This document shows positions 1 to 64,000 of a stretch of DNA of 64,000 bases, one piece after another. Below the pieces are notes generated by a model. The model did not search any database, was not told where the DNA came from, and saw nothing but the letters and a program-made list of their open reading frames with translations. Positions within the stretch are counted from its first letter, which is position 1. The number at the start of each line of letters is the position of its first letter. A program made the translations under genes and the position numbers. The DNA comes from Bolinopsis microptera (Eukaryota; Ctenophora; Tentaculata; Lobata; Bolinopsidae), in contig NC_087082.1 in NCBI RefSeq assembly GCF_026151205.1, positions 2,014,001-2,078,000 on the forward strand, in the 5' to 3' direction.

Positions 1-525
1 TAACTCGAATCCCTAAAAAATCAAAAAAATCTCAACTAGGTGCGGACTTCCACGTTCAGGGAAAAGATCATGTTGATCCAAACGACAACATGATTCTAAA
101 TAAAAGGACTATTACCGATTAACTGCACCAAATTATGGACTAGGACTAAGTCAAGCTATCAAGGAGTATATTATTCACTTCAGATCATGGCATCAAATAT
201 TTAATGTATCTAAAAATGAAATGGACCAAAATGAGCGCCGTGAAATGTGAATCACTATCATCGTATAATATAATATTTATATACAACTAAGTAACGCCCT
301 AGAACGAATTATAATACCCGGCATTGCTGTATTCAAAAGTTTGAACTTTTTTGGCCACAGCCTGAATTTCAAAAACAGAAAAACGTGTAAAAGGCCTAGC
401 TGAGCAATTTGGCAATAGAGATCATTTTCAAACACAGTTTCAAGAACGATTAAAATAATACGATTTTAAATGCATATTAGGGCCTGCAAGCAGTTGTTGC
501 GAAATAAGTGTAGTTCGAAAAGGGG
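1..525. other. Non-coding DNA, no gene seen
   Basis: AT-rich sequence with frequent stops in all frames and no domain-like translation. I see no repeat structure here either. Confidence 0.5.
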
Positions 526-758
526 ATGCATATTGCTACCGGACAACTGAACCCAATTTGGACTTTTTCTAGACAGGGTAGCTTGGGAAAATAATTGTAA
601 ACCCAATCAGTCTACCTAATTAACTTTGAAACGACAACTGGGTTCAGTTGTCGTTTTGGGATTTAAGCTGACTGGTCACCCAATTAAGCTGATCGGGTGC
701 CTGTTAACTGCGTGGGAACTAGGTTCAATTGGGTTCAGTTGTCGGTCACCCATTGCAT
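526..758. mobile_element. MITE-like inverted-repeat element
   Basis: The two ends form an imperfect inverted repeat of about 37 bp. The left end (526-562) reads GACAACTGAACCCAATT and the right end (about 721-758) reads AATTGGGTTCAGTTGTCG. Both ends run outward into ATGCA/TGCAT. An internal copy of the same GGTTCAGTTGTCG motif lies near 633. There is no coding capacity. The family is not recognised. Confidence 0.5.
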
Positions 759-1349
759 TCTCTCGAAAAAAATTTCAGGAAATTAGCTTCCAGAATTGAA
801 AACTAGCAATGTGAAATGATAAATCCAGAAAGATTTTGTTGTGCCAGTTTAATTAAGGGTCAAAGGAAAAGTCCTGCAAATTTTGAAAAATATTCTTACA
901 GTAATTGGTCTCACTCTCAAAGAGCGTACAACATGCAAGAAGGGACAAACTGGAACAATTCTTGGAAAATTTGTTTTAAGGAATGAATTCTAGCAATGAG
1001 GTAATGTAAATTTGGACTACAAGGGGCAAACTGTCTCCTGCTAATTTACTCCCACGGCATAAAAGAGTTATCAGCAATGTTATCTGAATTTTATAATCGC
1101 TAGGTTCCTGAACTTCTGATGAATACTGACATGTAATATCGGATAATTGGGGAATCTTTGATAAACCATCGGATTATAACGAGTTTTTCTAAATTTCATC
1201 AGATTTTATATAATAACGGTGAAAATATAATTATCTTATCTCCATAATGCAGCCCTGGTGGTTGATAAGGCTGTTTTTTTAATTATTACAGCTGCTCCGC
1301 TTAGGTCAATAATTCGCATAATGTTTAGGAGATTCCCTTCTTCACTTAC
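759..1349. other. Non-coding DNA, no gene seen
   Basis: AT-rich sequence without a convincing open frame, splice-flanked exon or repeat. Confidence 0.45.
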
Positions 1350-1505
1350 TTTCTGGGCTGTAAATTAACCTTCAAGAAGTGGAACAACCTTTTTGGGCTG
1401 TAAATTAACCTTCTAGAAGTGGAACAACCTTTCTGGGCTGTAAATTAACCTTCTAGAAGTGGAACAACCTTTCTGGGCTGTAAATTAACCTTCTAGAAGT
1501 GGAAC
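1350..1505. repeat. 40-bp minisatellite, about 4 copies
   Basis: Nearly identical 40-bp units contain GGGCTGTAAATTAACCTTC followed by TAGAAGTGGAACAACC. The first unit differs by a few bases and the last is truncated at GGAAC. Confidence 0.9.
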
Positions 1506-2538
1506 TGCCACCATATTTGCCACCACTGCACTGCACATTAATACATATCTCAATTGGGAACTATAAATTAGAAAATTAGGCTGTTTATTTTTAGAAAAGT
1601 CCAAATTGCACTCCTCTTCAATTACGTGATTTAATGTATAATATATAATTTTCCCATAAATTCTGAACTGATAAATAAGAGCATAATCTTGTTATTTCCT
1701 CGCTTGAATGACTTTAATGTATAATTCATCTTTGTTGGGTTTATTTTAATGTCGAATCGTGTACTAAATATAAGAATTTAATATATAAATATATTATTTA
1801 TTTATTCACATCCCAACATTCAGACGAGGTGTGATTACACCTCTCTAAATACTAAAACTAGTCCACCCGACTAACACGTGTCTACACTCAAAACCATCCA
1901 TAGTGGTAGGAATAACACTGAATAATGACCAAGGAGAAATGAACAATTTTTTCACTGTGATTTCACTGCCGCAGTTAAAAAGGGTAGGAGTATTTACCCG
2001 CTAAGTCAAAACCCGCATTAGGTGAGTAATTCTATTCGGAGTGCCCTCACGTATCCAATAGTATCTTAAACAATAATCAATAGAAATTGATCCTTATTAA
2101 CTCCGCACCACACCCGCATATTTGAAAACATGCATTACATTGAAAGTATGAACTCTATCTACAGTCCAAAGAGACCGCTATGAGCGCATTTCCAGACTTT
2201 CTAGCTTGGGGAGTGTATCTCCTGACTCACGAGAGAACTAATTCCACTTTTGTTTATTTTTATTTATTTTAATCCACTTTTTAACTTAATTTGAGAGTAT
2301 TACAAACCAACAAACCATTTTATTGGGGTTTTTGTTTTTGTTTTTGTTGTTTAAGGATTTTATCTTTTAATTTAACAATAAACAATAACCATAACAGGAT
2401 TTAATGCGGTCAAATTTTGATTAAAATGTAAGCATTATTTTACAGTACATTGCGATAAGATAATATCATTAACTACAATAAAGACAAAAAGATAATATTA
2501 ATGGAGAATTTCAGAGTTCCATTCCTATTACTTATGGT
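1506..2538. other. Non-coding DNA downstream of the secreted-protein gene
   Basis: AT-rich with no supported exon. It holds the first copy (about 1908-1955) of a 48-bp direct repeat whose second copy lies at 3184-3231, on the other side of the gene at 2539-3105. Confidence 0.5.
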
Positions 2539-3105
2539 TTAAACTTTAGCACAACAGCAGAATCTGTAGTAGGCGGTTTTCTCGTTGTTCAAGATATCAA
2601 CATCCTCAGCTGCGACCTCGTTATGGTTGATATCTTCGTTCCAGCCACCATCACATTCGTAGTTGTAGAAGTATCCTACATTCTGAGTGTAGGATGTTGC
2701 CTTTCCAGTGAAGCCAGAAATTGAAACCTCGGCCTTGCAGGCGGTTCTGTCGGTTAGCTTGCATTGGTCGGAACATTTCGCTCCGTTCCGTTTGGGGATA
2801 ACAGAGTTGGACCAGGGACCTTTTCCACCTTGAGGGGCGCTTCCTCGGCAGGCAGCAGCACCCGCCATATGGAGAGCTTGCCAGGCAAGGTCGATATCCT
2901 TCTGTGCTTGTTCTGCTTTCATGCTGTTAAGCATTCCAACTACCTCAGCGATAGAGGCTTCTAGTTCTTCCAGACTTCCATTTGTATCGTCCAATACCTG
3001 TGCGTAATTATCCTGTAATGTTGCAATCTCTCCTTTGAGGGCTTTCAGTTTGGCACCTCCCATGGTCAAGGAGACCAGCGATAAAAACAAAGCAGCTGTA
3101 AGCAT
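2539..3105 (-). CDS. Secreted cysteine-rich protein of unknown family, 188 aa
   Basis: This is an intronless ORF of 188 codons. Residues 1-17 form a hydrophobic signal peptide (MLTAALFLSLVSLTMGG). Residues about 18-75 are charged and heptad-like, with many E/L/K/A, and look like a short coiled coil. The C-terminal half (about 85-188) is Cys-rich, with cysteines in CSDQC and a terminal FCCCAKV cluster, plus aromatic and Gly residues that suggest a small disulfide-bonded domain. I do not recognise the family and give no function. A TATA box at 3169-3175 sits about 65 bp upstream of the ATG, supporting a real gene and this start. An extracellular structural or secreted effector role is only an inference from the signal peptide and cysteines. 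The short plus-strand ORF inside it is a shadow. Confidence 0.75.
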   Translation of the reverse strand: MLTAALFLSLVSLTMGGAKLKALKGEIATLQDNYAQVLDDTNGSLEELEASIAEVVGMLNSMKAEQAQKDIDLAWQALHMAGAAACRGSAPQGGKGPWSNSVIPKRNGAKCSDQCKLTDRTACKAEVSISGFTGKATSYTQNVGYFYNYECDGGWNEDINHNEVAAEDVDILNNEKTAYYRFCCCAKV

Positions 3106-3168
3106 CTTGATGTAAGTTCAAGAAAAGAATTAAGACGAATTAATGAATTGAGGAGAAGAGATTGTCTT

Positions 3169-3175
3169 CTTTATA
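3169..3175 (-). promoter_or_regulatory. TATA box of the secreted-protein gene
   Basis: On the minus strand the sequence reads ATTATAAAGA, a good TATA box. It is 64-70 bp upstream of the start codon at 3105, a normal spacing for a short 5' UTR. Confidence 0.6.
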
Positions 3176-3183
3176 ATCAGTGC

Positions 3184-3231
3184 GTAGGAATAACACTGAA
3201 TAATGACCTAGGAGAAATGAACCATTTTTTC
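3184..3231. repeat. Second copy of 48-bp direct repeat flanking the secreted-protein gene
   Basis: It shares GTAGGAATAACACTGAATAA and the following bases with 1908-1955, with only about two differences over 48 bp. Confidence 0.8.
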
Positions 3232-3245
3232 GTGCTGCAAGTCGT

Positions 3246-3490
3246 CAAATTTGACATTGGCCTCTCCGCTCGTAGTCTTTAGTCGCTAGACGACCTAATA
3301 AAGCTTATAATGGGATTAATTAAATGAGCTATTTCCGTCTTGCGAGACAGAGGCTAATGTTAAATTTGACATTAGCCTCCCCGTCCTTATAGTCATGCAA
3401 TAGTCCTTGTTAGTCATGCAATAATCTCATATACTGTCTGTAATGTATGATCTAATAGAGCTTATAATGGAATCAATTAATTTCTCTGCA
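3246..3490. repeat. Imperfect tandem duplication of about 115-120 bp
   Basis: Two units share AAATTTGACATT(A/G)GCCTC at their start and a GCTTATAATGG(G/A)AT(T/C)AATTAA segment near their end. The function is unknown. Confidence 0.65.
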
Positions 3491-3767
3491 GCATATATTT
3501 GCATATGGCCAGAGCATCATCAGATTTATCATCATCAGATTTATTTAACGACTAACGCGATTAGCATACAGTTGCAGTTTGCACTGGAGCCGCACTCAAA
3601 TATAGAATAATGAAATAATGAAACGTGGCAACTGTGCGAGAAGTCATCAGTTCAAGCACAGACTGAAAAGTTCAAATATTGCAATATTATTTCAGTGTTT
3701 AAGTCGTATTTTAACAGAAAGTATCTCGTTTAAATAACTTAATCATAATTTTAACCCTATTTCAGCA

Positions 3768-6162
3768 ATGGTAACAGAGATTATGGGCGGCACTCATATA
3801 TGCCGACCTTCTGATCCGTCCGAGGGCGAACAAAAAACGGAGAAAAACACCATTCTTATCATGAACAACATACCCGAGGTAAGTTTTATGTTCGAGATTT
3901 TGTCCTTTAATCCTGCTTGTCTGTGATGTTATTATTATTAAGACTGACATTAAGTGACCAAAACATCTTGACTGACCGTTAAGTAGGCGCATGGTAAGTT
4001 GAGTTTCCCTTCTGATGTAAATAACTAATAACCAAGATTAACAAATTCATTGAACCGTACATCATTAATCATTATCAATGATGACTTGGTAAATTCAACT
4101 ATCCCGCGCCTACTTCAACGTCCCAAAACTTTGACAGAGACTTAAGGACTCTCTGAGAATCCGACGAGCCCAATCATCAGACAACATACATCTAAAGGTG
4201 GCCACTGAGGAGGTGAGGCCCAGGCCTAGCAGCCCTAGGTCCATGCGTTCCACCAGCAACTCGCTAAAGAAAAACCGTTATTCTTTCAGTTTGTCAACTT
4301 TCTATGTGAGTGCTGCATGTCGTGAGCGATTATAAAACTGATGTATCAGTGTTCGTGTATCATGATCCTTGTGTTTGTGGGGATTGTTCATCATTTCGTC
4401 TGAGTTATTTTTTCTGACTGCATTACGTCTCCCTTATCGATCTCGTACAATTTAAAACATGCTCTTAAACTGGAAATTCTTAGCCAAATAGTTGGCTCAG
4501 AATCGAATTTTATTGTGTTTTAGAAACTATTTTGAGATGAATATTTGAATGAGCAAGCTTGCATAATATGCATAATATGCAATGCATATTTTGAGAGTAT
4601 TGTGGAATGCATGAATATCCTTTTGAAGGAAAACCTGCTTTACTGCACTGTAATGGAGTGAAGATTTGGGTGACAGTGGAAAGACAGGGCAAGTTATAAT
4701 TTGTCTTGAAGTTTCAAAGTTTAGCAAGTGGCTTTTTACACTGCACCTGTGTGTGACCTACACGTGACCTGCACGTGTGTGACCTACACGTGACCTGCAC
4801 GTGTGTGACCTACACGTGACCTGCACGTGTGTGACCTGCACGTGACCTGCACGTGTGTGTGACCTACACGTGACCTGCACGTGTGACCTACACGTGACCT
4901 GCACGTGTGTGACCTACACGTGACCTGCACGTGTGTGTGACCTACACGTGACCTGCACGTGTGTGACCTACACGTGACCTGCACGTGTGACCTACTGCAA
5001 CTCTCAGCAGATCTGTGTGCTCACTTGTGTTCCCCTCAATCTGTATTTGATCCCAAATATCATTACCAACGATTTACAAATTGTGTATCAGTAATAAACG
5101 TTCCAAATTTAGATTACAGGCTACAGCTGATTTCATAACAGCTTTCCGGCTTTCGGGACTAAATCACTGCTCTATCATCAATATATTGTAATATTATTGA
5201 CTTTAGTATCAATAAACTGACCTCCTTTCAAGTTTCAACCTCGTTTTAACCTCATATTAACCTCTTTAACCTATTTCAGCCGTTTTCTCCACGACCCTCA
5301 GTTGATTCAGATACTGACCTGTCGGAGGTACCATCTGATATCCTAAACGCACCGATTGTCAGGGAAGGGTACCTTATCAAACAGGGTGTGTTATCAGCTA
5401 TATCTTATAATTATCTGTTATATCATAATTATCTGTTATATCTCATAATTATCTGTTATATCATAATTATATCAGTGTTATTATTATAATATGTTATTAC
5501 TTATTGTATATTAAATAATTAATTGTTTTTTTCGTCGGTTGAATAAGTCAACCGTCCTGAGCCTACCAACAACTAATTAAATACTGGATTATTAAATTAA
5601 TTTGGACATTTGCATTAAAGTGGCCTCTTTTTATCAGGTCAGAAGATAAAGAACTGGAAGAGAAGGTGGTTTACGCTGTCAAGTTCAGCTTTAACGTATA
5701 GAGAAGAAGAGAGTACAGCAGCGAAAGGTAAGCCCCCCCCCCCCCCCCCCCCCAGCGAAAGGTAAGCCCCCATGACACCCCCCCCCCCCCCCCCAGCAGC
5801 GAAAGGTAAGCCCCCATGACACCCCCCCCCCCCCCCAGCAGCGAAAGGTAAGCCCCCCCCCCCCCCAGCGAAAGGTAAGCCCCCATGACACCCCCCAGCA
5901 GCGAAAGGTAAGCCCCCCCCCCCCCCCCCAGCGAAAGGTAAGCCCCCATGACACCCCCCCCCCCCCCCCCCCCCCAGCAGCGAAAGGTAAGCCCCCCCCC
6001 CCCCCCCCAGCGAAAGGTAAGCCCCCATGACCCCCCCCCCCCCCCAGCAGCGAAAGGTAAGCCCCCATGACCCCCCCCCCCCCGAGCCAGCAGCGAAAGG
6101 TAAGCCCCCATGACACCCCCCCCCCCCCCCCCCCCCAGCAGCGAAAGGTAAGCCCCCATGAC

Positions 6163-6193
<31 letters not shown>

Positions 6194-8408
6194 ATCCCCC
6201 GTCAGTCCATAAACTCGTACAATTAAAATCCATTTAGAAAGTACACAGAACAAACTGAGAATAAATTGAATGCTACTGTGCATTGAGAGCGTCCAATTCA
6301 CTTAGATATGCTGCATGGAAACCTTCATACTCTTTCTTGATCTCATCTGGCAAATCCTTCCACACAGAGATAGTTTTTCTGCACTTTACAGATCCACATA
6401 AACAAGCAGGCATATGATCTATCCTATAGTTACCTATCGCATAATCACCAACAATCTCCTCCCCACTCGAAATATCCCTGAAAGCGAAGTAGTCCATCCC
6501 GCCGTCTTGGTTATCTCTATACCCAACATTAGGGCTACAAGAGTGGTTAACTTTTATAGAGAGTCCATCTCGTAGGATGAACATGTTGACGCCTACTTGC
6601 GTTGTCCAGGCAGTGTTCTTTTCAGCTACTCTCACCATGTTTCCCTTGGCCTTCATGACAATATCGTTGCGTTTGAACTGTCTTGTTGCGTAAACTCCGT
6701 CTCCTTTGTCAGTGCCGGTCAGAAGTTTATACCCAGGATCTGTATTTGACATGGTCGGTTTGGGGAACATAGTAACTAGTAATAGTGGAGAATATTTAGA
6801 TTTGGGATCAATAAATAATGTAGATGAGAATGAGAAAATCACGAGCAGCTCTGTACATACAGACATTTCAACTACTGCCTTTTTTCTATGTCAACAAATC
6901 AAGATTTATGGAAACTTAAAATAACTAGCTATTTTATATGTTCCGAAGGTATTTACACTCAGAATGTTCAGCTCAGTAACGGGTAAAGAAACAAAGCAAA
7001 CGATTCAATTAACACTCTCCTGGTCTACCTGTGCGTTTCATGTGGCCAACGTAGAATGTAGATACCTTCGTTCGTATATTTATGGCGGGTAATATTGTGG
7101 CGGGTAAAAATAATGGCGGTTAATAATATGGCGGATTTTCCAAAATCCACCTAATTTAACCCGTCACTTATTTAACAGCAACATTATCTTCACAACAAAA
7201 TCTGAAAAATCGACCGAATTATACCTGCCATATTGCAAAATTCTACCCAATTTTCCATCCAGACTGCATATTTTTTTGCAATTTCAAAGTAAAATAACAT
7301 TTTAAAATTAAAAGTATTGTAGTATAATATCCCTGTTGATATAAATAGGTAGTAAGTATGAATAGGTAAAAAGTATCATAGCACGGTATCAATCAGTTTA
7401 ACAGTACTTCTTCGTCCATTACAACCAAATTATTTGATTTTTCGATTAAAACCACCTCGTTATGGTCGGAATACCTAGAAATAGAGTTTACGACGCTTGT
7501 ATCAATGTAATAAAAGAACGATAATCAATTATTATACCATATAATACCCTGTCAGAACTCCAAAAGTTGACTCGGCGGGTTTTATTATGGCGGGTAAAAA
7601 TAATGGCGGGTTAAAATATGGCGGAATTTCCGAAAACCGCCAAATTTAACCAGCCGTAATTAAACGAACTAAGTACAAAACGAGTTAATATATTATAGTC
7701 TCTACTCGCTCGATCAGAGAAGGAATTACTGCTTATGGCGGCATGTTAATGTGGCAAGGACCCTGGTCTCTGAACTTCCTATGAAGTCATTTGGGCTCGA
7801 CAGATTTGGTGTATGGGCCCTTAAGAAACACCAATTAATGTAGACTAGAATGAGGAAATCACGAGCAGCTCTGTACATTAGTTATTAATTTGTTAACCCT
7901 TAACTCTTGTTCAGGGATAATATACATGGCGGAAGTTATTTTAGCTAGGAGATCTTGCAAGTATCCCGACAAGAAGTTTCTGTTTGAAGTCATCACTAAA
8001 AAGAGAACTTACTACATGATGGTTAGTTATATCATTTAATATACATATTTAACTTACTTTCATCTTTTATCTACTATGAATTTGATAATTGGCATTATCA
8101 AAATCCTAAATCTTAAAAGTGAACAATATTGAGGATTCCTTCTTGCTATTGTATGTATGAGTGTAATTAAATTGCAACATGAAATTTACAATTTGTAATT
8201 TACATCTTATATAATTATAGTTAAGTTCAGGGTTTTTATTAGTAATTAGTGTGTATTTAGTAATTAGTGATTAGTTATTAGTGTGTATTTGCAGGCGTCT
8301 AGTCAGGACGAGATGACGACCTGGACGGATGCTCTCACAACCATTCTGATCCCTGAGATACACAATAACTGCAACAACTCGGACGCTTCCTCCTTGAGCT
8401 CCTCTTGA
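3768..8408 (+). CDS. PH-domain protein, five exons, about 175 aa
   Basis: Exons read from splice consensus and frame: 3768-3878, 5280-5385, 5638-5727, 7915-8021 and 8295-8408. The joined frame is open to a TGA at 8406-8408. Exons 2-5 encode one PH domain. It starts REGYLIKQGQKIKNWKRRWF, which matches the K-x-(K/R)-x-R phosphoinositide signature of DAPP1/TAPP/GRP1-type PH domains. Middle strands follow (KKFLFEVITKKRTYYMM), then the C-terminal helix with its near-invariant Trp (DEMTTWTDAL). PH domains of this class bind 3-phosphoinositides at the plasma membrane; binding here is inferred. The N-terminal 70 residues are polar and Ser/Pro-rich. A splice acceptor (TTTCAG) lies directly before the first ATG, so a non-coding 5' exon is likely. 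Intron 1 carries a CACGTG minisatellite. Intron 3 carries a splice-donor array and an antisense SET gene. The polyA signal AATAAA is at 8938-8943. The last two exons recur at 16134-16616. Confidence 0.75.
4739..4993. repeat. CACGTG-rich minisatellite in PH-gene intron 1
   Basis: About eight units of 22-28 bp alternate TGACCTACACGTGACCTGC and ACGTGTG. Each unit carries two or more ACACGTG/GCACGTG E-box-like palindromes. The ORF that runs through it (repeats of CRSHTCRSRVGHT) is an artefact of the repeat. Confidence 0.9.
5717..6195 (+). repeat. Array of 12 amplified 5' splice sites with poly-C spacers
   Basis: The end of PH-gene exon 3 and its donor (GCGAAAG|GTAAGC) is followed by eleven further copies of (CAG)CAGCGAAAGGTAAGC. 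They are separated by C tracts of about 9-35 bases, some interrupted by ATGACA. Each unit therefore looks like a pyrimidine tract, an AG, a 6- or 9-nt segment, and a consensus GTAAG donor. The Gly-rich antisense ORFs across the array are artefacts of the G/C runs. Confidence 0.9.
6273..6866 (-). CDS. Small intronless SET-domain protein (putative lysine methyltransferase)
   Basis: This single-exon ORF of 197 codons lies antisense in intron 3 of the PH gene. Residues about 45-165 form a minimal SET domain. The core signatures are NHSCSPN (107-113) and GEEIVGDY (135-142), the latter holding the catalytic-type Tyr. A post-SET-like CLCGSVKC (155-162), with the Cys of NHSC, could bind zinc. SET enzymes transfer methyl from S-adenosylmethionine to lysine; the substrate here cannot be told. 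The real start may be Met39 (6752, MSNTDPGYK), because residues 1-38 look like read-through of upstream DNA with a hydrophobic but non-domain composition. At about 160 aa from Met39 it is as short as stand-alone SET proteins of bacteria and fungi, so a retrocopy or horizontal origin is possible but unproven. Bases coding its first residues recur at about 7840-7885 and 16053-16098. Confidence 0.8.
   Translation of the reverse strand: MSVCTELLVIFSFSSTLFIDPKSKYSPLLLVTMFPKPTMSNTDPGYKLLTGTDKGDGVYATRQFKRNDIVMKAKGNMVRVAEKNTAWTTQVGVNMFILRDGLSIKVNHSCSPNVGYRDNQDGGMDYFAFRDISSGEEIVGDYAIGNYRIDHMPACLCGSVKCRKTISVWKDLPDEIKKEYEGFHAAYLSELDALNAQ
7066..7660. repeat. GGCGGGTAA-type repeats (two blocks)
   Basis: Two blocks (about 7082-7170 and 7575-7660) share TGGCGGGTAAAAATAATGGC, then ATATGGCGGA(A/T)TTTCC and a complementary CCGCC/CCACC AATTTAACC stretch. 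A third copy lies in the duplicate at about 15797-15870. They are probably ends of a non-autonomous element of unknown family. Confidence 0.5.
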
Positions 8409-9127
8409 AAGGAGATGTCTCAACTTGTCTCTACTTCAGAGACACTGCCTATTAAATTAAATATATAGGACTTCTTCAGTTCAATGCCCGCGTTTCATTG
8501 AAACACTGATACAGTTTGAATACGCTAAGGTGGTCATCAGTGTCAGACTTTTAGAAGTATAGAGTAGAACAAGATCGCACGGTGACATTTTCACCGAAAG
8601 CGAGTTTTAAGAGTTAAAGTTATTAGTTTTCGCAATTTTATCGATGCGTTTTCCTTATAATATTTTTCCATCATTAATATTCTGTTCGTATGATTATTTA
8701 CATTCCTTTCGGCGTTAAGCACTTTTTTGGGAACGGCTAACAAATTAGTTACTCGGTAAGTTGATTTATACATCCTGATTAAAGTTTTGATTTTATACGG
8801 TTAATGTTCTAATTTTTATGATTGAATGTTGCACTCTTTATAATCCAAAGATGGTAAAATCTTTCACTTGGCTCCGAATTTTTTAAGTACATTGATGACT
8901 GCAAGATATAATATGATAATGATGATAAATGTAGCCAAATAAATGCTTTTATTAAATTAAAATTCATTTCACAGAATCTTATCAAAAGTGTTTTATCTTG
9001 TCTGTTTACAACGTACCAATCCGGCGGCGCTACGTTGCATCTCTTTCTCTAAGGCTTTGTAAAAGTTTAGACTCTTACCACCCCTCCATTACGGATGATG
9101 ATTAATCACTCTACACTCGACTGTCAC
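7331..9127 (+). repeat. Segmental duplication, copy 1 (contains PH exons 4-5)
   Basis: This block matches 15551-17348 almost base for base, from CCCTGTTGATATAAATAGG to CTACACTCGACTGTCACGA. It includes PH exon 4, intron 4, exon 5, the 3' UTR and the polyA signal. Differences are scattered substitutions and a few indels. Confidence 0.95.
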
Positions 9128-9154
9128 GAAACTTTTTCAACCCGTTCTCTATAC

Positions 9155-9853
9155 GAAGTAACCAATTAGGGCTATTAAATGCCGAACACAAGGATATTTC
9201 GTATTCGGATCATATGCCTGCAGGCTGTCTGTCGCTTAAGACCATGGTCGCTCTTAACTGAGCGATAAGTGACGTTAAGTGAGACCGTGAGCACCACTTC
9301 TTGCCAATTTGCTTTTGAATTACGGCCCAATCATGAAGTTAAACAGTACAAGTTGTGTTTTAACGGCAAAATACAGCGAATTCTAGCCCTTGAAAGTTGT
9401 AGGTTTGGAAGATCAATACGGCTGCTTTAATTCATAAAAGTCTTAAGTTAGAACGGCCAAAACACCCCACTTGGCGTCAGCCAGCTGCACCCAGGAACCC
9501 TGACCGGATGGGGCTTAACTTTGAAAGTAAAAGAGTTGGAGACTTCCGGTTTTTTGTAACATGTTCCTCTTTTAAAAGTAACGTTACCTCTCCAGGAGGA
9601 AAATTCAAGACAACGTAATTGTTGAGTTATCTCAAAATCTCCAGAAAAGTCCCCTTTCGGGCCGATCAAAAGTTTGCAACTTTAACTTTGCGGATTCCTG
9701 TACTCTGGTTGGCTGAATTGTGTCACGTGGTAGCTGCCTGAACATTGGAATACGCCACGCGTGCAAATCATGCTTGTTGTCGCGCGCGAGGTCAAGCCGT
9801 CTGTTTAAATTAAACCAACTCTAGTACCACCACCAGCCGGTAACTTTTCCTGG
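9155..9853. repeat. Interspersed repeat of about 700 bp, copy 1
   Basis: The sequence from CGAAGTAACCAATTAGGG to CTTTTCCTGGGTA recurs at 40540-41251, with a partial tandem copy at 40168-40540. Its last third also surrounds the hAT-like element at 22413-23377. No coding capacity or clear termini were seen. Confidence 0.85.
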
Positions 9854-10664
9854 GTAGCTAGTCCTGGACGTCTATTCGAAACCTTACCCCTCTAATCTGA
9901 TCCCAACTGCTGCTAACAGCTACTCACTCACTGCTGCTAACTGCTGCTAACTGTCTCACGCGCGTCCATAGCCGCAGTTTGCAGTTCGCAGCAGTTTCTT
10001 TCCTGTGGATGGGGCCAATAAAAATAGAGACTTCCGGATTTTTGCAAAATATACGCCTTGAGAAAATAACGTTTTTTCTTCTGGAGGAGAATTAAGGACA
10101 TTGTTGTCATACGCGACGCGTTGTATGATCTTACCCGCCGCGCACGACACAGGAGAACCATAGTGTTGTAGGTTTATAACCTTCCAGGACGCGCGCCGAG
10201 TTGGAACAAATATTTTACGAGTATCACCCGTTAACTATAGTGCAAAGAAACTGCTGCTTAGTTAGCAGTTAGCCGAAGTTTATTTGCACTATGAGTATGA
10301 TCATTTTGTGCATCCAGTAAGGTTTCCTGACCTTACTAGGATTCACGATCGAAAAGAGCGCCGCGCATAATATATATGTAATAGAATTTAGCGCGTTGAG
10401 TAAAGTCTGCTAATATAGCGGTGTATTGCATACTGCATACTGAGCCACATACTGGGGACCGCAGGATACTATGTTTATAAACATAGAATAGAGATAAACA
10501 TATAATAGAGATCCCGCGGAATGACAGGCTGTGCGCCGCCCAGTAAGTTGAGCTCCGCCCAGCTAGTAAGCCAACGCTAGCAGACGATTGTAGATGTAGG
10601 TTTATAACCGTTCCTTTACATATAAATGCGCACCGAGTTGGACTTGGATTTGAAAAAATATTTC
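9854..10664. other. Mosaic of repeat fragments, no gene seen
   Basis: It contains a CTGCTAACTG-rich short repeat (about 9905-9955) and fragments related to repeats near 38.2-38.5 kb (TATTTTACGAGTATCACCCG at about 10210). It also holds part of the short TTAC-ended MITE family (GCGGAATGACAGGCTG at about 10517). The small antisense ORFs here have no domain character. Confidence 0.5.
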
Positions 10665-10675
10665 CAATTTTACGA

Positions 10676-13600
10676 ATTTGGTCTTCCAATGGTTGTGTGA
10701 AGCGCAGGTGACCCAAAGCGTTACCGCTGGATAGAGACCCTGGATCTGCCTGCAGCAGCCAGAACCTCGAAAAAGGGCTATCCCGTTGGTGCCCTTTTCC
10801 AGTACCACATCGAACAGCAAGATGAAGCCTCTCCACAACAAGTCCTATCCTGCTACCTCCTCGCGGTGAAGACTGGAAACTGGATGAACAGTGGTGATCT
10901 CCAGGCTAAGGGCAGCGAAGGGCGACGGGAGGCTCACTGACCCCCGCGGATTTCAATTATTGGATCACATAATTGTCTCCTAACTCTAAACCTCAAGAGA
11001 AGAGAGGTGCAGAGAATCAGTGACTCCCCCGGCTGTGGAGTGAACAGTAGCTAAAGAGGTATTGGCCGTTTGCCTCTGACCTTGTTTCCATGACCCAGGT
11101 AAACTGGACCACGCTCTGGTAACAGGATCGGCCCCCCATGCCTGGGGTAACGAGGTAGTCAGGGGGAAGGTTAGCCCCCGTAAAAGTGGAGCCTTGGCTC
11201 TCACTCTAATCTCCCTAAGCTTTGGGACAAAAGCGTATAGTCATTTATTGGAATTGGCGAAGAAAGAAGAAATAATACAACGACAGGGCATCATCACAAA
11301 ACCCACTCTTACTGATTGGTAGCAACATGTGTTCTAGCGGAAGTTGTTACTCACGTGGCCAAGATGGATAAGTCATTTAACGCTCAAGTGGCGCCCGGCG
11401 TTAAGTAGGTGTCTCACTTTGCCTGATGTGCAGGGGACTGCGCATGAGACACCAGCCATTGAAAAGTATGATGATGTCTTATAATAACACTAGGGTTAAA
11501 GTCCCTACCACTGATTTAGATGTCGGAGGGGACCGGAATGATGACTCTCTCACCCTAAAACTCCCTAGGAGAGGGGTGACAGATGATATGCCGGCTCCTT
11601 CACCCGGCACAAAAAATAACATAAAACACCAAAAAAAGGATGGGGATGCATTGGTTTCTTGTAGTGAGGTAGCTCTAGTAGGGACATTTAATGTCCGAAC
11701 TGCTAGAGAAGGTTACAAGCGCCTTGAACTCGTGACTCAGTTTCTGGAGAGTGGCATGGAGATCCTTGGGATCCAAGAACATAGGATTGTCCACCAGGAG
11801 CCGATCAAGATTGAAAAGTTCAAGGAGGGGGTTAGCTTGGTAACTGTTTCAGCATGGAGGAATGGAGCAGGAGCAGCCACTGGTGGAGTGGGCTTTCTGC
11901 TGACTAGAAGAGCATACAGCGCAATCAGCCTCATTAAACCCTATGGCTCAAGGGTGCTGACTATCTCTTTCAATGGGAATCCCAGACTCACAACTATAAC
12001 TGCTTATAGTCCGACCGAGGCAGCACTAGTTGAAGAAGCGGAGGATTTTCATAACACCCTTAGACAGGCTATGAACGATGTGCCAGCGCACCACCTGCTG
12101 ATCACTGAGGGAGATATGAACGCCCGGCTTGGAAAGGTGAGTGAAGAAGATTCCCGTTGGTACTTTCATACTCGTACCAATCGGAATGGAGAGCTACTGA
12201 GAGACACTGCCCTGGAGTGCGATATGGAAATTACCAATATCCGCTTCAGAAAGAAGGTCAACAAGAGGTGGACCTTCTTATCCGATGGGACACTTAACAA
12301 AGGTCAGATTGACTATATCCTCATACGGAAGAAGTGGAAAAACTCTTTAAAGAACACTGAAGTTTACAACACTTTTCAGTCGTTGGGATCTGATCACAGA
12401 GTTGTAGTGTGTAAGATCAAAGTTAGCTTTAGGAAAGGACACAGGCCTCCGAAAAAAGTTAACTATGATTATAGTGCCCTGAAGTCGGATGGTGAGCTTC
12501 AAAAAAAGTATGCAATTGAAGTTCGGAATAGATTCTCTGGCCTGGTAGAGGAGGATGATGGGGCCACTGAAAGCTACGGGAAGCTTATGGTTGCTATTGA
12601 GGCGGCAAACAAGAGCCTTCTGCCAAAGAAGACTCGACAAAAGCAGATTGACCCCTCAAGTGACCCAAGAGTGGACAGTGCAAGGAGGGGACTGTTCTTG
12701 GCCAAGGACCAATACCATCAGGAGCCTTGCGAGGAGAAGAGAGAGGAAGTCGCCACTAAAAAGGATTTGTTAAAGGCCTGCTACAAAGAGGTAGAGGAGG
12801 AGATCCTGAAAGGAAAGATCAGGAAAGTTGAGGATACTGCTGATCGTTGTAAGAACAAGGAAAGCTGGAAGCTTGTCAACGATATTTCAGGGAGAACAAA
12901 TCCCAGCTGTGGACTCGTTGAAGGGGGCAGCTCAACAGAACGTCTCGAGAACTGGAGGAAGCACTTCTCTGGATTACTTGGACAGCCACCCACAGTCCCT
13001 GACAATAGTATTCCGATCAGGAATATACACCCTCCACTGAATATAGAAGATGGCCCGTTCACCATTGAGGAACTACGTCTTGCCAAAAAGCAGATAGTAG
13101 AAGGTAAAGCTTATGGTGATGATGGTATCTCACCTGAAGTGATGAAGAGGGTGGACATTGATGACGTCATCCTGAAGTTCTGCAACGATGCACTATGTGA
13201 TGGTCTCATGCCCGATCAATGGAAGCTCAGTAATATTGTTCCTGTGCCAAAGAAAGGGGACCTCACTAAGACCGACAACTACAGAGGAATATCTCTGACA
13301 TCGATAGTCAGTAAAACTCTGAACAAAATGTTGCTTAACAGGATGAAACCAAGTCTTGAGGAAGTTTTAAGGGACAACCAGAATGGCTTTAGACCTGGGC
13401 GCTCTACAACATCGCACATTCTTGCTCTACGAAGAATTATGGAGGGTGCTAGAGCCAAAAACCTAAAGGCCACCATGGTTTTCATTGATTTCAAGAAGGC
13501 GTTCGATAGTGTGCATAGAGGTTTGCTCATGAAGATATTGAAAGCATATGGCATACCAGAAGCCATAGTGCGGCTCATTGAGGGTATATATACGAGCACA

Positions 13601-14583
13601 AAGGCTAAAGTAGTTACAGCTGATGGTATAACAGAGATTTTTGATATCCTGGCTGGAGTACTGCAAGGAGACACTCTTGCCCCGTACTTGTTCATTATCG
13701 TGATTGACTATATCATGACAGTGACTATAGACGATGATGACTCGGACTCTGGGTTCACTCTCAGGCCTGCACGGAGTAGAAGGATTGGTGCCGAGAAAAT
13801 CGCAGACGTCGAGTTTGCAGATGATGTTGCCCTTATCACTGATACCATTGAAGGGGCAAAACTACTCCTGGACAGGCTTGAGAAAGCAGCACTGAGTGTT
13901 GGGCTAGCCATGAACGACACTAAAACTAAGTTCATGACTCTGAACATGACAGAGGAGGCGAGTAGTCTTAACAGTTGTGGTGGAAACCAGCTGGAAAAGG
14001 TGACAGACTTTGTTTACCTTGGAGCATGGATAGCAACAACAGAGAGGGACCTGCGGGTCAGAAAAGCTAAGGCTTGGGCAGCCTGCCACAAGTTGAAGAA
14101 GATGTGGAAGTCTGACCTTAGAAGAGGACTAAAGATCCGTCTATTTGTTGCTACTGTGGAGTCAATACTTCTTTATGGTTCTGAAACGTGGACGTTGACA
14201 GAGCAATTGAAGAAACGCATTGATGGCTGCTACACCAGAATGCTAAGGATGGCACTAAATGTGGATTGGAAGCAGCGCAAAACCAACAAAGAAGTCTATG
14301 GCAACCTACCAAGAGCAACCATGAAGATCCAAGAGCGCAGGATGCGACTAGCAGGCCATATCCACCGGCACCCAGAACTAGTCGCAAACCGCTTGCTACT
14401 CTGGGAACCAACTCATGGGGTGCGGAGTAGGGGGAGACCAGCCATGACTTATGTTGATAGCTTACGAGCTGACACGGGTCTCAACGACACTGGAGAAATG
14501 GGCGGACTTATGGCGGATAGAGTTTTATGGAGACAGCGCATCAATACTCGGACGCTGAAGCCGCCTTAAGTCAGTCAGTCAGT
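10676..14583 (+). mobile_element. Intact non-LTR retrotransposon (RTE/RTEX-like)
   Basis: The element is bounded by an 11-bp target-site duplication, CAATTTTACGA, at 10665-10675 and 14584-14594. It has a 5' region of about 750 bp, one long ORF (11426-14569) and a very short 3' end made of TCAG tetranucleotide repeats, as is usual for RTE-type LINEs. The related unoccupied sequence at about 10190-10235 continues straight through the insertion point. The clade is judged from RT motifs only. Confidence 0.85.
11426..14569 (+). CDS. LINE polyprotein: EEP endonuclease + reverse transcriptase, 1047 aa
   Basis: The ORF is uninterrupted over 1047 codons. Residues about 84-335 form an AP-type endonuclease of the EEP superfamily, with its catalytic set visible: FN (89), IQEHR, GDMNA, QIDYI and SDHR. 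The reverse transcriptase covers about 580-870, with FIDFKKAFDSVH (motif A), GVLQGDTLAPYLF (motif B) and FADD (motif C). A C-terminal region with ILLYGSETWTL and RRMRLAGHIHR, common in this LINE group, follows. All key residues are intact, so the protein could be active and drive target-primed reverse transcription in the nucleus. There is no separate ORF1. The N-terminal 80 residues are low complexity. The many antisense ORFs inside are shadows. Confidence 0.92.
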   Translation: MCRGLRMRHQPLKSMMMSYNNTRVKVPTTDLDVGGDRNDDSLTLKLPRRGVTDDMPAPSPGTKNNIKHQKKDGDALVSCSEVALVGTFNVRTAREGYKRLELVTQFLESGMEILGIQEHRIVHQEPIKIEKFKEGVSLVTVSAWRNGAGAATGGVGFLLTRRAYSAISLIKPYGSRVLTISFNGNPRLTTITAYSPTEAALVEEAEDFHNTLRQAMNDVPAHHLLITEGDMNARLGKVSEEDSRWYFHTRTNRNGELLRDTALECDMEITNIRFRKKVNKRWTFLSDGTLNKGQIDYILIRKKWKNSLKNTEVYNTFQSLGSDHRVVVCKIKVSFRKGHRPPKKVNYDYSALKSDGELQKKYAIEVRNRFSGLVEEDDGATESYGKLMVAIEAANKSLLPKKTRQKQIDPSSDPRVDSARRGLFLAKDQYHQEPCEEKREEVATKKDLLKACYKEVEEEILKGKIRKVEDTADRCKNKESWKLVNDISGRTNPSCGLVEGGSSTERLENWRKHFSGLLGQPPTVPDNSIPIRNIHPPLNIEDGPFTIEELRLAKKQIVEGKAYGDDGISPEVMKRVDIDDVILKFCNDALCDGLMPDQWKLSNIVPVPKKGDLTKTDNYRGISLTSIVSKTLNKMLLNRMKPSLEEVLRDNQNGFRPGRSTTSHILALRRIMEGARAKNLKATMVFIDFKKAFDSVHRGLLMKILKAYGIPEAIVRLIEGIYTSTKAKVVTADGITEIFDILAGVLQGDTLAPYLFIIVIDYIMTVTIDDDDSDSGFTLRPARSRRIGAEKIADVEFADDVALITDTIEGAKLLLDRLEKAALSVGLAMNDTKTKFMTLNMTEEASSLNSCGGNQLEKVTDFVYLGAWIATTERDLRVRKAKAWAACHKLKKMWKSDLRRGLKIRLFVATVESILLYGSETWTLTEQLKKRIDGCYTRMLRMALNVDWKQRKTNKEVYGNLPRATMKIQERRMRLAGHIHRHPELVANRLLLWEPTHGVRSRGRPAMTYVDSLRADTGLNDTGEMGGLMADRVLWRQRINTRTLKPP

Positions 14584-14594
14584 CAATTTTACGA

Positions 14595-15545
14595 GTATCA
14601 CCCGCGTTAAGCTGACAAGAAATATCGCAAATATATTGCGCTGGTCAGTCAGCGTCAGCTGACGATAAATAATATCGCTAATATTTGATTTTGGTATATT
14701 GCACTGGGCAGCACTAACCAGCGCTAGCCATCGATTAATATCGCAAATATTTGATTATTATAACTTGCACTACCTAGCGCTGGTTGACGAGTAATATTGC
14801 AAGTATATGATTTTGATGCATTGCGCTGGCCAGTGATGGATAGCGCTGGATAGCGCTGGATAGCGCTGGATAGCGCTGGATAGCGCTGGATAGTGCTGGT
14901 TAGCGCTGGCTGACGAGTAATATCGCAAGTATATGATTTTGATACATTGCGCTGGCTAGCGCTGGCTAGCGCTGGCTATCGATGGCCAGCGCTCGCCAGC
15001 GCTGGCTAGCGCTGGCTGACGAGTAATATCGCAATTATAATTATATGATTTTGATACATTGCGCTGGCCAGCGATGGCTAGCGCTGGCTAGCGCTGGCTA
15101 GCGCTGGCTAGCGCTGGCTAGCGCTGGCTAGCGCTGGCTAGCGATGGCTAGCGCTGGCCAGCGCTGGCTAGCTGACGAGTAATATCGCAAAAATGTTGCG
15201 CTGGCTATCGCTTAGCGCTGGCCAGCGCTAGTTGTCGCCATCCAGCGCTAGCCAGCGCTAGCCAGCGCTAGCCAGCGCTAGCCAGCGCTGGCCAGCGTGC
15301 TAGTTATCGAACTGTTTTTTGCGATGGCCAGTTGCGCTGGCCATCGCAAACTATCGCGTGCGATAGATGGCGACAACTAGCACTAGCGCTGGATAGCGAC
15401 AATTATCGAACAAATATATTTAGCGCTGGCCAGCGTTATCCAGCGCTGGATAGCGACAACTAGCGCTGGATGGCGACAACTAGCGCTGGATAGCGCTGGT
15501 TGTCGCCATCCAGCGCTAGTTGTCGCGTTTTGACTATCGCAAAAG
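14595..15545. repeat. Decamer satellite (GCTGGCTAGC type) with higher-order units
   Basis: Long runs of 10-bp units such as TAGCGCTGGA, GCGCTGGCTA and GCCAGCGCTA occur, each with a palindromic AGCGCT core. They are interrupted at intervals of about 100 bp by a spacer GACGAGTAATATCGCAAGTA followed by TATGATTTTGATACATTGCG, seen about six times. The unit polarity switches near 15230. No coding content. Confidence 0.92.
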
Positions 15546-15550
15546 AACCC

Positions 15551-17348
15551 CCTGTTGATATAAATAGGTAGTAAGTATGAATAGGTAAAAAGTATCATAG
15601 CACGGTATCAATCAGTTTAACAGTACTTGTTCGTCCATTACAACCAAATTATTAGATTTTTCGATTAAAACCACCTCGTTATGGTCGGAATACCTAGAAA
15701 TAGAGTTTACGACGCTTGTATCAATGTAATAAAAGAACGATAATCAATTATTATACCATATAATACCCTGTCAGAACTCCAAAAGTTGACTCGGCGGGTT
15801 TTATTATGGCGGGTAAAAATAATGGCGGGTTAAAATATGGCGGAATTTCCGAAAACCGCCAAATTTAACCAGCCGTAATTAAACGAACTAAGTACAAAAC
15901 GAGTTAATATATTATAGTCTCTACTCGCTCGATCTGAGAAGGAATTACTGCTTATGGCGGCATGTTAATGTGGCAAGGACCCTGGTCTCTGAACTTCCTA
16001 TGAAGTCATTTGGGCTCGACAGATTTGGTGTATGGGCCCTTAAGAATCACCAATTAATGTAGACTAGAATGAGGAAATCACGAGCAGCTCTGTACATTAG
16101 TTATTAATTTGTTAACCCTTAACTCTTGTTCAGGGATAATATACATGGCGGAAGTTATTTTAGCTAGGAGATCTTGCAAGTATCCCGACAAGAAGTTTCT
16201 GTTTGAAGTCATCACTAAAAAGAGAACTTACTACATGATGGTTAGTTATATCATTTAATATACATATTTAACTTACTTTCATCTTTTATCTACTATCAAT
16301 TTGATAATTGGCATTATCAAAATCCTAAATCTTAAAAGTGAACAATATTGAGGATTCCTTCTTGCTATTGTATGTATGAGTGTAATTAAATTGCAACATG
16401 AAATTTACAATTTGTAATTTACATCTTATATAATTATAGTTAAGTTCAGGGTTTTTTATTAGTAATTAGTGTGTATTTAGTAATTAGTGATTAGTTATTA
16501 GTGTGTATTTGCAGGCGTCTAGTCAGGACGAGACGGACGCTCTCACAACCATTCTGATCCCTGAGATACACAATAACTGCAACAACTCGGACGCTTCCTC
16601 CTTGAGTTCCTCTTGAAAGGAGATGTCTCAACTTGTCTCTACTTCAGAGACACTGCCTATTAAATTAAATATATAGGACTTCTTCAGTTCAATGCCCGCG
16701 TTTCATTGAAACACTGATACAGTTTGAATATGCTAAGGTGGTCATCAGTGTCAGACTTTTAGAAGTATAGAGTAGAACAAGATCGCACGGTGACATTTTC
16801 ACCGAAAGCGAGTTTTAAGAGTTAAAGTTATTAGTTTTCGCAATTTTATCGATGCGTTTTCCTTATAATATTTTTCCATCATTAATATTCTGTTCGTATG
16901 ATTATTTACATTCCTTTCGGCATTAAGCACTTTTTTGGGAACGGCTAACAAATTAGTTACTCGGCAAGTTGATTTATACATCCTGATTAAAGTTTTGATT
17001 TTATACGGTTAATGTTCTAATTTTTATGATTGAATGTTGCACTCTTTATAATCCAAAGATGGTAAAATCTTTCACTTGGCTCCGAATTTTTTAAGTACAT
17101 TGATGACTGCAAGATATAATATGATAATGATGATAAATGTAGCCAAATAAATGCTTTTATTAAATTAAAATTCATTTCACAGAATCTTATCAAAAGTGTT
17201 TTATCTTGTCTGTTTACATAACAACCAACAACGTACCAATCCGGCGCTGCTACGTTGCATCTCTTTCTCTAAGGCTTTGTAAAAGTTTAGACTCTTACCA
17301 CCCCTCCATTACGGATGATGATTAATCACTCTACACTCGACTGTCACG
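15551..17348 (+). repeat. Segmental duplication, copy 2
   Basis: Diverged copy of 7331-9127. It has scattered substitutions, a 12-bp in-frame deletion in the terminal PH exon, and a small local expansion (TAACAACCAACAACG) near 17219. Confidence 0.95.
16134..16616 (+). pseudogene. Duplicated terminal exons of the PH gene
   Basis: Exons 16134-16240 and 16515-16616 correspond to PH exons 4 and 5. Both keep splice sites, reading frame and stop. The second lacks 12 bp, removing residues MTTW, which include the near-invariant Trp of the PH C-terminal helix. No copy of exons 1-3 precedes it, so alone it cannot encode a PH domain. It could be used only as alternative 3' exons by splicing across about 8 kb from exon 3. 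The polyA signal is retained at about 17146. Most likely it is a non-functional duplicate. Confidence 0.75.
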
Positions 17349-17392
17349 AGTTATTTATTAAAGTAGTTAATTATTAAATTAAGAGTTAATTA

Positions 17393-17512
17393 TTAAATTA
17401 AAATTCATTTCACAGAATCTTATCAAAAGTGTTTTATCTTGTCTGTTTACAACGTACCAATCCGGCGGCGCTACGTTGCATCTCTTTCTCTAAGGCTTTG
17501 TAAAAGTTTAGA
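17393..17512 (+). repeat. Third, partial copy of the PH 3' flank
   Basis: It repeats about 120 bp of the 3' flank (matching about 8952-9070). In the stretch where copies 1 and 2 differ (GTTTACAACGTACC and CCGGCGGCG) it follows copy 1. Confidence 0.85.
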
Positions 17513-17733
17513 CTAGACCATAGTCTGGACTCGCCAAAAAGATTTTCGAAATAGCAATTGGGTAATTTTCGTTAATTATGTAGTCAAAATTTTCGTTTTT
17601 TAAACCAATTATCGTTTAGTAAGTGCTTTGCGATTATTTCATTCATTGTCTAATCTTGATTACCTTACTCGGGAATATTATAGCGGGTTAATTTATTACT
17701 GGGAGAATTAATGACCGGGAAAAATATGGTTGT

Positions 17734-18373
17734 TGGGCAACATCTAAACAACTCCTTCAAAAACTTGATGTCTGCCACAGGAATCATCTCCGTACGATCA
17801 TCGGCATGACCTACCCTAATGTCATACGAAATGTGACTCTATACAAACGCTGCGAAGTTGTTCCACTAAGTGAGCGTGTTGCTCGTGCACGGTGGAGAAT
17901 GCTTGGTCACATCCTCCGCAGTGATAATAACTCACCTGCCCAGCTTGCCTTACATTTTGCTGTAGAGAGTCAGAGTTTGATGAGAGGTAGAGTCGGACGA
18001 CACCAGTCAAACTTGTTAAAAACTATTTTGAACGATTTAAGTGACAGAAACTTTAGACTTGTAAATACAGACGATTTATACCATTTAAGACTTTTTGCAA
18101 CAGATAGAAAAGCATGGAGAGAGTTAAGCATGATTTAGTTTATTCTGTGTTATTTTTCTCTTGGTGACTTATCAGGTCATCAAGATGTTCTTTATGTTCT
18201 ATTTTTGATTTGAATAAAGTTATATAATAATAATAATATAAAGATGACCAATGATATTGCAGTGTTTAAGTCACATGCGCGTGATATAGCGCGCTTGCGT
18301 GTGTTAGCTCCTAATATAGGAGGGGGGTTCGGTCTTGATTACAGTTGATTACTATTATACGGAGGGGGGGTAG
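17734..18373 (+). repeat. Duplicated 3' end of the decayed LINE plus its 3' flank
   Basis: It is nearly identical to 20812-21451, including a 110-codon RT C-terminal ORF (17806-18138), the AATAAAG/ATA repeat tail and about 140 bp of downstream non-LINE sequence. Because the flank is shared, this is a DNA duplication, not a second retrotransposition. Confidence 0.9.
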
Positions 18374-18479
18374 AATCAGAGACACGATAGACACGGTGGA
18401 CTTGGGTTTATTGTTAACAAGCGTTTTTTGGAATGTATAGTATCTCATCATAGATCAGTGACAGAGTTGTTTATATGGA

Positions 18480-21310
18480 CTTTAAATTAAGTGCTAAAGG
18501 GTGGATCAACCCCCTTGTCATATCAGAATTGTTAATTGTTACAGCCCTACGAATCCCAAGTCAGTTCAGAATCCCCGATTAGCAACTCAATTTTACGATG
18601 AGCTACTCGAGGCTATCAGTGTACCTGCTAGATTTGAAGTATGGATGTTAGGCGACTTTAATGCCCAAACTTGGCAAAAGAAGCCCTGTTGATGTAGAAA
18701 ATGGTTTACATGTGAATATTGGTAGACATGGTGTTGGGAGGAGGAATGAAACGGTGAAAGGTTGCTACACTTTCTCATGCTAATGGCCTGTTTGCTGCCA
18801 ACACTTCATTCTCCCATAGCAGCAGACACATTACCACACGGACTGGTTGGATTCGGGATCGAGCAACCAGGAAAGTAACCTTATTTCCAACAGATTGACT
18901 TCATACTCTGCAAGTCCCGAAGCAAGGCACTGCTAACTGATGCCAGGTCATATGCAGGTACAAAGCACCGCAAGTGACCACCAAACTTGTTGTGCCAAGG
19001 CAGATTTTTCGCAGCGCTTATTTTGTACAGGGAGAGCAGAGCATTTCAGAAGACATATAACACAACAACCTTGATTGGAAGCAAACACGGCTCAACAACC
19101 AATATCAGCAAGAACTTCGTCAGAAACTTGAGCAAACTGTATCAGATCCTGACTTTACCTCCAACAACACGGAACAGCAAATTTGATATACTTTTTGGTG
19201 AAGTTAAAGAAGCTGCTGTTTCCACTGTGGGTTTTCGCGAGCCACAGCGAAAGAGGAATCATTCCTCTGACAGTCAAGTTGTAGCATGTCTGAAGAAAGG
19301 AAACAACTTTTACAACAACTGAACAACAACGAATACAGAGACAGGACAGCTCTCAGAGCTAAATCAACAGGCTCTCAAACGACATTACTAAACGGTTGAA
19401 AACAATGAGAGTTGAGTTAGCAAAAAGCCTAGCTAACTCTATAGCCACCCATAGACGAAGGACGGAGAATGTTTGAAGCTGCTCGTTAACTATCAGGCAA
19501 ACAGAAAACGGGTTGCAGGCTCTGTGTCTGTTTTCAACACTGACAACCAACTGGTAGATAATGAACGAGACAAGGCTGAAATCATTCGCCAGTACTTCGA
19601 AGAACACTACACTGGACCTGACAGTGAACCACCACTAGAACCGTCTCACAGGTAACCCTAGGCCCTTCAAAAACCCCATTACAGCGTTTGAAGTTGAGCT
19701 TGCGGCAAGAAACTCAAGAACGGTACAGCTGTTGGACCAGATGGGATCCCAAACGAATTTCTCAACCACTCTCCAGAAATCTTTTTTTCCACATTTGCAC
19801 AACTTACCTAATCGATCCTTTGAGCTCCCATGAACATGTACCTTCTTTCACAGAGGGCTACCTTACTCCGCTCCAAAAACCTGGAAAGCAACTAGGCCCC
19901 CCTAAGAGTTTGCGCCCCCACTTTGCCTACTAAACGTTACTAGAAAGATATTGTCCACGATAGTCTTGAAGCGCAATCCAAAGGCAAGTATCTCAATACA
20001 CTGGTCCTTGGAGAATGCCTATAAACCTGGCCATAGTTGTGCAAATATCGTTTGGACCCAGCGAATACTAGTGTCAGTTGTCAAAGAAAACGTGGGTCTC
20101 TTCATAAGATGGGCCATTGACATGTCCTCTGCTCTTGATACCATAAAGAGGTCGGTATTACTTGACATTTTAGCTGATGCTGGTTGTAGTGAGGACGACA
20201 TTCGACTGGTAAGGTATTTGCTCGCAAATACTAAAACTGAAGATCAAAGTGAACTCAACAATATCGGGAGAGTTAATTGTCACGATTGGAGCTTTTCAAG
20301 GCGACAGTTTGTCTGGAAACTTGTTCACTCTATATCTGGCAGCAGCACTTTACACCTGCGTGCTGTTATGTCCCTATCTAAGACCTAACCCTCCCATAAG
20401 CTGAGAATCTGTTACCCCTCGAGTGGGAGTATGCAGATGATGCTGATTTTACTGATGAGGATAAAAGCAACTTGGAGTCTTTGTTGCCAATATGTAAAGA
20501 GTATTGGAAGAGTGGAATCTTTTTGTCCAATGAGTCAAAAACCGAGTTCACCCACTTCTATCTGGCCGGCAAGAACGAGGTTGATGACAAAGGAGAGCCA
20601 CTCAGAGGTAGAGAACCTTGGAGGTCATCTATCTCTTTAGGCTCTAAGTTGTGTAGCATCAAAGATGTCAAGAGACGATGTATACTTGCTAAACATTGCT
20701 TTTCAGAACTACAAAAAAGTCTGGGAACAAGGTAGACGTATACCCTTGAAGATTCGACTCAAGATATATGAAGCACAAGTTGTTTCAATACTGATGTATA
20801 ATTGCAACAGTTGGGCAACATCTAAACAACTCCTTCAAAAACTTGATGTCTGCCACAGGAATCATCTCCGTACGATCATCGGCATGACCTACCCTAATGT
20901 CATACGAAATGTGACTCTATACAAACGCTGCGAAGTTGTTCCACTAAGTGAGCGTGTTGCTCGTGCACGGTGGAGAATGCTTGGTCACATCCTCCGCAGT
21001 GATAATAACTCACCTGCCCAGCTTGCCTTACATTTTGCTGTAGAGAGTCAGAGTTTGATGAGAGGTAGAGTCGGACGACACCAGTCAAACTTGTTAAAAA
21101 CTATTTTGAACGATTTAAGTGACAGAAACTTTAGACTTGTAAATACAGACGATTTATACCATTTAAGACTTTTTGCAACAGATAGAAAAGCATGGAGAGA
21201 GTTAAGCATGATTTAGTTTATTCTGTGTTATTTTTCTCTTGGTGACTTATCAGGTCATCAAGATGTTCTTTATGTTCTATTTTTGATTTGAATAAAGTTA
21301 TATAATAATA
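18480..21310 (+). pseudogene. Decayed non-LTR retrotransposon
   Basis: The LINE coding sequence is broken by many frameshifts and stops. Recognisable fragments in order are an EEP piece with LGDFNAQTW (18501-18692), a linker fragment (18987-19322), RT motif-A and finger remnants (about 19951-20388), RT palm remnants with ADDADFTDEDK (about 20430), and a 183-codon C-terminal frame (20665-21216). That frame has ILMYNCNSW, RRNHLR-like and RARWRMLGHILR. This is a different family from the intact LINE at 10676-14583. The 3' end is (ATA)n after AATAAAG. Confidence 0.85.
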
Positions 21311-21502
21311 ATAATATAAAGATGACCAATGATATTTGCAGTGTTTAAGTCACATGCGCGTGATATAGCGCGCTTGCGTGTGTTAGCTCCTAATATAGGA
21401 GGGGGGTTCGGTCTTGATTACAGTTGATTACTATTATACGGAGGGGGGTAGAAATTGCCAAAATATTGATTACGTAATATGTGAACGACCCCATGGCCAT
21501 AG

Positions 21503-22097
21503 TAGGTAGTGCGCCATCGACAGTGAGCCGCGCGTGCCGACTGTATGATGGTTTTTTAGCGCTAATTTTGGCCAGCACAATTTTCTTCAAACAAATAGAT
21601 ATTTAGAATCCTTCCCGACCTCCAATTGCAACAAAAATTGGTAAGCTTACTCATAGACTTACAAGGAAAGTGTCCGAAAAATTTAAAGCATATCCAACCA
21701 TCAGAAATTATGTTACAGCTAAAAGCAGCGTATTTTGCCCCATTCTGATCACTATATCAACTCCGATATCCACCAAATTTTTCGGACAGATGTGAAAGCC
21801 CTATTTGAAGGTCGTCGCCAATTTCCAGAATGATCTCATTTAAGGAACTGAAGATATATCCGAATAATACGACAAAAATGGTCAAATTTGGACGAATTTG
21901 GTCAAATTACGCGACTTTTACAGCTACTTTTGCTCCAAAATCCGCGCACCATCAAATATGGCACCTAGGCGAAACTCACTGATCTTTCCAAAAAGGTATG
22001 ACAAATTTGGTATTGTGAAAATTCTCACAGTCTCTAGAAAACATTGGTACAAAAATTTTTAAAATCCGAGCAAGTTTATTTTTATGGTGCACCCCCT
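21503..22097. mobile_element. hAT-like non-autonomous element, copy A
   Basis: A 595-bp element starts TAGGTAGTGCGCC and ends GGTGCACCCCCT, giving imperfect TIRs of 12-13 bp. It is flanked by 8-bp near-identical duplications (GGCCATAG / AGCCATAG). A copy in the opposite orientation lies at 22413-23377. No coding capacity. The 8-bp target duplication suggests hAT. Confidence 0.75.
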
Positions 22098-22412
22098 AGC
22101 CATAGTATTGAGGCGAAGGCCGGCCGCGCGATACAACTTTCTGCCTCAGTCCTCACTGCCCAGAACACAGAATAGTAATACCTTATTGGTAGGGGCCTAA
22201 CTTCAAAAATAAAAGATATACAAACGACTCATGGTTTTCAACAAAATGTTCGTTTCGCAAAACTAAGGTTATAATACCTCGACCCAAAAGGAAAATTTAA
22301 GACAAAGTAGTCGTTGATCAGTTATCTCAAAATCTCCACACTCCAGAAAAGTCTCATTTTGGGCCGATCAAAAGTTTGCAACTTTAACTTTGCGGATTCC
22401 TGTCCTCTGATT
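22098..22412. other. Spacer between the two hAT-like copies
   Basis: No gene. The last 100 bp belong to the interspersed repeat seen at 9600-9720 (AAAAGTTTGCAACTTTAACT). Confidence 0.6.
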
Positions 22413-22622
22413 AGGGGGTGCACGATAAAAATAAACTTGCTCGGATTTTTTTTTGTTTTTTTTTGGTGGATGTTATACTCGTCTAAATTTCTTCGAAGTA
22501 GCGCGCGCCGGGCCAGATCACCATTAACAATGGTCAATTTTTTAGAGACTGTGAGAATTTTCACAATACCAAATTTGTCATACCTTTTTTGGGAAGATCA
22601 GTGAGTTTCGCCTAAAGGTGCC

Positions 22623-22702
22623 TTACCTGAGGACCCCAGGCTTTAATGTTGGTAAACCGAATAGAGATTAGGCGGAATGACAGGCTGAGCGCGGCCCAGT
22701 AA
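22623..22702. mobile_element. 80-bp MITE (TTAC family), nested
   Basis: It begins TTACCTGAGGACCCCAGG and ends GCGGCCCAGTAA, with flanking duplication AAAGGTGCC / AGAGGTGCC. The opposed copy A (about 21965-21975) retains the empty site GGCACCTAGG. Confidence 0.8.
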
Positions 22703-22906
22703 AGAGGTGCCAGGCCATATTTGATGGTGCGCGGCTTTTGGAGCAAAAGTAGCTGTAAAAATATGTAAAAGTCGCGTAATTTGACCAAATTCGTTGATTT
22801 TTGTGGTATTAACAATTAATATTCGGATATATCTTCGGTTCCTTGAATGAGATCATTCTGAAAATTGGCGACGACCTTCCAGTTTCAATAAAGCTTTCAC
22901 AACTGT

Positions 22907-23043
22907 TTTGATTCACGATGTCAATCCTTCGCAGCTCGGTGAGGCACAGTGGTGCATTTTGCCGATCTACCGAAGTGTGGTTGCGAGAAGCATTATTTGA
23001 TGCGCGCGCGACCCAGTAGTGCATCGCGCTACAAACATGAGTA
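22907..23043. mobile_element. 137-bp insertion, nested
   Basis: It is flanked by a perfect 8-bp duplication ACAACTGT (22899-22906 and 23044-23051). Copy A has the corresponding unoccupied site (about 21785). The interior motif CAGCTCGG, then GCACAGT and CGCCGATCTA-like bases, recurs near 23990, 40135 and 41270, so it belongs to a repeat family without obvious TIRs. Confidence 0.7.
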
Positions 23044-23377
23044 ACAACTGTCCGACAAATTTGGTGGATATGGAAGTTGATATAATGTTCCAAATGGGGC
23101 AAAATGCGCTGCTTTTAGCTGTAATATAATTATGTAACAGCTAAAAGTAGCGTATTTTGCCCCATTTTATGTCTGATGGTTGGATATGATATGCTTTAAA
23201 CTTTTCGGACACTTTCCTTGTAAGTCTATTAAAGCTTACCAATTTTTGTTGCAATTGGAGGTCGGGAAGGATACTTAATATCTATTTGTTTGAAGAAAAT
23301 TGTGCTGACCGAAATTAGCGCTAAAAAACCATCCTACAATCGACACGCGCGGCTCACTGTCGATGGCGCACTACCTA

Positions 23378-24980
23378 CTTTGATTGGCTGAATTGTGTCA
23401 CGTGCTCATGCTGTCTGCTTGAAAATCGGAATGTGGCAAGCGTAAAAATCATTTGATGTCGCGCGCGAGCTGAGGTCAAGCCGTCTGTTTAAATTTAACC
23501 ACCTGATCTTGCCTCTAGTCACACCTTGATACATGTTTCGTATCCTTCGGCGGCGCGCGCTTCGCGCGCCAAAAGTGGCATGCAACGTATGACAAGTCAC
23601 ACCGCACACCGTATCAATTTGCGTATCAATTTCATTTTGCGCGCACTTTGCACTTCATTCCAGCAATTTAGCTTTGTTTCCATTTGGTGGACATTGTCCA
23701 CTGACAATAATTTTAATTATAACTGAAAATGTTCATCTAAATATATATATTTGGTGTAATTACTACAAAGATCAAGTAATATTATATGTATAAATATATT
23801 ATTCGTACTTTCAGAATCGAGCACTAATGCATTATTTGTTATTACATACTTTGTACTTTTACAAGAATGCATTTCCATTGTAGCGCGATACGTTTAGTTA
23901 CTGGGTCGGACCGTGCATCCAATATATAATATATATAATAATGCTTCTCGCAATAATGCTTCGTTAGATCACAATAATGCTTCGTTAGATCGGCGAGATG
24001 AGCTACTGGGCCTCGCTGAGCTGCGAAGAATTGACATCGTCAATTAAGCATTTCCAGTTTTGAGTTTTCAGTGTTCTTACTTCCTTCTAGTTCCAAGGTT
24101 GAAACTGTTGCGTTGTTTCATTTGATGTTTAACGATGTTTTCTTGCATCCTCACTCATGGAGGGGTCTGTAATCTGTATATACATTTAGTCGACTACAGG
24201 GGACAATTTTTAATTTTGATCACACTAATTTCTTATATTATGTGTAAAGGCCTAGAGGCTAGAGGTCTTTGATGAAGAATTTCGTGCTCTGTAAGTCCCA
24301 TTAAATGATGCAATGCTTGACTAGGTATCTTTATTATATAATCTTAGATTCTTACATTTTCATATTTTTGTATATTCATATTGGCATAGTGGAGGGTTGA
24401 GCTGGTTTCGAGCACAGGTTGCCCTCAAATTCGGCGATAAGTAGTGACCATCGGCACTTGAAACCACCCCAAGCCTCTGCTGATTTATTTATAATATGTT
24501 TATTGCAAGCAGCAGCTGCTGCATGATCGGTATATTGATTTTTGATTTTTAATGAATAATTCTTAATTGCTTATATAGCTTTAAATCCCTGAAAGTTGCA
24601 AAGTAAACTATGTGCACCCTTGCCTGGATATTGAAGTTAAGTTTGGATCCTGATCTGAATTCTCTCAAAACCAGTCTCAAAGATGACAGATAGTTCATTA
24701 TATTGAATTATAATTTTTCAGAATTAGCTGTTGCAACAATACATTGTTGATATTTGTGTAGGTCTCGTTGTGGAATAAGATTGGAGGGGATAAAACACAA
24801 TATAGTTCTCCCTAACAGTTTGCTTAACAATACTCTTTAAAAAGGTATTCAATTAATCGCCACTCTATGCCACATGTCTACACATACAAACACACATGTT
24901 TTACAACATTGATGTTTACTTTAATGAAAATTTAATTGCAGCATAAATGTTGTAAAGAATGATGTAGAAAAAAGCCGAAA
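23378..24980. other. Intergenic region upstream of AMN
   Basis: It starts with the tail of the interspersed repeat, then a GC-rich hairpin GGCGCGCGCTTCGCGCGCC at about 23553. AT-rich sequence without a supported exon follows. The AMN promoter must lie here, but no clear TATA box was identified. Confidence 0.5.
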
Positions 24981-27900
24981 ATGACGATACTTTTAATTTT
25001 ATCAGGTATTTCTATAGCATTATTCGTGTAAAGTGTTTTTATTTAGGTTTTTCGATTCAATTCTTCTTCTTCAAATTTTTTGAAAAAATCTGTTATAATC
25101 CGTGGTTGTAATCCGCTCACAACTCAGCTGTGCTGTGTGCTGAAGGAAGTAACGGTGTTGTGAGAAAGTACTGGCTTCACTCCAATAACTGGAACAATCC
25201 TATAAACTGGGATGTCTCCCCAGACCCATGTGACCCTGTCATTTTGTCTGATCTCGGTTAGTTCCTTTTTGAATTTGTCATATTACCTTTCTTATTTCTC
25301 TCTTCCATTTTTCATTGCTGCTGTGCAAAATAATTTTTTTCCCTGCTCTTGCCGAAGGCAAAAAGATCGTAGGGAATAAGTAATCGGGTTTGGATATATG
25401 AGGTGGCCCGACGGTCCTACGTTGACGACAAAAGTCTGCTCCTTCGCAATATAGACCACTCCCCTATAATTATGAGTATAGGAAGCGTCTGTTATGCTGC
25501 GCGCGACGCTCGGCATGTGTTAGTTAATTGCAGTATCCAACGCGAATTTCAATTGTCAAACGATGCCGTTCAAATTAAATTAGCCCAAAGTTTGTGCGCG
25601 GCGTACTAAATATTCGATTATCCTGCACGCGCGCAATGACAAATTACGATGAAAATACTGCAACTTTTTAACAACAAAATAATCCAATATCTAATTTTTA
25701 TTAATCGATAAAATTATCTTTTCGTTTAGTTGCAAATGTTAACGGTTTAAGCAGGGAAAATTAATCGTGCGTGGTGTAACCGCGGCGAAATTCTTGTTAT
25801 GAATTACTTTCTCTCAAGTCCATTTCTGAAACTTCAAACTAATTTTCTCAGCTAAATTCAATTTTTTGAATTGATGATTTGACAAAAAACATAAAACACA
25901 TCATGTTCTTGTAAGAATACCTCTCCAGGGTACGACTACTCAGTGTTAGTGTCAAGTAGAGCTCACCTCAACTCCCTGGAGTTCCCGAGCACTGGGGAGA
26001 TAATGTTTGGGGAACGTTCAAGCATCAGCTTCAGTCTCTCCGGTCTCGGACCTGGGCAGTGCTGTAAGTATCTTCTTCTGGTCCTTTGTGCTAATTAGTA
26101 GCTAATTAGATCTAATTAGTGCTAATAAGTAGCCTCATTTCAATGTGTATTATTATGCTGTTTTGTTGCTCTTTCATAAATACTTCTGTTTGATAAGAGA
26201 CTCCCATTTGCAGCAAGTCCCGTGAGTAACACATACACAGCGCGACAGTACAGCTGGGGAGATCCCAACAACTGGTACTCTCCATCTCAAGACGGTATCT
26301 TCAACACTGCTGACAGTGACAGGATCCCTTGTTGGACTGACGAGGTCATCTTTAACAAGGTAACAATATTTTTGTGGTTTTTGCGGTACTAACGGTACCT
26401 ACGGGTATTTAAAGCTGTTTCTACGTTAGAAAAATGATGAACAAAAACAAAGAATTGATCCCCATGTGTGATAGCGAAAACGTGATCTCCTTAGTTAGGT
26501 AATTAATCAATTATCTTCTAAAAGCTAGTAGTCGTAAATCACAGTCTAGTTATGTAAGTTCACCTCCCTGCTGTTAACAAAATCTATAGACAACATTATG
26601 ATCTCTCAATTTATTAAGTCTAATTTTATTGTAACATTGACATGGTGTGTATCAACACTGTAATATTATATGGCTACAGTATTACGATTATATAACTTTA
26701 AAATAAATGGAAGTTGTTAAACTATCTTATGATTTATGTCATCATATTCCCAATATTGTTGTACTCATGATATAAGCATGCTTTTCGGAAAATTACTTTG
26801 AACTTTTCTCATAGAAAAACATCAAAAGATACGAAAATCTGTATTATTTATCAGTAATATTCGCCTACTGAAAATGTATTTATTTACCACTTTATCTTCT
26901 AGTTAATCTCCTGTTAGATCCTGAGTCCTGACAATAAGTTAAAGTTTGTATCATGTTAGAGATGAGACCCCCCACTACGTTTCTTATCGGTAATTTTACA
27001 CGATTGGCAGTCCTTGATTAATGTATAAAACGAGTGTATCGTTCCGACAGAGTTACTCGTACAACTCGACAGAGTTTCTAGTACAACTCGACGATTATAT
27101 CACATTATGGCCTCGTTCACTCAAGATTGTTCTCAATCTAAATTGTAATGAATTCTGTTAGGCTAGGGTAGACCGGGTATTCAAGAATGCGTCACATTTT
27201 AATTTGAAATATTCCAACGTGAGATTCATCACATATAATATGCTTCATTGGATATGTATAATTAGGCAGGACTCACTAATGAGTAGTAATCTGGATAATT
27301 ACTTTTACATGACTAGTGTTTGATGAACACCGTCTTTAACACTTCCCAAGTTCACTTTCGTCATATTTACCCAAGTACAACTATTAAAGGTACACTTAGT
27401 ATATTGTATTGATTAATGAGAGTTAAATCCAACTCTAGCTGTACAGCAAATGTTATATCATGACTGTTAGAATTTCCGCTGTTTGTTCACTACATCCAAT
27501 ATGGTCCTCTACAATATGGTGCTCTACAATTTGAATTATACAATATGGTGATCTGCAGTCTGCATGTAATGCCGCTGTAATAAGACAATTATAAGGAACA
27601 TGCTAACATGTGACGCTGAAGAAGGGAGGCCATTAAGTTGTGTGAGATAATAACATGCGAGATGATAACACGAGATTACTTACAGCTGATTACTTGTTAC
27701 AGCTGCTGCAATGAATTAATCACAAACCACGTCTTATCAAATGTGAGACCTAATAACATTGTCTGAAGAACAATACCCCAGAATACAGGACACTGGATCA
27801 ATGTGTCTGCACTGTGTACCCCTCTGTGTTCTTCACAGCTGGTACCCAAACATCTCACAGTGACCCTCCTTTATTACATTAATAACAATGAAGATAATCC

Positions 27901-30900
27901 TCTAGATATATGTGTGGTGTGAATGATGGATCCAATAACATTTACCCGCCCTCGAATAATACCTCTTATAATTAGCATGTGTACTGTATGTGTCACACTT
28001 CCTTGTGAAGTGAAAGAGAACGTGTGTGCTATAATGCTAGTGGACAGTGGTGTACTCGATCTTCATATTGTATCACGTGACTTCTAGTCCTGTACTCAAG
28101 CTATCACGTGACTTCCTGACAACGTGCTCCGCTCTTCTGAGCTCACGTACCTTCGCTCTGTTTTATTGATCATGAACCTTCTCTGTCATTATGATATATA
28201 TTCGTGGGTGTGTGGGTATTATGTGTAATGATGTCCAGAGCCCTGAGGGTCAGAGCAGGGTGAGTAGCGAGTGTAAGTTAGTTAGGAACTCAAGGTAACC
28301 TAATTACATCTTAATTATATGGAGCGTAGTGTCCCACTAGTAGAATCCAGAGTTATCATCACAATGCAATGTGTACACAAGTCGCTTTATTACGGATATT
28401 TTGAACGACTCAAATCACAATCTGACGAAATTATGACCATTAAAAACACTTATCACACATGTCACACATGCTCACACACATGCTACACGCTCACACATGC
28501 TCTTGAAACATATCCTGTCCTGTACACATTCACCTCTGTGTAAATTAGAAGCGTTATCTTTATCAGGCTACATGATCAGACATGGTTTGCAAGAAACACG
28601 ACCACTAAGGGTGGATTTTAGGATAGATTTTAGAGTAGAATTAGTAGGTTAGTGTTAGAGTTAGGGTCCCTTACATGAGTTACATTTACTCTAACCCTAA
28701 CTCTACACTGGAGGGTTAGGGTGTAAACTGTAAAGTCTACTCTACCAGTCTACTCTAAAGTTTTAAAGTAATAGAACGCTCGTTTCGTAATGTGACATTT
28801 AGTCCTACCTGTATAATTAAATTCAGTTCATAATACCGACCTTGGTGAACTTCACAAAGTACGCATAAGTGGAATCACTAGAACTTCATATCGTTACCAT
28901 GCGTTACGTGTAGGGAGGTTTTGACAGTTTCTCAAATACGAACTGTGAATTTGTAAACTTTCCCAAGATTTATTTATACACAGGAATTTCCCACTTGTGG
29001 AACTGGGAATCTATCGAGTGCAAATTCTTGTTAAGACGTATCAAATTTTTCAGTAATTGTAGTAAGGTGACATATTTCCCATATTTCTAGTTACGCATGG
29101 TTTAATACTACGTCATTTCACCCATATACAAGTTACAACGTGTTGAGTGTTGGTGTGTCATTTTTGTCATTCTAAACTTATCTGGTATTCTCAGCCACAC
29201 CCTCTATATGTAATGTGAACTCTTATAATGTGGGGTAGCTACGACATTTTACCTAGATGTTAAGCATTTTAAATATATAGCGTTATCTATGGCAATTTGG
29301 CATATAATTTGACAAAGGGTATTTTGGACATCATTTATCCCAAATATCACAAAATTTGTAAAGGTCGACGTTTTTAAACCACCCTACTTATTGCCTTTAA
29401 AATATCTATTAGCAGGTTCCCTTCATTGATCTATTTCCTTTGGATTATTGCAAGACAACTTTTCATTATTGTCGTTACTTCTTATCTGAGCTGATCCAGG
29501 TTATTATGTTCCAAACATTGCTGATCTTTATTCTCATCTTAATTCTCATGATCTTAATTCTCATTTTAATTCTGATCGTGTGGATCATTACGTAAGGATC
29601 TAAATAAGATCATTTAAAGTGCTCACCACGACAGCATCTGACTGCCAAGCATATGTTTGTGCTGCTTACTGAGCGAGCACATTATTCAGAAACTTCTCAC
29701 GCACATTTATACTATGTCATGTTAATATCATACTGAATATACTGCTTAGGTTTAAATGTAAATATCATGTGAATATTTTGGAGTTTAAAATGTTAATTAA
29801 ATGTAAAGGTCTAAATGTAAATATGGTGGAAATGTTTCCATGTTGAGTAAATTACCACCGGTACTTACTACTACTATTTACTTTTACTGTACATTATTCG
29901 TCAACATAAAAAGGTATTGGTAGTTTAACTTGAACTTTGTGATTACCTGTGTTACCCCAAAAGAAACCCTCGTTAATATGTAAAAGTTGTCTCGTGTGAA
30001 CTTTGAACTGGACAGTTCGTCACCATCAGAAATAGAGATAATAACTTTAACTTAAACATAAAATATTAAAATTTGAACGATCTCACCCCCTACAGAGTAT
30101 AGCCTTCAACGTGCTACTAGACAAGAGTGTTGAAGTTGGATCACTCAAGATAGGAGAACAAGATCTCGATACGGAAGATGTCAGGGACTACGCTCTAGGG
30201 TCGGGCAGGTCACAGCTGCAGTTCATAAACCTGGCCCAGTTGATAGTGACGGGGCGGACGGTCTGTACCAATCATCAGGGATGTCTCTGTGGTAATCAGG
30301 TACATTAAATCCTTATCAGTTGCATTATTGTATGCACTATTGTTGGGGTCAAAACTTTAGCCGCCAGTCAAGTGTACCCTAATCGATAGTGTACGTTGTA
30401 CACGGTACATAAGGGGGGCGAGTGTATATTTAACACATTATATACTGTACATTGTACAATTACCGTGCAAATCTTTAAGAGTTATTTAGTAGAATATTCA
30501 ATAGCCCTCAGGCTAAACGGTCGTTCACACACTTCCCAGTCAGTGAGGGTTGGTATCACTATCCATCACACTATTTCTTAGCTGTGAACTCCCATTTAGC
30601 TGATTCGGCGGTATTCAGCTGACTCCTGTTGTGCAGATTAGACTGTTCGCGACAGAGTTTGTGGGAAATTGTCGAAGGTTTTTTTTTGTACCCAGTCGTG
30701 TATTTATTGTTAAAACCCAGAGTGGTTTTAAACCGATATAACACGCTGTATATATAAACCGTTATAACAGTCCCTATAATAATAGAGTTGTACCTTGTTA
30801 AAAGTTGTAATTTAATTCTGAGCTGGCGTGTAACTTGATTGCCTCAGACTTACATTTTACACTAAATTACAGGACATGTTCCCCGCCTCAGGGCTTCTTT

Positions 30901-33900
30901 GCTGATGACTAAATTCTGGAGGGATGTTATGTCGAACTTTATTTCAGTTGGATTGTTCGTCGGAGTGCCCGCGACGAGACTGTGTCAAGCCAATAAAATC
31001 AAAAGGGATGTGCTGCCACTATTGCGGTAAGAAGTCATTTCAGGTACACTTTCACCCTTGTGTAATTAATTAAAGAAGATAATGTTAAAACAATACACAC
31101 GTTTCTATCACTAGTCAACTAGTTTAACATCAATGTATCTAAATATTTTGAGTGTGGAGGCAATGTCATTTCAATAAATAGATAATGAGTTATTAGACTC
31201 GCAGCTGGTAAGACCATGTTCATTGTTCCTTCGTCACATTCTGAAGGCCCAATTTTGCTTATTACTAGCAACTTGCACCTGTATCGTTAAATCGGACTTG
31301 GCGCTAGGATTGATGCGCGCTATGCGCGCGCATGCATGGGTATAGCATGGCTTTGTTTTCTTTGGACTACCGCATGGAATAACTGACAAAGCTAAATAAG
31401 ACAATTACGATGCAATAAGCCTTCTATATCTTCAATACTGTTCGTGATGTGTGATAAAACTTTAAACTCAAGTTAATATTGTCGTGGGTGGCCGATACCA
31501 GTCGCTCATTAATTAACTGCGTATTCAGGAGCTGAGGTGAGATTCAGGCCCCCTGCTGGCTTTTATCTCGAGAAGTTCAAGAAGAGTCTCGGAAATTTCC
31601 TCAAAGACGATCAGCTAGCTAGTGTAAGTTAGATCTCAACTTGGTGACATTATAAAATACTAGTGTACTGTGTAACCCCCTGTAAATGGTGAGAGAGTGT
31701 GAGAAAGGGAGAAAAAGTGAGACACTTTAGTATCACATTTGGAGTACAAAACCATTAATTTAACCACTTACTAAAGGCTGATTTTTAAAAATTTGCTTAT
31801 TGGCTTCGTCAGACTGTTGTCGAAACTGTACCGAAAAAACCAGTTCCATAACTCTTACCGTTTTCTTGATTAAGCCGTTCGGAAATTACACACGTACACA
31901 TATACACACATACCCACACATTTATTGGGGTTATTATTATAGATCCTTTGCATACATGATCGATATGAGATATACTGTTAAATAATACCAGTCTCACTAG
32001 TTGACTGATTGAGTGGTTGCTCCTGTAACACTGATTCCTACAGGACCAGATCTCAATAACAGTGTCCCTACAAGAGTACGAGCTCAGCACTCTCAGTATT
32101 CAGATCACTGTCTCGGACTCTATCGCAGGTACATTCCGAGTTAACCATTGTTGATATAAATATAATATACTACTTTCAGTGGTCATACTTTTCTCAGTAT
32201 TTTCTTCGTATGAGAATTTATTTGAAACTATGAAACTCATCCAATAAAAAACGTAGCCTTAACTGCAACATTTTAAAACAAAAATCGCAACTAAAATAAT
32301 AAACTGTTTTTTAAGAAGTCGTTACAACTTTTAAATGTCAAAATGAAACCAATTCAGACGTAAATCGATCTATTTAATATGTATTGTTTCGTAATAGCGT
32401 GTCTGTTGACAATGAAGTAAAACGCGTAGAAACTACGATAATACAGCCTATTGTTGCTATGGGGTCGTTCACATATTACGTAATCAGACGAGGGGGGGGG
32501 GGGTTTCAAAATGATAACGCTAGTGTAATTTTGACACAATAGCTATGTGTAAAAGTGATTACGGAGGGGGGGAGGGGGTTACAAATTGTTCAAAAAGTGA
32601 TTACATAATATGTGAACGATCCCTATTGCCTATATAGCAAATAACACTGGGCTCAGAGCATTCTTTAAATTTTTGTATGTATAATGTTTGTGGGGCTAAA
32701 TGTCCAGATTCCATATTCCAGGTGCAAATTTATAACGTTTCTATAATAGATTAATTGTTCAGCAAGGACTTTATTAAGTGTTCATATTTTGTCTTTTCAT
32801 TTCCACATCAGAGCTGTGACCAGCCTTCAATACACTTATCTTTTTCGCCAACACAATAACCAAGACAACCAAGAGCATGATAATCACAGCTTGACCGACG
32901 TTACCACAAACCAATATCGTTTTCAACGGACTCGCCTCTCCTGACTGTGCATCGGGTTCCACACACTTCAAACCATGTGTCTTTTCATTTTGGCACGTGA
33001 TATTCAAAGTAGATTGGAAGTCAAACTCTTTGAAGCCGTACCCAGGTTTGCATCTGACTGAGATGTTGCTGCCCGGTAAGTATAGTGGTAGTCTACCTTC
33101 AACGTTTCCATTAGCAACCTTGAACTTATTTCTTCGACACAAGGCAAGGTGCTCCTCAGGGAACAGAAGTCTCAGGTTGCTTAAGCGGATATTTGAGGTC
33201 CCAGGGTAGACGTACCTATCCAGACTTGTTATTGAGAAGAAGCAATTGTTGTTGTTTTCTGAATCAATGGGATCTAACACGCTAGATAACTGGAATATTG
33301 ATCCTCTGATGATTTCAAAGAGCTGATTCACATTATCGTCTTGGCAGAGAGCTAAAGAAGCCACTTTGCTGCTGGAATGGTGTGTTACGTCCGCTTCTAA
33401 ACAGTTGTTGAGAGAATTTGCTTGGTAAATTTTAAATCTGGTCTTATTCCCATTTTCATTTATTCTTTTCTCAAATAGCCATGGGATAGCTGATGTGCAA
33501 TCTTTCCAGTTCAACTCCATCAATTTCCCAAACCCCAAGCACAGTCTACTGTTCACGTTCTTCATCAAAACTCCCTTTGAATCCTTATTTGTTGTTGTTG
33601 CGCTTTTGATTGTCCTGCATGGCACCGATGGACTTTCCTCAAAATTCATCAAGCATTCAATGTTTCCTTGAACATCAAAAGATGAATGATTTCCTTGAGA
33701 TGATGAATTATGAAGGGGAAAGTGGTCGTAAATGCTGCAATTTGATGTTGTTGAGTCAAAAGTAAATGAGCAGCAGGTTTTGTGATACCAACAGTACATC
33801 TTGCAAGCAGTCACACTTTCAGCAGAGACATTTGTGATCACCTCACCAAACGATAATTTGCGAGATACGTCAGCCGTGTAGAACTCGTAACAGTGATCCG

Positions 33901-36825
33901 AATTTGTTGTCGGGTTCTTAGAATTGCCGGATCTGGAGGCTCCAGCTTCATTGTGCTTTGGATGTCTGTTTTGGGGCTCTTCTAATTGCCCATACTTTAT
34001 TAGAATCATCACAACAATTACCATATAGAACATTCCCTCCTGAACTGCAGGTATTTGTAATAATATCAAATCTTAAACAAAAAACTTTAATTTAAATTAA
34101 ATTAAACATTAAATTACTATACATTAAATGACATTAAATTAATATCAATAACCATCTGATCAAGCAGAGACTGACAGTTTGGTTACTAAGTTTAGTAGTG
34201 ACTAGTGATCCTAATTCTGTTTCTAGTATAGTTATAAATGGAGACTATGTTGCAATAAAAAGCAATTTACCGATTCAGATGCTCATGAACAACAATTCTA
34301 CATGGCAACGCGCACTTGCACTTTATACCTGGCAATTTATGGATACATAGGGGTCGTTCAAATATTACGTAATCAGCCGAAGGGGGAGGGGGTTTCCAAA
34401 TGCTTACGGTTGATTACGGGGGGGGGGGGGGGGGGGGGGTTTGGTCGTTGATTACGTAACCAAAATTTTCTTTTTTACCCTCTAGAATAATAACAATTAA
34501 ATTCAATTTGACAATATTTTAATTCAATTTCACTGTGATAGTGATAAAATTTAGAGATTAATCGGATATCCGACTATAGCAAGTAGTTTAGAAGGTGGTT
34601 GGACGGATATCAATCATTAATTTTCAGGAAAAATTCTCGAGGGCTAGGTCCTGAAAAATGTGTTTGACTAATTAATGATCAGGGTGAGAGTCATTCTCGA
34701 TGCGTACATTGAAAGGCAGTCTCCCAGCTTCCAAACTCGCATTGCATAGGGGAGACCTGCCCTCCGAGATCGAATTACAAAGGGGAGCCTCGACTCCAAG
34801 ATCGTATATCGAGGGTGAGGTGGGGACTCCGAAATCTAGATAGAAAACATGAAAACTTATGAATTTCGGAGACTTTTGAATTTCGGAAATATTTTACTGT
34901 ATTTTTTTCAGCTTGGAAAAGCAAAACGTAGTACCAAATTTAAAATATTTGAAAAACAGATTTTTTTACAAATTTTACAAAATGTATACAACATACAAGG
35001 GGCAGGGGGACCCTTGTGTTCGAGCTGGAAAATTGTTGAAGGTTTAAAAAGTAACGTGACGTCGTGACAGTTGAGTGTAGATTGATTAATCATCATCCTG
35101 CTTTACTAGGTCGAAATTTTGTAAAAACTTGGGTTTTTACAATTTTTTAATTTTAAAACGGCATAGAATTCTCCATTCTATGTCATTGACCCCCCTACTA
35201 CAACCGGCTGCTAAAGTAAGTAGTTTGAAAGGTGCTTGGACGGATATCATAACAATGATTACGGCTCATCATGATCAGGGTAGCATGAAACGTAAAGAAA
35301 TATGATTTCCAGAGAAAAAGTCAAAGGGGGGGGGGGGGGGAGGTTGGGTCTTAGTTACGGTTGATTAAGGAGGGGGGAGGGGGGAATTGCTGAAATATTG
35401 ATTGCGTAATATGTAAACGACCCCATATTTATAATATAAACTCCAAAAGATGCTGTGAAGGATGCACATGCAGCAAATCAGATCATGACTCTGTTAGTAG
35501 GGCACCCTACGAAAGAAATATAGACTTTTGGAGGTGTCGTCTGAATATATACTTATTTTTCAGTATTTAAATACTTAGGGGGACAAAAGCTTGGCGTGAG
35601 CGGGGAGCACCAAGCTTTTAAAACATTTAAAGATGGGAGAAAAGTTCAAAAGATTCGTTACAATACTTAGTACTTAATACAATAGATTCATATTTAGTAC
35701 TAATATGGGGAATGGGGGCTGAGGTGGAGACGTGACAGCTTGTCGCTATTGTTACTTTAAACTTATCAGATTGGGAGGATGTTGAGAAGATAGCTTTTCT
35801 GAAGAAAATAGTGTGCGTACCTATTCTACCCCCCCCCCCCCCCCCCCCCCCACCCGGCCCCTACTCAGTTCAGTAAACTTTCAGACGGAATAGAAGGTGC
35901 TGGGTACGAGAGCTCTAAGATAGCATCTAAAATCCGCAACTACATAGTTGATTACGACATAGTACGCGCTTCTGAATTGTTCATCGTTCAAAGTCACCTG
36001 CAATTTCATCCGGATCGTACTGAAGCTATCGGATCACCTCAGGCACCGTCAGGTAATTTCTTTTGTTTAGGGGGTTACTAAAGTGCTTTTTTGCGTGAAT
36101 CACAGAGTTCAAGTAGATAATTACCCCTGATATTTACCCCTGACAATTACCCCCTGATAGCTGGTATACAAAGCTGGGTTTTGTACGTTGTCCTCAGTGT
36201 ATCCTTCGTTCTCCTCATTATCATAGTTGTCCTCCTCTTCAAGTGTTCACGTCGTTACAGAGAAAACACCAACAACCAGCCTCACGTCAGGTACGACATT
36301 TTATTTTTGGGGGTTCTACTTCTAGCTCAGTTTGTGAAACGACGTTTTCTTTTTGTGGGTTCTACTTCTAGCTCAGTTTGTGAAACGACGTTTTCTTTTT
36401 GTGGGTTCTACTTCTAGCTCAGTTTGTGAAACGACGTTTTCTTTTTGTGGGTTTTAGTTCAACTTTAATGTTATATGTCAATTATTCTTCAGACTGGATC
36501 ACGGAGTGCTGCCCCGGGCCCTTGATAGGAGATTCAAGCCTTGCGTTCCTGCTATGGTTTGTATTTTTTAATTTTTACACCTATTCATAATTTATCATAA
36601 TTTTTTATCTACAGCAACCAATCACTGCTCAGTATTCACTAAACCAACCAATCCCAGGATCAAGATATCCCCACGTACGAGGAGGTGCTGATGGAAGATA
36701 TGTTGACACGTGGTATTGCTCCTGATCAGCCTCGTAACCAAGAGAACGTACTGCGCGCGGCACCACGTCGTCCTGGTTACGCCGAGATTCCTACAACTGA
36801 CATATGTGATCGTGCCCGTGTCTGA
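24981..36825 (+). CDS. AMN: Amnionless homolog, complete, 12 exons, about 475 aa
   Basis: Exons by splice consensus and frame: 24981-25005, 25128-25256, 25929-26063, 26214-26359, 30096-30299, 30948-31026, 31529-31623, 32044-32128, 35885-36052, 36161-36290, 36493-36556 and 36658-36825. Exons 1-2 join to a signal peptide (MTILLILSAVLCAEG). An N-terminal region follows, with the amnionless-type repeats of xYW/xWxxPxNW (KYWLHSNNWNNPINW, QYSWGDPNNWYSP). Exon 6 is a VWC-like Cys cluster (DCSSECPRRDC to CCHYC). Exon 10 holds one TM segment (about WVLYVVLSVSFVLLIIIVV), and exon 12 the cytoplasmic tail. In vertebrates AMN pairs with cubilin to form the cubam endocytic receptor; the length matches (human about 450 aa). 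The tail lacks FxNPxF but has PTYEEV and PGYAEI, which fit YxxPhi endocytic signals. Exon 12 has an alternative upstream acceptor (36614) that would truncate the tail. Intron 8 hosts an antisense receptor gene. Confidence 0.85.
26360..30095 (+). other. Large AMN intron 4, no nested gene seen
   Basis: The 3.7 kb are AT-rich. They contain an inverted GTTAGAGTTAGGGT / ACCCTAACTCTACAC pair at about 28652-28708 and a CACACATG-rich short repeat at about 28453-28505. The ORF at 28319-28543 has no domain character. Confidence 0.55.
32461..32624. mobile_element. MITE with GGGGTCGTTCAC termini
   Basis: It begins GGGGTCGTTCACATATTACG and ends ATTACATAATATGTGAACGATCCC, giving TIRs of about 28 bp, with TAT on both sides. 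It contains a G-run and TGATTACGGAGGGGG. Related ends occur at 21455-21490, 34350 and 35390-35426. Confidence 0.8.
32774..34033 (-). CDS. PAN/ricin-B/sushi type I membrane protein, 419 aa (intronless, inside AMN intron 8)
   Basis: The first ATG (34033, MFYMVIVVMILIK) gives a signal peptide, and just upstream is CTGCAG/TTCAG, so a 5' non-coding exon is possible. Residues 48-127 look like a PAN/apple-type domain (Cys 48, 77, 81, 87, 88, 99, 127). Residues about 153-245 form a ricin-B-type lectin unit (RLCLGFGK to NVNQLFEI). Residues 299-357 form a sushi/CCP domain with four cysteines (299, 328, 347, 357) and GYGF. One TM helix (about 379-396) and a short basic and acidic tail follow. Many N-x-S/T sites are present. 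The architecture suggests a cell-surface carbohydrate- or protein-binding receptor; the ligand is unknown. The polyA signal AATAAA (32770-32775) overlaps the stop codon. It lies antisense in AMN intron 8. A paralog at 44586-45655 lacks the PAN domain. Confidence 0.8.
   Translation of the reverse strand: MFYMVIVVMILIKYGQLEEPQNRHPKHNEAGASRSGNSKNPTTNSDHCYEFYTADVSRKLSFGEVITNVSAESVTACKMYCWYHKTCCSFTFDSTTSNCSIYDHFPLHNSSSQGNHSSFDVQGNIECLMNFEESPSVPCRTIKSATTTNKDSKGVLMKNVNSRLCLGFGKLMELNWKDCTSAIPWLFEKRINENGNKTRFKIYQANSLNNCLEADVTHHSSSKVASLALCQDDNVNQLFEIIRGSIFQLSSVLDPIDSENNNNCFFSITSLDRYVYPGTSNIRLSNLRLLFPEEHLALCRRNKFKVANGNVEGRLPLYLPGSNISVRCKPGYGFKEFDFQSTLNITCQNEKTHGLKCVEPDAQSGEASPLKTILVCGNVGQAVIIMLLVVLVIVLAKKISVLKAGHSSDVEMKRQNMNT
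34034..34350 (-). promoter_or_regulatory. 5' region of the PAN/ricin/sushi gene
   Basis: About 280 bp here (34052-34330) match 53547-53835, including GGAGACTATGTTGCAATAAA. Conservation in both paralogous loci and the position directly upstream of the gene make this the probable promoter and 5' UTR. No individual element can be assigned with confidence. Confidence 0.55.
34351..35426. mobile_element. About 1.08-kb TIR element of the GGGGTCGTTC family
   Basis: It starts GGGGTCGTTCAAATATTACG and ends ATTGCGTAATATGTAAACGACCCC. G-rich and TGATTACGG subterminal motifs occur at both ends. The flanks join to GGATACAT/ATTTATAATATAA, which is present uninterrupted at about 41457-41477. No transposase is visible. 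The ORFs around 34849-35096 have no recognisable domain. Confidence 0.8.
35430..35850 (+). repeat. Duplicated upstream block of the receptor locus, copy A
   Basis: AAAAGATGCTGTGAAGGATG and the following sequence recur at 41700-41835 and 55635-56050. This shows that the receptor locus exists as several duplicated units in this window. Confidence 0.8.
36306..36455. repeat. About 47-bp tandem repeat in AMN intron 10, three copies
   Basis: Units contain GGTTCTACTTCTAGCTCAG followed by TTTGTGAAACGACGTTTTC. The ORFs through it are artefacts of the repeat. Confidence 0.9.
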
Positions 36826-37717
36826 CAGAAGTATAAGATGTATTATCATGGCAGATCTGTCACACAGATCATCTGTGTGAATCGTGTAAAAGCAAGATAT
36901 CTTTCCTCTTCATTAATACTCTCTGAGTTATGAAAGTTTGAACCGTTGAGTTTATTATTATCATACTCTTTGGTGATCACAGAGAATTTTTATTCCCGAA
37001 AACATTAACTTGTTTAGATATTATAGATTGAGACTGGTGGCTTGAGAACTAAGTTATTGAATGGGCCACTTTGTGCCGCGACTGATTGCTGATGACGCCA
37101 CAGATTATCATATTATGACATACTGAATGTTATATTAAATTATTTGATTTATATAAAATATAAAATAATGATAAATATATATTTACGTGAAAATGATATT
37201 TGAATTAAAATAATTTTCACAAAATTTTCAGATGGCTGTTATTTATTTTAATACTTGTCCACGAGATGTATTTATTTATTAAGTGATAAACGTCGGAATT
37301 TCGGGGGATGATGAGCACTCGCTCTTCAACATTTGACTGTTTTATGATTATATTTCATTTCAGAATAAATCAATCCTGGCTTTAGCTCACCCCTCTGCAA
37401 TCTTGAACAATATAAATCAATTATTCTATAAGTATAAATTATGTTATATTTAATATGTATATTTTTTAAAGGACATTTGCGATTTGTAACAAATATGGAA
37501 GTTGAAAGGTTCATTAAGTGCACTCAACTTGCACTACGTATTACAGTATTTAATGTGAAATGTTTACACAATATTACACCAGGTGATCCACAAATTACAG
37601 AAAATATGTTTATTAATAGTCCTTCTAATAATCCATAGTAGGTATGGTTCTCCAGGCCAAAGAATGGATCTTTCACAAATTTTCTTAACTCACTAGCCTC
37701 TAACTTGACATCGGTTA
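36826..37717. other. AMN 3' region and intergenic DNA
   Basis: It holds the AMN 3' UTR and AT-rich sequence. A short block at about 37440-37490 (TATATTTTTTAAAGGACATT) resembles 56227-56275. No further gene seen. Confidence 0.5.
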
Positions 37718-38197
37718 CGTACCTGGGGACCTCAGGCTACCATGTTCACAAACACTAATAGAGATTAGGCGGAAGGCGCAGTTTATATCTCCGCCAAAAG
37801 CACACTCCCCAAATTGCGCGCATTGCTGTAACTTCTTTCAAACTTCATGAATCGACATAAATTATTTTGCAATGTATTCACAATTCAGAGTTAATATATG
37901 CACGTATACAAATCACTTGGAATACTTTTGAAAGAGAATAACAAACTCAAAAACGCTATAGACGTATTTCTCCATAAAAAGCAAAATAGCGTGAGAAGCT
38001 TTGTCGAGGTGCCTCGAAAGTGATCTTAAACGATTCCCCGTTCAATTTTGGTCGGAGAACTCCAACTTAGTGCATAATCAAGGAATTTATAGACATATTT
38101 CATACATATCAAATTGGATGTGCTTTTGGCGGAGATATAACGTGCGCGGCCTTATATTAGGCGGAATGACAGGCGGAGCGCCGCCCAGTAAGACATC
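37718..38197. mobile_element. TTAC-family MITE split by a nested about 380-bp TIR element
   Basis: The outer element starts TACCTGGGGACCTCAGG and ends GGAGCGCCGCCCAGTAA. It is interrupted at 37775-38155 by an element with inverted ends TATATCTCCGCCAAAAGCAC and GTGCTTTTGGCGGAGATATA. That element is flanked by an 11-bp duplication ATTAGGCGGAA (37764-37774 and 38156-38166). Confidence 0.8.
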
Positions 38198-38680
38198 GAA
38201 CGCCCTTGCCAGAGCTGGGTCATTTGTAATAAACCGGAATGCACGCCGAAAATATTTTACGAACATCACCCGTTAAGTGCACGAGAGAGGCCTGCTCATT
38301 ACAACGTGTAGCAAAAGAGGCTCGCGATCAAAAGAGCGCCGCACACAACAGCTTGATTGGCGTGCCAAATAACATGTAATTAGTAATTGGATTCGTCGAC
38401 GGTCTTGATGCTTGAATATTTGAAACAAATATTCTACTAGTACTAGTATCACCCTAAGTACTAAATATACTTTAATATGGTCATCCCCATTCCCCATTTT
38501 ACAAAGTTTTTTAATGCTATTAAATATTGACCATTGTTAATGGTCTGGCCCGGCGCGCGCTACTTCGAAGAAATTTAGAAGAGTTACATCCGTCAAGATA
38601 AAGCAATTTCTAAAGCAAAACGCACAGTTTTGCTAGTACCTCAGTTAAGTTTTTCAAAATTGTCCCATGCATGATCTTTT

Positions 38681-38851
38681 TAAGCCCGTGGTAACAGGGA
38701 CGAAGAAAGCCTTCACCTAACCATGTGCTTTCGCGCCACTGCGGGCGCCCGGGCGCGCTTGTTTCACCGTGAGGCGGGCACGCGCTACTGCAAGCGCAAG
38801 GGCTCTGGATCGGATAGAGCAAAAGAAAGCCCGTGGTAACAGGGACGAAGC
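38681..38851. repeat. Direct repeats of 24 bp around a GC-rich block
   Basis: AAGCCCGTGGTAACAGGGAC plus GAAG occurs at 38681-38704 and 38828-38851. The enclosed CGCTACTGCAAGCGC, AGGGCTCT and AGAGCAA motifs recur at about 41400-41435. It may be an insertion with a long target duplication or a tandem duplication. Confidence 0.6.
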
Positions 38852-39290
38852 TAGTAGTATTCTTTGAAAGAACGTGATTACCACAAAACCGATCAAAATG
38901 ACGTTAAAACAATCTTTGCACGTGCATCATGCATGTGTGCATTAAAACACCGTTGCTATGGAACCTTTTGGTTGTTACCTAAATTCCTATTTTTCATCTA
39001 ATTTGTACGTGGGCGGTCGTACATACATACAACAAAAATAATTCTCTGAATTATAGTAGAGATAAGCTTATTATAGTTTATAGTTATCGGTACAAAGCAA
39101 ACTATGCAATTGTCAAACTATAAGTTTCATGTTTGAAAAGCAATCCTCAGTGACATAATTAACATAAAAATGGCAAACATAATACAACACAGTGCTCCTT
39201 TATCAAATTTTATAATTAACAATTAACAATTACTCAATACTACTAAACCTATATAAATAACTACAAATCCTAATAACTAATAAATACTAA

Positions 39291-39548
39291 CTAAATATGT
39301 CTAACTAAGAATTTCCTAGAGTGCCTACATTTAGAAATAATTTCTGATCTTTTATTAATAATGCCTGGGGTTTTAAGTATGTATAGTTTCTCGTCTAAGC
39401 AGAGGCCACAATGCCCCGCTCCAGCCTTATATTTCTTCGATTTAGTAATAATCTTCCAGTCTATGCTATATTCAATCATCTTCTCCTTGAGGTCCCATAT
39501 CAATTTTGATAACTCGGTACTCAGTCTGTGCTTAGAATTCTTAAAACT
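39291..39548 (-). pseudogene. Penelope-like element fragment (end of GIY-YIG endonuclease region)
   Basis: The minus-strand frame reads ELSKLIWDLKEKMIEYSIDW, then CGLCLDEK, INKRSEIISKCRHSRKF and a stop. TELSKxIWxLK, the CxLCLxEK zinc-type pair and NKRxELxSKCRH are the hallmark C-terminal motifs of the GIY-YIG-bearing Penelope-like retroelement ORF. Only the last 85 or so residues remain. The 3' UTR follows within the left arm of the palindrome. Confidence 0.75.
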
Positions 39549-39849
39549 TTGACGATGATTGTACCACCGTGTGACACGGTATTAATAAAAGATCAGAAAT
39601 TATTTCTAAATGTAGGCACTCTAGGAAATTCTTAGTTAGACATATTTAGTTAGTATTTATTAGTTATTAGGATTTGTAGTTATTTATATAGGTTTAGTAG
39701 TATTGAGTAATTGTTAATTGTTAATTATAAAATTTGATAAAGGAGCACTGTGTTGTATTATGTTTGCCATTTTTATGTTAATTATGTCACTGAGGATTGC
39801 TTTTCAAACATGAAACTTATAGTTTGACAATTGCATAGTTTGCTTTGTA

Positions 39850-39948
39850 TTACTGGGCCGCGCTCAGCCTGTCATTCCGCCAAATCTTTATTTATTCATT
39901 TATTCATTATTATGTTAATGAACATAATAGCCTGGGGTCCTCAGGTAA
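39850..39948. mobile_element. 99-bp MITE (TTAC family)
   Basis: It begins TTACTGGGCCGCGCTCAGCC and ends GGGGTCCTCAGGTAA. It is flanked by a perfect 8-bp duplication GCTTTGTA. The left palindrome arm (39100-39107, TACAAAGC) is its empty site. Confidence 0.9.
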
Positions 39949-40167
39949 GCTTTGTACCGATATTTCATGCTCCTAGCTACAGCTAGTAGAGCCCTTTTTC
40001 TATAAGAGAAGAAAACCAGTTGTAGTTTATAGTTATATATATTTATAGTTATAAAAATAGTGCGCAACAGGGACAGACTAAAAGTTAACATTAATCAGCC
40101 CAGCGCATTAATTGACGATGTCAATTCATCTCAGCTCGGCGCGGCACAGTAGCGCATCTCGCCGATC

Positions 40168-41251
40168 TAGACCCAGGAACCCTGACCGGATGGGGCTTAA
40201 CTTTGAAAGTAAAAGAGTTGGAGACTTCCGGTTTTTTGTAACATGTTCCTCTTTTAAAAGTAACGTTACCTCTCCAGGAGGAAAATTCAAGACAACGTAA
40301 TTGTTGAGTTATCTCAAAATCTCCAGAAAAGTCCCCTTTCGGGCCGATCAAAAGTTTGCAACTTTAACTTTGCGGATTCCTGTACTCTGGTTGGCTGAAT
40401 TGTGTTGCACGTGGTAGCTGCTTGAACATTGGAATACGCCACGCGTGCAAATCATGCTTGTTGTCGCGCGCGAGGTCGAGCCGTCTGTTTAAATTAAACC
40501 AACTCTAGTACCACCACCAGCCGGTAACTTTTCCTGGGTACGAAGTAACCAATTAGGGCTACTAAATGCCGAACACAAGGATATTTCGTATTCGGATCAT
40601 ATGCCTGCAGGCTGTCTGTCGCTTAAGACCATGGTCGCTCTTAACTGAGCGATAAGTGACGTTAAGTGAGACCGTGAGCATCACTTCTTGCCAATTTGCT
40701 TTTGAATTACGGCCCAATCATGAAGTGAAACAGTACAAATTGTGTTTTAACGGCAAAATACAGCGAATTCTAACCCTTGAAAGTTGTAGGTTTGGAAGAT
40801 CAATACGGCTGCTTTAATTCTTAAAAGTCTTAAGTTAGAACGGCCAAAACACCCTACTCGGCGTCAGCCAGCTGCACCCAGGAACCCTGACCGGATGGGG
40901 CTTAACTTTGAAAGTAAAAGAGTTGGAGACTTCCAGTTTTTTGTAACATGTTCCTCTTTTAAAAGTAACGTTACCTCTCAGCTCCAGGAGGAAAATTCAA
41001 GACAACGTAATTGTTGAGTTATCTCAAAATCTCCAGAAAAGTCCCCTTCGGGCCGATCAAAAGTTTGCAACTTTAACTTTGCGGATTCAATTCCTGTACT
41101 CTGGTTGGCTGAATTGTGTCACGTGGTAGCTGCTTGAACATTGGAATACGCCACGCGTGCAAATCATGCTTGTTGTCGCGCGCGAGGCCGAGCCGTCTGT
41201 TTAAATTAAACCAACTCTAGTACCACCACCAGCCGGTAACTTTTCCTGGGG
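40168..41251. repeat. About 700-bp interspersed repeat, 1.5 tandem copies
   Basis: A partial unit (40168-40540) runs directly into a full unit (40540-41251). Both match 9155-9853. The two differ by small insertions (GTGTTGCACG versus GTGTCACG; an extra AATTC near 41090). Confidence 0.85.
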
Positions 41252-41602
41252 AGAGAAGCCTCATTGAGTGCGCGGCGCGGCACAGTAACGCATCGCGCTA
41301 CAACCAAGCGCATAGTAATCAAATAAATAAAGTTTCATTTTATACCTTCACATAGCCATGTGTGATGTGTATACGCGTACTGCGTGACACGCTTGTTTCG
41401 CGCGCTACTGCAAGCGAGAGGGCTCTAGTTAGAGCAATTTTATACCTGGCGATTTATGGATACATATTTATAATATAAGAGACTACAAAAGTTCATTGAC
41501 GATGTCAACCCTTCCAGATCGTTGCTCGGTGAAGCAGAGCAACGATGCGAAGCAAAAATGCTAGTTTGCGCGGCGCGTCGAAGCGGCGAAGTCCTCCAAC
41601 TA
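41252..41602. other. Repeat-derived intergenic DNA with block resembling 34316-34348
   Basis: It contains GCGGCACAGTAACGCATCGC (related to the nested insertion at 22907-23043), the CTACTGCAAGCG block, and the unoccupied target of the 34351-35426 element (ATGGATACATATTTATAATA at 41456). No gene seen. Confidence 0.6.
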
Positions 41603-41611
41603 CAAAAGATG

Positions 41612-41696
41612 TTACTGGGCCGCGCTCAGCCTGTCATTCCGCCAATATCTTAATATATTATGTTAATGAACATAATAGCCTGGGGTCCTCAGGTAA
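41612..41696. mobile_element. 85-bp MITE (TTAC family)
   Basis: It begins TTACTGGGCCGCGCTCAGCC and ends GGGGTCCTCAGGTAA. It is flanked by a perfect 9-bp duplication CAAAAGATG and inserted in the duplicated upstream block (ACTCCAAAAGATGCTGTG at 35430 is the empty form). Confidence 0.9.
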
Positions 41697-41979
41697 CAAA
41701 AGATGCTGTGAAGGATGCACATGGAGCAAATTAGATCATGACACTGTTAGTAGTTAGTAAAAGATTCTTTACAATACTTGAGATTCCTATTTAGTACTAA
41801 TATGGAGGCTGAGGAGCACACGTGACAGCTGAAACTACAATTAAATCTGACAAAAATTATGATAATTCAGCCAATTGTTCCTATTTAGCTCATAACACTG
41901 TCAATACGGATCTTCCAAAAGCTTTTGGGATTCAGAGCATTCTTAAAATTGTTATATAATTGTTATATAATAGAATGTT

Positions 41980-44552
41980 ATATGGACACGTTCATTGAAG
42001 TTTGAGGATATTGGTAAATATTAGTGACCCTACTGAATGGCACGATGATGTAAAATGTGTCACACTATGAAACTATATAAACCCTCTATGGTTAGGATAA
42101 TCGTTTCATCCTCTAGATAAACTTTGTCGCATAACGATATCTTTATCAGACGATAAGATATCGCTTAAATACGGCCGGCAGTGAGTTGTAAACTTTGTCA
42201 CACTATAAAAACGTGACGGAGTTTATATGGACCCCTTGTTGCCGTGTTTGACCAAATTTTCGAATTTCCAATTCATAGAATAGCTGTATATGACTATTAT
42301 CTACATATTTAGCGACTTTTTTCCTTAAATGGTAGCACCATGTAAACTCCGTCACACATTTAAGAAATTTATATAAGGGATGTTTATGACATCCTGACAA
42401 GAAATGCCGAATAGTCTAGCATTATTTTGTGAGCTGAATGTGTTTAGAATTGTTCACATATTTCATTGTTATAGGCAAATACAAATACAGAAGGCAGAAA
42501 TAGGTAAATTTAGTCACATAAATTTGTATGATATCTCAACATGTGTGAAATTGAGTAAATATTAGTATGCCAACTTAAACACCCTATATTACGTACTAAG
42601 GATCAATTAACAATATTTCAACCATACGCCGGTCATATAAATTATTATATGGCAGTGATATGTTAACATTGGATAAATTTCAACACCTGAACAGGGTAAA
42701 AATTTGTAAATTTCGTCACACAAAAATATTATAACTTTATTTGCTCCGTGTTGGCAAAATAACTAATTTATCGACATAGTGATGGTGATAAAGTAACATT
42801 ATATACTAATTGAGGTATGATTCTTCAAAATAGGGGCAAGAAATGTAAATTTCGTCACATCAGCCATTGCATTAGTTAGATAGATTTTCTTTCATATCAA
42901 CTGCCCTTATTATAGTTGGAATGGATGTATACAAGAAATGTAGAAACCCATGCCAATTTTTCATCACATTGAAATTATACTGTTGGGACAGGAAAAGTGA
43001 ATTTCGTCACATTTCAGTAAATTAGTCAAATTAAACTCAGCATTGTTAAACTTGAGTTCTAATTTGCTGAACATAATCAACCAATAATTCCTGGAAGAAA
43101 ATCGAATTTTAACTGAGGTATGGTTCTTCAAAATAGGGGCAAGAAATGTAAATTTCGTCACATACGTCATTTTAAAATTTAGATAGATTTTCTTTCATAT
43201 CAATAGTCCTTATTATAGTTGGAATGCATTTATACAAGAAATGTAGAAACCCATGCCAATTATTCATCACATTGAAATTATTGTACTGTTGGGACAGAAA
43301 AGGTGAATTCTGTCACATTTCAGTAACTTAGTAAAATTAAACTCAGCATTGTTAAACTTGAGTTATAATTTGCTGAACAATAACCAACCGATAATTCCTG
43401 GAAGAACATTGAATTCTAACCGAGGTATGGTTCTTCAAAATAGGGTCAAGAAATGTAAATTTCGTCACATACGCGTACGTCATTGTAAAATGTAGATACA
43501 ATTTCTTTCACGTGAACAGTCCTAATTGCAGTCTGAAATGATTAATACAGAGGAAATATAAAAACCCCTACCCATTTTATAATGTACGTAATATGTTAAT
43601 CACAGACTATTTCATTCTATAATCATTGTTTCCAAATTTAACCTTTTACGATGTCGTATATCATTTTGTGACGATGTTTACATCAACTGCCCTATACTTG
43701 AATCAACTGTATCCGTGTATCGTCCTTATATAGAGTTTTCCCGCAAAATTTATTATTTAACCTATTTAAGATGTCGTATCATTTTGTGACGATGTTTACA
43801 TCTACTGCCCTATACTTGAATCAACTGTATCCGTGAATCGTCCTTATATAGATTTCCCCCGCAAAATGTAACCTATTTACGATGTCGTATCATTTTGTGA
43901 CAATGTTTACAACATTTGCCCTATACTTGAATCAACTGTATCCGTGTATCGTCCCTATATAGAGTTTTCCCGCCTTCCAAACCAAAATCAGATATAAATG
44001 ATTTCGGAAATTCACCCAGAATTTCAAATTCCATATTATGTGACAGAATTTACATCATTTCCCAATAACCGAGTGCATATATTTGCTAACTTTTCAAAAC
44101 AACATATTTTAGGGCTATGATTGGCAGAAGAACCATCAAATAATGAGTTGAAGGGGGTTTTGAGGACACCTCACAGTAAAAAAGAGGTCTCGTATTCTGA
44201 GTGTGACAAAGTTTACGAAATATTGCCTTAAAGCCGTTCGATCACTGCCCTTTAACCAATGTTGAATCATAATTGTTATATTGACCTAATCTACTATATT
44301 TTAGACCAAAAAATGCTCATCGGGCAGCTATGGTAAACAATGTCACAAAAATGTGACATTTTTTACATTATAGTGCCTAAAAGCAATACATTTTATTTCT
44401 GAGCAGTGCATATGGGAGTATGGGTCACGTGGCTAATGTTCAGAACTTATGAACATGCTAGATTAATAGATGCTAAAATTAAGCCACTATCGTCGAAAAC
44501 GCTATTTTAGAAATTTACCAATATCCTCAAACTTCAATGAACGTGTCCATAT
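41980..44552. mobile_element. 2.57-kb TIR element with GTCACA motif arrays (MULE-like?)
   Basis: The ends are inverted copies of about 40 bp (ATATGGACACGTTCATTGAA and onward), flanked by an 11-bp duplication AATAGAATGTT. It has no transposase. The left half has about three 305-bp tandem units (from 42812, 43117 and 43422). The right half has three units of about 110 bp (from about 43650). A TAAATTTCGTCACAT motif recurs throughout and switches strand mid-element. The target duplication length suggests Mutator-like, but the family is not certain. It lies in the 3' flank of the receptor paralog. Confidence 0.75.
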
Positions 44553-44585
44553 AATAGAATGTTTGTGTTCAACTTAATAAAGCCT

Positions 44586-45655
44586 TCATATTTGGTCTTT
44601 ATTCATTTCCACATCAGAGCTGTGTTCAGCCTTCAATGTATATATCTTTTTTACCAACACAATAACCAAGACAACCAAGAGCATGATAATCACAGCTTGA
44701 CCGAAATTACCACAAACCAATATCGTTTTCAACCGAATCGTCTCTCCTGGCTTTGCATCGGGTTCCACACACTTCAAACCATGTGTCTCTTCATTTTGGC
44801 ACGTGATATTCAAAGTAGATTGGAAGTCAAACTCTTTGAAGCCGTACCCAGGTTTGCATCTGACTGAGATGTTGCTGCCCGGTAAGTATAGTGGTAGTCT
44901 ACCTTCAACGTTTCCATTAGCAACCTTGAACTTATTTCTTCGACACAAGGCAAGGTGCTCTTCAGGGAACAGAAGTCTCAGGTTGCTTAAGCGGATATTT
45001 GAGGTCCCAGGGTAGACGTACCTATCCAGACTTGTTATTGAGAAGAAGCAATTGTTGTTGTTTTCTGAATCAATGGGATCTAACACGCTAGATAACTGGA
45101 ATATTGTTCCTCTGATGATTTCAAAGAGCTGATTCACATTATCTTCTTGACAGAGAGTTAAAGAAGCGATTGATTTGGTGTTTTTAAATTGTGCTTCCAA
45201 ACAATACCTCAGAGAATCTGCTTGGAGGATTTTAAATCTGGTCTCATTTCCACTTTCTTTTTTCTCAAATAGCCATGAGATAGCTGATGTACAACCTTTC
45301 CAGTTTAACTCCATCGACTTTCCAAATCCTAAACACTGTCTATTGTCAATGTTTTTCATCAAAACTCCCTTTGAATCCTTATTTGTTGTTGTTGCGCTTT
45401 TGATTGTCCTGCACGGCACTGAAGGACTTTCCTCAAAATTCATCAAGCAGTCCATGTTTCCTAGAACATCAAAAGATGAATGATTTACTTGAGATGACGA
45501 ATCATGAAGGGGAAAGCTGTTGTGAATGCTGCAAGGTTCTTAGAATTACCGGATCTGGAGGCTCCAGCTTCATTGTGCTTTGGGTGTCTGTTTTGGGGCT
45601 CTTCTAATTGCCCAGACTTTATTAGAATCATCACAACAATTACCGTATAGAACAT
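44586..45655 (-). pseudogene. Paralog of the PAN/ricin/sushi receptor gene, PAN domain deleted
   Basis: It aligns with 32774-34033. The signal-peptide segment (MFYTVIVVMILIK, 45655) and the ricin, sushi and TM part (continuous frame 44586-45455, about 289 codons) remain. A deletion of about 190 bp at about 45524 removes the PAN coding region and shifts the frame, so the two parts are no longer joined. Sushi and TM regions are nearly identical to the intact gene, while the ricin region has diverged more. The tail ends in MNKDQI instead of MKRQNMNT. A 7.9-kb insertion separates it from its promoter block at 53547-53835. It is probably a pseudogene, although the downstream frame could still make a signal-less fragment. 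Confidence 0.8.
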
Positions 45656-46280
45656 TTCCTCCTGAATGCAGTTATTAACCAAAACGTGCGCTATTAACTA
45701 ATCAACATAATCATGCTCTGCTTGATTGGACCGTAAAAGATTTTCAATGAAACAAGAAATTTAATTTTAGCACATTTTTACAGAAAAAAAAGATGTTAAA
45801 ACAATTCATAACATATAATGCCCATTTGGTGTATGACTTTTTGTCCTTGACTGCTTGTTTGGTTTTGGAAGGACAGGTAATTAACGGGGCAAGGAATGCG
45901 TGTGCCTGGAAGCTTTTGCACACACCGAAACGCTAGTTCAGTTAAGTTTTTAGAGACAAGGCTCACATTAGGACTAGAAGAAAAATTGTTAGCAGACATT
46001 AGGGGTTCAGTTCATAGTTTTTACTATAGGTTGCAGTCTTGTTGTGACAAAAAGTCTACACTATAACATGCTTTAGTTTATATTGTGTAGTTCAAGGATA
46101 TAAGATGCAGCTTCAAGGTGGATATTGGAGAGTTGGCGAGAGATTATGGCCTTTGTATCAATGGTTATAATAAGCTATAAATATCTTAAACTCTACAGTG
46201 CTAATTAAAAATGTCTTTATACTTCATTCTCAAATTAAATCTTAAAAATTCAAAAATATGCATTCATTTTATTAAAACTT

Positions 46281-46400
46281 TCTCACACATACTTTACTCA
46301 CAGGACAAGACTTGGAAAACAGTAGCCACACACATCTCAACTAAATTCCCTTAGGCTAGTGTTTTCCAAGTCTTGTCCTGTGAGTAAAGTATGTGTGAGA
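46281..46400. repeat. Perfect 40-bp hairpin with 40-nt loop
   Basis: Arms 46281-46320 and 46361-46400 are exact reverse complements over all 40 bases (TCTCACACATACTTTACTCA and onward). The flanking region has inverted ends at 46163-46220 and 47148-47213 and a second inverted TTTAGTC-rich pair (about 46490-46600 and 47020-47125), so it sits inside nested TIR elements. Confidence 0.9.
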
Positions 46401-47831
46401 AAATTGTAAATAAAATAAATCTATATATTTTTGTATCTTTGTATTTTTGAAATTCAGAATAAGACTGAAGTACCCTAGGGCCAACAAATTTGGGTCACAA
46501 TAAATTTGGTTACTATAATTTTGGTTACCACAATTTTAGGCACAAATTTCGCAAATTTTTAGTCTGCAACAATTTTAGTCTAATTTTTTGACTTTCGAGA
46601 CCATTTTCCATTTCATTTATTTGATTTTTCCATTATTAAGCTATTTTTTTCAATTTCGCATATAAAATCATACTTTAAAGTGAACTAAGTACAGACAACG
46701 GAACACATGTATCAGAAATTTCCCATGGGCCCACGTGCACACCGCGCGCCAAACGGTCACGTGGACAAATTATCAACCTCGTGATCCTGTAACTTACACC
46801 ATACGCGCGTATTTTGGTAAGTAGGAATATTCTCGATCTGGGAACATTCCAACGGGGAGCCAATGTTACATACATTAGTTACATATCATAGCATATAATT
46901 TCTTATTACATGCAGTAGGGACCTGTTATGTGTACAGTTAGCGATATTTAACTGTTTATCATAAACATATGATAAAGTGTGTAAGCTCAATAAAATTTAA
47001 TTCATATATGCTCCATTAAAATTTTGGTCAACTTCAAAATTAGTCGTCAAAAAATTTAGTCACATGAAATTTGGTTTACAACAATTTTAGTCAAAAGTTT
47101 GACTAAATTTATGGTAGACTAAATTTGTCGTTCTTAAGGTATAGTGAAATGTTTAATTAGCACTGTAAAGTGTAAAGTTTAGAATATTCAAATAAACTAT
47201 TATAACCATTAATAAATAAATAAATAAATAAATAAATAAAGTCAATTTTTACAGCACAGCAATATATATCTAAATATCAGATCCTCTGTAATCATAATGT
47301 ATAAAAAAAGGAGCTTTTCTCTGTGCTGAAGGATGAATCAAGGCAGATCATGGTTCTGTTAGCAGGCCACCCTAGTTATGGACAATACATATATATAAAA
47401 TAATTAAATTATGATTTTAAAATTGTGTCAAGATTGAACTAAAACATAACTCAGGGTAAAATAGACGTATTCCCTTCGTCAAATTAACTATTTACAATAC
47501 TAAACTTAAACGAACTCCGGGTAAAATAAACGTAATCCCTTTGTCAAACTTGCTATTTACAATAAGTTAATAAATTAATACGGTTGAAAATTATTTCATA
47601 TTCAATAACAATGTAGCATCAATATAATTGATACAAATGAGGAGCATACAGTGAGAATTGCACATAACAGGAGGACTGGAGGTATGGAGCAATAATGATT
47701 GACAGTGCACCTTTCCACTGATGTTCCTAATTTCCTGTAGTAGCTTAATAGGCATGGAAATACTTTGATTGCAGGGGATAGATTGGATTCACTTATGTAC
47801 TGAGATAACTTAACCGAAATAACATAACTGC

Positions 47832-50762
47832 CTAGATACATTGGCTAGTGTTGGGTGGGATCATGAATTTATCGTAAGAGTTATCCCCTTGGTAATTCTC
47901 ATCAGTTAGCAACATATTCATAAGAGTTTCTTTGTATAACTTAGAAAATTTCTTAACGTCGTCACACTCTCTAAGGGACTTTGGTAATATGTTCCAGGCC
48001 TTAGTTCCTAGATAGTTAAACTCCTTGTGAGATCTTGATTTAGGAGTATAAAGATTGCAGTTTTCTGCCTCACGTGATCCACCAGAAATATACGAGAATT
48101 TCCCGATAAAATGCTTTGGACATGTTTCATTGATTATACGGTACATATATGAGCTAAGATGAACCTGTCGTCTCAAATGGAGAGGAAGCCATCCCATAGT
48201 TTTGTATACATTAACCGACCTCTCTCTGATGTTTACATCTAGGGCTATTTTAGCAACCTTTTTGTACATGATATCTAACTCTCCTAGTCGTTTTTTATAT
48301 GTTCTTGACCAGATGGTGTCTAAGTAGTCAAAATGTGGCAACATAAGTGCATTAGCAAACATCTTCCTGAACTTAAGAGGGAGAAGTTTTTTTGATCTAT
48401 GCATAGCACCAATTCTTTTGGATATCTTTTTCTTAATGTTATCAATATGTTCATTAAATGTCAATCTGCTGTCAACTATAAGTCCAAGGTACTTATGGGA
48501 TTTAGTTTCACAGATTACCAAAGTAAGGTCATCACAAATTTCAACAAGGATGGCATCAAGGTTAGGCTTAGAGTCAAGGATCATTAGTTTTGTTTTTTCA
48601 TTATTCAGGGATAGTTTATTAGCCTGAAGCCATCTGATAACTAATTTCAACTCTTGTTTGATGTTACCATAGTTTCCTCTAGATATATTGTCAAAATATA
48701 ATGCACCGTCATCAGCAAATAGATAAGGTTTAGAAAATAGGCATGCATTAGGCAGGTCATTGATAAAAATGCTGAATAGAATTGGTCCTAATATACTTCC
48801 TTGAGGCACTCCAGAGTTCAATGAATGTAAACTGCTTATCCTACTCCCAACTCTAGTTTGCTGTAATCTATCTGTGAGGAAGCTCCTAAACCAGCTCAAT
48901 GCAGTATCTTTTATTCCATAATGCTTCAGCTTTTGAATGAGAATATCATGGTTAACAGTATCACATGCCTTTCTGATGTCCAGGAAGATAATTGCAGGAT
49001 GCTTGGCACTGTTCTTAGCAGTAAATATACGATCAAACAGATCTAACATGAGATAAGTTGTAGAGTGATCTTTACGGAAACCATATTGATGCTCTGAAAG
49101 TATTCCCTTTTCATCAAGATATTGAGTCAGTTGGGAGTTCACACAAAATTCGATGCACTTTCCAAGAATCGGTAAAATTGAGATTGGTCGATAATTACTA
49201 GGATTCTCAGTATCACCATCCTTATGGATTGGGGTGACTTTTGCAACCTTGCAGCTGTTTGGCATGATGCCACTGGATAAACTCAAATTTACAAGATGTG
49301 TTAATGGAGCAATAAATGCAGGTAAAATTTGTCTAAACACTCTCAATGGTATATGATCATTAGTGGATTTGCTACAAGGGATACTTGCCACATAGTCTAA
49401 GATATTGGACTCAGTTATTTCAGTAAAGCTATTCAAGCTGGTCTCGTTGTCAATCTGCTCATTTTGTAGATAAGATAGAAATTCATTTTCATTTTCCAGC
49501 TGCACTTCTGCTTGGATCTTTGGACCTATTTCAGCAAAATATTTATTGGTGGTTTCAGCATCAAGATTGTTATTGATATTGTTAGCTTTAACAGGCAGAT
49601 TTGATGCTGTCTTTATCGTTTTCCATACACCCTTTAGATCATTCATGGCACACTTGGCTTTCAGTTCTGTTGCTAAGTTAGTCTTCCTATTAATTCTAGA
49701 CAAATAGGTTGAATAGTTTCTCTGCCGTTTATATGCCATCCATAATGAGTCACATTTATTACAGTGTATAAGACCATTTGGATGTATACGTCTGTTCTTG
49801 TTGTGTGTTAAAAATTTACGGTAAAGTTTCCCTTTCAATTTCTTACTTTCTAAAAATTCTGGAGATGGCTTATGGATGTAATCACTATGGCACTTAATTT
49901 GTTTAATTGGACAGAAGTGATCATAGTAGTGATCAATATGTTCGTTTAAACCATCAACTGCATCATTCAGACTAGTTGAATCTATTATTGGTCTATAATC
50001 ACAGGTTTCCAAAAATTCTTTAAGAGCAGTAACATTCATTTTGCTGTGATCTCTTATTAGTAACTTCTTGAATTTTGAGGCCTTATGCACATTGAAATCG
50101 ACAATGAACTTTACGACCTGATGATCTCCTATACAATCATCAAGGACTTTGCAGTCAAGAAACTTGGAGTAAGTGTTTGTTATGACAACATCGATTGTGG
50201 TCTTTGTGATTCTGTTTCCTAGTTTAGCAATGCGGGTAATATCCTGAACTACCTGTACCATTCCAAACATTTTCATTGTAATGTCTAATTTCTTATAGTT
50301 CATACTGCTGATGTTGTTTTGGTCTACATTTACATCACCCAGCCAAATAACATTCTTACTTCCTATACTCATCATGCAGTCTGTCATATAATCTAAAAAT
50401 TTGTCAAGAGGACTAAACAACTCAGATCTGTAGAAACAGCAGATGAAAATATTGCAATCTGTAAGATGGATCCAAATAGCCTCGATTTGGTCATATTGCA
50501 AAACTAAGTTTAGTTGAATCATTTTAAACTTTATGTGCTCACTGATGAGAATGCCACATCCCCCATGACCATTGTCGTTAGGACGGTCTTTGCGGATAAA
50601 AGTAAAATTCTTGGGTAGGTTTAGACTGGCTGAGTCAATATCCGACTTAAGATTTGTTTCATTCAGGCATAAAACATCTAATTTCTCTTTCCAGATTAGA
50701 TCTTGGATTTCAAGACATTTTGGCATACCTGTTAGTCCTCCCTGCATGTTGCAATGTCCCAC
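47832..50762 (-). CDS. LINE ORF2: EEP endonuclease + reverse transcriptase, 976 aa
   Basis: Residues about 1-235 form an EEP endonuclease (GHCNMQGG with the conserved Asn, CLNETN, LGDVNVD, TIDVVI, IGDHQVV). The RT covers about 480-760: RPISILPILGK, FLDIRKACDTVNH (motif A, with Cys where Phe is usual), SGVPQGSILGPILF (motif B) and LFADDGALYF (motif C). The C-terminal thumb region with HFDYLDTIW follows. The codon at 50762 is GTG, and the frame stays open upstream only to a stop at 50844-50846, without an ATG. The first in-frame ATG is codon 6, which would remove the conserved Asn of the endonuclease. Translation may start at a non-AUG codon, by reinitiation after ORF1, or the start has been lost. 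Otherwise the catalytic residues look intact. Confidence 0.9.
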   Translation of the reverse strand: MGHCNMQGGLTGMPKCLEIQDLIWKEKLDVLCLNETNLKSDIDSASLNLPKNFTFIRKDRPNDNGHGGCGILISEHIKFKMIQLNLVLQYDQIEAIWIHLTDCNIFICCFYRSELFSPLDKFLDYMTDCMMSIGSKNVIWLGDVNVDQNNISSMNYKKLDITMKMFGMVQVVQDITRIAKLGNRITKTTIDVVITNTYSKFLDCKVLDDCIGDHQVVKFIVDFNVHKASKFKKLLIRDHSKMNVTALKEFLETCDYRPIIDSTSLNDAVDGLNEHIDHYYDHFCPIKQIKCHSDYIHKPSPEFLESKKLKGKLYRKFLTHNKNRRIHPNGLIHCNKCDSLWMAYKRQRNYSTYLSRINRKTNLATELKAKCAMNDLKGVWKTIKTASNLPVKANNINNNLDAETTNKYFAEIGPKIQAEVQLENENEFLSYLQNEQIDNETSLNSFTEITESNILDYVASIPCSKSTNDHIPLRVFRQILPAFIAPLTHLVNLSLSSGIMPNSCKVAKVTPIHKDGDTENPSNYRPISILPILGKCIEFCVNSQLTQYLDEKGILSEHQYGFRKDHSTTYLMLDLFDRIFTAKNSAKHPAIIFLDIRKACDTVNHDILIQKLKHYGIKDTALSWFRSFLTDRLQQTRVGSRISSLHSLNSGVPQGSILGPILFSIFINDLPNACLFSKPYLFADDGALYFDNISRGNYGNIKQELKLVIRWLQANKLSLNNEKTKLMILDSKPNLDAILVEICDDLTLVICETKSHKYLGLIVDSRLTFNEHIDNIKKKISKRIGAMHRSKKLLPLKFRKMFANALMLPHFDYLDTIWSRTYKKRLGELDIMYKKVAKIALDVNIRERSVNVYKTMGWLPLHLRRQVHLSSYMYRIINETCPKHFIGKFSYISGGSREAENCNLYTPKSRSHKEFNYLGTKAWNILPKSLRECDDVKKFSKLYKETLMNMLLTDENYQGDNSYDKFMIPPNTSQCI

Positions 50763-51018
50763 TGCAAGCTTTTTGGCATGGTATGAAACTGTGATTTTAC
50801 TAATGCACGGGTTAATGCAAGAACTGCTGTGAGAGCATGAAAATTATTCCAATTTATGCTGCTATAAACTTGTCAGAATAAGATAAATTGCAGAACTGGC
50901 AAATTTGTATGAGATAATAACAAAACTTTCTAAAACTTCAATAAACATGAGGAACAATGTGTAATTATCCCTTATCTAGAATCTAGATGAAATAAATGTT
51001 AACAATCTTTCTGAAAAT

Positions 51019-52893
51019 TCAAACTTGCTTATGGGCCCAATACTTCAGAAATTTAGCAAGTCGAATAACACCGCTTGTATTGAGGTGACAGTTATCAGAT
51101 ATTTTTGCAGATGGTCTGGCAAAATAAAATTCTTTCCTGAATCCACTTCTATTATAGTTAAATAAATTATGGGTGCTAATGTAATTAAAACAAGAATCTT
51201 TGCTACACATATCCTTAATAACCTTATTCAGCTCTGCCACAACATCATTGCGGCCTTTTGTACTCCTGGGAAGAATATTGAGAACATTAATTGTTGCATT
51301 CGGATACACTGACTTGAGATAATTTAATAGATTACTAATGTCACCTGCTGCATCCTTCAGTGACTTTGAGCCAAAATAGACTGTGTTCACATTATTAGTT
51401 CCTGTCATAATATAAATAATAGATGGGGATGGAACGGAGTGTAGGTCAGTTTTTAGTTTATTTAACATTACTTTGGCATCAGCCCCAGGATAAAACAGTT
51501 TACTAGCACTAACAGTGGACGATGATAACTTGTCCGCATCAAGAAACCTGAACATAGAGCTGCTTATGAATAGGACAGACTTTTGTGAAGCTTTGGCTGG
51601 CTGTTTGCAAACTGAGAGTGCAGGTGAAGAAGAGTCTGTCAGTTTGTGTCCTGAATGAGGGATGGGTGGGGGCGGTGAACGCAGACCAAACTCAGTTGAC
51701 TGAGTGATCCTAGGGGGCTTCATCAGTCTTAGGGTGATGCTGATCCGGGGTTCATCACACATTTCGTCTGGCAGTATCTCATGTTGAAAGTCAGCCTGAG
51801 ACAATTTGGACATGATGAAGACATCTCCATGCTGAAGCTGCACAGAGCCCACAACTTCATTGCTGCCGTTTGATCTAATTTGCAGTGTTCTCGTCGCACC
51901 AAGTGAAATGGTTACAATATCAGAGTGTTCTACAATACATGATTCAGAATCGCTATGAGCTGGCATGAACTCTGCTCCAGTTTCATATAGATTGACGAGA
52001 ATACTATTGTGTCTGAAATTGGGTAATATCACATTAATGTAGGAGCTGAGTTTAGCAAGGTAGGAATCATTGTGTACACTTTTTGGGTCATGTGTTGCAC
52101 CTGAATACTCATAGGGAAAGTCACCAAAATAAACCGATTTCCTGTTTTTAAAACCGTGACTGAACTCAAGTTCTTCCATTAATAGATCAAGTGAAAATTT
52201 AGAGAATGGACCATCATCTAGTAGGGTAACTGGTTTCACTGGTGATGGGGAACAAGTTACAGATATATTCATTGGCCCCGGTGTTATAGGATCGTAGACA
52301 GGGGCAGAGACCAAGTTTGGATATTTGTCTCTGGGCTTAGGGGTGTTGATCCGTGATTCACCAGTAGCAGTAGATACAGGGAGATCAGACTCATCATCCT
52401 CGTCTGCCATAACCTCGTTAACAACAATCTCACTGATAACAATCTCGTTTCCAACAACCTCCTGTGGAACAACCTTGTCCACGACATCGTTGTCAACAAA
52501 CAAACTGTCCGATACAACATCTTCCACAACAATGTCATCTACATCAAACGCTTCTACTTGATTGATAACAACGTGTGACTGAGGGGTAATGGTTATGATC
52601 TCACATTCAATCTCCTCTGATAAGTTCGGCAGCAAATTTTCACACTTAAAACTCTGTTCTTGTATTTGAGTTTGATCTGATATGAGACTATCATTGTACT
52701 GAGCAATGAGATCACTAGTTCTGATAATTTCATTCAATAAAGACAACTTTTTTTCTAAAAAGTCAATCTTGATGTCTTTTGACAGACAATTGTTACAGTT
52801 CTCTGATTTTTCAGACTGGAATGAAAAGTTCAAATGTTCTAAAGGGCGCTCACAAAAGTGGAGACTAATGTCTGAGCTCTGATTATTTGACAT
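51019..52893 (-). CDS. LINE ORF1: coiled coil, AlkB-type dioxygenase domain and SGNH esterase, 624 aa
   Basis: Residues 33-95 have a CNNC pair and a predicted coiled coil. Residues about 113-170 are a Val/Asp/Glu-rich repetitive linker. Residues about 224-395 match an AlkB-type 2-oxoglutarate/Fe(II) dioxygenase. They contain VYFGDFPYEYSG, NLYETGAEFMPAHSDSE with the HxD iron ligands (H313, D315), the distal His (H371 in FQHEILP), and RISITLR (383-389), the AlkB RxNxTxR-type 2OG-binding signature. Residues about 438-620 are an SGNH/GDSL hydrolase: FISSSM (Ser block), Gly470, GTNN (Asn500) and DNCH (D600, H603). Esterase ORF1 proteins are known in CR1/L2-type LINEs. An added AlkB domain is not part of the architecture I know. 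AlkB enzymes remove alkyl groups from nucleic acid bases, so protection or editing of the element's RNA or cDNA is a plausible but untested role. No CCHC knuckle or RRM is seen. Confidence 0.88.
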   Translation of the reverse strand: MSNNQSSDISLHFCERPLEHLNFSFQSEKSENCNNCLSKDIKIDFLEKKLSLLNEIIRTSDLIAQYNDSLISDQTQIQEQSFKCENLLPNLSEEIECEIITITPQSHVVINQVEAFDVDDIVVEDVVSDSLFVDNDVVDKVVPQEVVGNEIVISEIVVNEVMADEDDESDLPVSTATGESRINTPKPRDKYPNLVSAPVYDPITPGPMNISVTCSPSPVKPVTLLDDGPFSKFSLDLLMEELEFSHGFKNRKSVYFGDFPYEYSGATHDPKSVHNDSYLAKLSSYINVILPNFRHNSILVNLYETGAEFMPAHSDSESCIVEHSDIVTISLGATRTLQIRSNGSNEVVGSVQLQHGDVFIMSKLSQADFQHEILPDEMCDEPRISITLRLMKPPRITQSTEFGLRSPPPPIPHSGHKLTDSSSPALSVCKQPAKASQKSVLFISSSMFRFLDADKLSSSTVSASKLFYPGADAKVMLNKLKTDLHSVPSPSIIYIMTGTNNVNTVYFGSKSLKDAAGDISNLLNYLKSVYPNATINVLNILPRSTKGRNDVVAELNKVIKDMCSKDSCFNYISTHNLFNYNRSGFRKEFYFARPSAKISDNCHLNTSGVIRLAKFLKYWAHKQV

Positions 52894-53546
52894 AGTTATA
52901 TTATCAAGAGTTCAATGTTCAGAAGCACAATAAACACTGTAAACGCAATACCTTCAGTCCAGATAGTAGTTTTGATGAGAATAGTTTTGATGAGAAGGAG
53001 GAGGATGAGTAATCTTCAAGTACACTCACAGCAGTCCTTTGCACGTCAACACTTACGCTCGTCTATCATATCTCATACCTCAATAAATGTAATAGATTTG
53101 TAGTGTTGTAATTAGTTTAAAAGCCCATAATTTTTCGCCAGCCCACCAATAGATAATGTTCCCCTTCAAGTGGCATTTTATTTTATTGATTTACACAACA
53201 TAAATTTAAGCATAATATAGTGTAGAGTTTCTGTCACAACAAGACTGCAATTCCTAGTAACAACTAACAACACTTAATTTCTCAACAATTTGTATCTGGT
53301 TCAAGTAAGAGCCTTGTCTCCAATAACTCATCTGGACTAATGTTTTGGTGTGTGCAAAAGCTTTCAAGCCCGCACTTTCCTTGTCCCGTTAGTTGCCTGT
53401 CCGTTTACAACCTAATTAGCAGTTAAGGACAGAAAGTCATACACCAAATGAGCATTATATTTTCATTGTTATAAATTTGCTGATTCTGTAAAATTTGCTA
53501 AAATCAAATTTTTTGTTTCATTGAATTTCTAGTTTCATTGAGTTAT

Positions 53547-53835
53547 TTGTAATTATCAAATCTTTAACAGAAAACTGTGACATTAAATTATTTTTATTCT
53601 TATTGTATTGCTGTGAAATTTAATTATATTTCTAATAATAATCGATCAGAGATTAATATCAGTAACCATCTTATAAATTATCAAGCTCAGACTGACTAGT
53701 TTGGATACTAAGTTTAGTAGTGATTCTAATTCTGTTTTTAGTTCTAAATGGAGACTATGTTGCAATAAAAAGCAATTCACAGTATCGACATTACTGATGC
53801 TCATAAATAACAATTCTAGAGGGTAACGCAATTTT
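53547..53835 (-). promoter_or_regulatory. Stranded promoter/5' block of the receptor paralog
   Basis: It matches 34052-34330 upstream of the intact receptor gene (TTTGTAAT, TATCAAATC, GGAGACTATGTTGCAATAAA and CTCAT(A/G)AACAACAATTCTA). Its gene (44586-45655) lies beyond the 7.9-kb insertion, so this block now has no adjacent coding sequence. Confidence 0.75.
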
Positions 53836-53947
53836 TATATTTTTAATTCAATTAATTGTTATATATATATAAAAAGAAATATATATATATACGGTAAGTC
53901 AAGCGTTACATTTCAGCCATGCAAAATTACGAAGACATATTTTTATA

Positions 53948-54721
53948 TACAGGGTGGGCCAAAAGTCAGTACCCATACGTTGGCCTTAATAGCTCCGCCG
54001 TGTTTCATATTTGAGAGCTGTTGCTTTGCAGATGGCATACTGTTATACTTACTGGTTCGAGGATTCCGTCGTCAAAATTTGAAAATTCGAATATTGTAGA
54101 CCACGCCCATTCAATATTAAAACACCTATATTGTTTTCTCTGATCATGCTGAACGCCTAATTTTTTCAGGGACGGTAGATTATCAAATGTTGCATATGAT
54201 CTGAAAATATGAGGCAAAACGGATTAGAAATGACGAAGTTATCAAGCATTTTCTGTATCTCGTTAACAATATTGACTGGGTGATTATGTGACACCGTGAC
54301 ACGACACCTTAATTGGGCACCCTTAACAATTCCCATAATGTTTAACGGGGTAGTTAACGGGGGCACCTTATCACGTGATTAGGTAAACCAATCACCTGAT
54401 CACACGTAATGAATAAACTCGTTATGCTTCATATCTCGGTCATCTGAGAAGCTACAGTTCTAATTCTTTCAGGACAAACGTAATTCGAATGGCCAAACAC
54501 AATTCAATAACATTTAGCCTGATCCGACTATCCAAGCTATCAAATAAATGTGAAAATGAACCTCCATTTGAAAAAAATGAACGCGAATATTTTTCGAGTT
54601 GACAAATTCCTCGAACCAGTGGTGGTACTAAGTCATACCAGAAAGAAGTATTTAAATTGGGCACTCAGTGACTGAGCTATAAAGGCCAACGTATGGGTAC
54701 TGACTTTTGGCCCACCCTGTA
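53948..54721. mobile_element. 774-bp mariner/Tc1-like MITE
   Basis: The termini are inverted copies of about 40 bp, starting TACAGGGTGGGCCAAAAGTC and ending with its complement, with TA at both ends. There is no transposase ORF. A partial copy is at 56523-56830. Confidence 0.85.
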
Positions 54722-55259
54722 CTAATTGATAAAATTATGTTACTGCAATATAAGTTGCTTAATGTGTGGCTGAATGACAAATAACTAATTAACAAGAAAA
54801 ATAAGCTTGATTGTATAATAATTAATTCGGCTGAACCAACACATAGCAAGGGCCACATCAACGTTGGGGCTGTCAAATACAAATAATAAAATGAATCCGT
54901 AGTAGTGTAATATAAATATGGTATTATAACTGCAACTTTTCGTAGCTATATGTTAGTTTGGTCACCTGTATTACTGCCGTTTTCTCAGAAAAGGAAGTAA
55001 GTCACATCATCGCCATTTCGAGATATTACGACTTTTGCGTTTTTCGTTATTTTTTTCTCTCCGATTAGTTTTTGCCTAGGATCAAAATTAAACACATTGG
55101 TCGTTGAGTTATCAATAAATAGTCAAATTTTATTTGTCATAAAAATTGAAGCTTTTTTTTATGAAGACATTTATTTTACTTCGGTGTATTCCAACAGCCA
55201 CATTGTTACACAAGTGCAACCAGCCAATTACAGGAAGCCGAAGGATTTATTTGGCCAGT
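54722..55259. other. Repeat-derived DNA
   Basis: No gene. CTCAGAAAAGGAAGTAAGTC at about 54983 has inverted partners at 55546-55592, marking ends of an element that encloses the SINE-like block. Confidence 0.5.
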
Positions 55260-55490
55260 GACGGTTAAGGTAGTGAGTACCATACTTTCTTCCCCCGAGA
55301 CTTTGCTGCAATGTGCAGCTCCTCATTTAACCCTCACACCCGATTTCTCGAGTATTCGGCTGAGTAGACCAGGGGGCTGCATAGACCACTCAGGATCCCT
55401 AGCTGAACGTCGACGACGCTCACCCCACGACCAGGCAGACAGTGGGATTCGAACTCGCAACCTCACGATTTGCAACCTGGCCGTTATTTT
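55260..55490 (-). mobile_element. SINE-like sequence with tRNA-type B box
   Basis: On the minus strand the 5' part reads GGTTGCAAATCGTGAGGTTG, then GAGTTCGAATCCCACTGTC. It contains a good pol III B box (GTTCGAATCC), followed by a GC-richer body. The A box is less clear. No tRNA cloverleaf is complete, so this is a tRNA-derived SINE candidate, not a tRNA gene. Confidence 0.5.
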
Positions 55491-55594
55491 TAGAAACAAC
55501 CATTTTTATGCCAATTATTTGAGCTAATTTTTTTATACTGCTTGGACTTACTTCCTTTTCTGAGAAAAATGTTGACTTACTTCCTTTTCTGACT

Positions 55595-55632
55595 AAAATA
55601 CAACCGGCTATTTTGAAAGCCGGTTGTATTTT
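55595..55632. repeat. Perfect 15-bp hairpin at a TE boundary
   Basis: AAAATACAACCGGCT and AGCCGGTTGTATTTT are exact reverse complements with an 8-nt loop. The duplicated receptor upstream block resumes just after it (CAGCAAATCAGATC), so the hairpin marks the end of an insertion. Confidence 0.85.
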
Positions 55633-55634
55633 TC

Positions 55635-56220
55635 AGCAAATCAGATCGTGACACTGTTAGAAGGGCACCCTACGAAAGAAATATACACTTTTGGAGGTGC
55701 CGTCTGAATATATACTATTTGTCAGTATTTAAAGACTTAGTGGGACAAAAGCTGGGCGTGAGCGATGAGCACCAAGCTTTTAAAACATTTAAGGATGGGA
55801 GAAAAGTTCAAAAGATTCGTTACAATACTTGAGATTCCCATTTAGTACTATAATATACTACGAAGGAAATAGAGTCATAGAGATATATCTTATTTAAAGC
55901 TTTAGAGGCTATTGTGGAACAAAAACTGTGTGTACAGTGAGAACGAACCTTTTAAAAAGAAATGGTAAAAACCGTTTAAAACGTTCAAAAGATTCGAACA
56001 AATAAGTTTGACGATATTCCTATTTAGTACTAATGTAGGGACAGGAGACGTGGCAGCTTGTAACTACGGTTACTTTAAACTTACTACACCGGGAGGATGT
56101 AGAAATGATGGATTTTCGGGATACTTTTTTTTAAATCAAGAAAATTTAAGATATCACTCTAGTGCCTACTTATTCGACTTTTCTTATTGAACATCAGAGG
56201 GACGTTAGGGTCCTGGCATG
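55635..56220 (+). repeat. Duplicated upstream block of the receptor locus, copy C
   Basis: It matches 35470-35850 (CAGATC(G/A)TGAC, GGGCACCCTACGAAAG, AAAAGTTCAAAAGATTCG), with divergence. Together with 41880-41979 and 53547-53835 it completes a second receptor locus expanded by insertions. Confidence 0.8.
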
Positions 56221-57520
56221 GGGGTGCATGTTATATTGAAATGTATATTTTTTAAAGGAAATTTGCATTTTTAACAATTTGGCCACCAAATTTTTTAAAG
56301 ACATAATTTTAAATTCCACTCCAAAACTTACGGTCAAAAAGACTAGATTACTAAAGCTTGCAAAAGCTGTAGTATCTCAGTAAAACTAAAAAATAACTTG
56401 CAGCAGACCCATACGTATATCGGCATATCACGTTATAGAACATAATATCAAAGATCTCATTTTTCTCTGGGTGCAAAATGAATAATGTAGTTTTATTCGA
56501 ATTTTCTAGAAAAGTATATTATATACAGGAGGGCCAAAAGTCAGTGTGCGTTGGGTCTTATACCTCCACCGTGTTTTATATTTGAGAGTTGTTGCTTTGC
56601 AGATGGCTGTACTGTACCTACTTATTTGAGGATTCCATCGCCAAAATTTTAAAATTCGAATACTTTAGACCACGCCCATTCAATATTAAAACACCTTTAT
56701 TGTTCTCTCTGAACATGCTGGACGCCTAATTTCTTTAGAGACGGTAGTTGAGGCAAAACGGATTAGAAATGACACAAGCATTTTGTGTATATCGATAACA
56801 AAATTTGCTGGGTGACCATGACACGACCCCCCCCCCCCCCCTGTACTTTTCTTTAAGGTTTACAAGGTTTATACAAGGTTTACAAGGTTTACAAAGATAG
56901 ATCTATAGATCGGCGTTGCTAAAATGAATCCAAATTCCGTAATCCAAATGTGTCGTGGTGTCACTCTAAAGCCAGAGGCGAGTGCAAATCGATCAAGATA
57001 GAAGCTACTAAAAAGAGCGAGAAAAGCACGCAAACCCTAGCAGGAAAACAATAACAAAGTGAAATGTGAAAAATAAAGATGCTTGAGGTGTGATTGTGTA
57101 GTCGACGATGTGATTGTGTTGGAGTGGAGTGCAGATGAAGGTGATGCGGCGGAAAAGTGATGTCTCGTACTGTATGAACTTTTTTGTTTTGTTCTGAATA
57201 TAATGAATTTTTAAGAGAAGTGCAGTACTAGGGCTCTAGGGTCAGTTTCAGACAAATTGAGCATACATGATATCATTGCCATGCCTGAAGTGGTTTGTAA
57301 ATGGGCCATTGTTAGCCCCAAACGTTTTGGCCCCTCATTCCTGCCACTCAGCATTGCCTACTATAAAGTATACATTTTTCTAAGATCATAGATAAACTTA
57401 CCCCGTCTCACTAATATCAACCAATATAATAATAATTTATATAATAATATGATTAAAGGAATATAAAATAAAACTTATTGTTTCACTGAGAACTTATTAT
57501 TATATAAAGTTTGTCCTTTA
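56221..57520. other. Intergenic DNA with partial mariner-like MITE
   Basis: 56523-56830 is a damaged copy of the 53948-54721 element, ending near a C-run. The rest is AT-rich with no supported exon. Confidence 0.55.
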
Positions 57521-57525
57521 GTGTG

Positions 57526-57726
57526 ATGGAAACTCCTGAAGCAATTGTAGTAGCAATCTGTGTGGTAGTATTCGTGATGGTGTTACTCTGCACATGCATG
57601 TTGAAATCATCACTCATGGACAGACTACAAAAACGACTTGATACACCTTCGGACGGATCAGACAAAATACTACAACAAACCACTACCATGACTGTTCTTA
57701 CTAAAGAAACTGTTTTGATTGACTAG
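57526..57726 (+). CDS. Small single-pass membrane protein or terminal exon, 66 codons
   Basis: The frame METPEAIVVAICVVVFVMVL continues as a single TM helix (about residues 6-26) and a polar tail of about 40 residues ending TKETVLID and a stop. TTTGTCCTTTAG at 57510-57521 is a good splice acceptor directly before it, so this is probably the last exon of a gene whose upstream exons I could not find, or a short gene with a non-coding first exon. No family recognised. Confidence 0.45.
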   Translation: METPEAIVVAICVVVFVMVLLCTCMLKSSLMDRLQKRLDTPSDGSDKILQQTTTMTVLTKETVLID

Positions 57727-57915
57727 TGACATTCGACTTTCGCATTATATTTGCATTATATTTCGTACTGTAATGTGTTTTGGTCAATGGATTTTCAAAT
57801 TAGTTGTTCTGACAATAAGTTGTTTTTGTCATCATAGATTTCTCCGGATATTTAGTTTCCAGTACCTCAATGGTGACTTGTGTCACTCACACTGTCCTCA
57901 CTCAATGGTCACTGG

Positions 57916-58770
57916 CAGTGGTCGACCGGGGCCCCGGCCCTTCCCGGCCCTGGCCATTCCCGGCCCTGGCCATAATTTGGCAATTCGCCAGGGGTTAACC
58001 CCGGCCCCGGCCAATAAATGTAACCCCGGCCCCGGCCAAAAACCATGCATTTGCCGGGAGCACAGCCGGGGATTTCATGAATGATTTTGGCACATTTTTG
58101 AAAAAAATCAAACATAATTTAATGGTAATTTTGAGATTTCAAAGTTGAAAAAGTTATTGTTTACGTTGGGTACGTTTAAATAAAAAATACGGCTTAAATT
58201 AAACTATGGCTAGTAACATAAAAACCGTGGTTCTTCCTCAGTATCAGACTTTTCAATTAATCGTCTCCAAGAAATTTGCGATAAAACATACGTAGTAAAC
58301 TAGAAAATGAAAATACTGCACTGCAGCTAAAACTACGGCGCAACGTAAACTACAGAGTCTAACATTTATGGTAAATTTTTATGAACCGAGCCATATTTGG
58401 ATGTGGGATTACTTTTAAATCCCGAGGTCCAGATAAAATAGCAGCTGAGGGTTGTCCTCAGTTCCGAGTTGAGGATTAGAAATTAAGTATGGATCTCAGG
58501 ATAATGAGGATTATCCTGAGTTGGTTCACAGCACGAAGTTGCGGTTTAATCCTCAAGTCAGTGAGGATAAGCCGCAATTCGAGTTTAATCCTTCCCGATT
58601 GCATCACACCAGCCTAAATTATTATCAAATTCATGTTTCAATTTCTGACTTCAGTTTGGTAAACTACCCCCGACCCCGGCCCCGGCAAAATGGAAGATTT
58701 CCCGGCCCCGGCCCTGGCTATATTGGGGCTCCTTGGCCCCGGTCAGAATCCTACCCCCGGTCGACCACTG
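57916..58770. mobile_element. 855-bp hAT-like non-autonomous element
   Basis: The TIRs CAGTGGTCGACCGGGG / CCCCGGTCGACCACTG are flanked by a perfect 8-bp duplication GTCACTGG (57908-57915 and 58771-58778). Subterminal CCCCGGCC-rich arrays occur at both ends. There is no transposase. Short ORFs in it are repeat artefacts. Confidence 0.88.
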
Positions 58771-58778
58771 GTCACTGG

Positions 58779-59307
58779 TCTATTTAAAAATCCTCCTAAA
58801 TGTCTCCTTCTATTCTGGTGGTTTTCAGTTTAATATCGAAGCTTTCTTTTTGAATAGAACTTTTAGTACCTCAATCGTGTCTTTTGCTATTTACATTAAA
58901 CTCATAACTTGGTCCTTGAAGAAATTTTCAGTCAAAACATTGAAATTTGGGTCACGGAAAGCTGAAATCTAAAAATGTCATACCGGTAGGACATTTTCAT
59001 GATTTTCCATCAAAGATTTCTTGGTATATTCAGCTTCCAGTACCTCGATCATTTTATTTCATTGAATATTGACTTGAATACCGTTACAAAGTGAACAGGG
59101 TTTAGAACAATTGATTCGGTATGTACACCTCTAGTCACACTATTTCCAGTACATTTTACTGGATGATTTTGTTTCATTTCATCAAAATGTTTGACATTTA
59201 TATTTACCTGTATTCTGGTCACTGGTCAGTAGGTGAATCATATTTAGTTGATATGTGACAGCAATTAACCGATCAGCGTCCATTATTGACCAATCAAACT
59301 GCAGATC
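58779..59307. other. Intergenic DNA upstream of MRPL12
   Basis: AT-rich. A CTTCCAGTACCTCGATCA-type motif near 59035 echoes TTTCCAGTACCTCAATGG at 57855 and TAGTACCTCAATCGTG at 58865. No exon supported. Confidence 0.45.
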
Positions 59308-59360
59308 TCTGTCACGTGTCAAAAAATATGCTTCACCTCCCCACCAACAATCCACTTCTA
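59308..59360 (+). promoter_or_regulatory. Promoter block of MRPL12 (shared with the SNF2 gene)
   Basis: CTGTCACGTGTCAAAA, ATATGC, TCACC and AATCCACTTCT occur in the same order at 61301-61345. The block lies 54-106 bp upstream of the ATG. It contains a CACGTG E-box. Confidence 0.6.
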
Positions 59361-59413
59361 TATTTTATAAACTTTTTTCATTATACTATTCTCAAGATCA
59401 CATAGCACACAAT

Positions 59414-60798
59414 ATGATGCAAGTATGTTTGCGGCGTGGCGTGCAGTGCGGACTGCGACGTACCCTCAGAGTGCGCTGTCTATCAGCAGTCCCAGCCCCC
59501 CAGATTGACTCGGAGTCTGGTGTAGCTGGAGTTCCTGAACACGTTCTATCTCTCGCTGATCAGATCTGCGGACTCTCATTACATGAAACTGGTCAGCTTA
59601 CCAAAGTCTTAAAAGAACGCCTTGGTGAGTTAGAGTTTAGGTTGGGTAAAGTTCTCAAGGACTGCTATTCTATAGTACATAGTAATTTTTAGCTTCAAAA
59701 TGTGGTCTAGAAAAAGCAATACATTTCACAATGGGAAGTTGTTTTTTCCATTATTGACTATGGTAAAAGTACCAGAGCACCCACAATTAATGTGATGTCG
59801 CCTGCACTGTAGAACGAACATGATTCTTGACATCTCATCTTTCTTGCATCACATTATTCGTTAGCCACCCGCTTCTTTAGTAAATGTTTGAGGGGAAGGA
59901 GAGCTCTATGATTTCGAAGAAAATAACGAAAAATAATGAAAAAATAACTAAAATTGCACCCCATCAGGTATTGGAGAGATAGCGTTGGCAGGACCTGCTG
60001 CTGCTGCTGCTCCAGCTGCTGAAACTGAAGCTGAGCCTGAACCCGTTGTTGAAGAGAAGACTTCATTTGATGTTAGATTGTTGGGTATTGACAGTAGTAT
60101 GAAAGTAAGCGAATTTGTTTGAGTTTCAGTGTTCCTGTAAAATTATTTTTAATATGTGATCATTCTAATTTAATCAGGTGTCTATTACGGATATTTTAAT
60201 CATTTTAAAAATTTTTATCATTTTCAGATTAAGTTAATAAAAGCACTGAAGGAGACAATACCAGATTTGAACCTAGTGGCTGCTAAAAAAATGGTAGAAT
60301 CTGCGCCTTGTATGTTGAGGTAACAAATAAATTAGTTATGATACACATTACACAATGTTCTAGTCTAAACATTAATGTCTAAGACAAAGGTCGCATGCCA
60401 ACTTATAGTGTCTTCCAGTATGTCAATTATGTATTATATCATCCATGATGAGCTAACTAATTGTTAACTGGAGAGAAATTCTGTCCAAACTGCACTCAGC
60501 ACGGAAGTTTTGGTCCGGAAAAATTTATATTTGAAGATTTACTAACGCTAGTACTGTAAAACTCCGGTCCAGGAAGTTTTTATTTCCCATCTTTAAAAAT
60601 GGGACAAATTTGGGAAAAATCCGTTTGTTATGCGGTACATAGAATGCCCATTTTATTATAGAAAGGATGAACTATGGACTATTGACCTCACAGCAACCAT
60701 TAATTTAACAAATGTACAGGGAGAAGATACCGAAAGCAGAGGCAGAGGCCCTTAAAGCGAAGTTAACAGAGTTTGGTGGGGACGTGGCGTTAGAATAA
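59414..60798 (+). CDS. MRPL12: Mitochondrial large-subunit ribosomal protein bL12m, four exons
   Basis: Exons 59414-59624, 59968-60104, 60228-60319 and 60720-60798 join in frame to a TAA, giving about 175 aa. The N-terminus (CLRRGVQCGLRRTLRVRCLS) is Arg-rich and lacks acidic residues, as a mitochondrial presequence should. Next comes the L7/L12 N-terminal dimerisation region (HVLSLADQICGLSLHETGQL), an Ala/Pro/Glu hinge in exon 2 (GPAAAAAPAAETEAE), and the C-terminal domain (SFDVRLLGI, KIKLIKALKE, AAKKMVESAP, KLTEFGGDVALE). This is the factor-binding stalk domain that recruits translation GTPases to the mitoribosome. Length and order are standard. The polyQ-like antisense ORF over the hinge is a shadow. 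Confidence 0.95.
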
Positions 60799-61300
60799 TA
60801 ACTAAGTGATCTACTCAATGCTCATTACAATACTCATGATGATACTCTGAAACGTTTGAGAAAGGCTGTTTCTAAACTCTGAGTTTAATGATATTTTTCT
60901 GTAGACCAGCATGGACCTTGCAAATTGGCGCAGATAAATTCGGTGTAATGAACTTGATAGAGCTCGGTTTATTCATGCATTTATTATTTATTGGTTGATT
61001 TTATAGTGATTTTTGACTCGATGCGTAGAATTTCTTGCCTATTTTGCCAGTTTGTCACAGCTCAATTGGCCGAAACGGTCTTCAGCAAATTTTGTTGTAA
61101 GGCGCTATGAATATTTTATCATATTTTCGACGCTAATGTTGACGCGCGCCGAGCGCACGCGCGTTCTAATTGAAATTAACGAAGATTTTGTGTTGATTAA
61201 CAGCGGGATATTCGTCCACAAATTGCTGTTTTATAGCTGTGGCGAGGTGAGTCATATTCTTTTGACACTTGGCAGCAATTGATCTATTAAAACCCTGAAT
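60799..61300. other. Short intergenic region between MRPL12 and the SNF2 gene
   Basis: It holds the MRPL12 3' UTR and sequence with a GACGCGCGCCGAGCGCACGC block at about 61141. The ORF at 61013-61282 has no domain character. Confidence 0.45.
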
Positions 61301-61345
61301 CACTGTCACGTGTCAAAACATATGCCTCACCAGAATCCACTTCTG
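61301..61345 (+). promoter_or_regulatory. Promoter block of the SNF2 gene
   Basis: It shares CTGTCACGTGTCAAAA and AATCCACTTCT with 59308-59360. It lies 49-93 bp upstream of the ATG at 61394. Confidence 0.6.
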
Positions 61346-61393
61346 TCACCTTCTATGCGATGGAAATAACTAGAATAACCCTGCAAGGATGTC

Positions 61394-62382
61394 ATGAGCA
61401 ATGACGAGGACGGATTTGACGACTCCGATGATGACAGTTTGCTTCAAGCAGCGGTGGCATTTCAGGTTCATCTCTACTTCTTGTTAATACTTTCACTTTG
61501 CATATATTCGAAAATTATATTTTATCTCCGAAGCGAGATAATAATAAGTTAAACAAGCAATAATATTCTTCATTCTTGGGTAGAAACTTGGATAAAATCC
61601 TCAAAATATGAATTAAATCGGGGTCTACTGTACTCAAATTAAAACATCATATTATTCTTTAGTTATAATAAGTTATGTAATAAGTGAAAACTAACTTAAA
61701 AACAAGATAATTAATGGGGTTTACCTTGCGAAACTTAGGATTCGTCATTAATATCTCTTAACCGAGTTTCACAAAATTCTTTGGGTGACCCCCAAAACAC
61801 TGTGAAGATTTGTAAATATTTATATTGAATTTCACAGACGAAAATAATGTGTTCATTAATGAAGCTAAGTCTTCATAGCAACAGAAAAATTATTTTCATA
61901 ATATTTTCAGCATCCTAAATGGTTGATACGAACATAAAAATTCCCCAGCAAATGCAAAATCACTTGCGAACCAAAAATAAATCGGAACTTTAGAAATTCA
62001 AAAAAGCATACTGAGAGGGCTCACTGTATTGTTGTCAAAAGTTTTAAGCTCATGTACACACTTGTGCAGCAAGTTGTGCTTGCGGACCTCCACGATTTCA
62101 CAACTACATACATCTAATATAAAAAACTTTAAAAATTTCGCTATAATCTCCATTTCCAGCATGGTATTTAACAAAACCTAAAGCATACAACTTCCTCTTG
62201 TTCTCAAATAATATCCCCCCCCCTCCTTCAGAGCGACACAGAGTCATTGAACAAACTACCCTCCGTCCTACGAGACAGTCTCCTTCCTTTCCAACGCGAG
62301 GGTGTTCTGTTCGGGCTACAGCGTGATGGATGTCTCCTCCTGGCTGACGAGATGGGACTTGGTAAAACTCTTCAAGCTATCA
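61394..62382 (+). CDS. SMARCAL1/ZRANB3-type SNF2 translocase, first two exons (gene continues past the window or beyond intron 2)
   Basis: Exon 1 (61394-61465) encodes an acidic start, [20 protein letters not shown]. Exon 2 (62232-62382) encodes the beginning of an SNF2 helicase domain: [20 protein letters not shown] followed by [16 protein letters not shown], the Walker A motif (DEMGLGKT). The LPxxLRxxLLPFQxxGxxFxLxRxG lead-in is typical of SMARCAL1 and ZRANB3, annealing helicases that remodel stalled replication forks. The very short N-terminus before the helicase is closer to ZRANB3. Exon 2 ends in phase 1 at a GTAAGT donor; later exons were not found in the remaining 1.6 kb. A two-codon uORF (ATGTCATGA, 61389-61397) overlaps the start. 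A 7TM gene lies antisense in intron 2. Confidence 0.85.
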
Positions 62383-62563
62383 GTAAGTGATGTTGTTATA
62401 TCTAACGTTTTTAGTTTATTCTTATCATCACATTTGAAGATCTGAGTCACAATCGACCTTTTACCTAGCTTGGTTCCAGTAACAATGGTACTTAGTGTCA
62501 ACGAAATGGTGAAAGAACCTAACATGCTCCTACTCAAGAAACAATGTTTTCTATTTTGTCCTT

Positions 62564-63631
62564 TTAGGTTTCTATTTCGACTGTTTGCAGTTTTGTAGTT
62601 GCATGTCGGTTTTTTACAAAATTAGAGAGTCTATCAGAAGTACGTCTTTTCATGGCTACAGCACGGATACTAATTGCTATTGTCTGACTCCTAGTGCTGA
62701 AACTGATACTTTGTTTCTTTATTCCAAATACCTTCTCCCTGACAAACTCCCTGAAACTGGTGATAGTAGCGTAGTAAATAATTGGGTTTGTGCTATTGTT
62801 CAGGAATTTAACTAAGGTTCCATATCTGTATAACTGTACATAAAGGAAGTCCTTGTGTTTATCTACACCCGCTGCAGCAGTAATCCACTTCTCGGTAGTC
62901 ATGTAAACGCCAATCGGTGCGTAGGAGATACAGAACACGAGAGAAACTGTTAACATTGTTAAGACTGCTTGCTTGTGGATTCCTTTCATCTTGTTGGCGA
63001 ACAAGAGCAGCCAGATAGTCGTTACTATGACAATAATGTTAGGGGTCAAGAAGAAGATCATGGTGTTAAGAGGATCTAGCCACTCCCACACATCAGGGGT
63101 GGAGAGGTACGCACACCGATACGACCTGTAGTCGAAATAGACAGGCCGGCGCATTGCCGCGCATTGTAGTGGGTAAATGTTGGACGCGAGCCAAATTGTG
63201 CCAGCTACCAAGTACCCAGTGTTCTTAGTGCGCAATCTTGCTCGGAAAGGGTAGATGATGCACGTTAGTTTTGCAACATTCAGCACCCAAATAAAATTGA
63301 TGTCCACCAGCGCCAGGAAAAATTGAAGAAACACGCTAGCCTCACAGAGCGGATGATTTAGGGGCCAGTCGTTTATAATGAGGGACCATCCCACCATGAG
63401 GATGACCACTAAAGCGTAAAGCACGTCTGCGAAGCTAATATGCTTGATCAGCATTACCGAGATGTTGTCAAGTTTCAGTGCCTTGTACTTGATGGATGCT
63501 ACTAAGACCAGAGTGTTCCCAAAGACGGAGAAAACACCGAGAATGATGCACCAACTGATGAGAAACCCCTTGTGCACATCGTCTGTTATCTCGTATAGAG
63601 TTTGGTTGTGATCCGGTACGTATGTTGTCAT
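62564..63631 (-). CDS. Rhodopsin-like 7TM receptor with degenerate DRY motif, 355 aa (intronless)
   Basis: Seven hydrophobic segments are visible. Class A landmarks are a GNTLVL start (N39), D69 in TM2, W89 in extracellular loop 1, the C96-C173 pair, P238 in TM6, and NPIIYY (N282-Y286) in TM7. An N-glycosylation site is at N9, and a basic, Ser/Thr-rich tail of about 60 residues follows. The E/DRY motif at the end of TM3 is replaced: the sequence VAKLTCIIYPFR places AKL where DRY should be. The TM6 CWxP is SYAP. Such receptors often have altered G-protein coupling or basal activity. The ligand cannot be inferred; lineage-expanded orphan receptors of cnidarian or placozoan type look similar. 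It is intronless and antisense inside intron 2 of the SNF2 gene. Confidence 0.85.
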   Translation of the reverse strand: MTTYVPDHNQTLYEITDDVHKGFLISWCIILGVFSVFGNTLVLVASIKYKALKLDNISVMLIKHISFADVLYALVVILMVGWSLIINDWPLNHPLCEASVFLQFFLALVDINFIWVLNVAKLTCIIYPFRARLRTKNTGYLVAGTIWLASNIYPLQCAAMRRPVYFDYRSYRCAYLSTPDVWEWLDPLNTMIFFLTPNIIVIVTTIWLLLFANKMKGIHKQAVLTMLTVSLVFCISYAPIGVYMTTEKWITAAAGVDKHKDFLYVQLYRYGTLVKFLNNSTNPIIYYATITSFREFVREKVFGIKKQSISFSTRSQTIAISIRAVAMKRRTSDRLSNFVKNRHATTKLQTVEIET

Positions 63632-63903
63632 TTCTTTTCTGCAGACGTGTTTTCAAGTCACTAGAATTGGAGTTAGTAGGTTATTTAATTTGGGTTAAAT
63701 ACGGATCTGGTAAAACTGATCGTTTTTACAGAATTTTTAGTCTAGGTTATGATTAAATTCATCAATACAAAGAGAGCTAGAGACGGACAAAGAGAGCTAG
63801 AGACGCACAAACTGACAGATGACACAATTATATATCTAGACTACAATATAAGGCAAACAGTATACTGTTTTATTTATATTATGTTATATATACTGCAGTA
63901 TTA

Positions 63904-63988
63904 TACCTTATCGGACTTTATTTGAACGGACATTAATTGGAGGCTGGAGGCCAAAGCTGGAGGCCGTTCAAATAAATCCGACAAGGTA
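63904..63988. mobile_element. 85-bp MITE-like palindrome
   Basis: TACCTTATCGGACTTTATTT and AAATAAATCCGACAAGGTA form inverted ends of about 26 bp, including the inner GAACGG / CCGTTC. The centre has GGAGGCTGGAGGCC. No target duplication was resolved at this window edge. Confidence 0.65.
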
Positions 63989-64000
63989 GTTAAATTAAAT

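Follow-up and report, generated by a model that had tools for sequence, protein, structure and literature searches.

An AlkB-type dioxygenase domain beside an SGNH esterase in ORF1 of a ctenophore LINE, with relatives in other LINEs and in Helitrons

The role of LINE ORF1 proteins is still unsettled. In the type IV ORF1 of CR1, L2 and RTEX elements, of which ZfL2-1 is an example, a zinc-finger/zipper or a coiled coil is followed by an SGNH domain, and ORF2 encodes an EEP endonuclease and a reverse transcriptase; for this esterase group, binding and chaperoning of the transcript and targeting to membranes by the esterase have been proposed (PMC3905857, PMC4120745). The accessible text of these two papers describes no AlkB domain in such proteins. 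The ORF1 described below has the SGNH domain and the type of ORF2 in common with these elements, and a zipper-like segment, recognized by eye alone, precedes the esterase; an AlkB domain lies between the two.

The family A element and its reading frames

In the window, that is, the whole stretch of 64,000 nucleotides analysed, lies a LINE of the ctenophore host, a recent copy of what we call family A (Table 1). A second copy (L043, at G000:C2) is 99.76% identical over 5,912 aligned columns, and the identity stops at both element borders. No target-site duplication was evident when both ends of these two copies, and only these, were read by eye. The simple-repeat 3′ tail is present in both copies whose 3′ end was read, and copies are many and dispersed. 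The 5′-terminal segment is shared beyond the family: 41 bp are identical in family E (L017), and in a second family B locus (L014) the match is just 19 bp. In three of ten family A loci (L003–L005), the match to a 60-bp query covered nothing but its final 21 bp. That the terminal 50 bp serve as a promoter is our inference.

Table 1. Coordinates of the family A element and its parts in the window
Feature	Position	Strand	Basis
Full LINE element, family A (5,911 bp)	47212..53122	-	copy comparison
(ATTT)n 3′ tail	47212..47242	-	element end
ORF2 open frame, EEP endonuclease and reverse transcriptase (FADD), 1003 aa	47832..50843	-	
ORF1, 624 aa: CxxC/leucine-zipper-like segment, acidic linker, AlkB, linker, SGNH	51019..52893	-	translation, Pfam
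SGNH esterase domain, residues 438-622; S446, G470, N500, D600, H603	51028..51582	-	
AlkB (2OG-Fe(II) dioxygenase) domain, residues 224-400	51694..52224	-	Pfam, phmmer, AF2, Foldseek/VIA-align
RISITLR, residues 383-389, RxxxxxR motif	51727..51747	-	both R in 24/24 transposon AlkBs
Distal His Fe(II) ligand H371	51781..51783	-	invariant in 24/24 transposon AlkBs
HxD Fe(II) ligands H313, D315	51949..51957	-	invariant in 24/24 transposon AlkBs
CxxC and leucine-zipper-like stretch, residues 33-60	52714..52797	-	by eye from translations, no program score
5′-terminal 50 bp	53073..53122	-	identical to family B locus L011

An earlier note on this DNA had described an intact ORF1 of 624 codons, and this frame is real: it is open from an ATG on the minus strand, and frame 1 of the plus strand has many stops over the same stretch. 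The genome holds 20 full-length, stop-free copies of the family A ORF1, including that of the window, and they are 98–100% identical. The intact EEP/RT frame that the note had placed downstream on the same strand is also present, but the gap of 257 bp that it gave requires a GTG start for ORF2; the frame has no ATG ahead of the catalytic Asn of the endonuclease. Pfam detected RVT_1 in ORF2 at 1e-34 and Exo_endo_phos at 1.8e-4, the latter under its own curated cut-off, and the EEP and RT motifs were located by position. The CxxC/zipper-like stretch of ORF1 has a counterpart in families B–E, recognized by eye and not scored by a program.

Identity of the AlkB and SGNH domains

The complete AlkB signature set reported in the earlier note (HxD at 313-315, H371 and RISITLR at 383-389) is in place, and its claim that ORF1 fuses an AlkB domain to an SGNH esterase is borne out. 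On the AlkB side, Pfam 2OG-FeII_Oxy_2 matches residues 261-389 with an E-value of 3.6e-18, which passes the curated cut-off, and phmmer searches of the PDB with the bare sequence returned ALKBH3 first (human, 9e-15), followed by ALKBH2 (2e-6) and E. coli AlkB (0.003); neither ALKBH5 nor FTO was among the 34 PDB sequences found at E<=1. On the SGNH side, the Pfam GDSL/SGNH match to the window ORF1 is weak (8.5e-5, under the cut-off).

Failure of structure prediction to give a double-stranded beta helix had been set beforehand as a result that would refute the AlkB assignment. The AF2 model has the expected fold, with a pLDDT of 90.7 and a pTM of 0.86, and its best structural matches are ALKBH2 and ALKBH3 (Z 20.0–22.4, rmsd 1.7–2.4, 164–166 residues), whereas ALKBH5/6, FTO and AlkB, among the matches listed, score lower (Z 15.7–17.1). 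Viral AlkBs were also matched, and those listed are 14–29% identical. Because the other 29 rows of the AF2 input alignment were all bacterial ALKBH2/3-like proteins, the model is biased toward the ALKBH2/3 fold, and the phmmer search is the only evidence for ALKBH2/3 affinity free of that bias. Sequence and modelled fold together support the assignment of the domain to the ALKBH2/3-type Fe(II)/2-oxoglutarate dioxygenases; its activity is untested. A chance reading frame or coincidence of motifs was considered and is ruled out by the E-values, the copy number and the fold.

The Fe ligands, the arginines of RxxxxxR and the Glu of HxDxE are conserved in all 24 transposon AlkBs aligned (21 from LINEs and three from Helitron ORFs). 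At the Asn of RxNxTxR, by contrast, all 24 have Ser whereas 16 of 16 cellular rows have Asn, and the Trp that precedes HxD in 15 of the 16 cellular rows is found in none of the 24. Because of these two replacements, the substrate of the transposon enzymes may have shifted. In ALKBH3, Tyr143 binds the methylated base (PMC10816986). The corresponding position, assigned by counting from His191, is aromatic in every transposon row of one alignment, with Phe in families I–K and Tyr in the others; for rows P–U, read separately by eye, it is Tyr, Phe or Trp.

The SGNH residues named in the earlier note, G470, N500, D600/H603 and SSSM at 444-447, lie where it had placed them; this catalytic serine block departs from the canonical GDS. 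The Ser, Gly, Asn and DxxH of SGNH blocks I, II, III and V are invariant in five of five families (A–E). Profile-profile comparison joined this SGNH domain to that of five of the six P–U families with a probability of 98.6, and all five of those families pass the cut-off of Pfam PF13472. Against the esterase structure of ZfL2-1 (4c1b), the profile of these five families scored 5.1e-8, whereas that of families A–E scored only 0.074. A structure model from the single SGNH sequence was poor (pLDDT 49.6); Foldseek with this low-confidence model gave 21 matches at E<=0.001, named as esterases, PAF-acetylhydrolases or hydrolases, all of which we take to have the SGNH fold.

Distribution, selection and phylogeny of the AlkB module

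Absence of the domain from all other copies would likewise have refuted the earlier reading. AlkB was found in the other full-length family A copies and in many LINE families besides; its occurrence extends to 21 representative LINE ORF1s that belong to several RT lineages. It was also found in Helitrons, where an SGNH-AlkB-Rep-PIF1 array occupies a single frame of 3,388 codons; at the L024 Helitron locus, a Helitron_like_N Rep and a PIF1 helicase lie within one ORF. The AlkB-bearing transposons of this ctenophore genome are many, young-looking and of two unrelated kinds, and the trait common to the two classes is a single-stranded nucleic-acid intermediate. The earlier note had not foreseen a module common to several LINE lineages and Helitrons of one genome.

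We had intended LINE families with SGNH only as a contrast set and dropped them, as six of seven loci picked from the PF13472 list as lacking AlkB (L036–L041) carry a diverged AlkB by translation and alignment. Pfam, run on five of the six (not L039), detected 2OG-FeII_Oxy_2 in L037 and L038, gave only weak PF03171 matches in L036 (0.0022) and L041 (0.028), and gave no AlkB-type match at E<=1 in L040. Since Pfam misses diverged AlkBs, Pfam counts of AlkB loci are lower bounds; the Pfam AlkB locus listing includes at least one locus of family A, a broken copy. For L042, a LINE with an SGNH ORF1, there is no AlkB among the 25 listed of its 27 Pfam families, and upstream of another LINE in the window (11405-14569) the same strand offers no ORF that reaches 90 aa; AlkB is therefore dispensable for some LINEs here. 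A pattern scan of viral contigs for relatives gave 46 pattern matches, none of which was confirmed. The genome also has host ALKBH-like genes (L027–L029).

The earlier note had proposed that an AlkB dN/dS below 1 among copies be sought. The family A copies are too alike for any ratio; in five related pairs from other families the expectation was met, the four pairs of LINEs giving 0.094, 0.067, 0.090 and 0.179 and the one pair of Helitrons 0.21. A ratio >=1 was seen in 0 of 1000 bootstraps for each pair, and the highest upper bound was 0.36. In the three pairs among families I, J and K, AlkB has a lower dN/dS than the SGNH domain, the linker and the N-terminus, and in the Q/S pair it has a higher one than SGNH (NG86, 0.179 and 0.092). 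These ratios show purifying selection on AlkB in related element pairs.

In a tree computed without viral AlkBs, the transposon AlkBs form one group separate from the cellular ones (support 84/88). A second capture of AlkB is not excluded, because the LINE I/J/K domains join the transposon group at that support only; P_L036 is a long branch. The placement of the Helitrons inside the LINE AlkBs is insecure, since an AU test did not reject a grouping of LINE AlkBs without them (p 0.0599). Many pairs of transposon AlkBs are just 20–35% identical overall. AlkB and RT distances correlate over 19 families (Mantel r 0.829, reached in 0 of 5000 permutations), and the module therefore looks old. A clade seen with RT, {G,H,M,N,O}, falls apart in the AlkB tree; the RT tree lacks families J and K, whose retrieved sequences stop short of the RT.

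Possible functions and comparison with known systems

The hypothesis that we prefer, with about even confidence, is that the AlkB domain clears the single strands of its own element of m1A/m3C-type lesions or marks. ORF1p would accompany the element RNA, and the SGNH domain would direct it to membranes, as proposed for ZfL2-1. Inside the same particle, AlkB would oxidatively strip N1-methyladenine/N3-methylcytosine-type adducts that prevent base pairing, be they damage or marks set by the host, and the element's RT could then go on copying the RNA template and the first-strand cDNA. The target of the module in Helitrons would be the DNA intermediate, which is single-stranded, and the substrate common to both classes would be single-stranded transposon nucleic acid. 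The function is inferred, without activity, expression or binding data, as are the repair, mark erasure and escape from silencing suggested in the earlier note. Because the ZfL2-1 esterase showed no binding of oligo(A) RNA (PMC3905857), association of these ORF1 proteins with RNA through SGNH cannot be taken as given.

Alternatively, AlkB might serve counter-silencing, erasing a mark set by the host (m6A on transposon RNA; 6mA or m1A on DNA or RNA) that would expose the element to silencing, instead of repairing damage. This is possible, if less probable than removal of m1A/m3C-type adducts: the AlkB encoded by orchid Ty3/Gypsy elements acts in vitro as an m6A demethylase on ssRNA, a role of this kind being suggested by the authors (PMC9289625), and m6A modulates L1 activity (PMC7873242). 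The orchid protein, however, is ALKBH5-like, whereas the present domain is nearest ALKBH3/2 by sequence and not ALKBH5/FTO; it also occurs in Helitrons, whose intermediate is DNA; and for L1 the reported effects run in the opposite direction, the writer METTL3 aiding and the eraser ALKBH5 suppressing retrotransposition (PMC7873242).

We doubt that the AlkB fold serves ORF1p chiefly in nucleic-acid binding or as a structural element, with dispensable catalysis. ORF1 proteins are presumed to bind element RNA, ALKBH folds bind single strands and no activity has been measured, all of which would suit such a role, but a role in binding alone would not demand what is observed, the survival of every Fe and 2OG residue in all 24 divergent rows. 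More doubtful still is action on another substrate, by protein or lipid hydroxylation or by modification of tRNA or host RNA that tunes translation or host defence; the AlkB relatives ALKBH4, ALKBH7 and ALKBH8 do have non-nucleic-acid or tRNA substrates, whereas the nearest solved structures here are those of the repair enzymes ALKBH3/2. That a piece of a host gene recently hitch-hiked, without selection, in a single LINE family was considered since host ALKBH-like genes exist; this found no support and is scarcely conceivable, being contradicted by the several RT lineages, the correlated AlkB/RT distances and the dN/dS of 0.07–0.21; a recent host-gene fragment is ruled out by the tree, the spread and the dN/dS.

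Extending the dealkylase hypothesis, one could envision the enzyme as an ancient core part of ctenophore retrotransposons: after a single acquisition, most LINE lineages with an ORF1 would have retained it, LINEs would have exchanged it as an ORF1 cassette and passed it to Helitrons, and it would defend single-stranded intermediates from host chemical modification; we offer this larger scenario tentatively and think it rather unlikely as a whole. If a conserved ORF1 dealkylase is truly common to LINEs and a rolling-circle DNA transposon, modification of transposon RNA or ssDNA would limit transposition enough to select a dedicated remover. It becomes testable whether reverse transcription of LINEs is limited by m1A/m3C lesions or marks, and whether the host places these; the varied transposon AlkBs are also candidates for dealkylases that act on single strands.

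Among the best-ranked papers from searches of open-access literature, none described AlkB in a LINE ORF1 or in Helitrons; a buried mention or a Repbase entry is possible. The transposon domains share the fold and the Fe/2OG residues with the repair dioxygenases ALKBH3/ALKBH2, their nearest PDB sequences, but are transposon-borne and SGNH-fused, with Ser for Asn in RxNxTxR and no Trp before HxD. The Helitrons have the known arrangement of Rep and PIF1 in one long ORF and differ in the N-terminal SGNH-AlkB. Plant RNA viruses are likewise selfish replicons with AlkB in a multidomain protein (PMC544882), there the replicase, and the listed viral matches have the low identity given above. The DNMT retrotransposons of dinoflagellates and charophytes, present in hundreds of copies, also took a host nucleic-acid-modifying enzyme, but a methyltransferase adds marks and a dioxygenase removes them (PMC5890265). 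The nearest published case that we found is that of the orchid (Phalaenopsis) Ty3/Gypsy elements, relatives of Tat/Ogre, which likewise encode an AlkB-family 2OG-Fe(II) dioxygenase with HxD...H kept and with activity shown in vitro (PMC9289625). The orchid enzyme is described as a recent acquisition of a plant LTR element, m6A-type and encoded in a separate, extra paALKBH5-like ORF (PMC9289625), whereas the domain described here is ALKBH2/3-like, fused to SGNH and carried by animal LINEs, across several lineages, and by Helitrons.

The window element and its copies

The earlier note had described an intact 624-codon ORF1 lying upstream of an EEP/RT ORF2 on the same strand, and both frames were indeed found to be open, with the RT of the second matching RVT_1 at 1e-34. 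The second copy used for setting the borders of the element is 99.76% identical to it, and the 3' end is an (ATTT)n tail. The note had also proposed checking for further copies. A search of the same genome (264.65 Mb) with ORF1 gave at least 81 matches (71 of 983 candidates scored), among which at least 20 copies, including that of the window, span residues 1-622 or 1-624 without stops at 98-100% identity. The ORF2 search gave at least 48 matches (47 of 6,464 candidates scored); at least 24 of these, again counting the window's, span residues 1-975 without a stop at 99-100% identity. This family, termed A, looks young.

Features in the window and at related loci of the same genome
Feature	Position	Strand	Remarks
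ORF1, family A	51019-52893	-	open, 624 codons from ATG
ORF2 frame, family A	47832-50843	-	1003 codons, downstream of ORF1, same strand; EEP endonuclease and RT
Start of ORF2 frame	50747-50843		no ATG ahead of the endonuclease catalytic Asn; first Met just past it
Full element, family A	47212-53122	-	5,911 bp; borders set by alignment to second copy
Identical 5'-terminal tract	window 53073-53122; L011 3045-3094; L017 411-451		41-50 bp, 100% identical
Second LINE, frame	11405-14569	+	intact; RVT_1 9.9e-32, endonuclease; RTE-like by eye
Open frames	32777-34072 and 44589-45539	-	weak Sushi-type match in each; PAN also in 32777-34072
ORF2 of L020 and L032	L020 2610-5600; L032 2981-5701		PHD/C1-like finger ahead of endonuclease (best E 1e-4 to 2e-4)
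Ionotropic glutamate receptor gene clusters	C12:11782391-11809362; C3:15860547-15936263; pairs on C6 and C8		many genes single long open frames

The lack of an ATG before the catalytic Asn suggests non-AUG or coupled initiation of ORF2; the ORF2 starts of families B (loci L011, L014) and C (L015) have the same look over the 30 residues compared. The identical 5'-terminal tract is found across families with far-diverged ORF1s and is perhaps a promoter or recombination tract. Only 19 bp of it are in common in the second B locus (L014), and its first 39 bp had no match in three of ten family A loci. For the second LINE of the window, no upstream ORF of at least 90 codons was found on its strand back to position 7000. 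The two open frames with Sushi-type matches are perhaps related host genes or exons. A glutamate-receptor ligand-binding domain encoded in this genome matched the Mnemiopsis iGluR ML032222a at 225 bits and the Pleurobrachia protein 4zdm at 198 bits, with 112 bits for the next-ranked protein, which identifies the host as a ctenophore.

The AlkB and SGNH domains of ORF1

The AlkB-type domain claimed in the earlier note was borne out by sequence and by structure prediction. It matched Pfam 2OG-FeII_Oxy_2 at 3.6e-18, and the bare sequence, compared with PDB sequences, recovered human ALKBH3 (9e-15), ALKBH2 (2e-6) and E. coli AlkB (0.003), with neither ALKBH5 nor FTO at E<=1 in that search. The AlphaFold2 model (pLDDT 90.7, pTM 0.86), built from an alignment with 29 bacterial relatives, lies nearest to ALKBH2 and ALKBH3 (Foldseek E to 4.7e-13; VIA-align Z 20.0-22.4, rmsd 1.7-2.4 over 164-166 residues), and ALKBH6, ALKBH5, FTO and AlkB rank below them among the best 50 matches (Z 15.7-17.1). 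Because the bacterial rows pull the model toward the ALKBH2/3 subfamily, the independent evidence is the PDB sequence search.

The SGNH domain of the window ORF1 is weak in Pfam by itself (8.5e-5), and its single-sequence model is poor (pLDDT 49.6), with esterases and PAF-acetylhydrolases as best Foldseek matches. The SGNH residues (S446, G470, N500 and D600/H603, numbered as in the window ORF1) are invariant across families A-E. With the A-E profile, 2hsj, a putative platelet-activating-factor hydrolase, came up at 5.6e-6 and 4c1b, a LINE esterase, at only 0.074. The same profile matched the SGNH profile of five of the families P-U with Prob 98.6; the latter profile reached 4c1b, from ZfL2-1, at 5.1e-8.

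The AlkB H, D and H, both arginines and the Glu of HxDxE are retained in 24/24 transposon rows (21 LINE, 3 Helitron). These rows all carry Ser at the RxNxTxR position, where all 16 cellular rows (three host, human ALKBH3 and 12 bacterial) carry Asn, and the Trp ahead of HxD is present in 15/16 cellular rows but in 0/24 transposon rows. As to whether AlkB dN/dS lies below 1, a check suggested in the earlier note, the NG86 values were 0.094 for D/E, 0.067 for I/J, 0.090 for J/K, 0.179 for Q/S and 0.21 for two Helitrons; no bootstrap (0/1000 in each of the five pairs) reached 1, and the top upper bound was 0.36. In all three comparisons of I, J and K, AlkB has the lowest dN/dS of the ORF1 parts; in Q/S the SGNH value (0.092) is below that of AlkB; in other pairs dN/dS was saturated or undefined in some ORF1 parts. 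Nine other family A copies differ from the window by one nonsynonymous and six synonymous changes in AlkB, by four and 19 in the SGNH domain and by 22 and none in the rest of ORF1, tallied per copy so that shared changes are counted repeatedly.

Spread and history in LINEs and Helitrons

The AlkB domain is not peculiar to the window element, being present in 21 representative ORF1s of this genome (families A-U). Pfam detected it in 15 (A-O); the remaining six (P-U), picked as supposedly SGNH-only, proved on translation and alignment to carry a diverged AlkB, and of the five scanned with Pfam, two showed 2OG-FeII_Oxy_2. Searching the whole genome with PF13532 gave at least 151 matches, 149 of the 150 listed being stop-free in open frames of 142 to 3,388 codons; since the best 150 of 587 candidates were scored, this is not a random sample. 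The loci sampled were ten ORF1-match loci and 31 more, one of which (L043) served for borders only. RT and/or endonuclease were found in the next frame by Pfam in A, D-J, M, N and Q; in B, C, L (incomplete), O, P and R-U the RT was seen as alignable sequence, and for K the assignment rests only on near-identity to J.

Three layouts recur: CxxC/zipper-AlkB-SGNH (A-E), PHD-like finger-AlkB-SGNH (G, H, M, N, O; the top PHD-type hits being weak, 1.2e-4 to 0.051) and AlkB-coiled coil-SGNH (I-K). Pfam gave no SGNH match at E<=0.1 for families H, I, M and N, where the domain was assigned by eye. The LINE L042, whose ORF1 combines a coiled coil with SGNH and whose RT is distant, had no AlkB among the 25 Pfam families listed for it. 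The L020 and L032 families have a weak PHD-like finger in ORF1 besides the PHD/C1-like finger of their ORF2.

Three AlkB loci belong to Helitrons and not to LINEs. A single frame running through L024 and its continuation L124 encodes, in this order, SGNH (9.7e-6), AlkB (5.4e-21), DUF6570, Helitron_like_N (3.8e-22) and a PIF1 helicase (2e-22). L030 is similar by eye, and in L031 the SGNH-AlkB part and DUF6570 lie in two separate frames. The AlkB/SGNH order is thus the reverse of that in LINEs. The SGNH-AlkB N-terminus of these Helitrons is accompanied by long Pro/Ala-rich and short repeated linkers.

A tree of 40 AlkBs placed all 24 transposon sequences on one side of a branch (support 84/88), and the 21 other than I-K stayed together at 99/96. 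The Helitrons were placed among the LINEs, and LINEs without Helitrons were not rejected (AU p 0.0599). An RT tree of 20 rows (19 AlkB-bearing and L042) gave the lineages {A-E}, {F,L}, {G,H,M,N,O} and {P-U}, of which the AlkB tree recovered all but {G,H,M,N,O}, a set that it interrupts with P-U and the Helitrons. Distances between AlkBs are correlated with those between RTs (r 0.829; 0/5000; 19 families), which argues for an old acquisition of AlkB followed by descent. Families B and C share 97-98% DNA identity in ORF2 and the 3' end (95.6% over part of one comparison) and about 70% in ORF1, with identity changing in the spacer that separates the two ORFs (L011/L014 versus L012/L015); on top of descent, ORF1 cassettes have thus been exchanged between LINE lineages.

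D/E and Q/S have near-identical RTs and more diverged AlkBs. Three ALKBH2/3-like single-frame ORFs (L027, L028, L029), whose frames contain no transposon domains, were regarded as host genes; two of them, L027 and L029, cluster loosely with human ALKBH3.

Proposed function and relation to known elements

Architecture, intact catalytic residues, constraint and spread are observed here; enzymatic activity is inferred. We propose that AlkB acts, in the manner of ALKBH3, on single-stranded nucleic acid held in the ORF1p particle. Both m1A and m3C prevent base pairing and halt RTs, and clearing them from the RNA or the cDNA would help reverse transcription; the Helitron AlkB would target ssDNA. Membrane targeting, proposed for a LINE esterase that did not bind oligo(A) RNA (PMC3905857), could unite both in one particle. 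The main rival is that AlkB erases host marks, as proposed for an orchid element (PMC9289625). That AlkB is ALKBH5-like and resides in an extra ORF of a Ty3/Gypsy LTR element, and the paper was the only one on AlkB in retrotransposons among the top-ranked open-access literature matches.

In the relevant passages, Metcalfe and Casane (PMC4120745) list esterase, PHD, RRM, CCHC and zipper types among their ORF1 classes, without words beginning oxygenase or dioxygenase, and report the esterase type only from vertebrate groups of the Jockey superfamily; Schneider et al. (PMC3905857) give chordates, cnidarians and sponges. What seems new here, in a survey of this genome only, is that a captured AlkB is added to the known esterase-type LINE ORF1 and that the combination extends to Helitrons.
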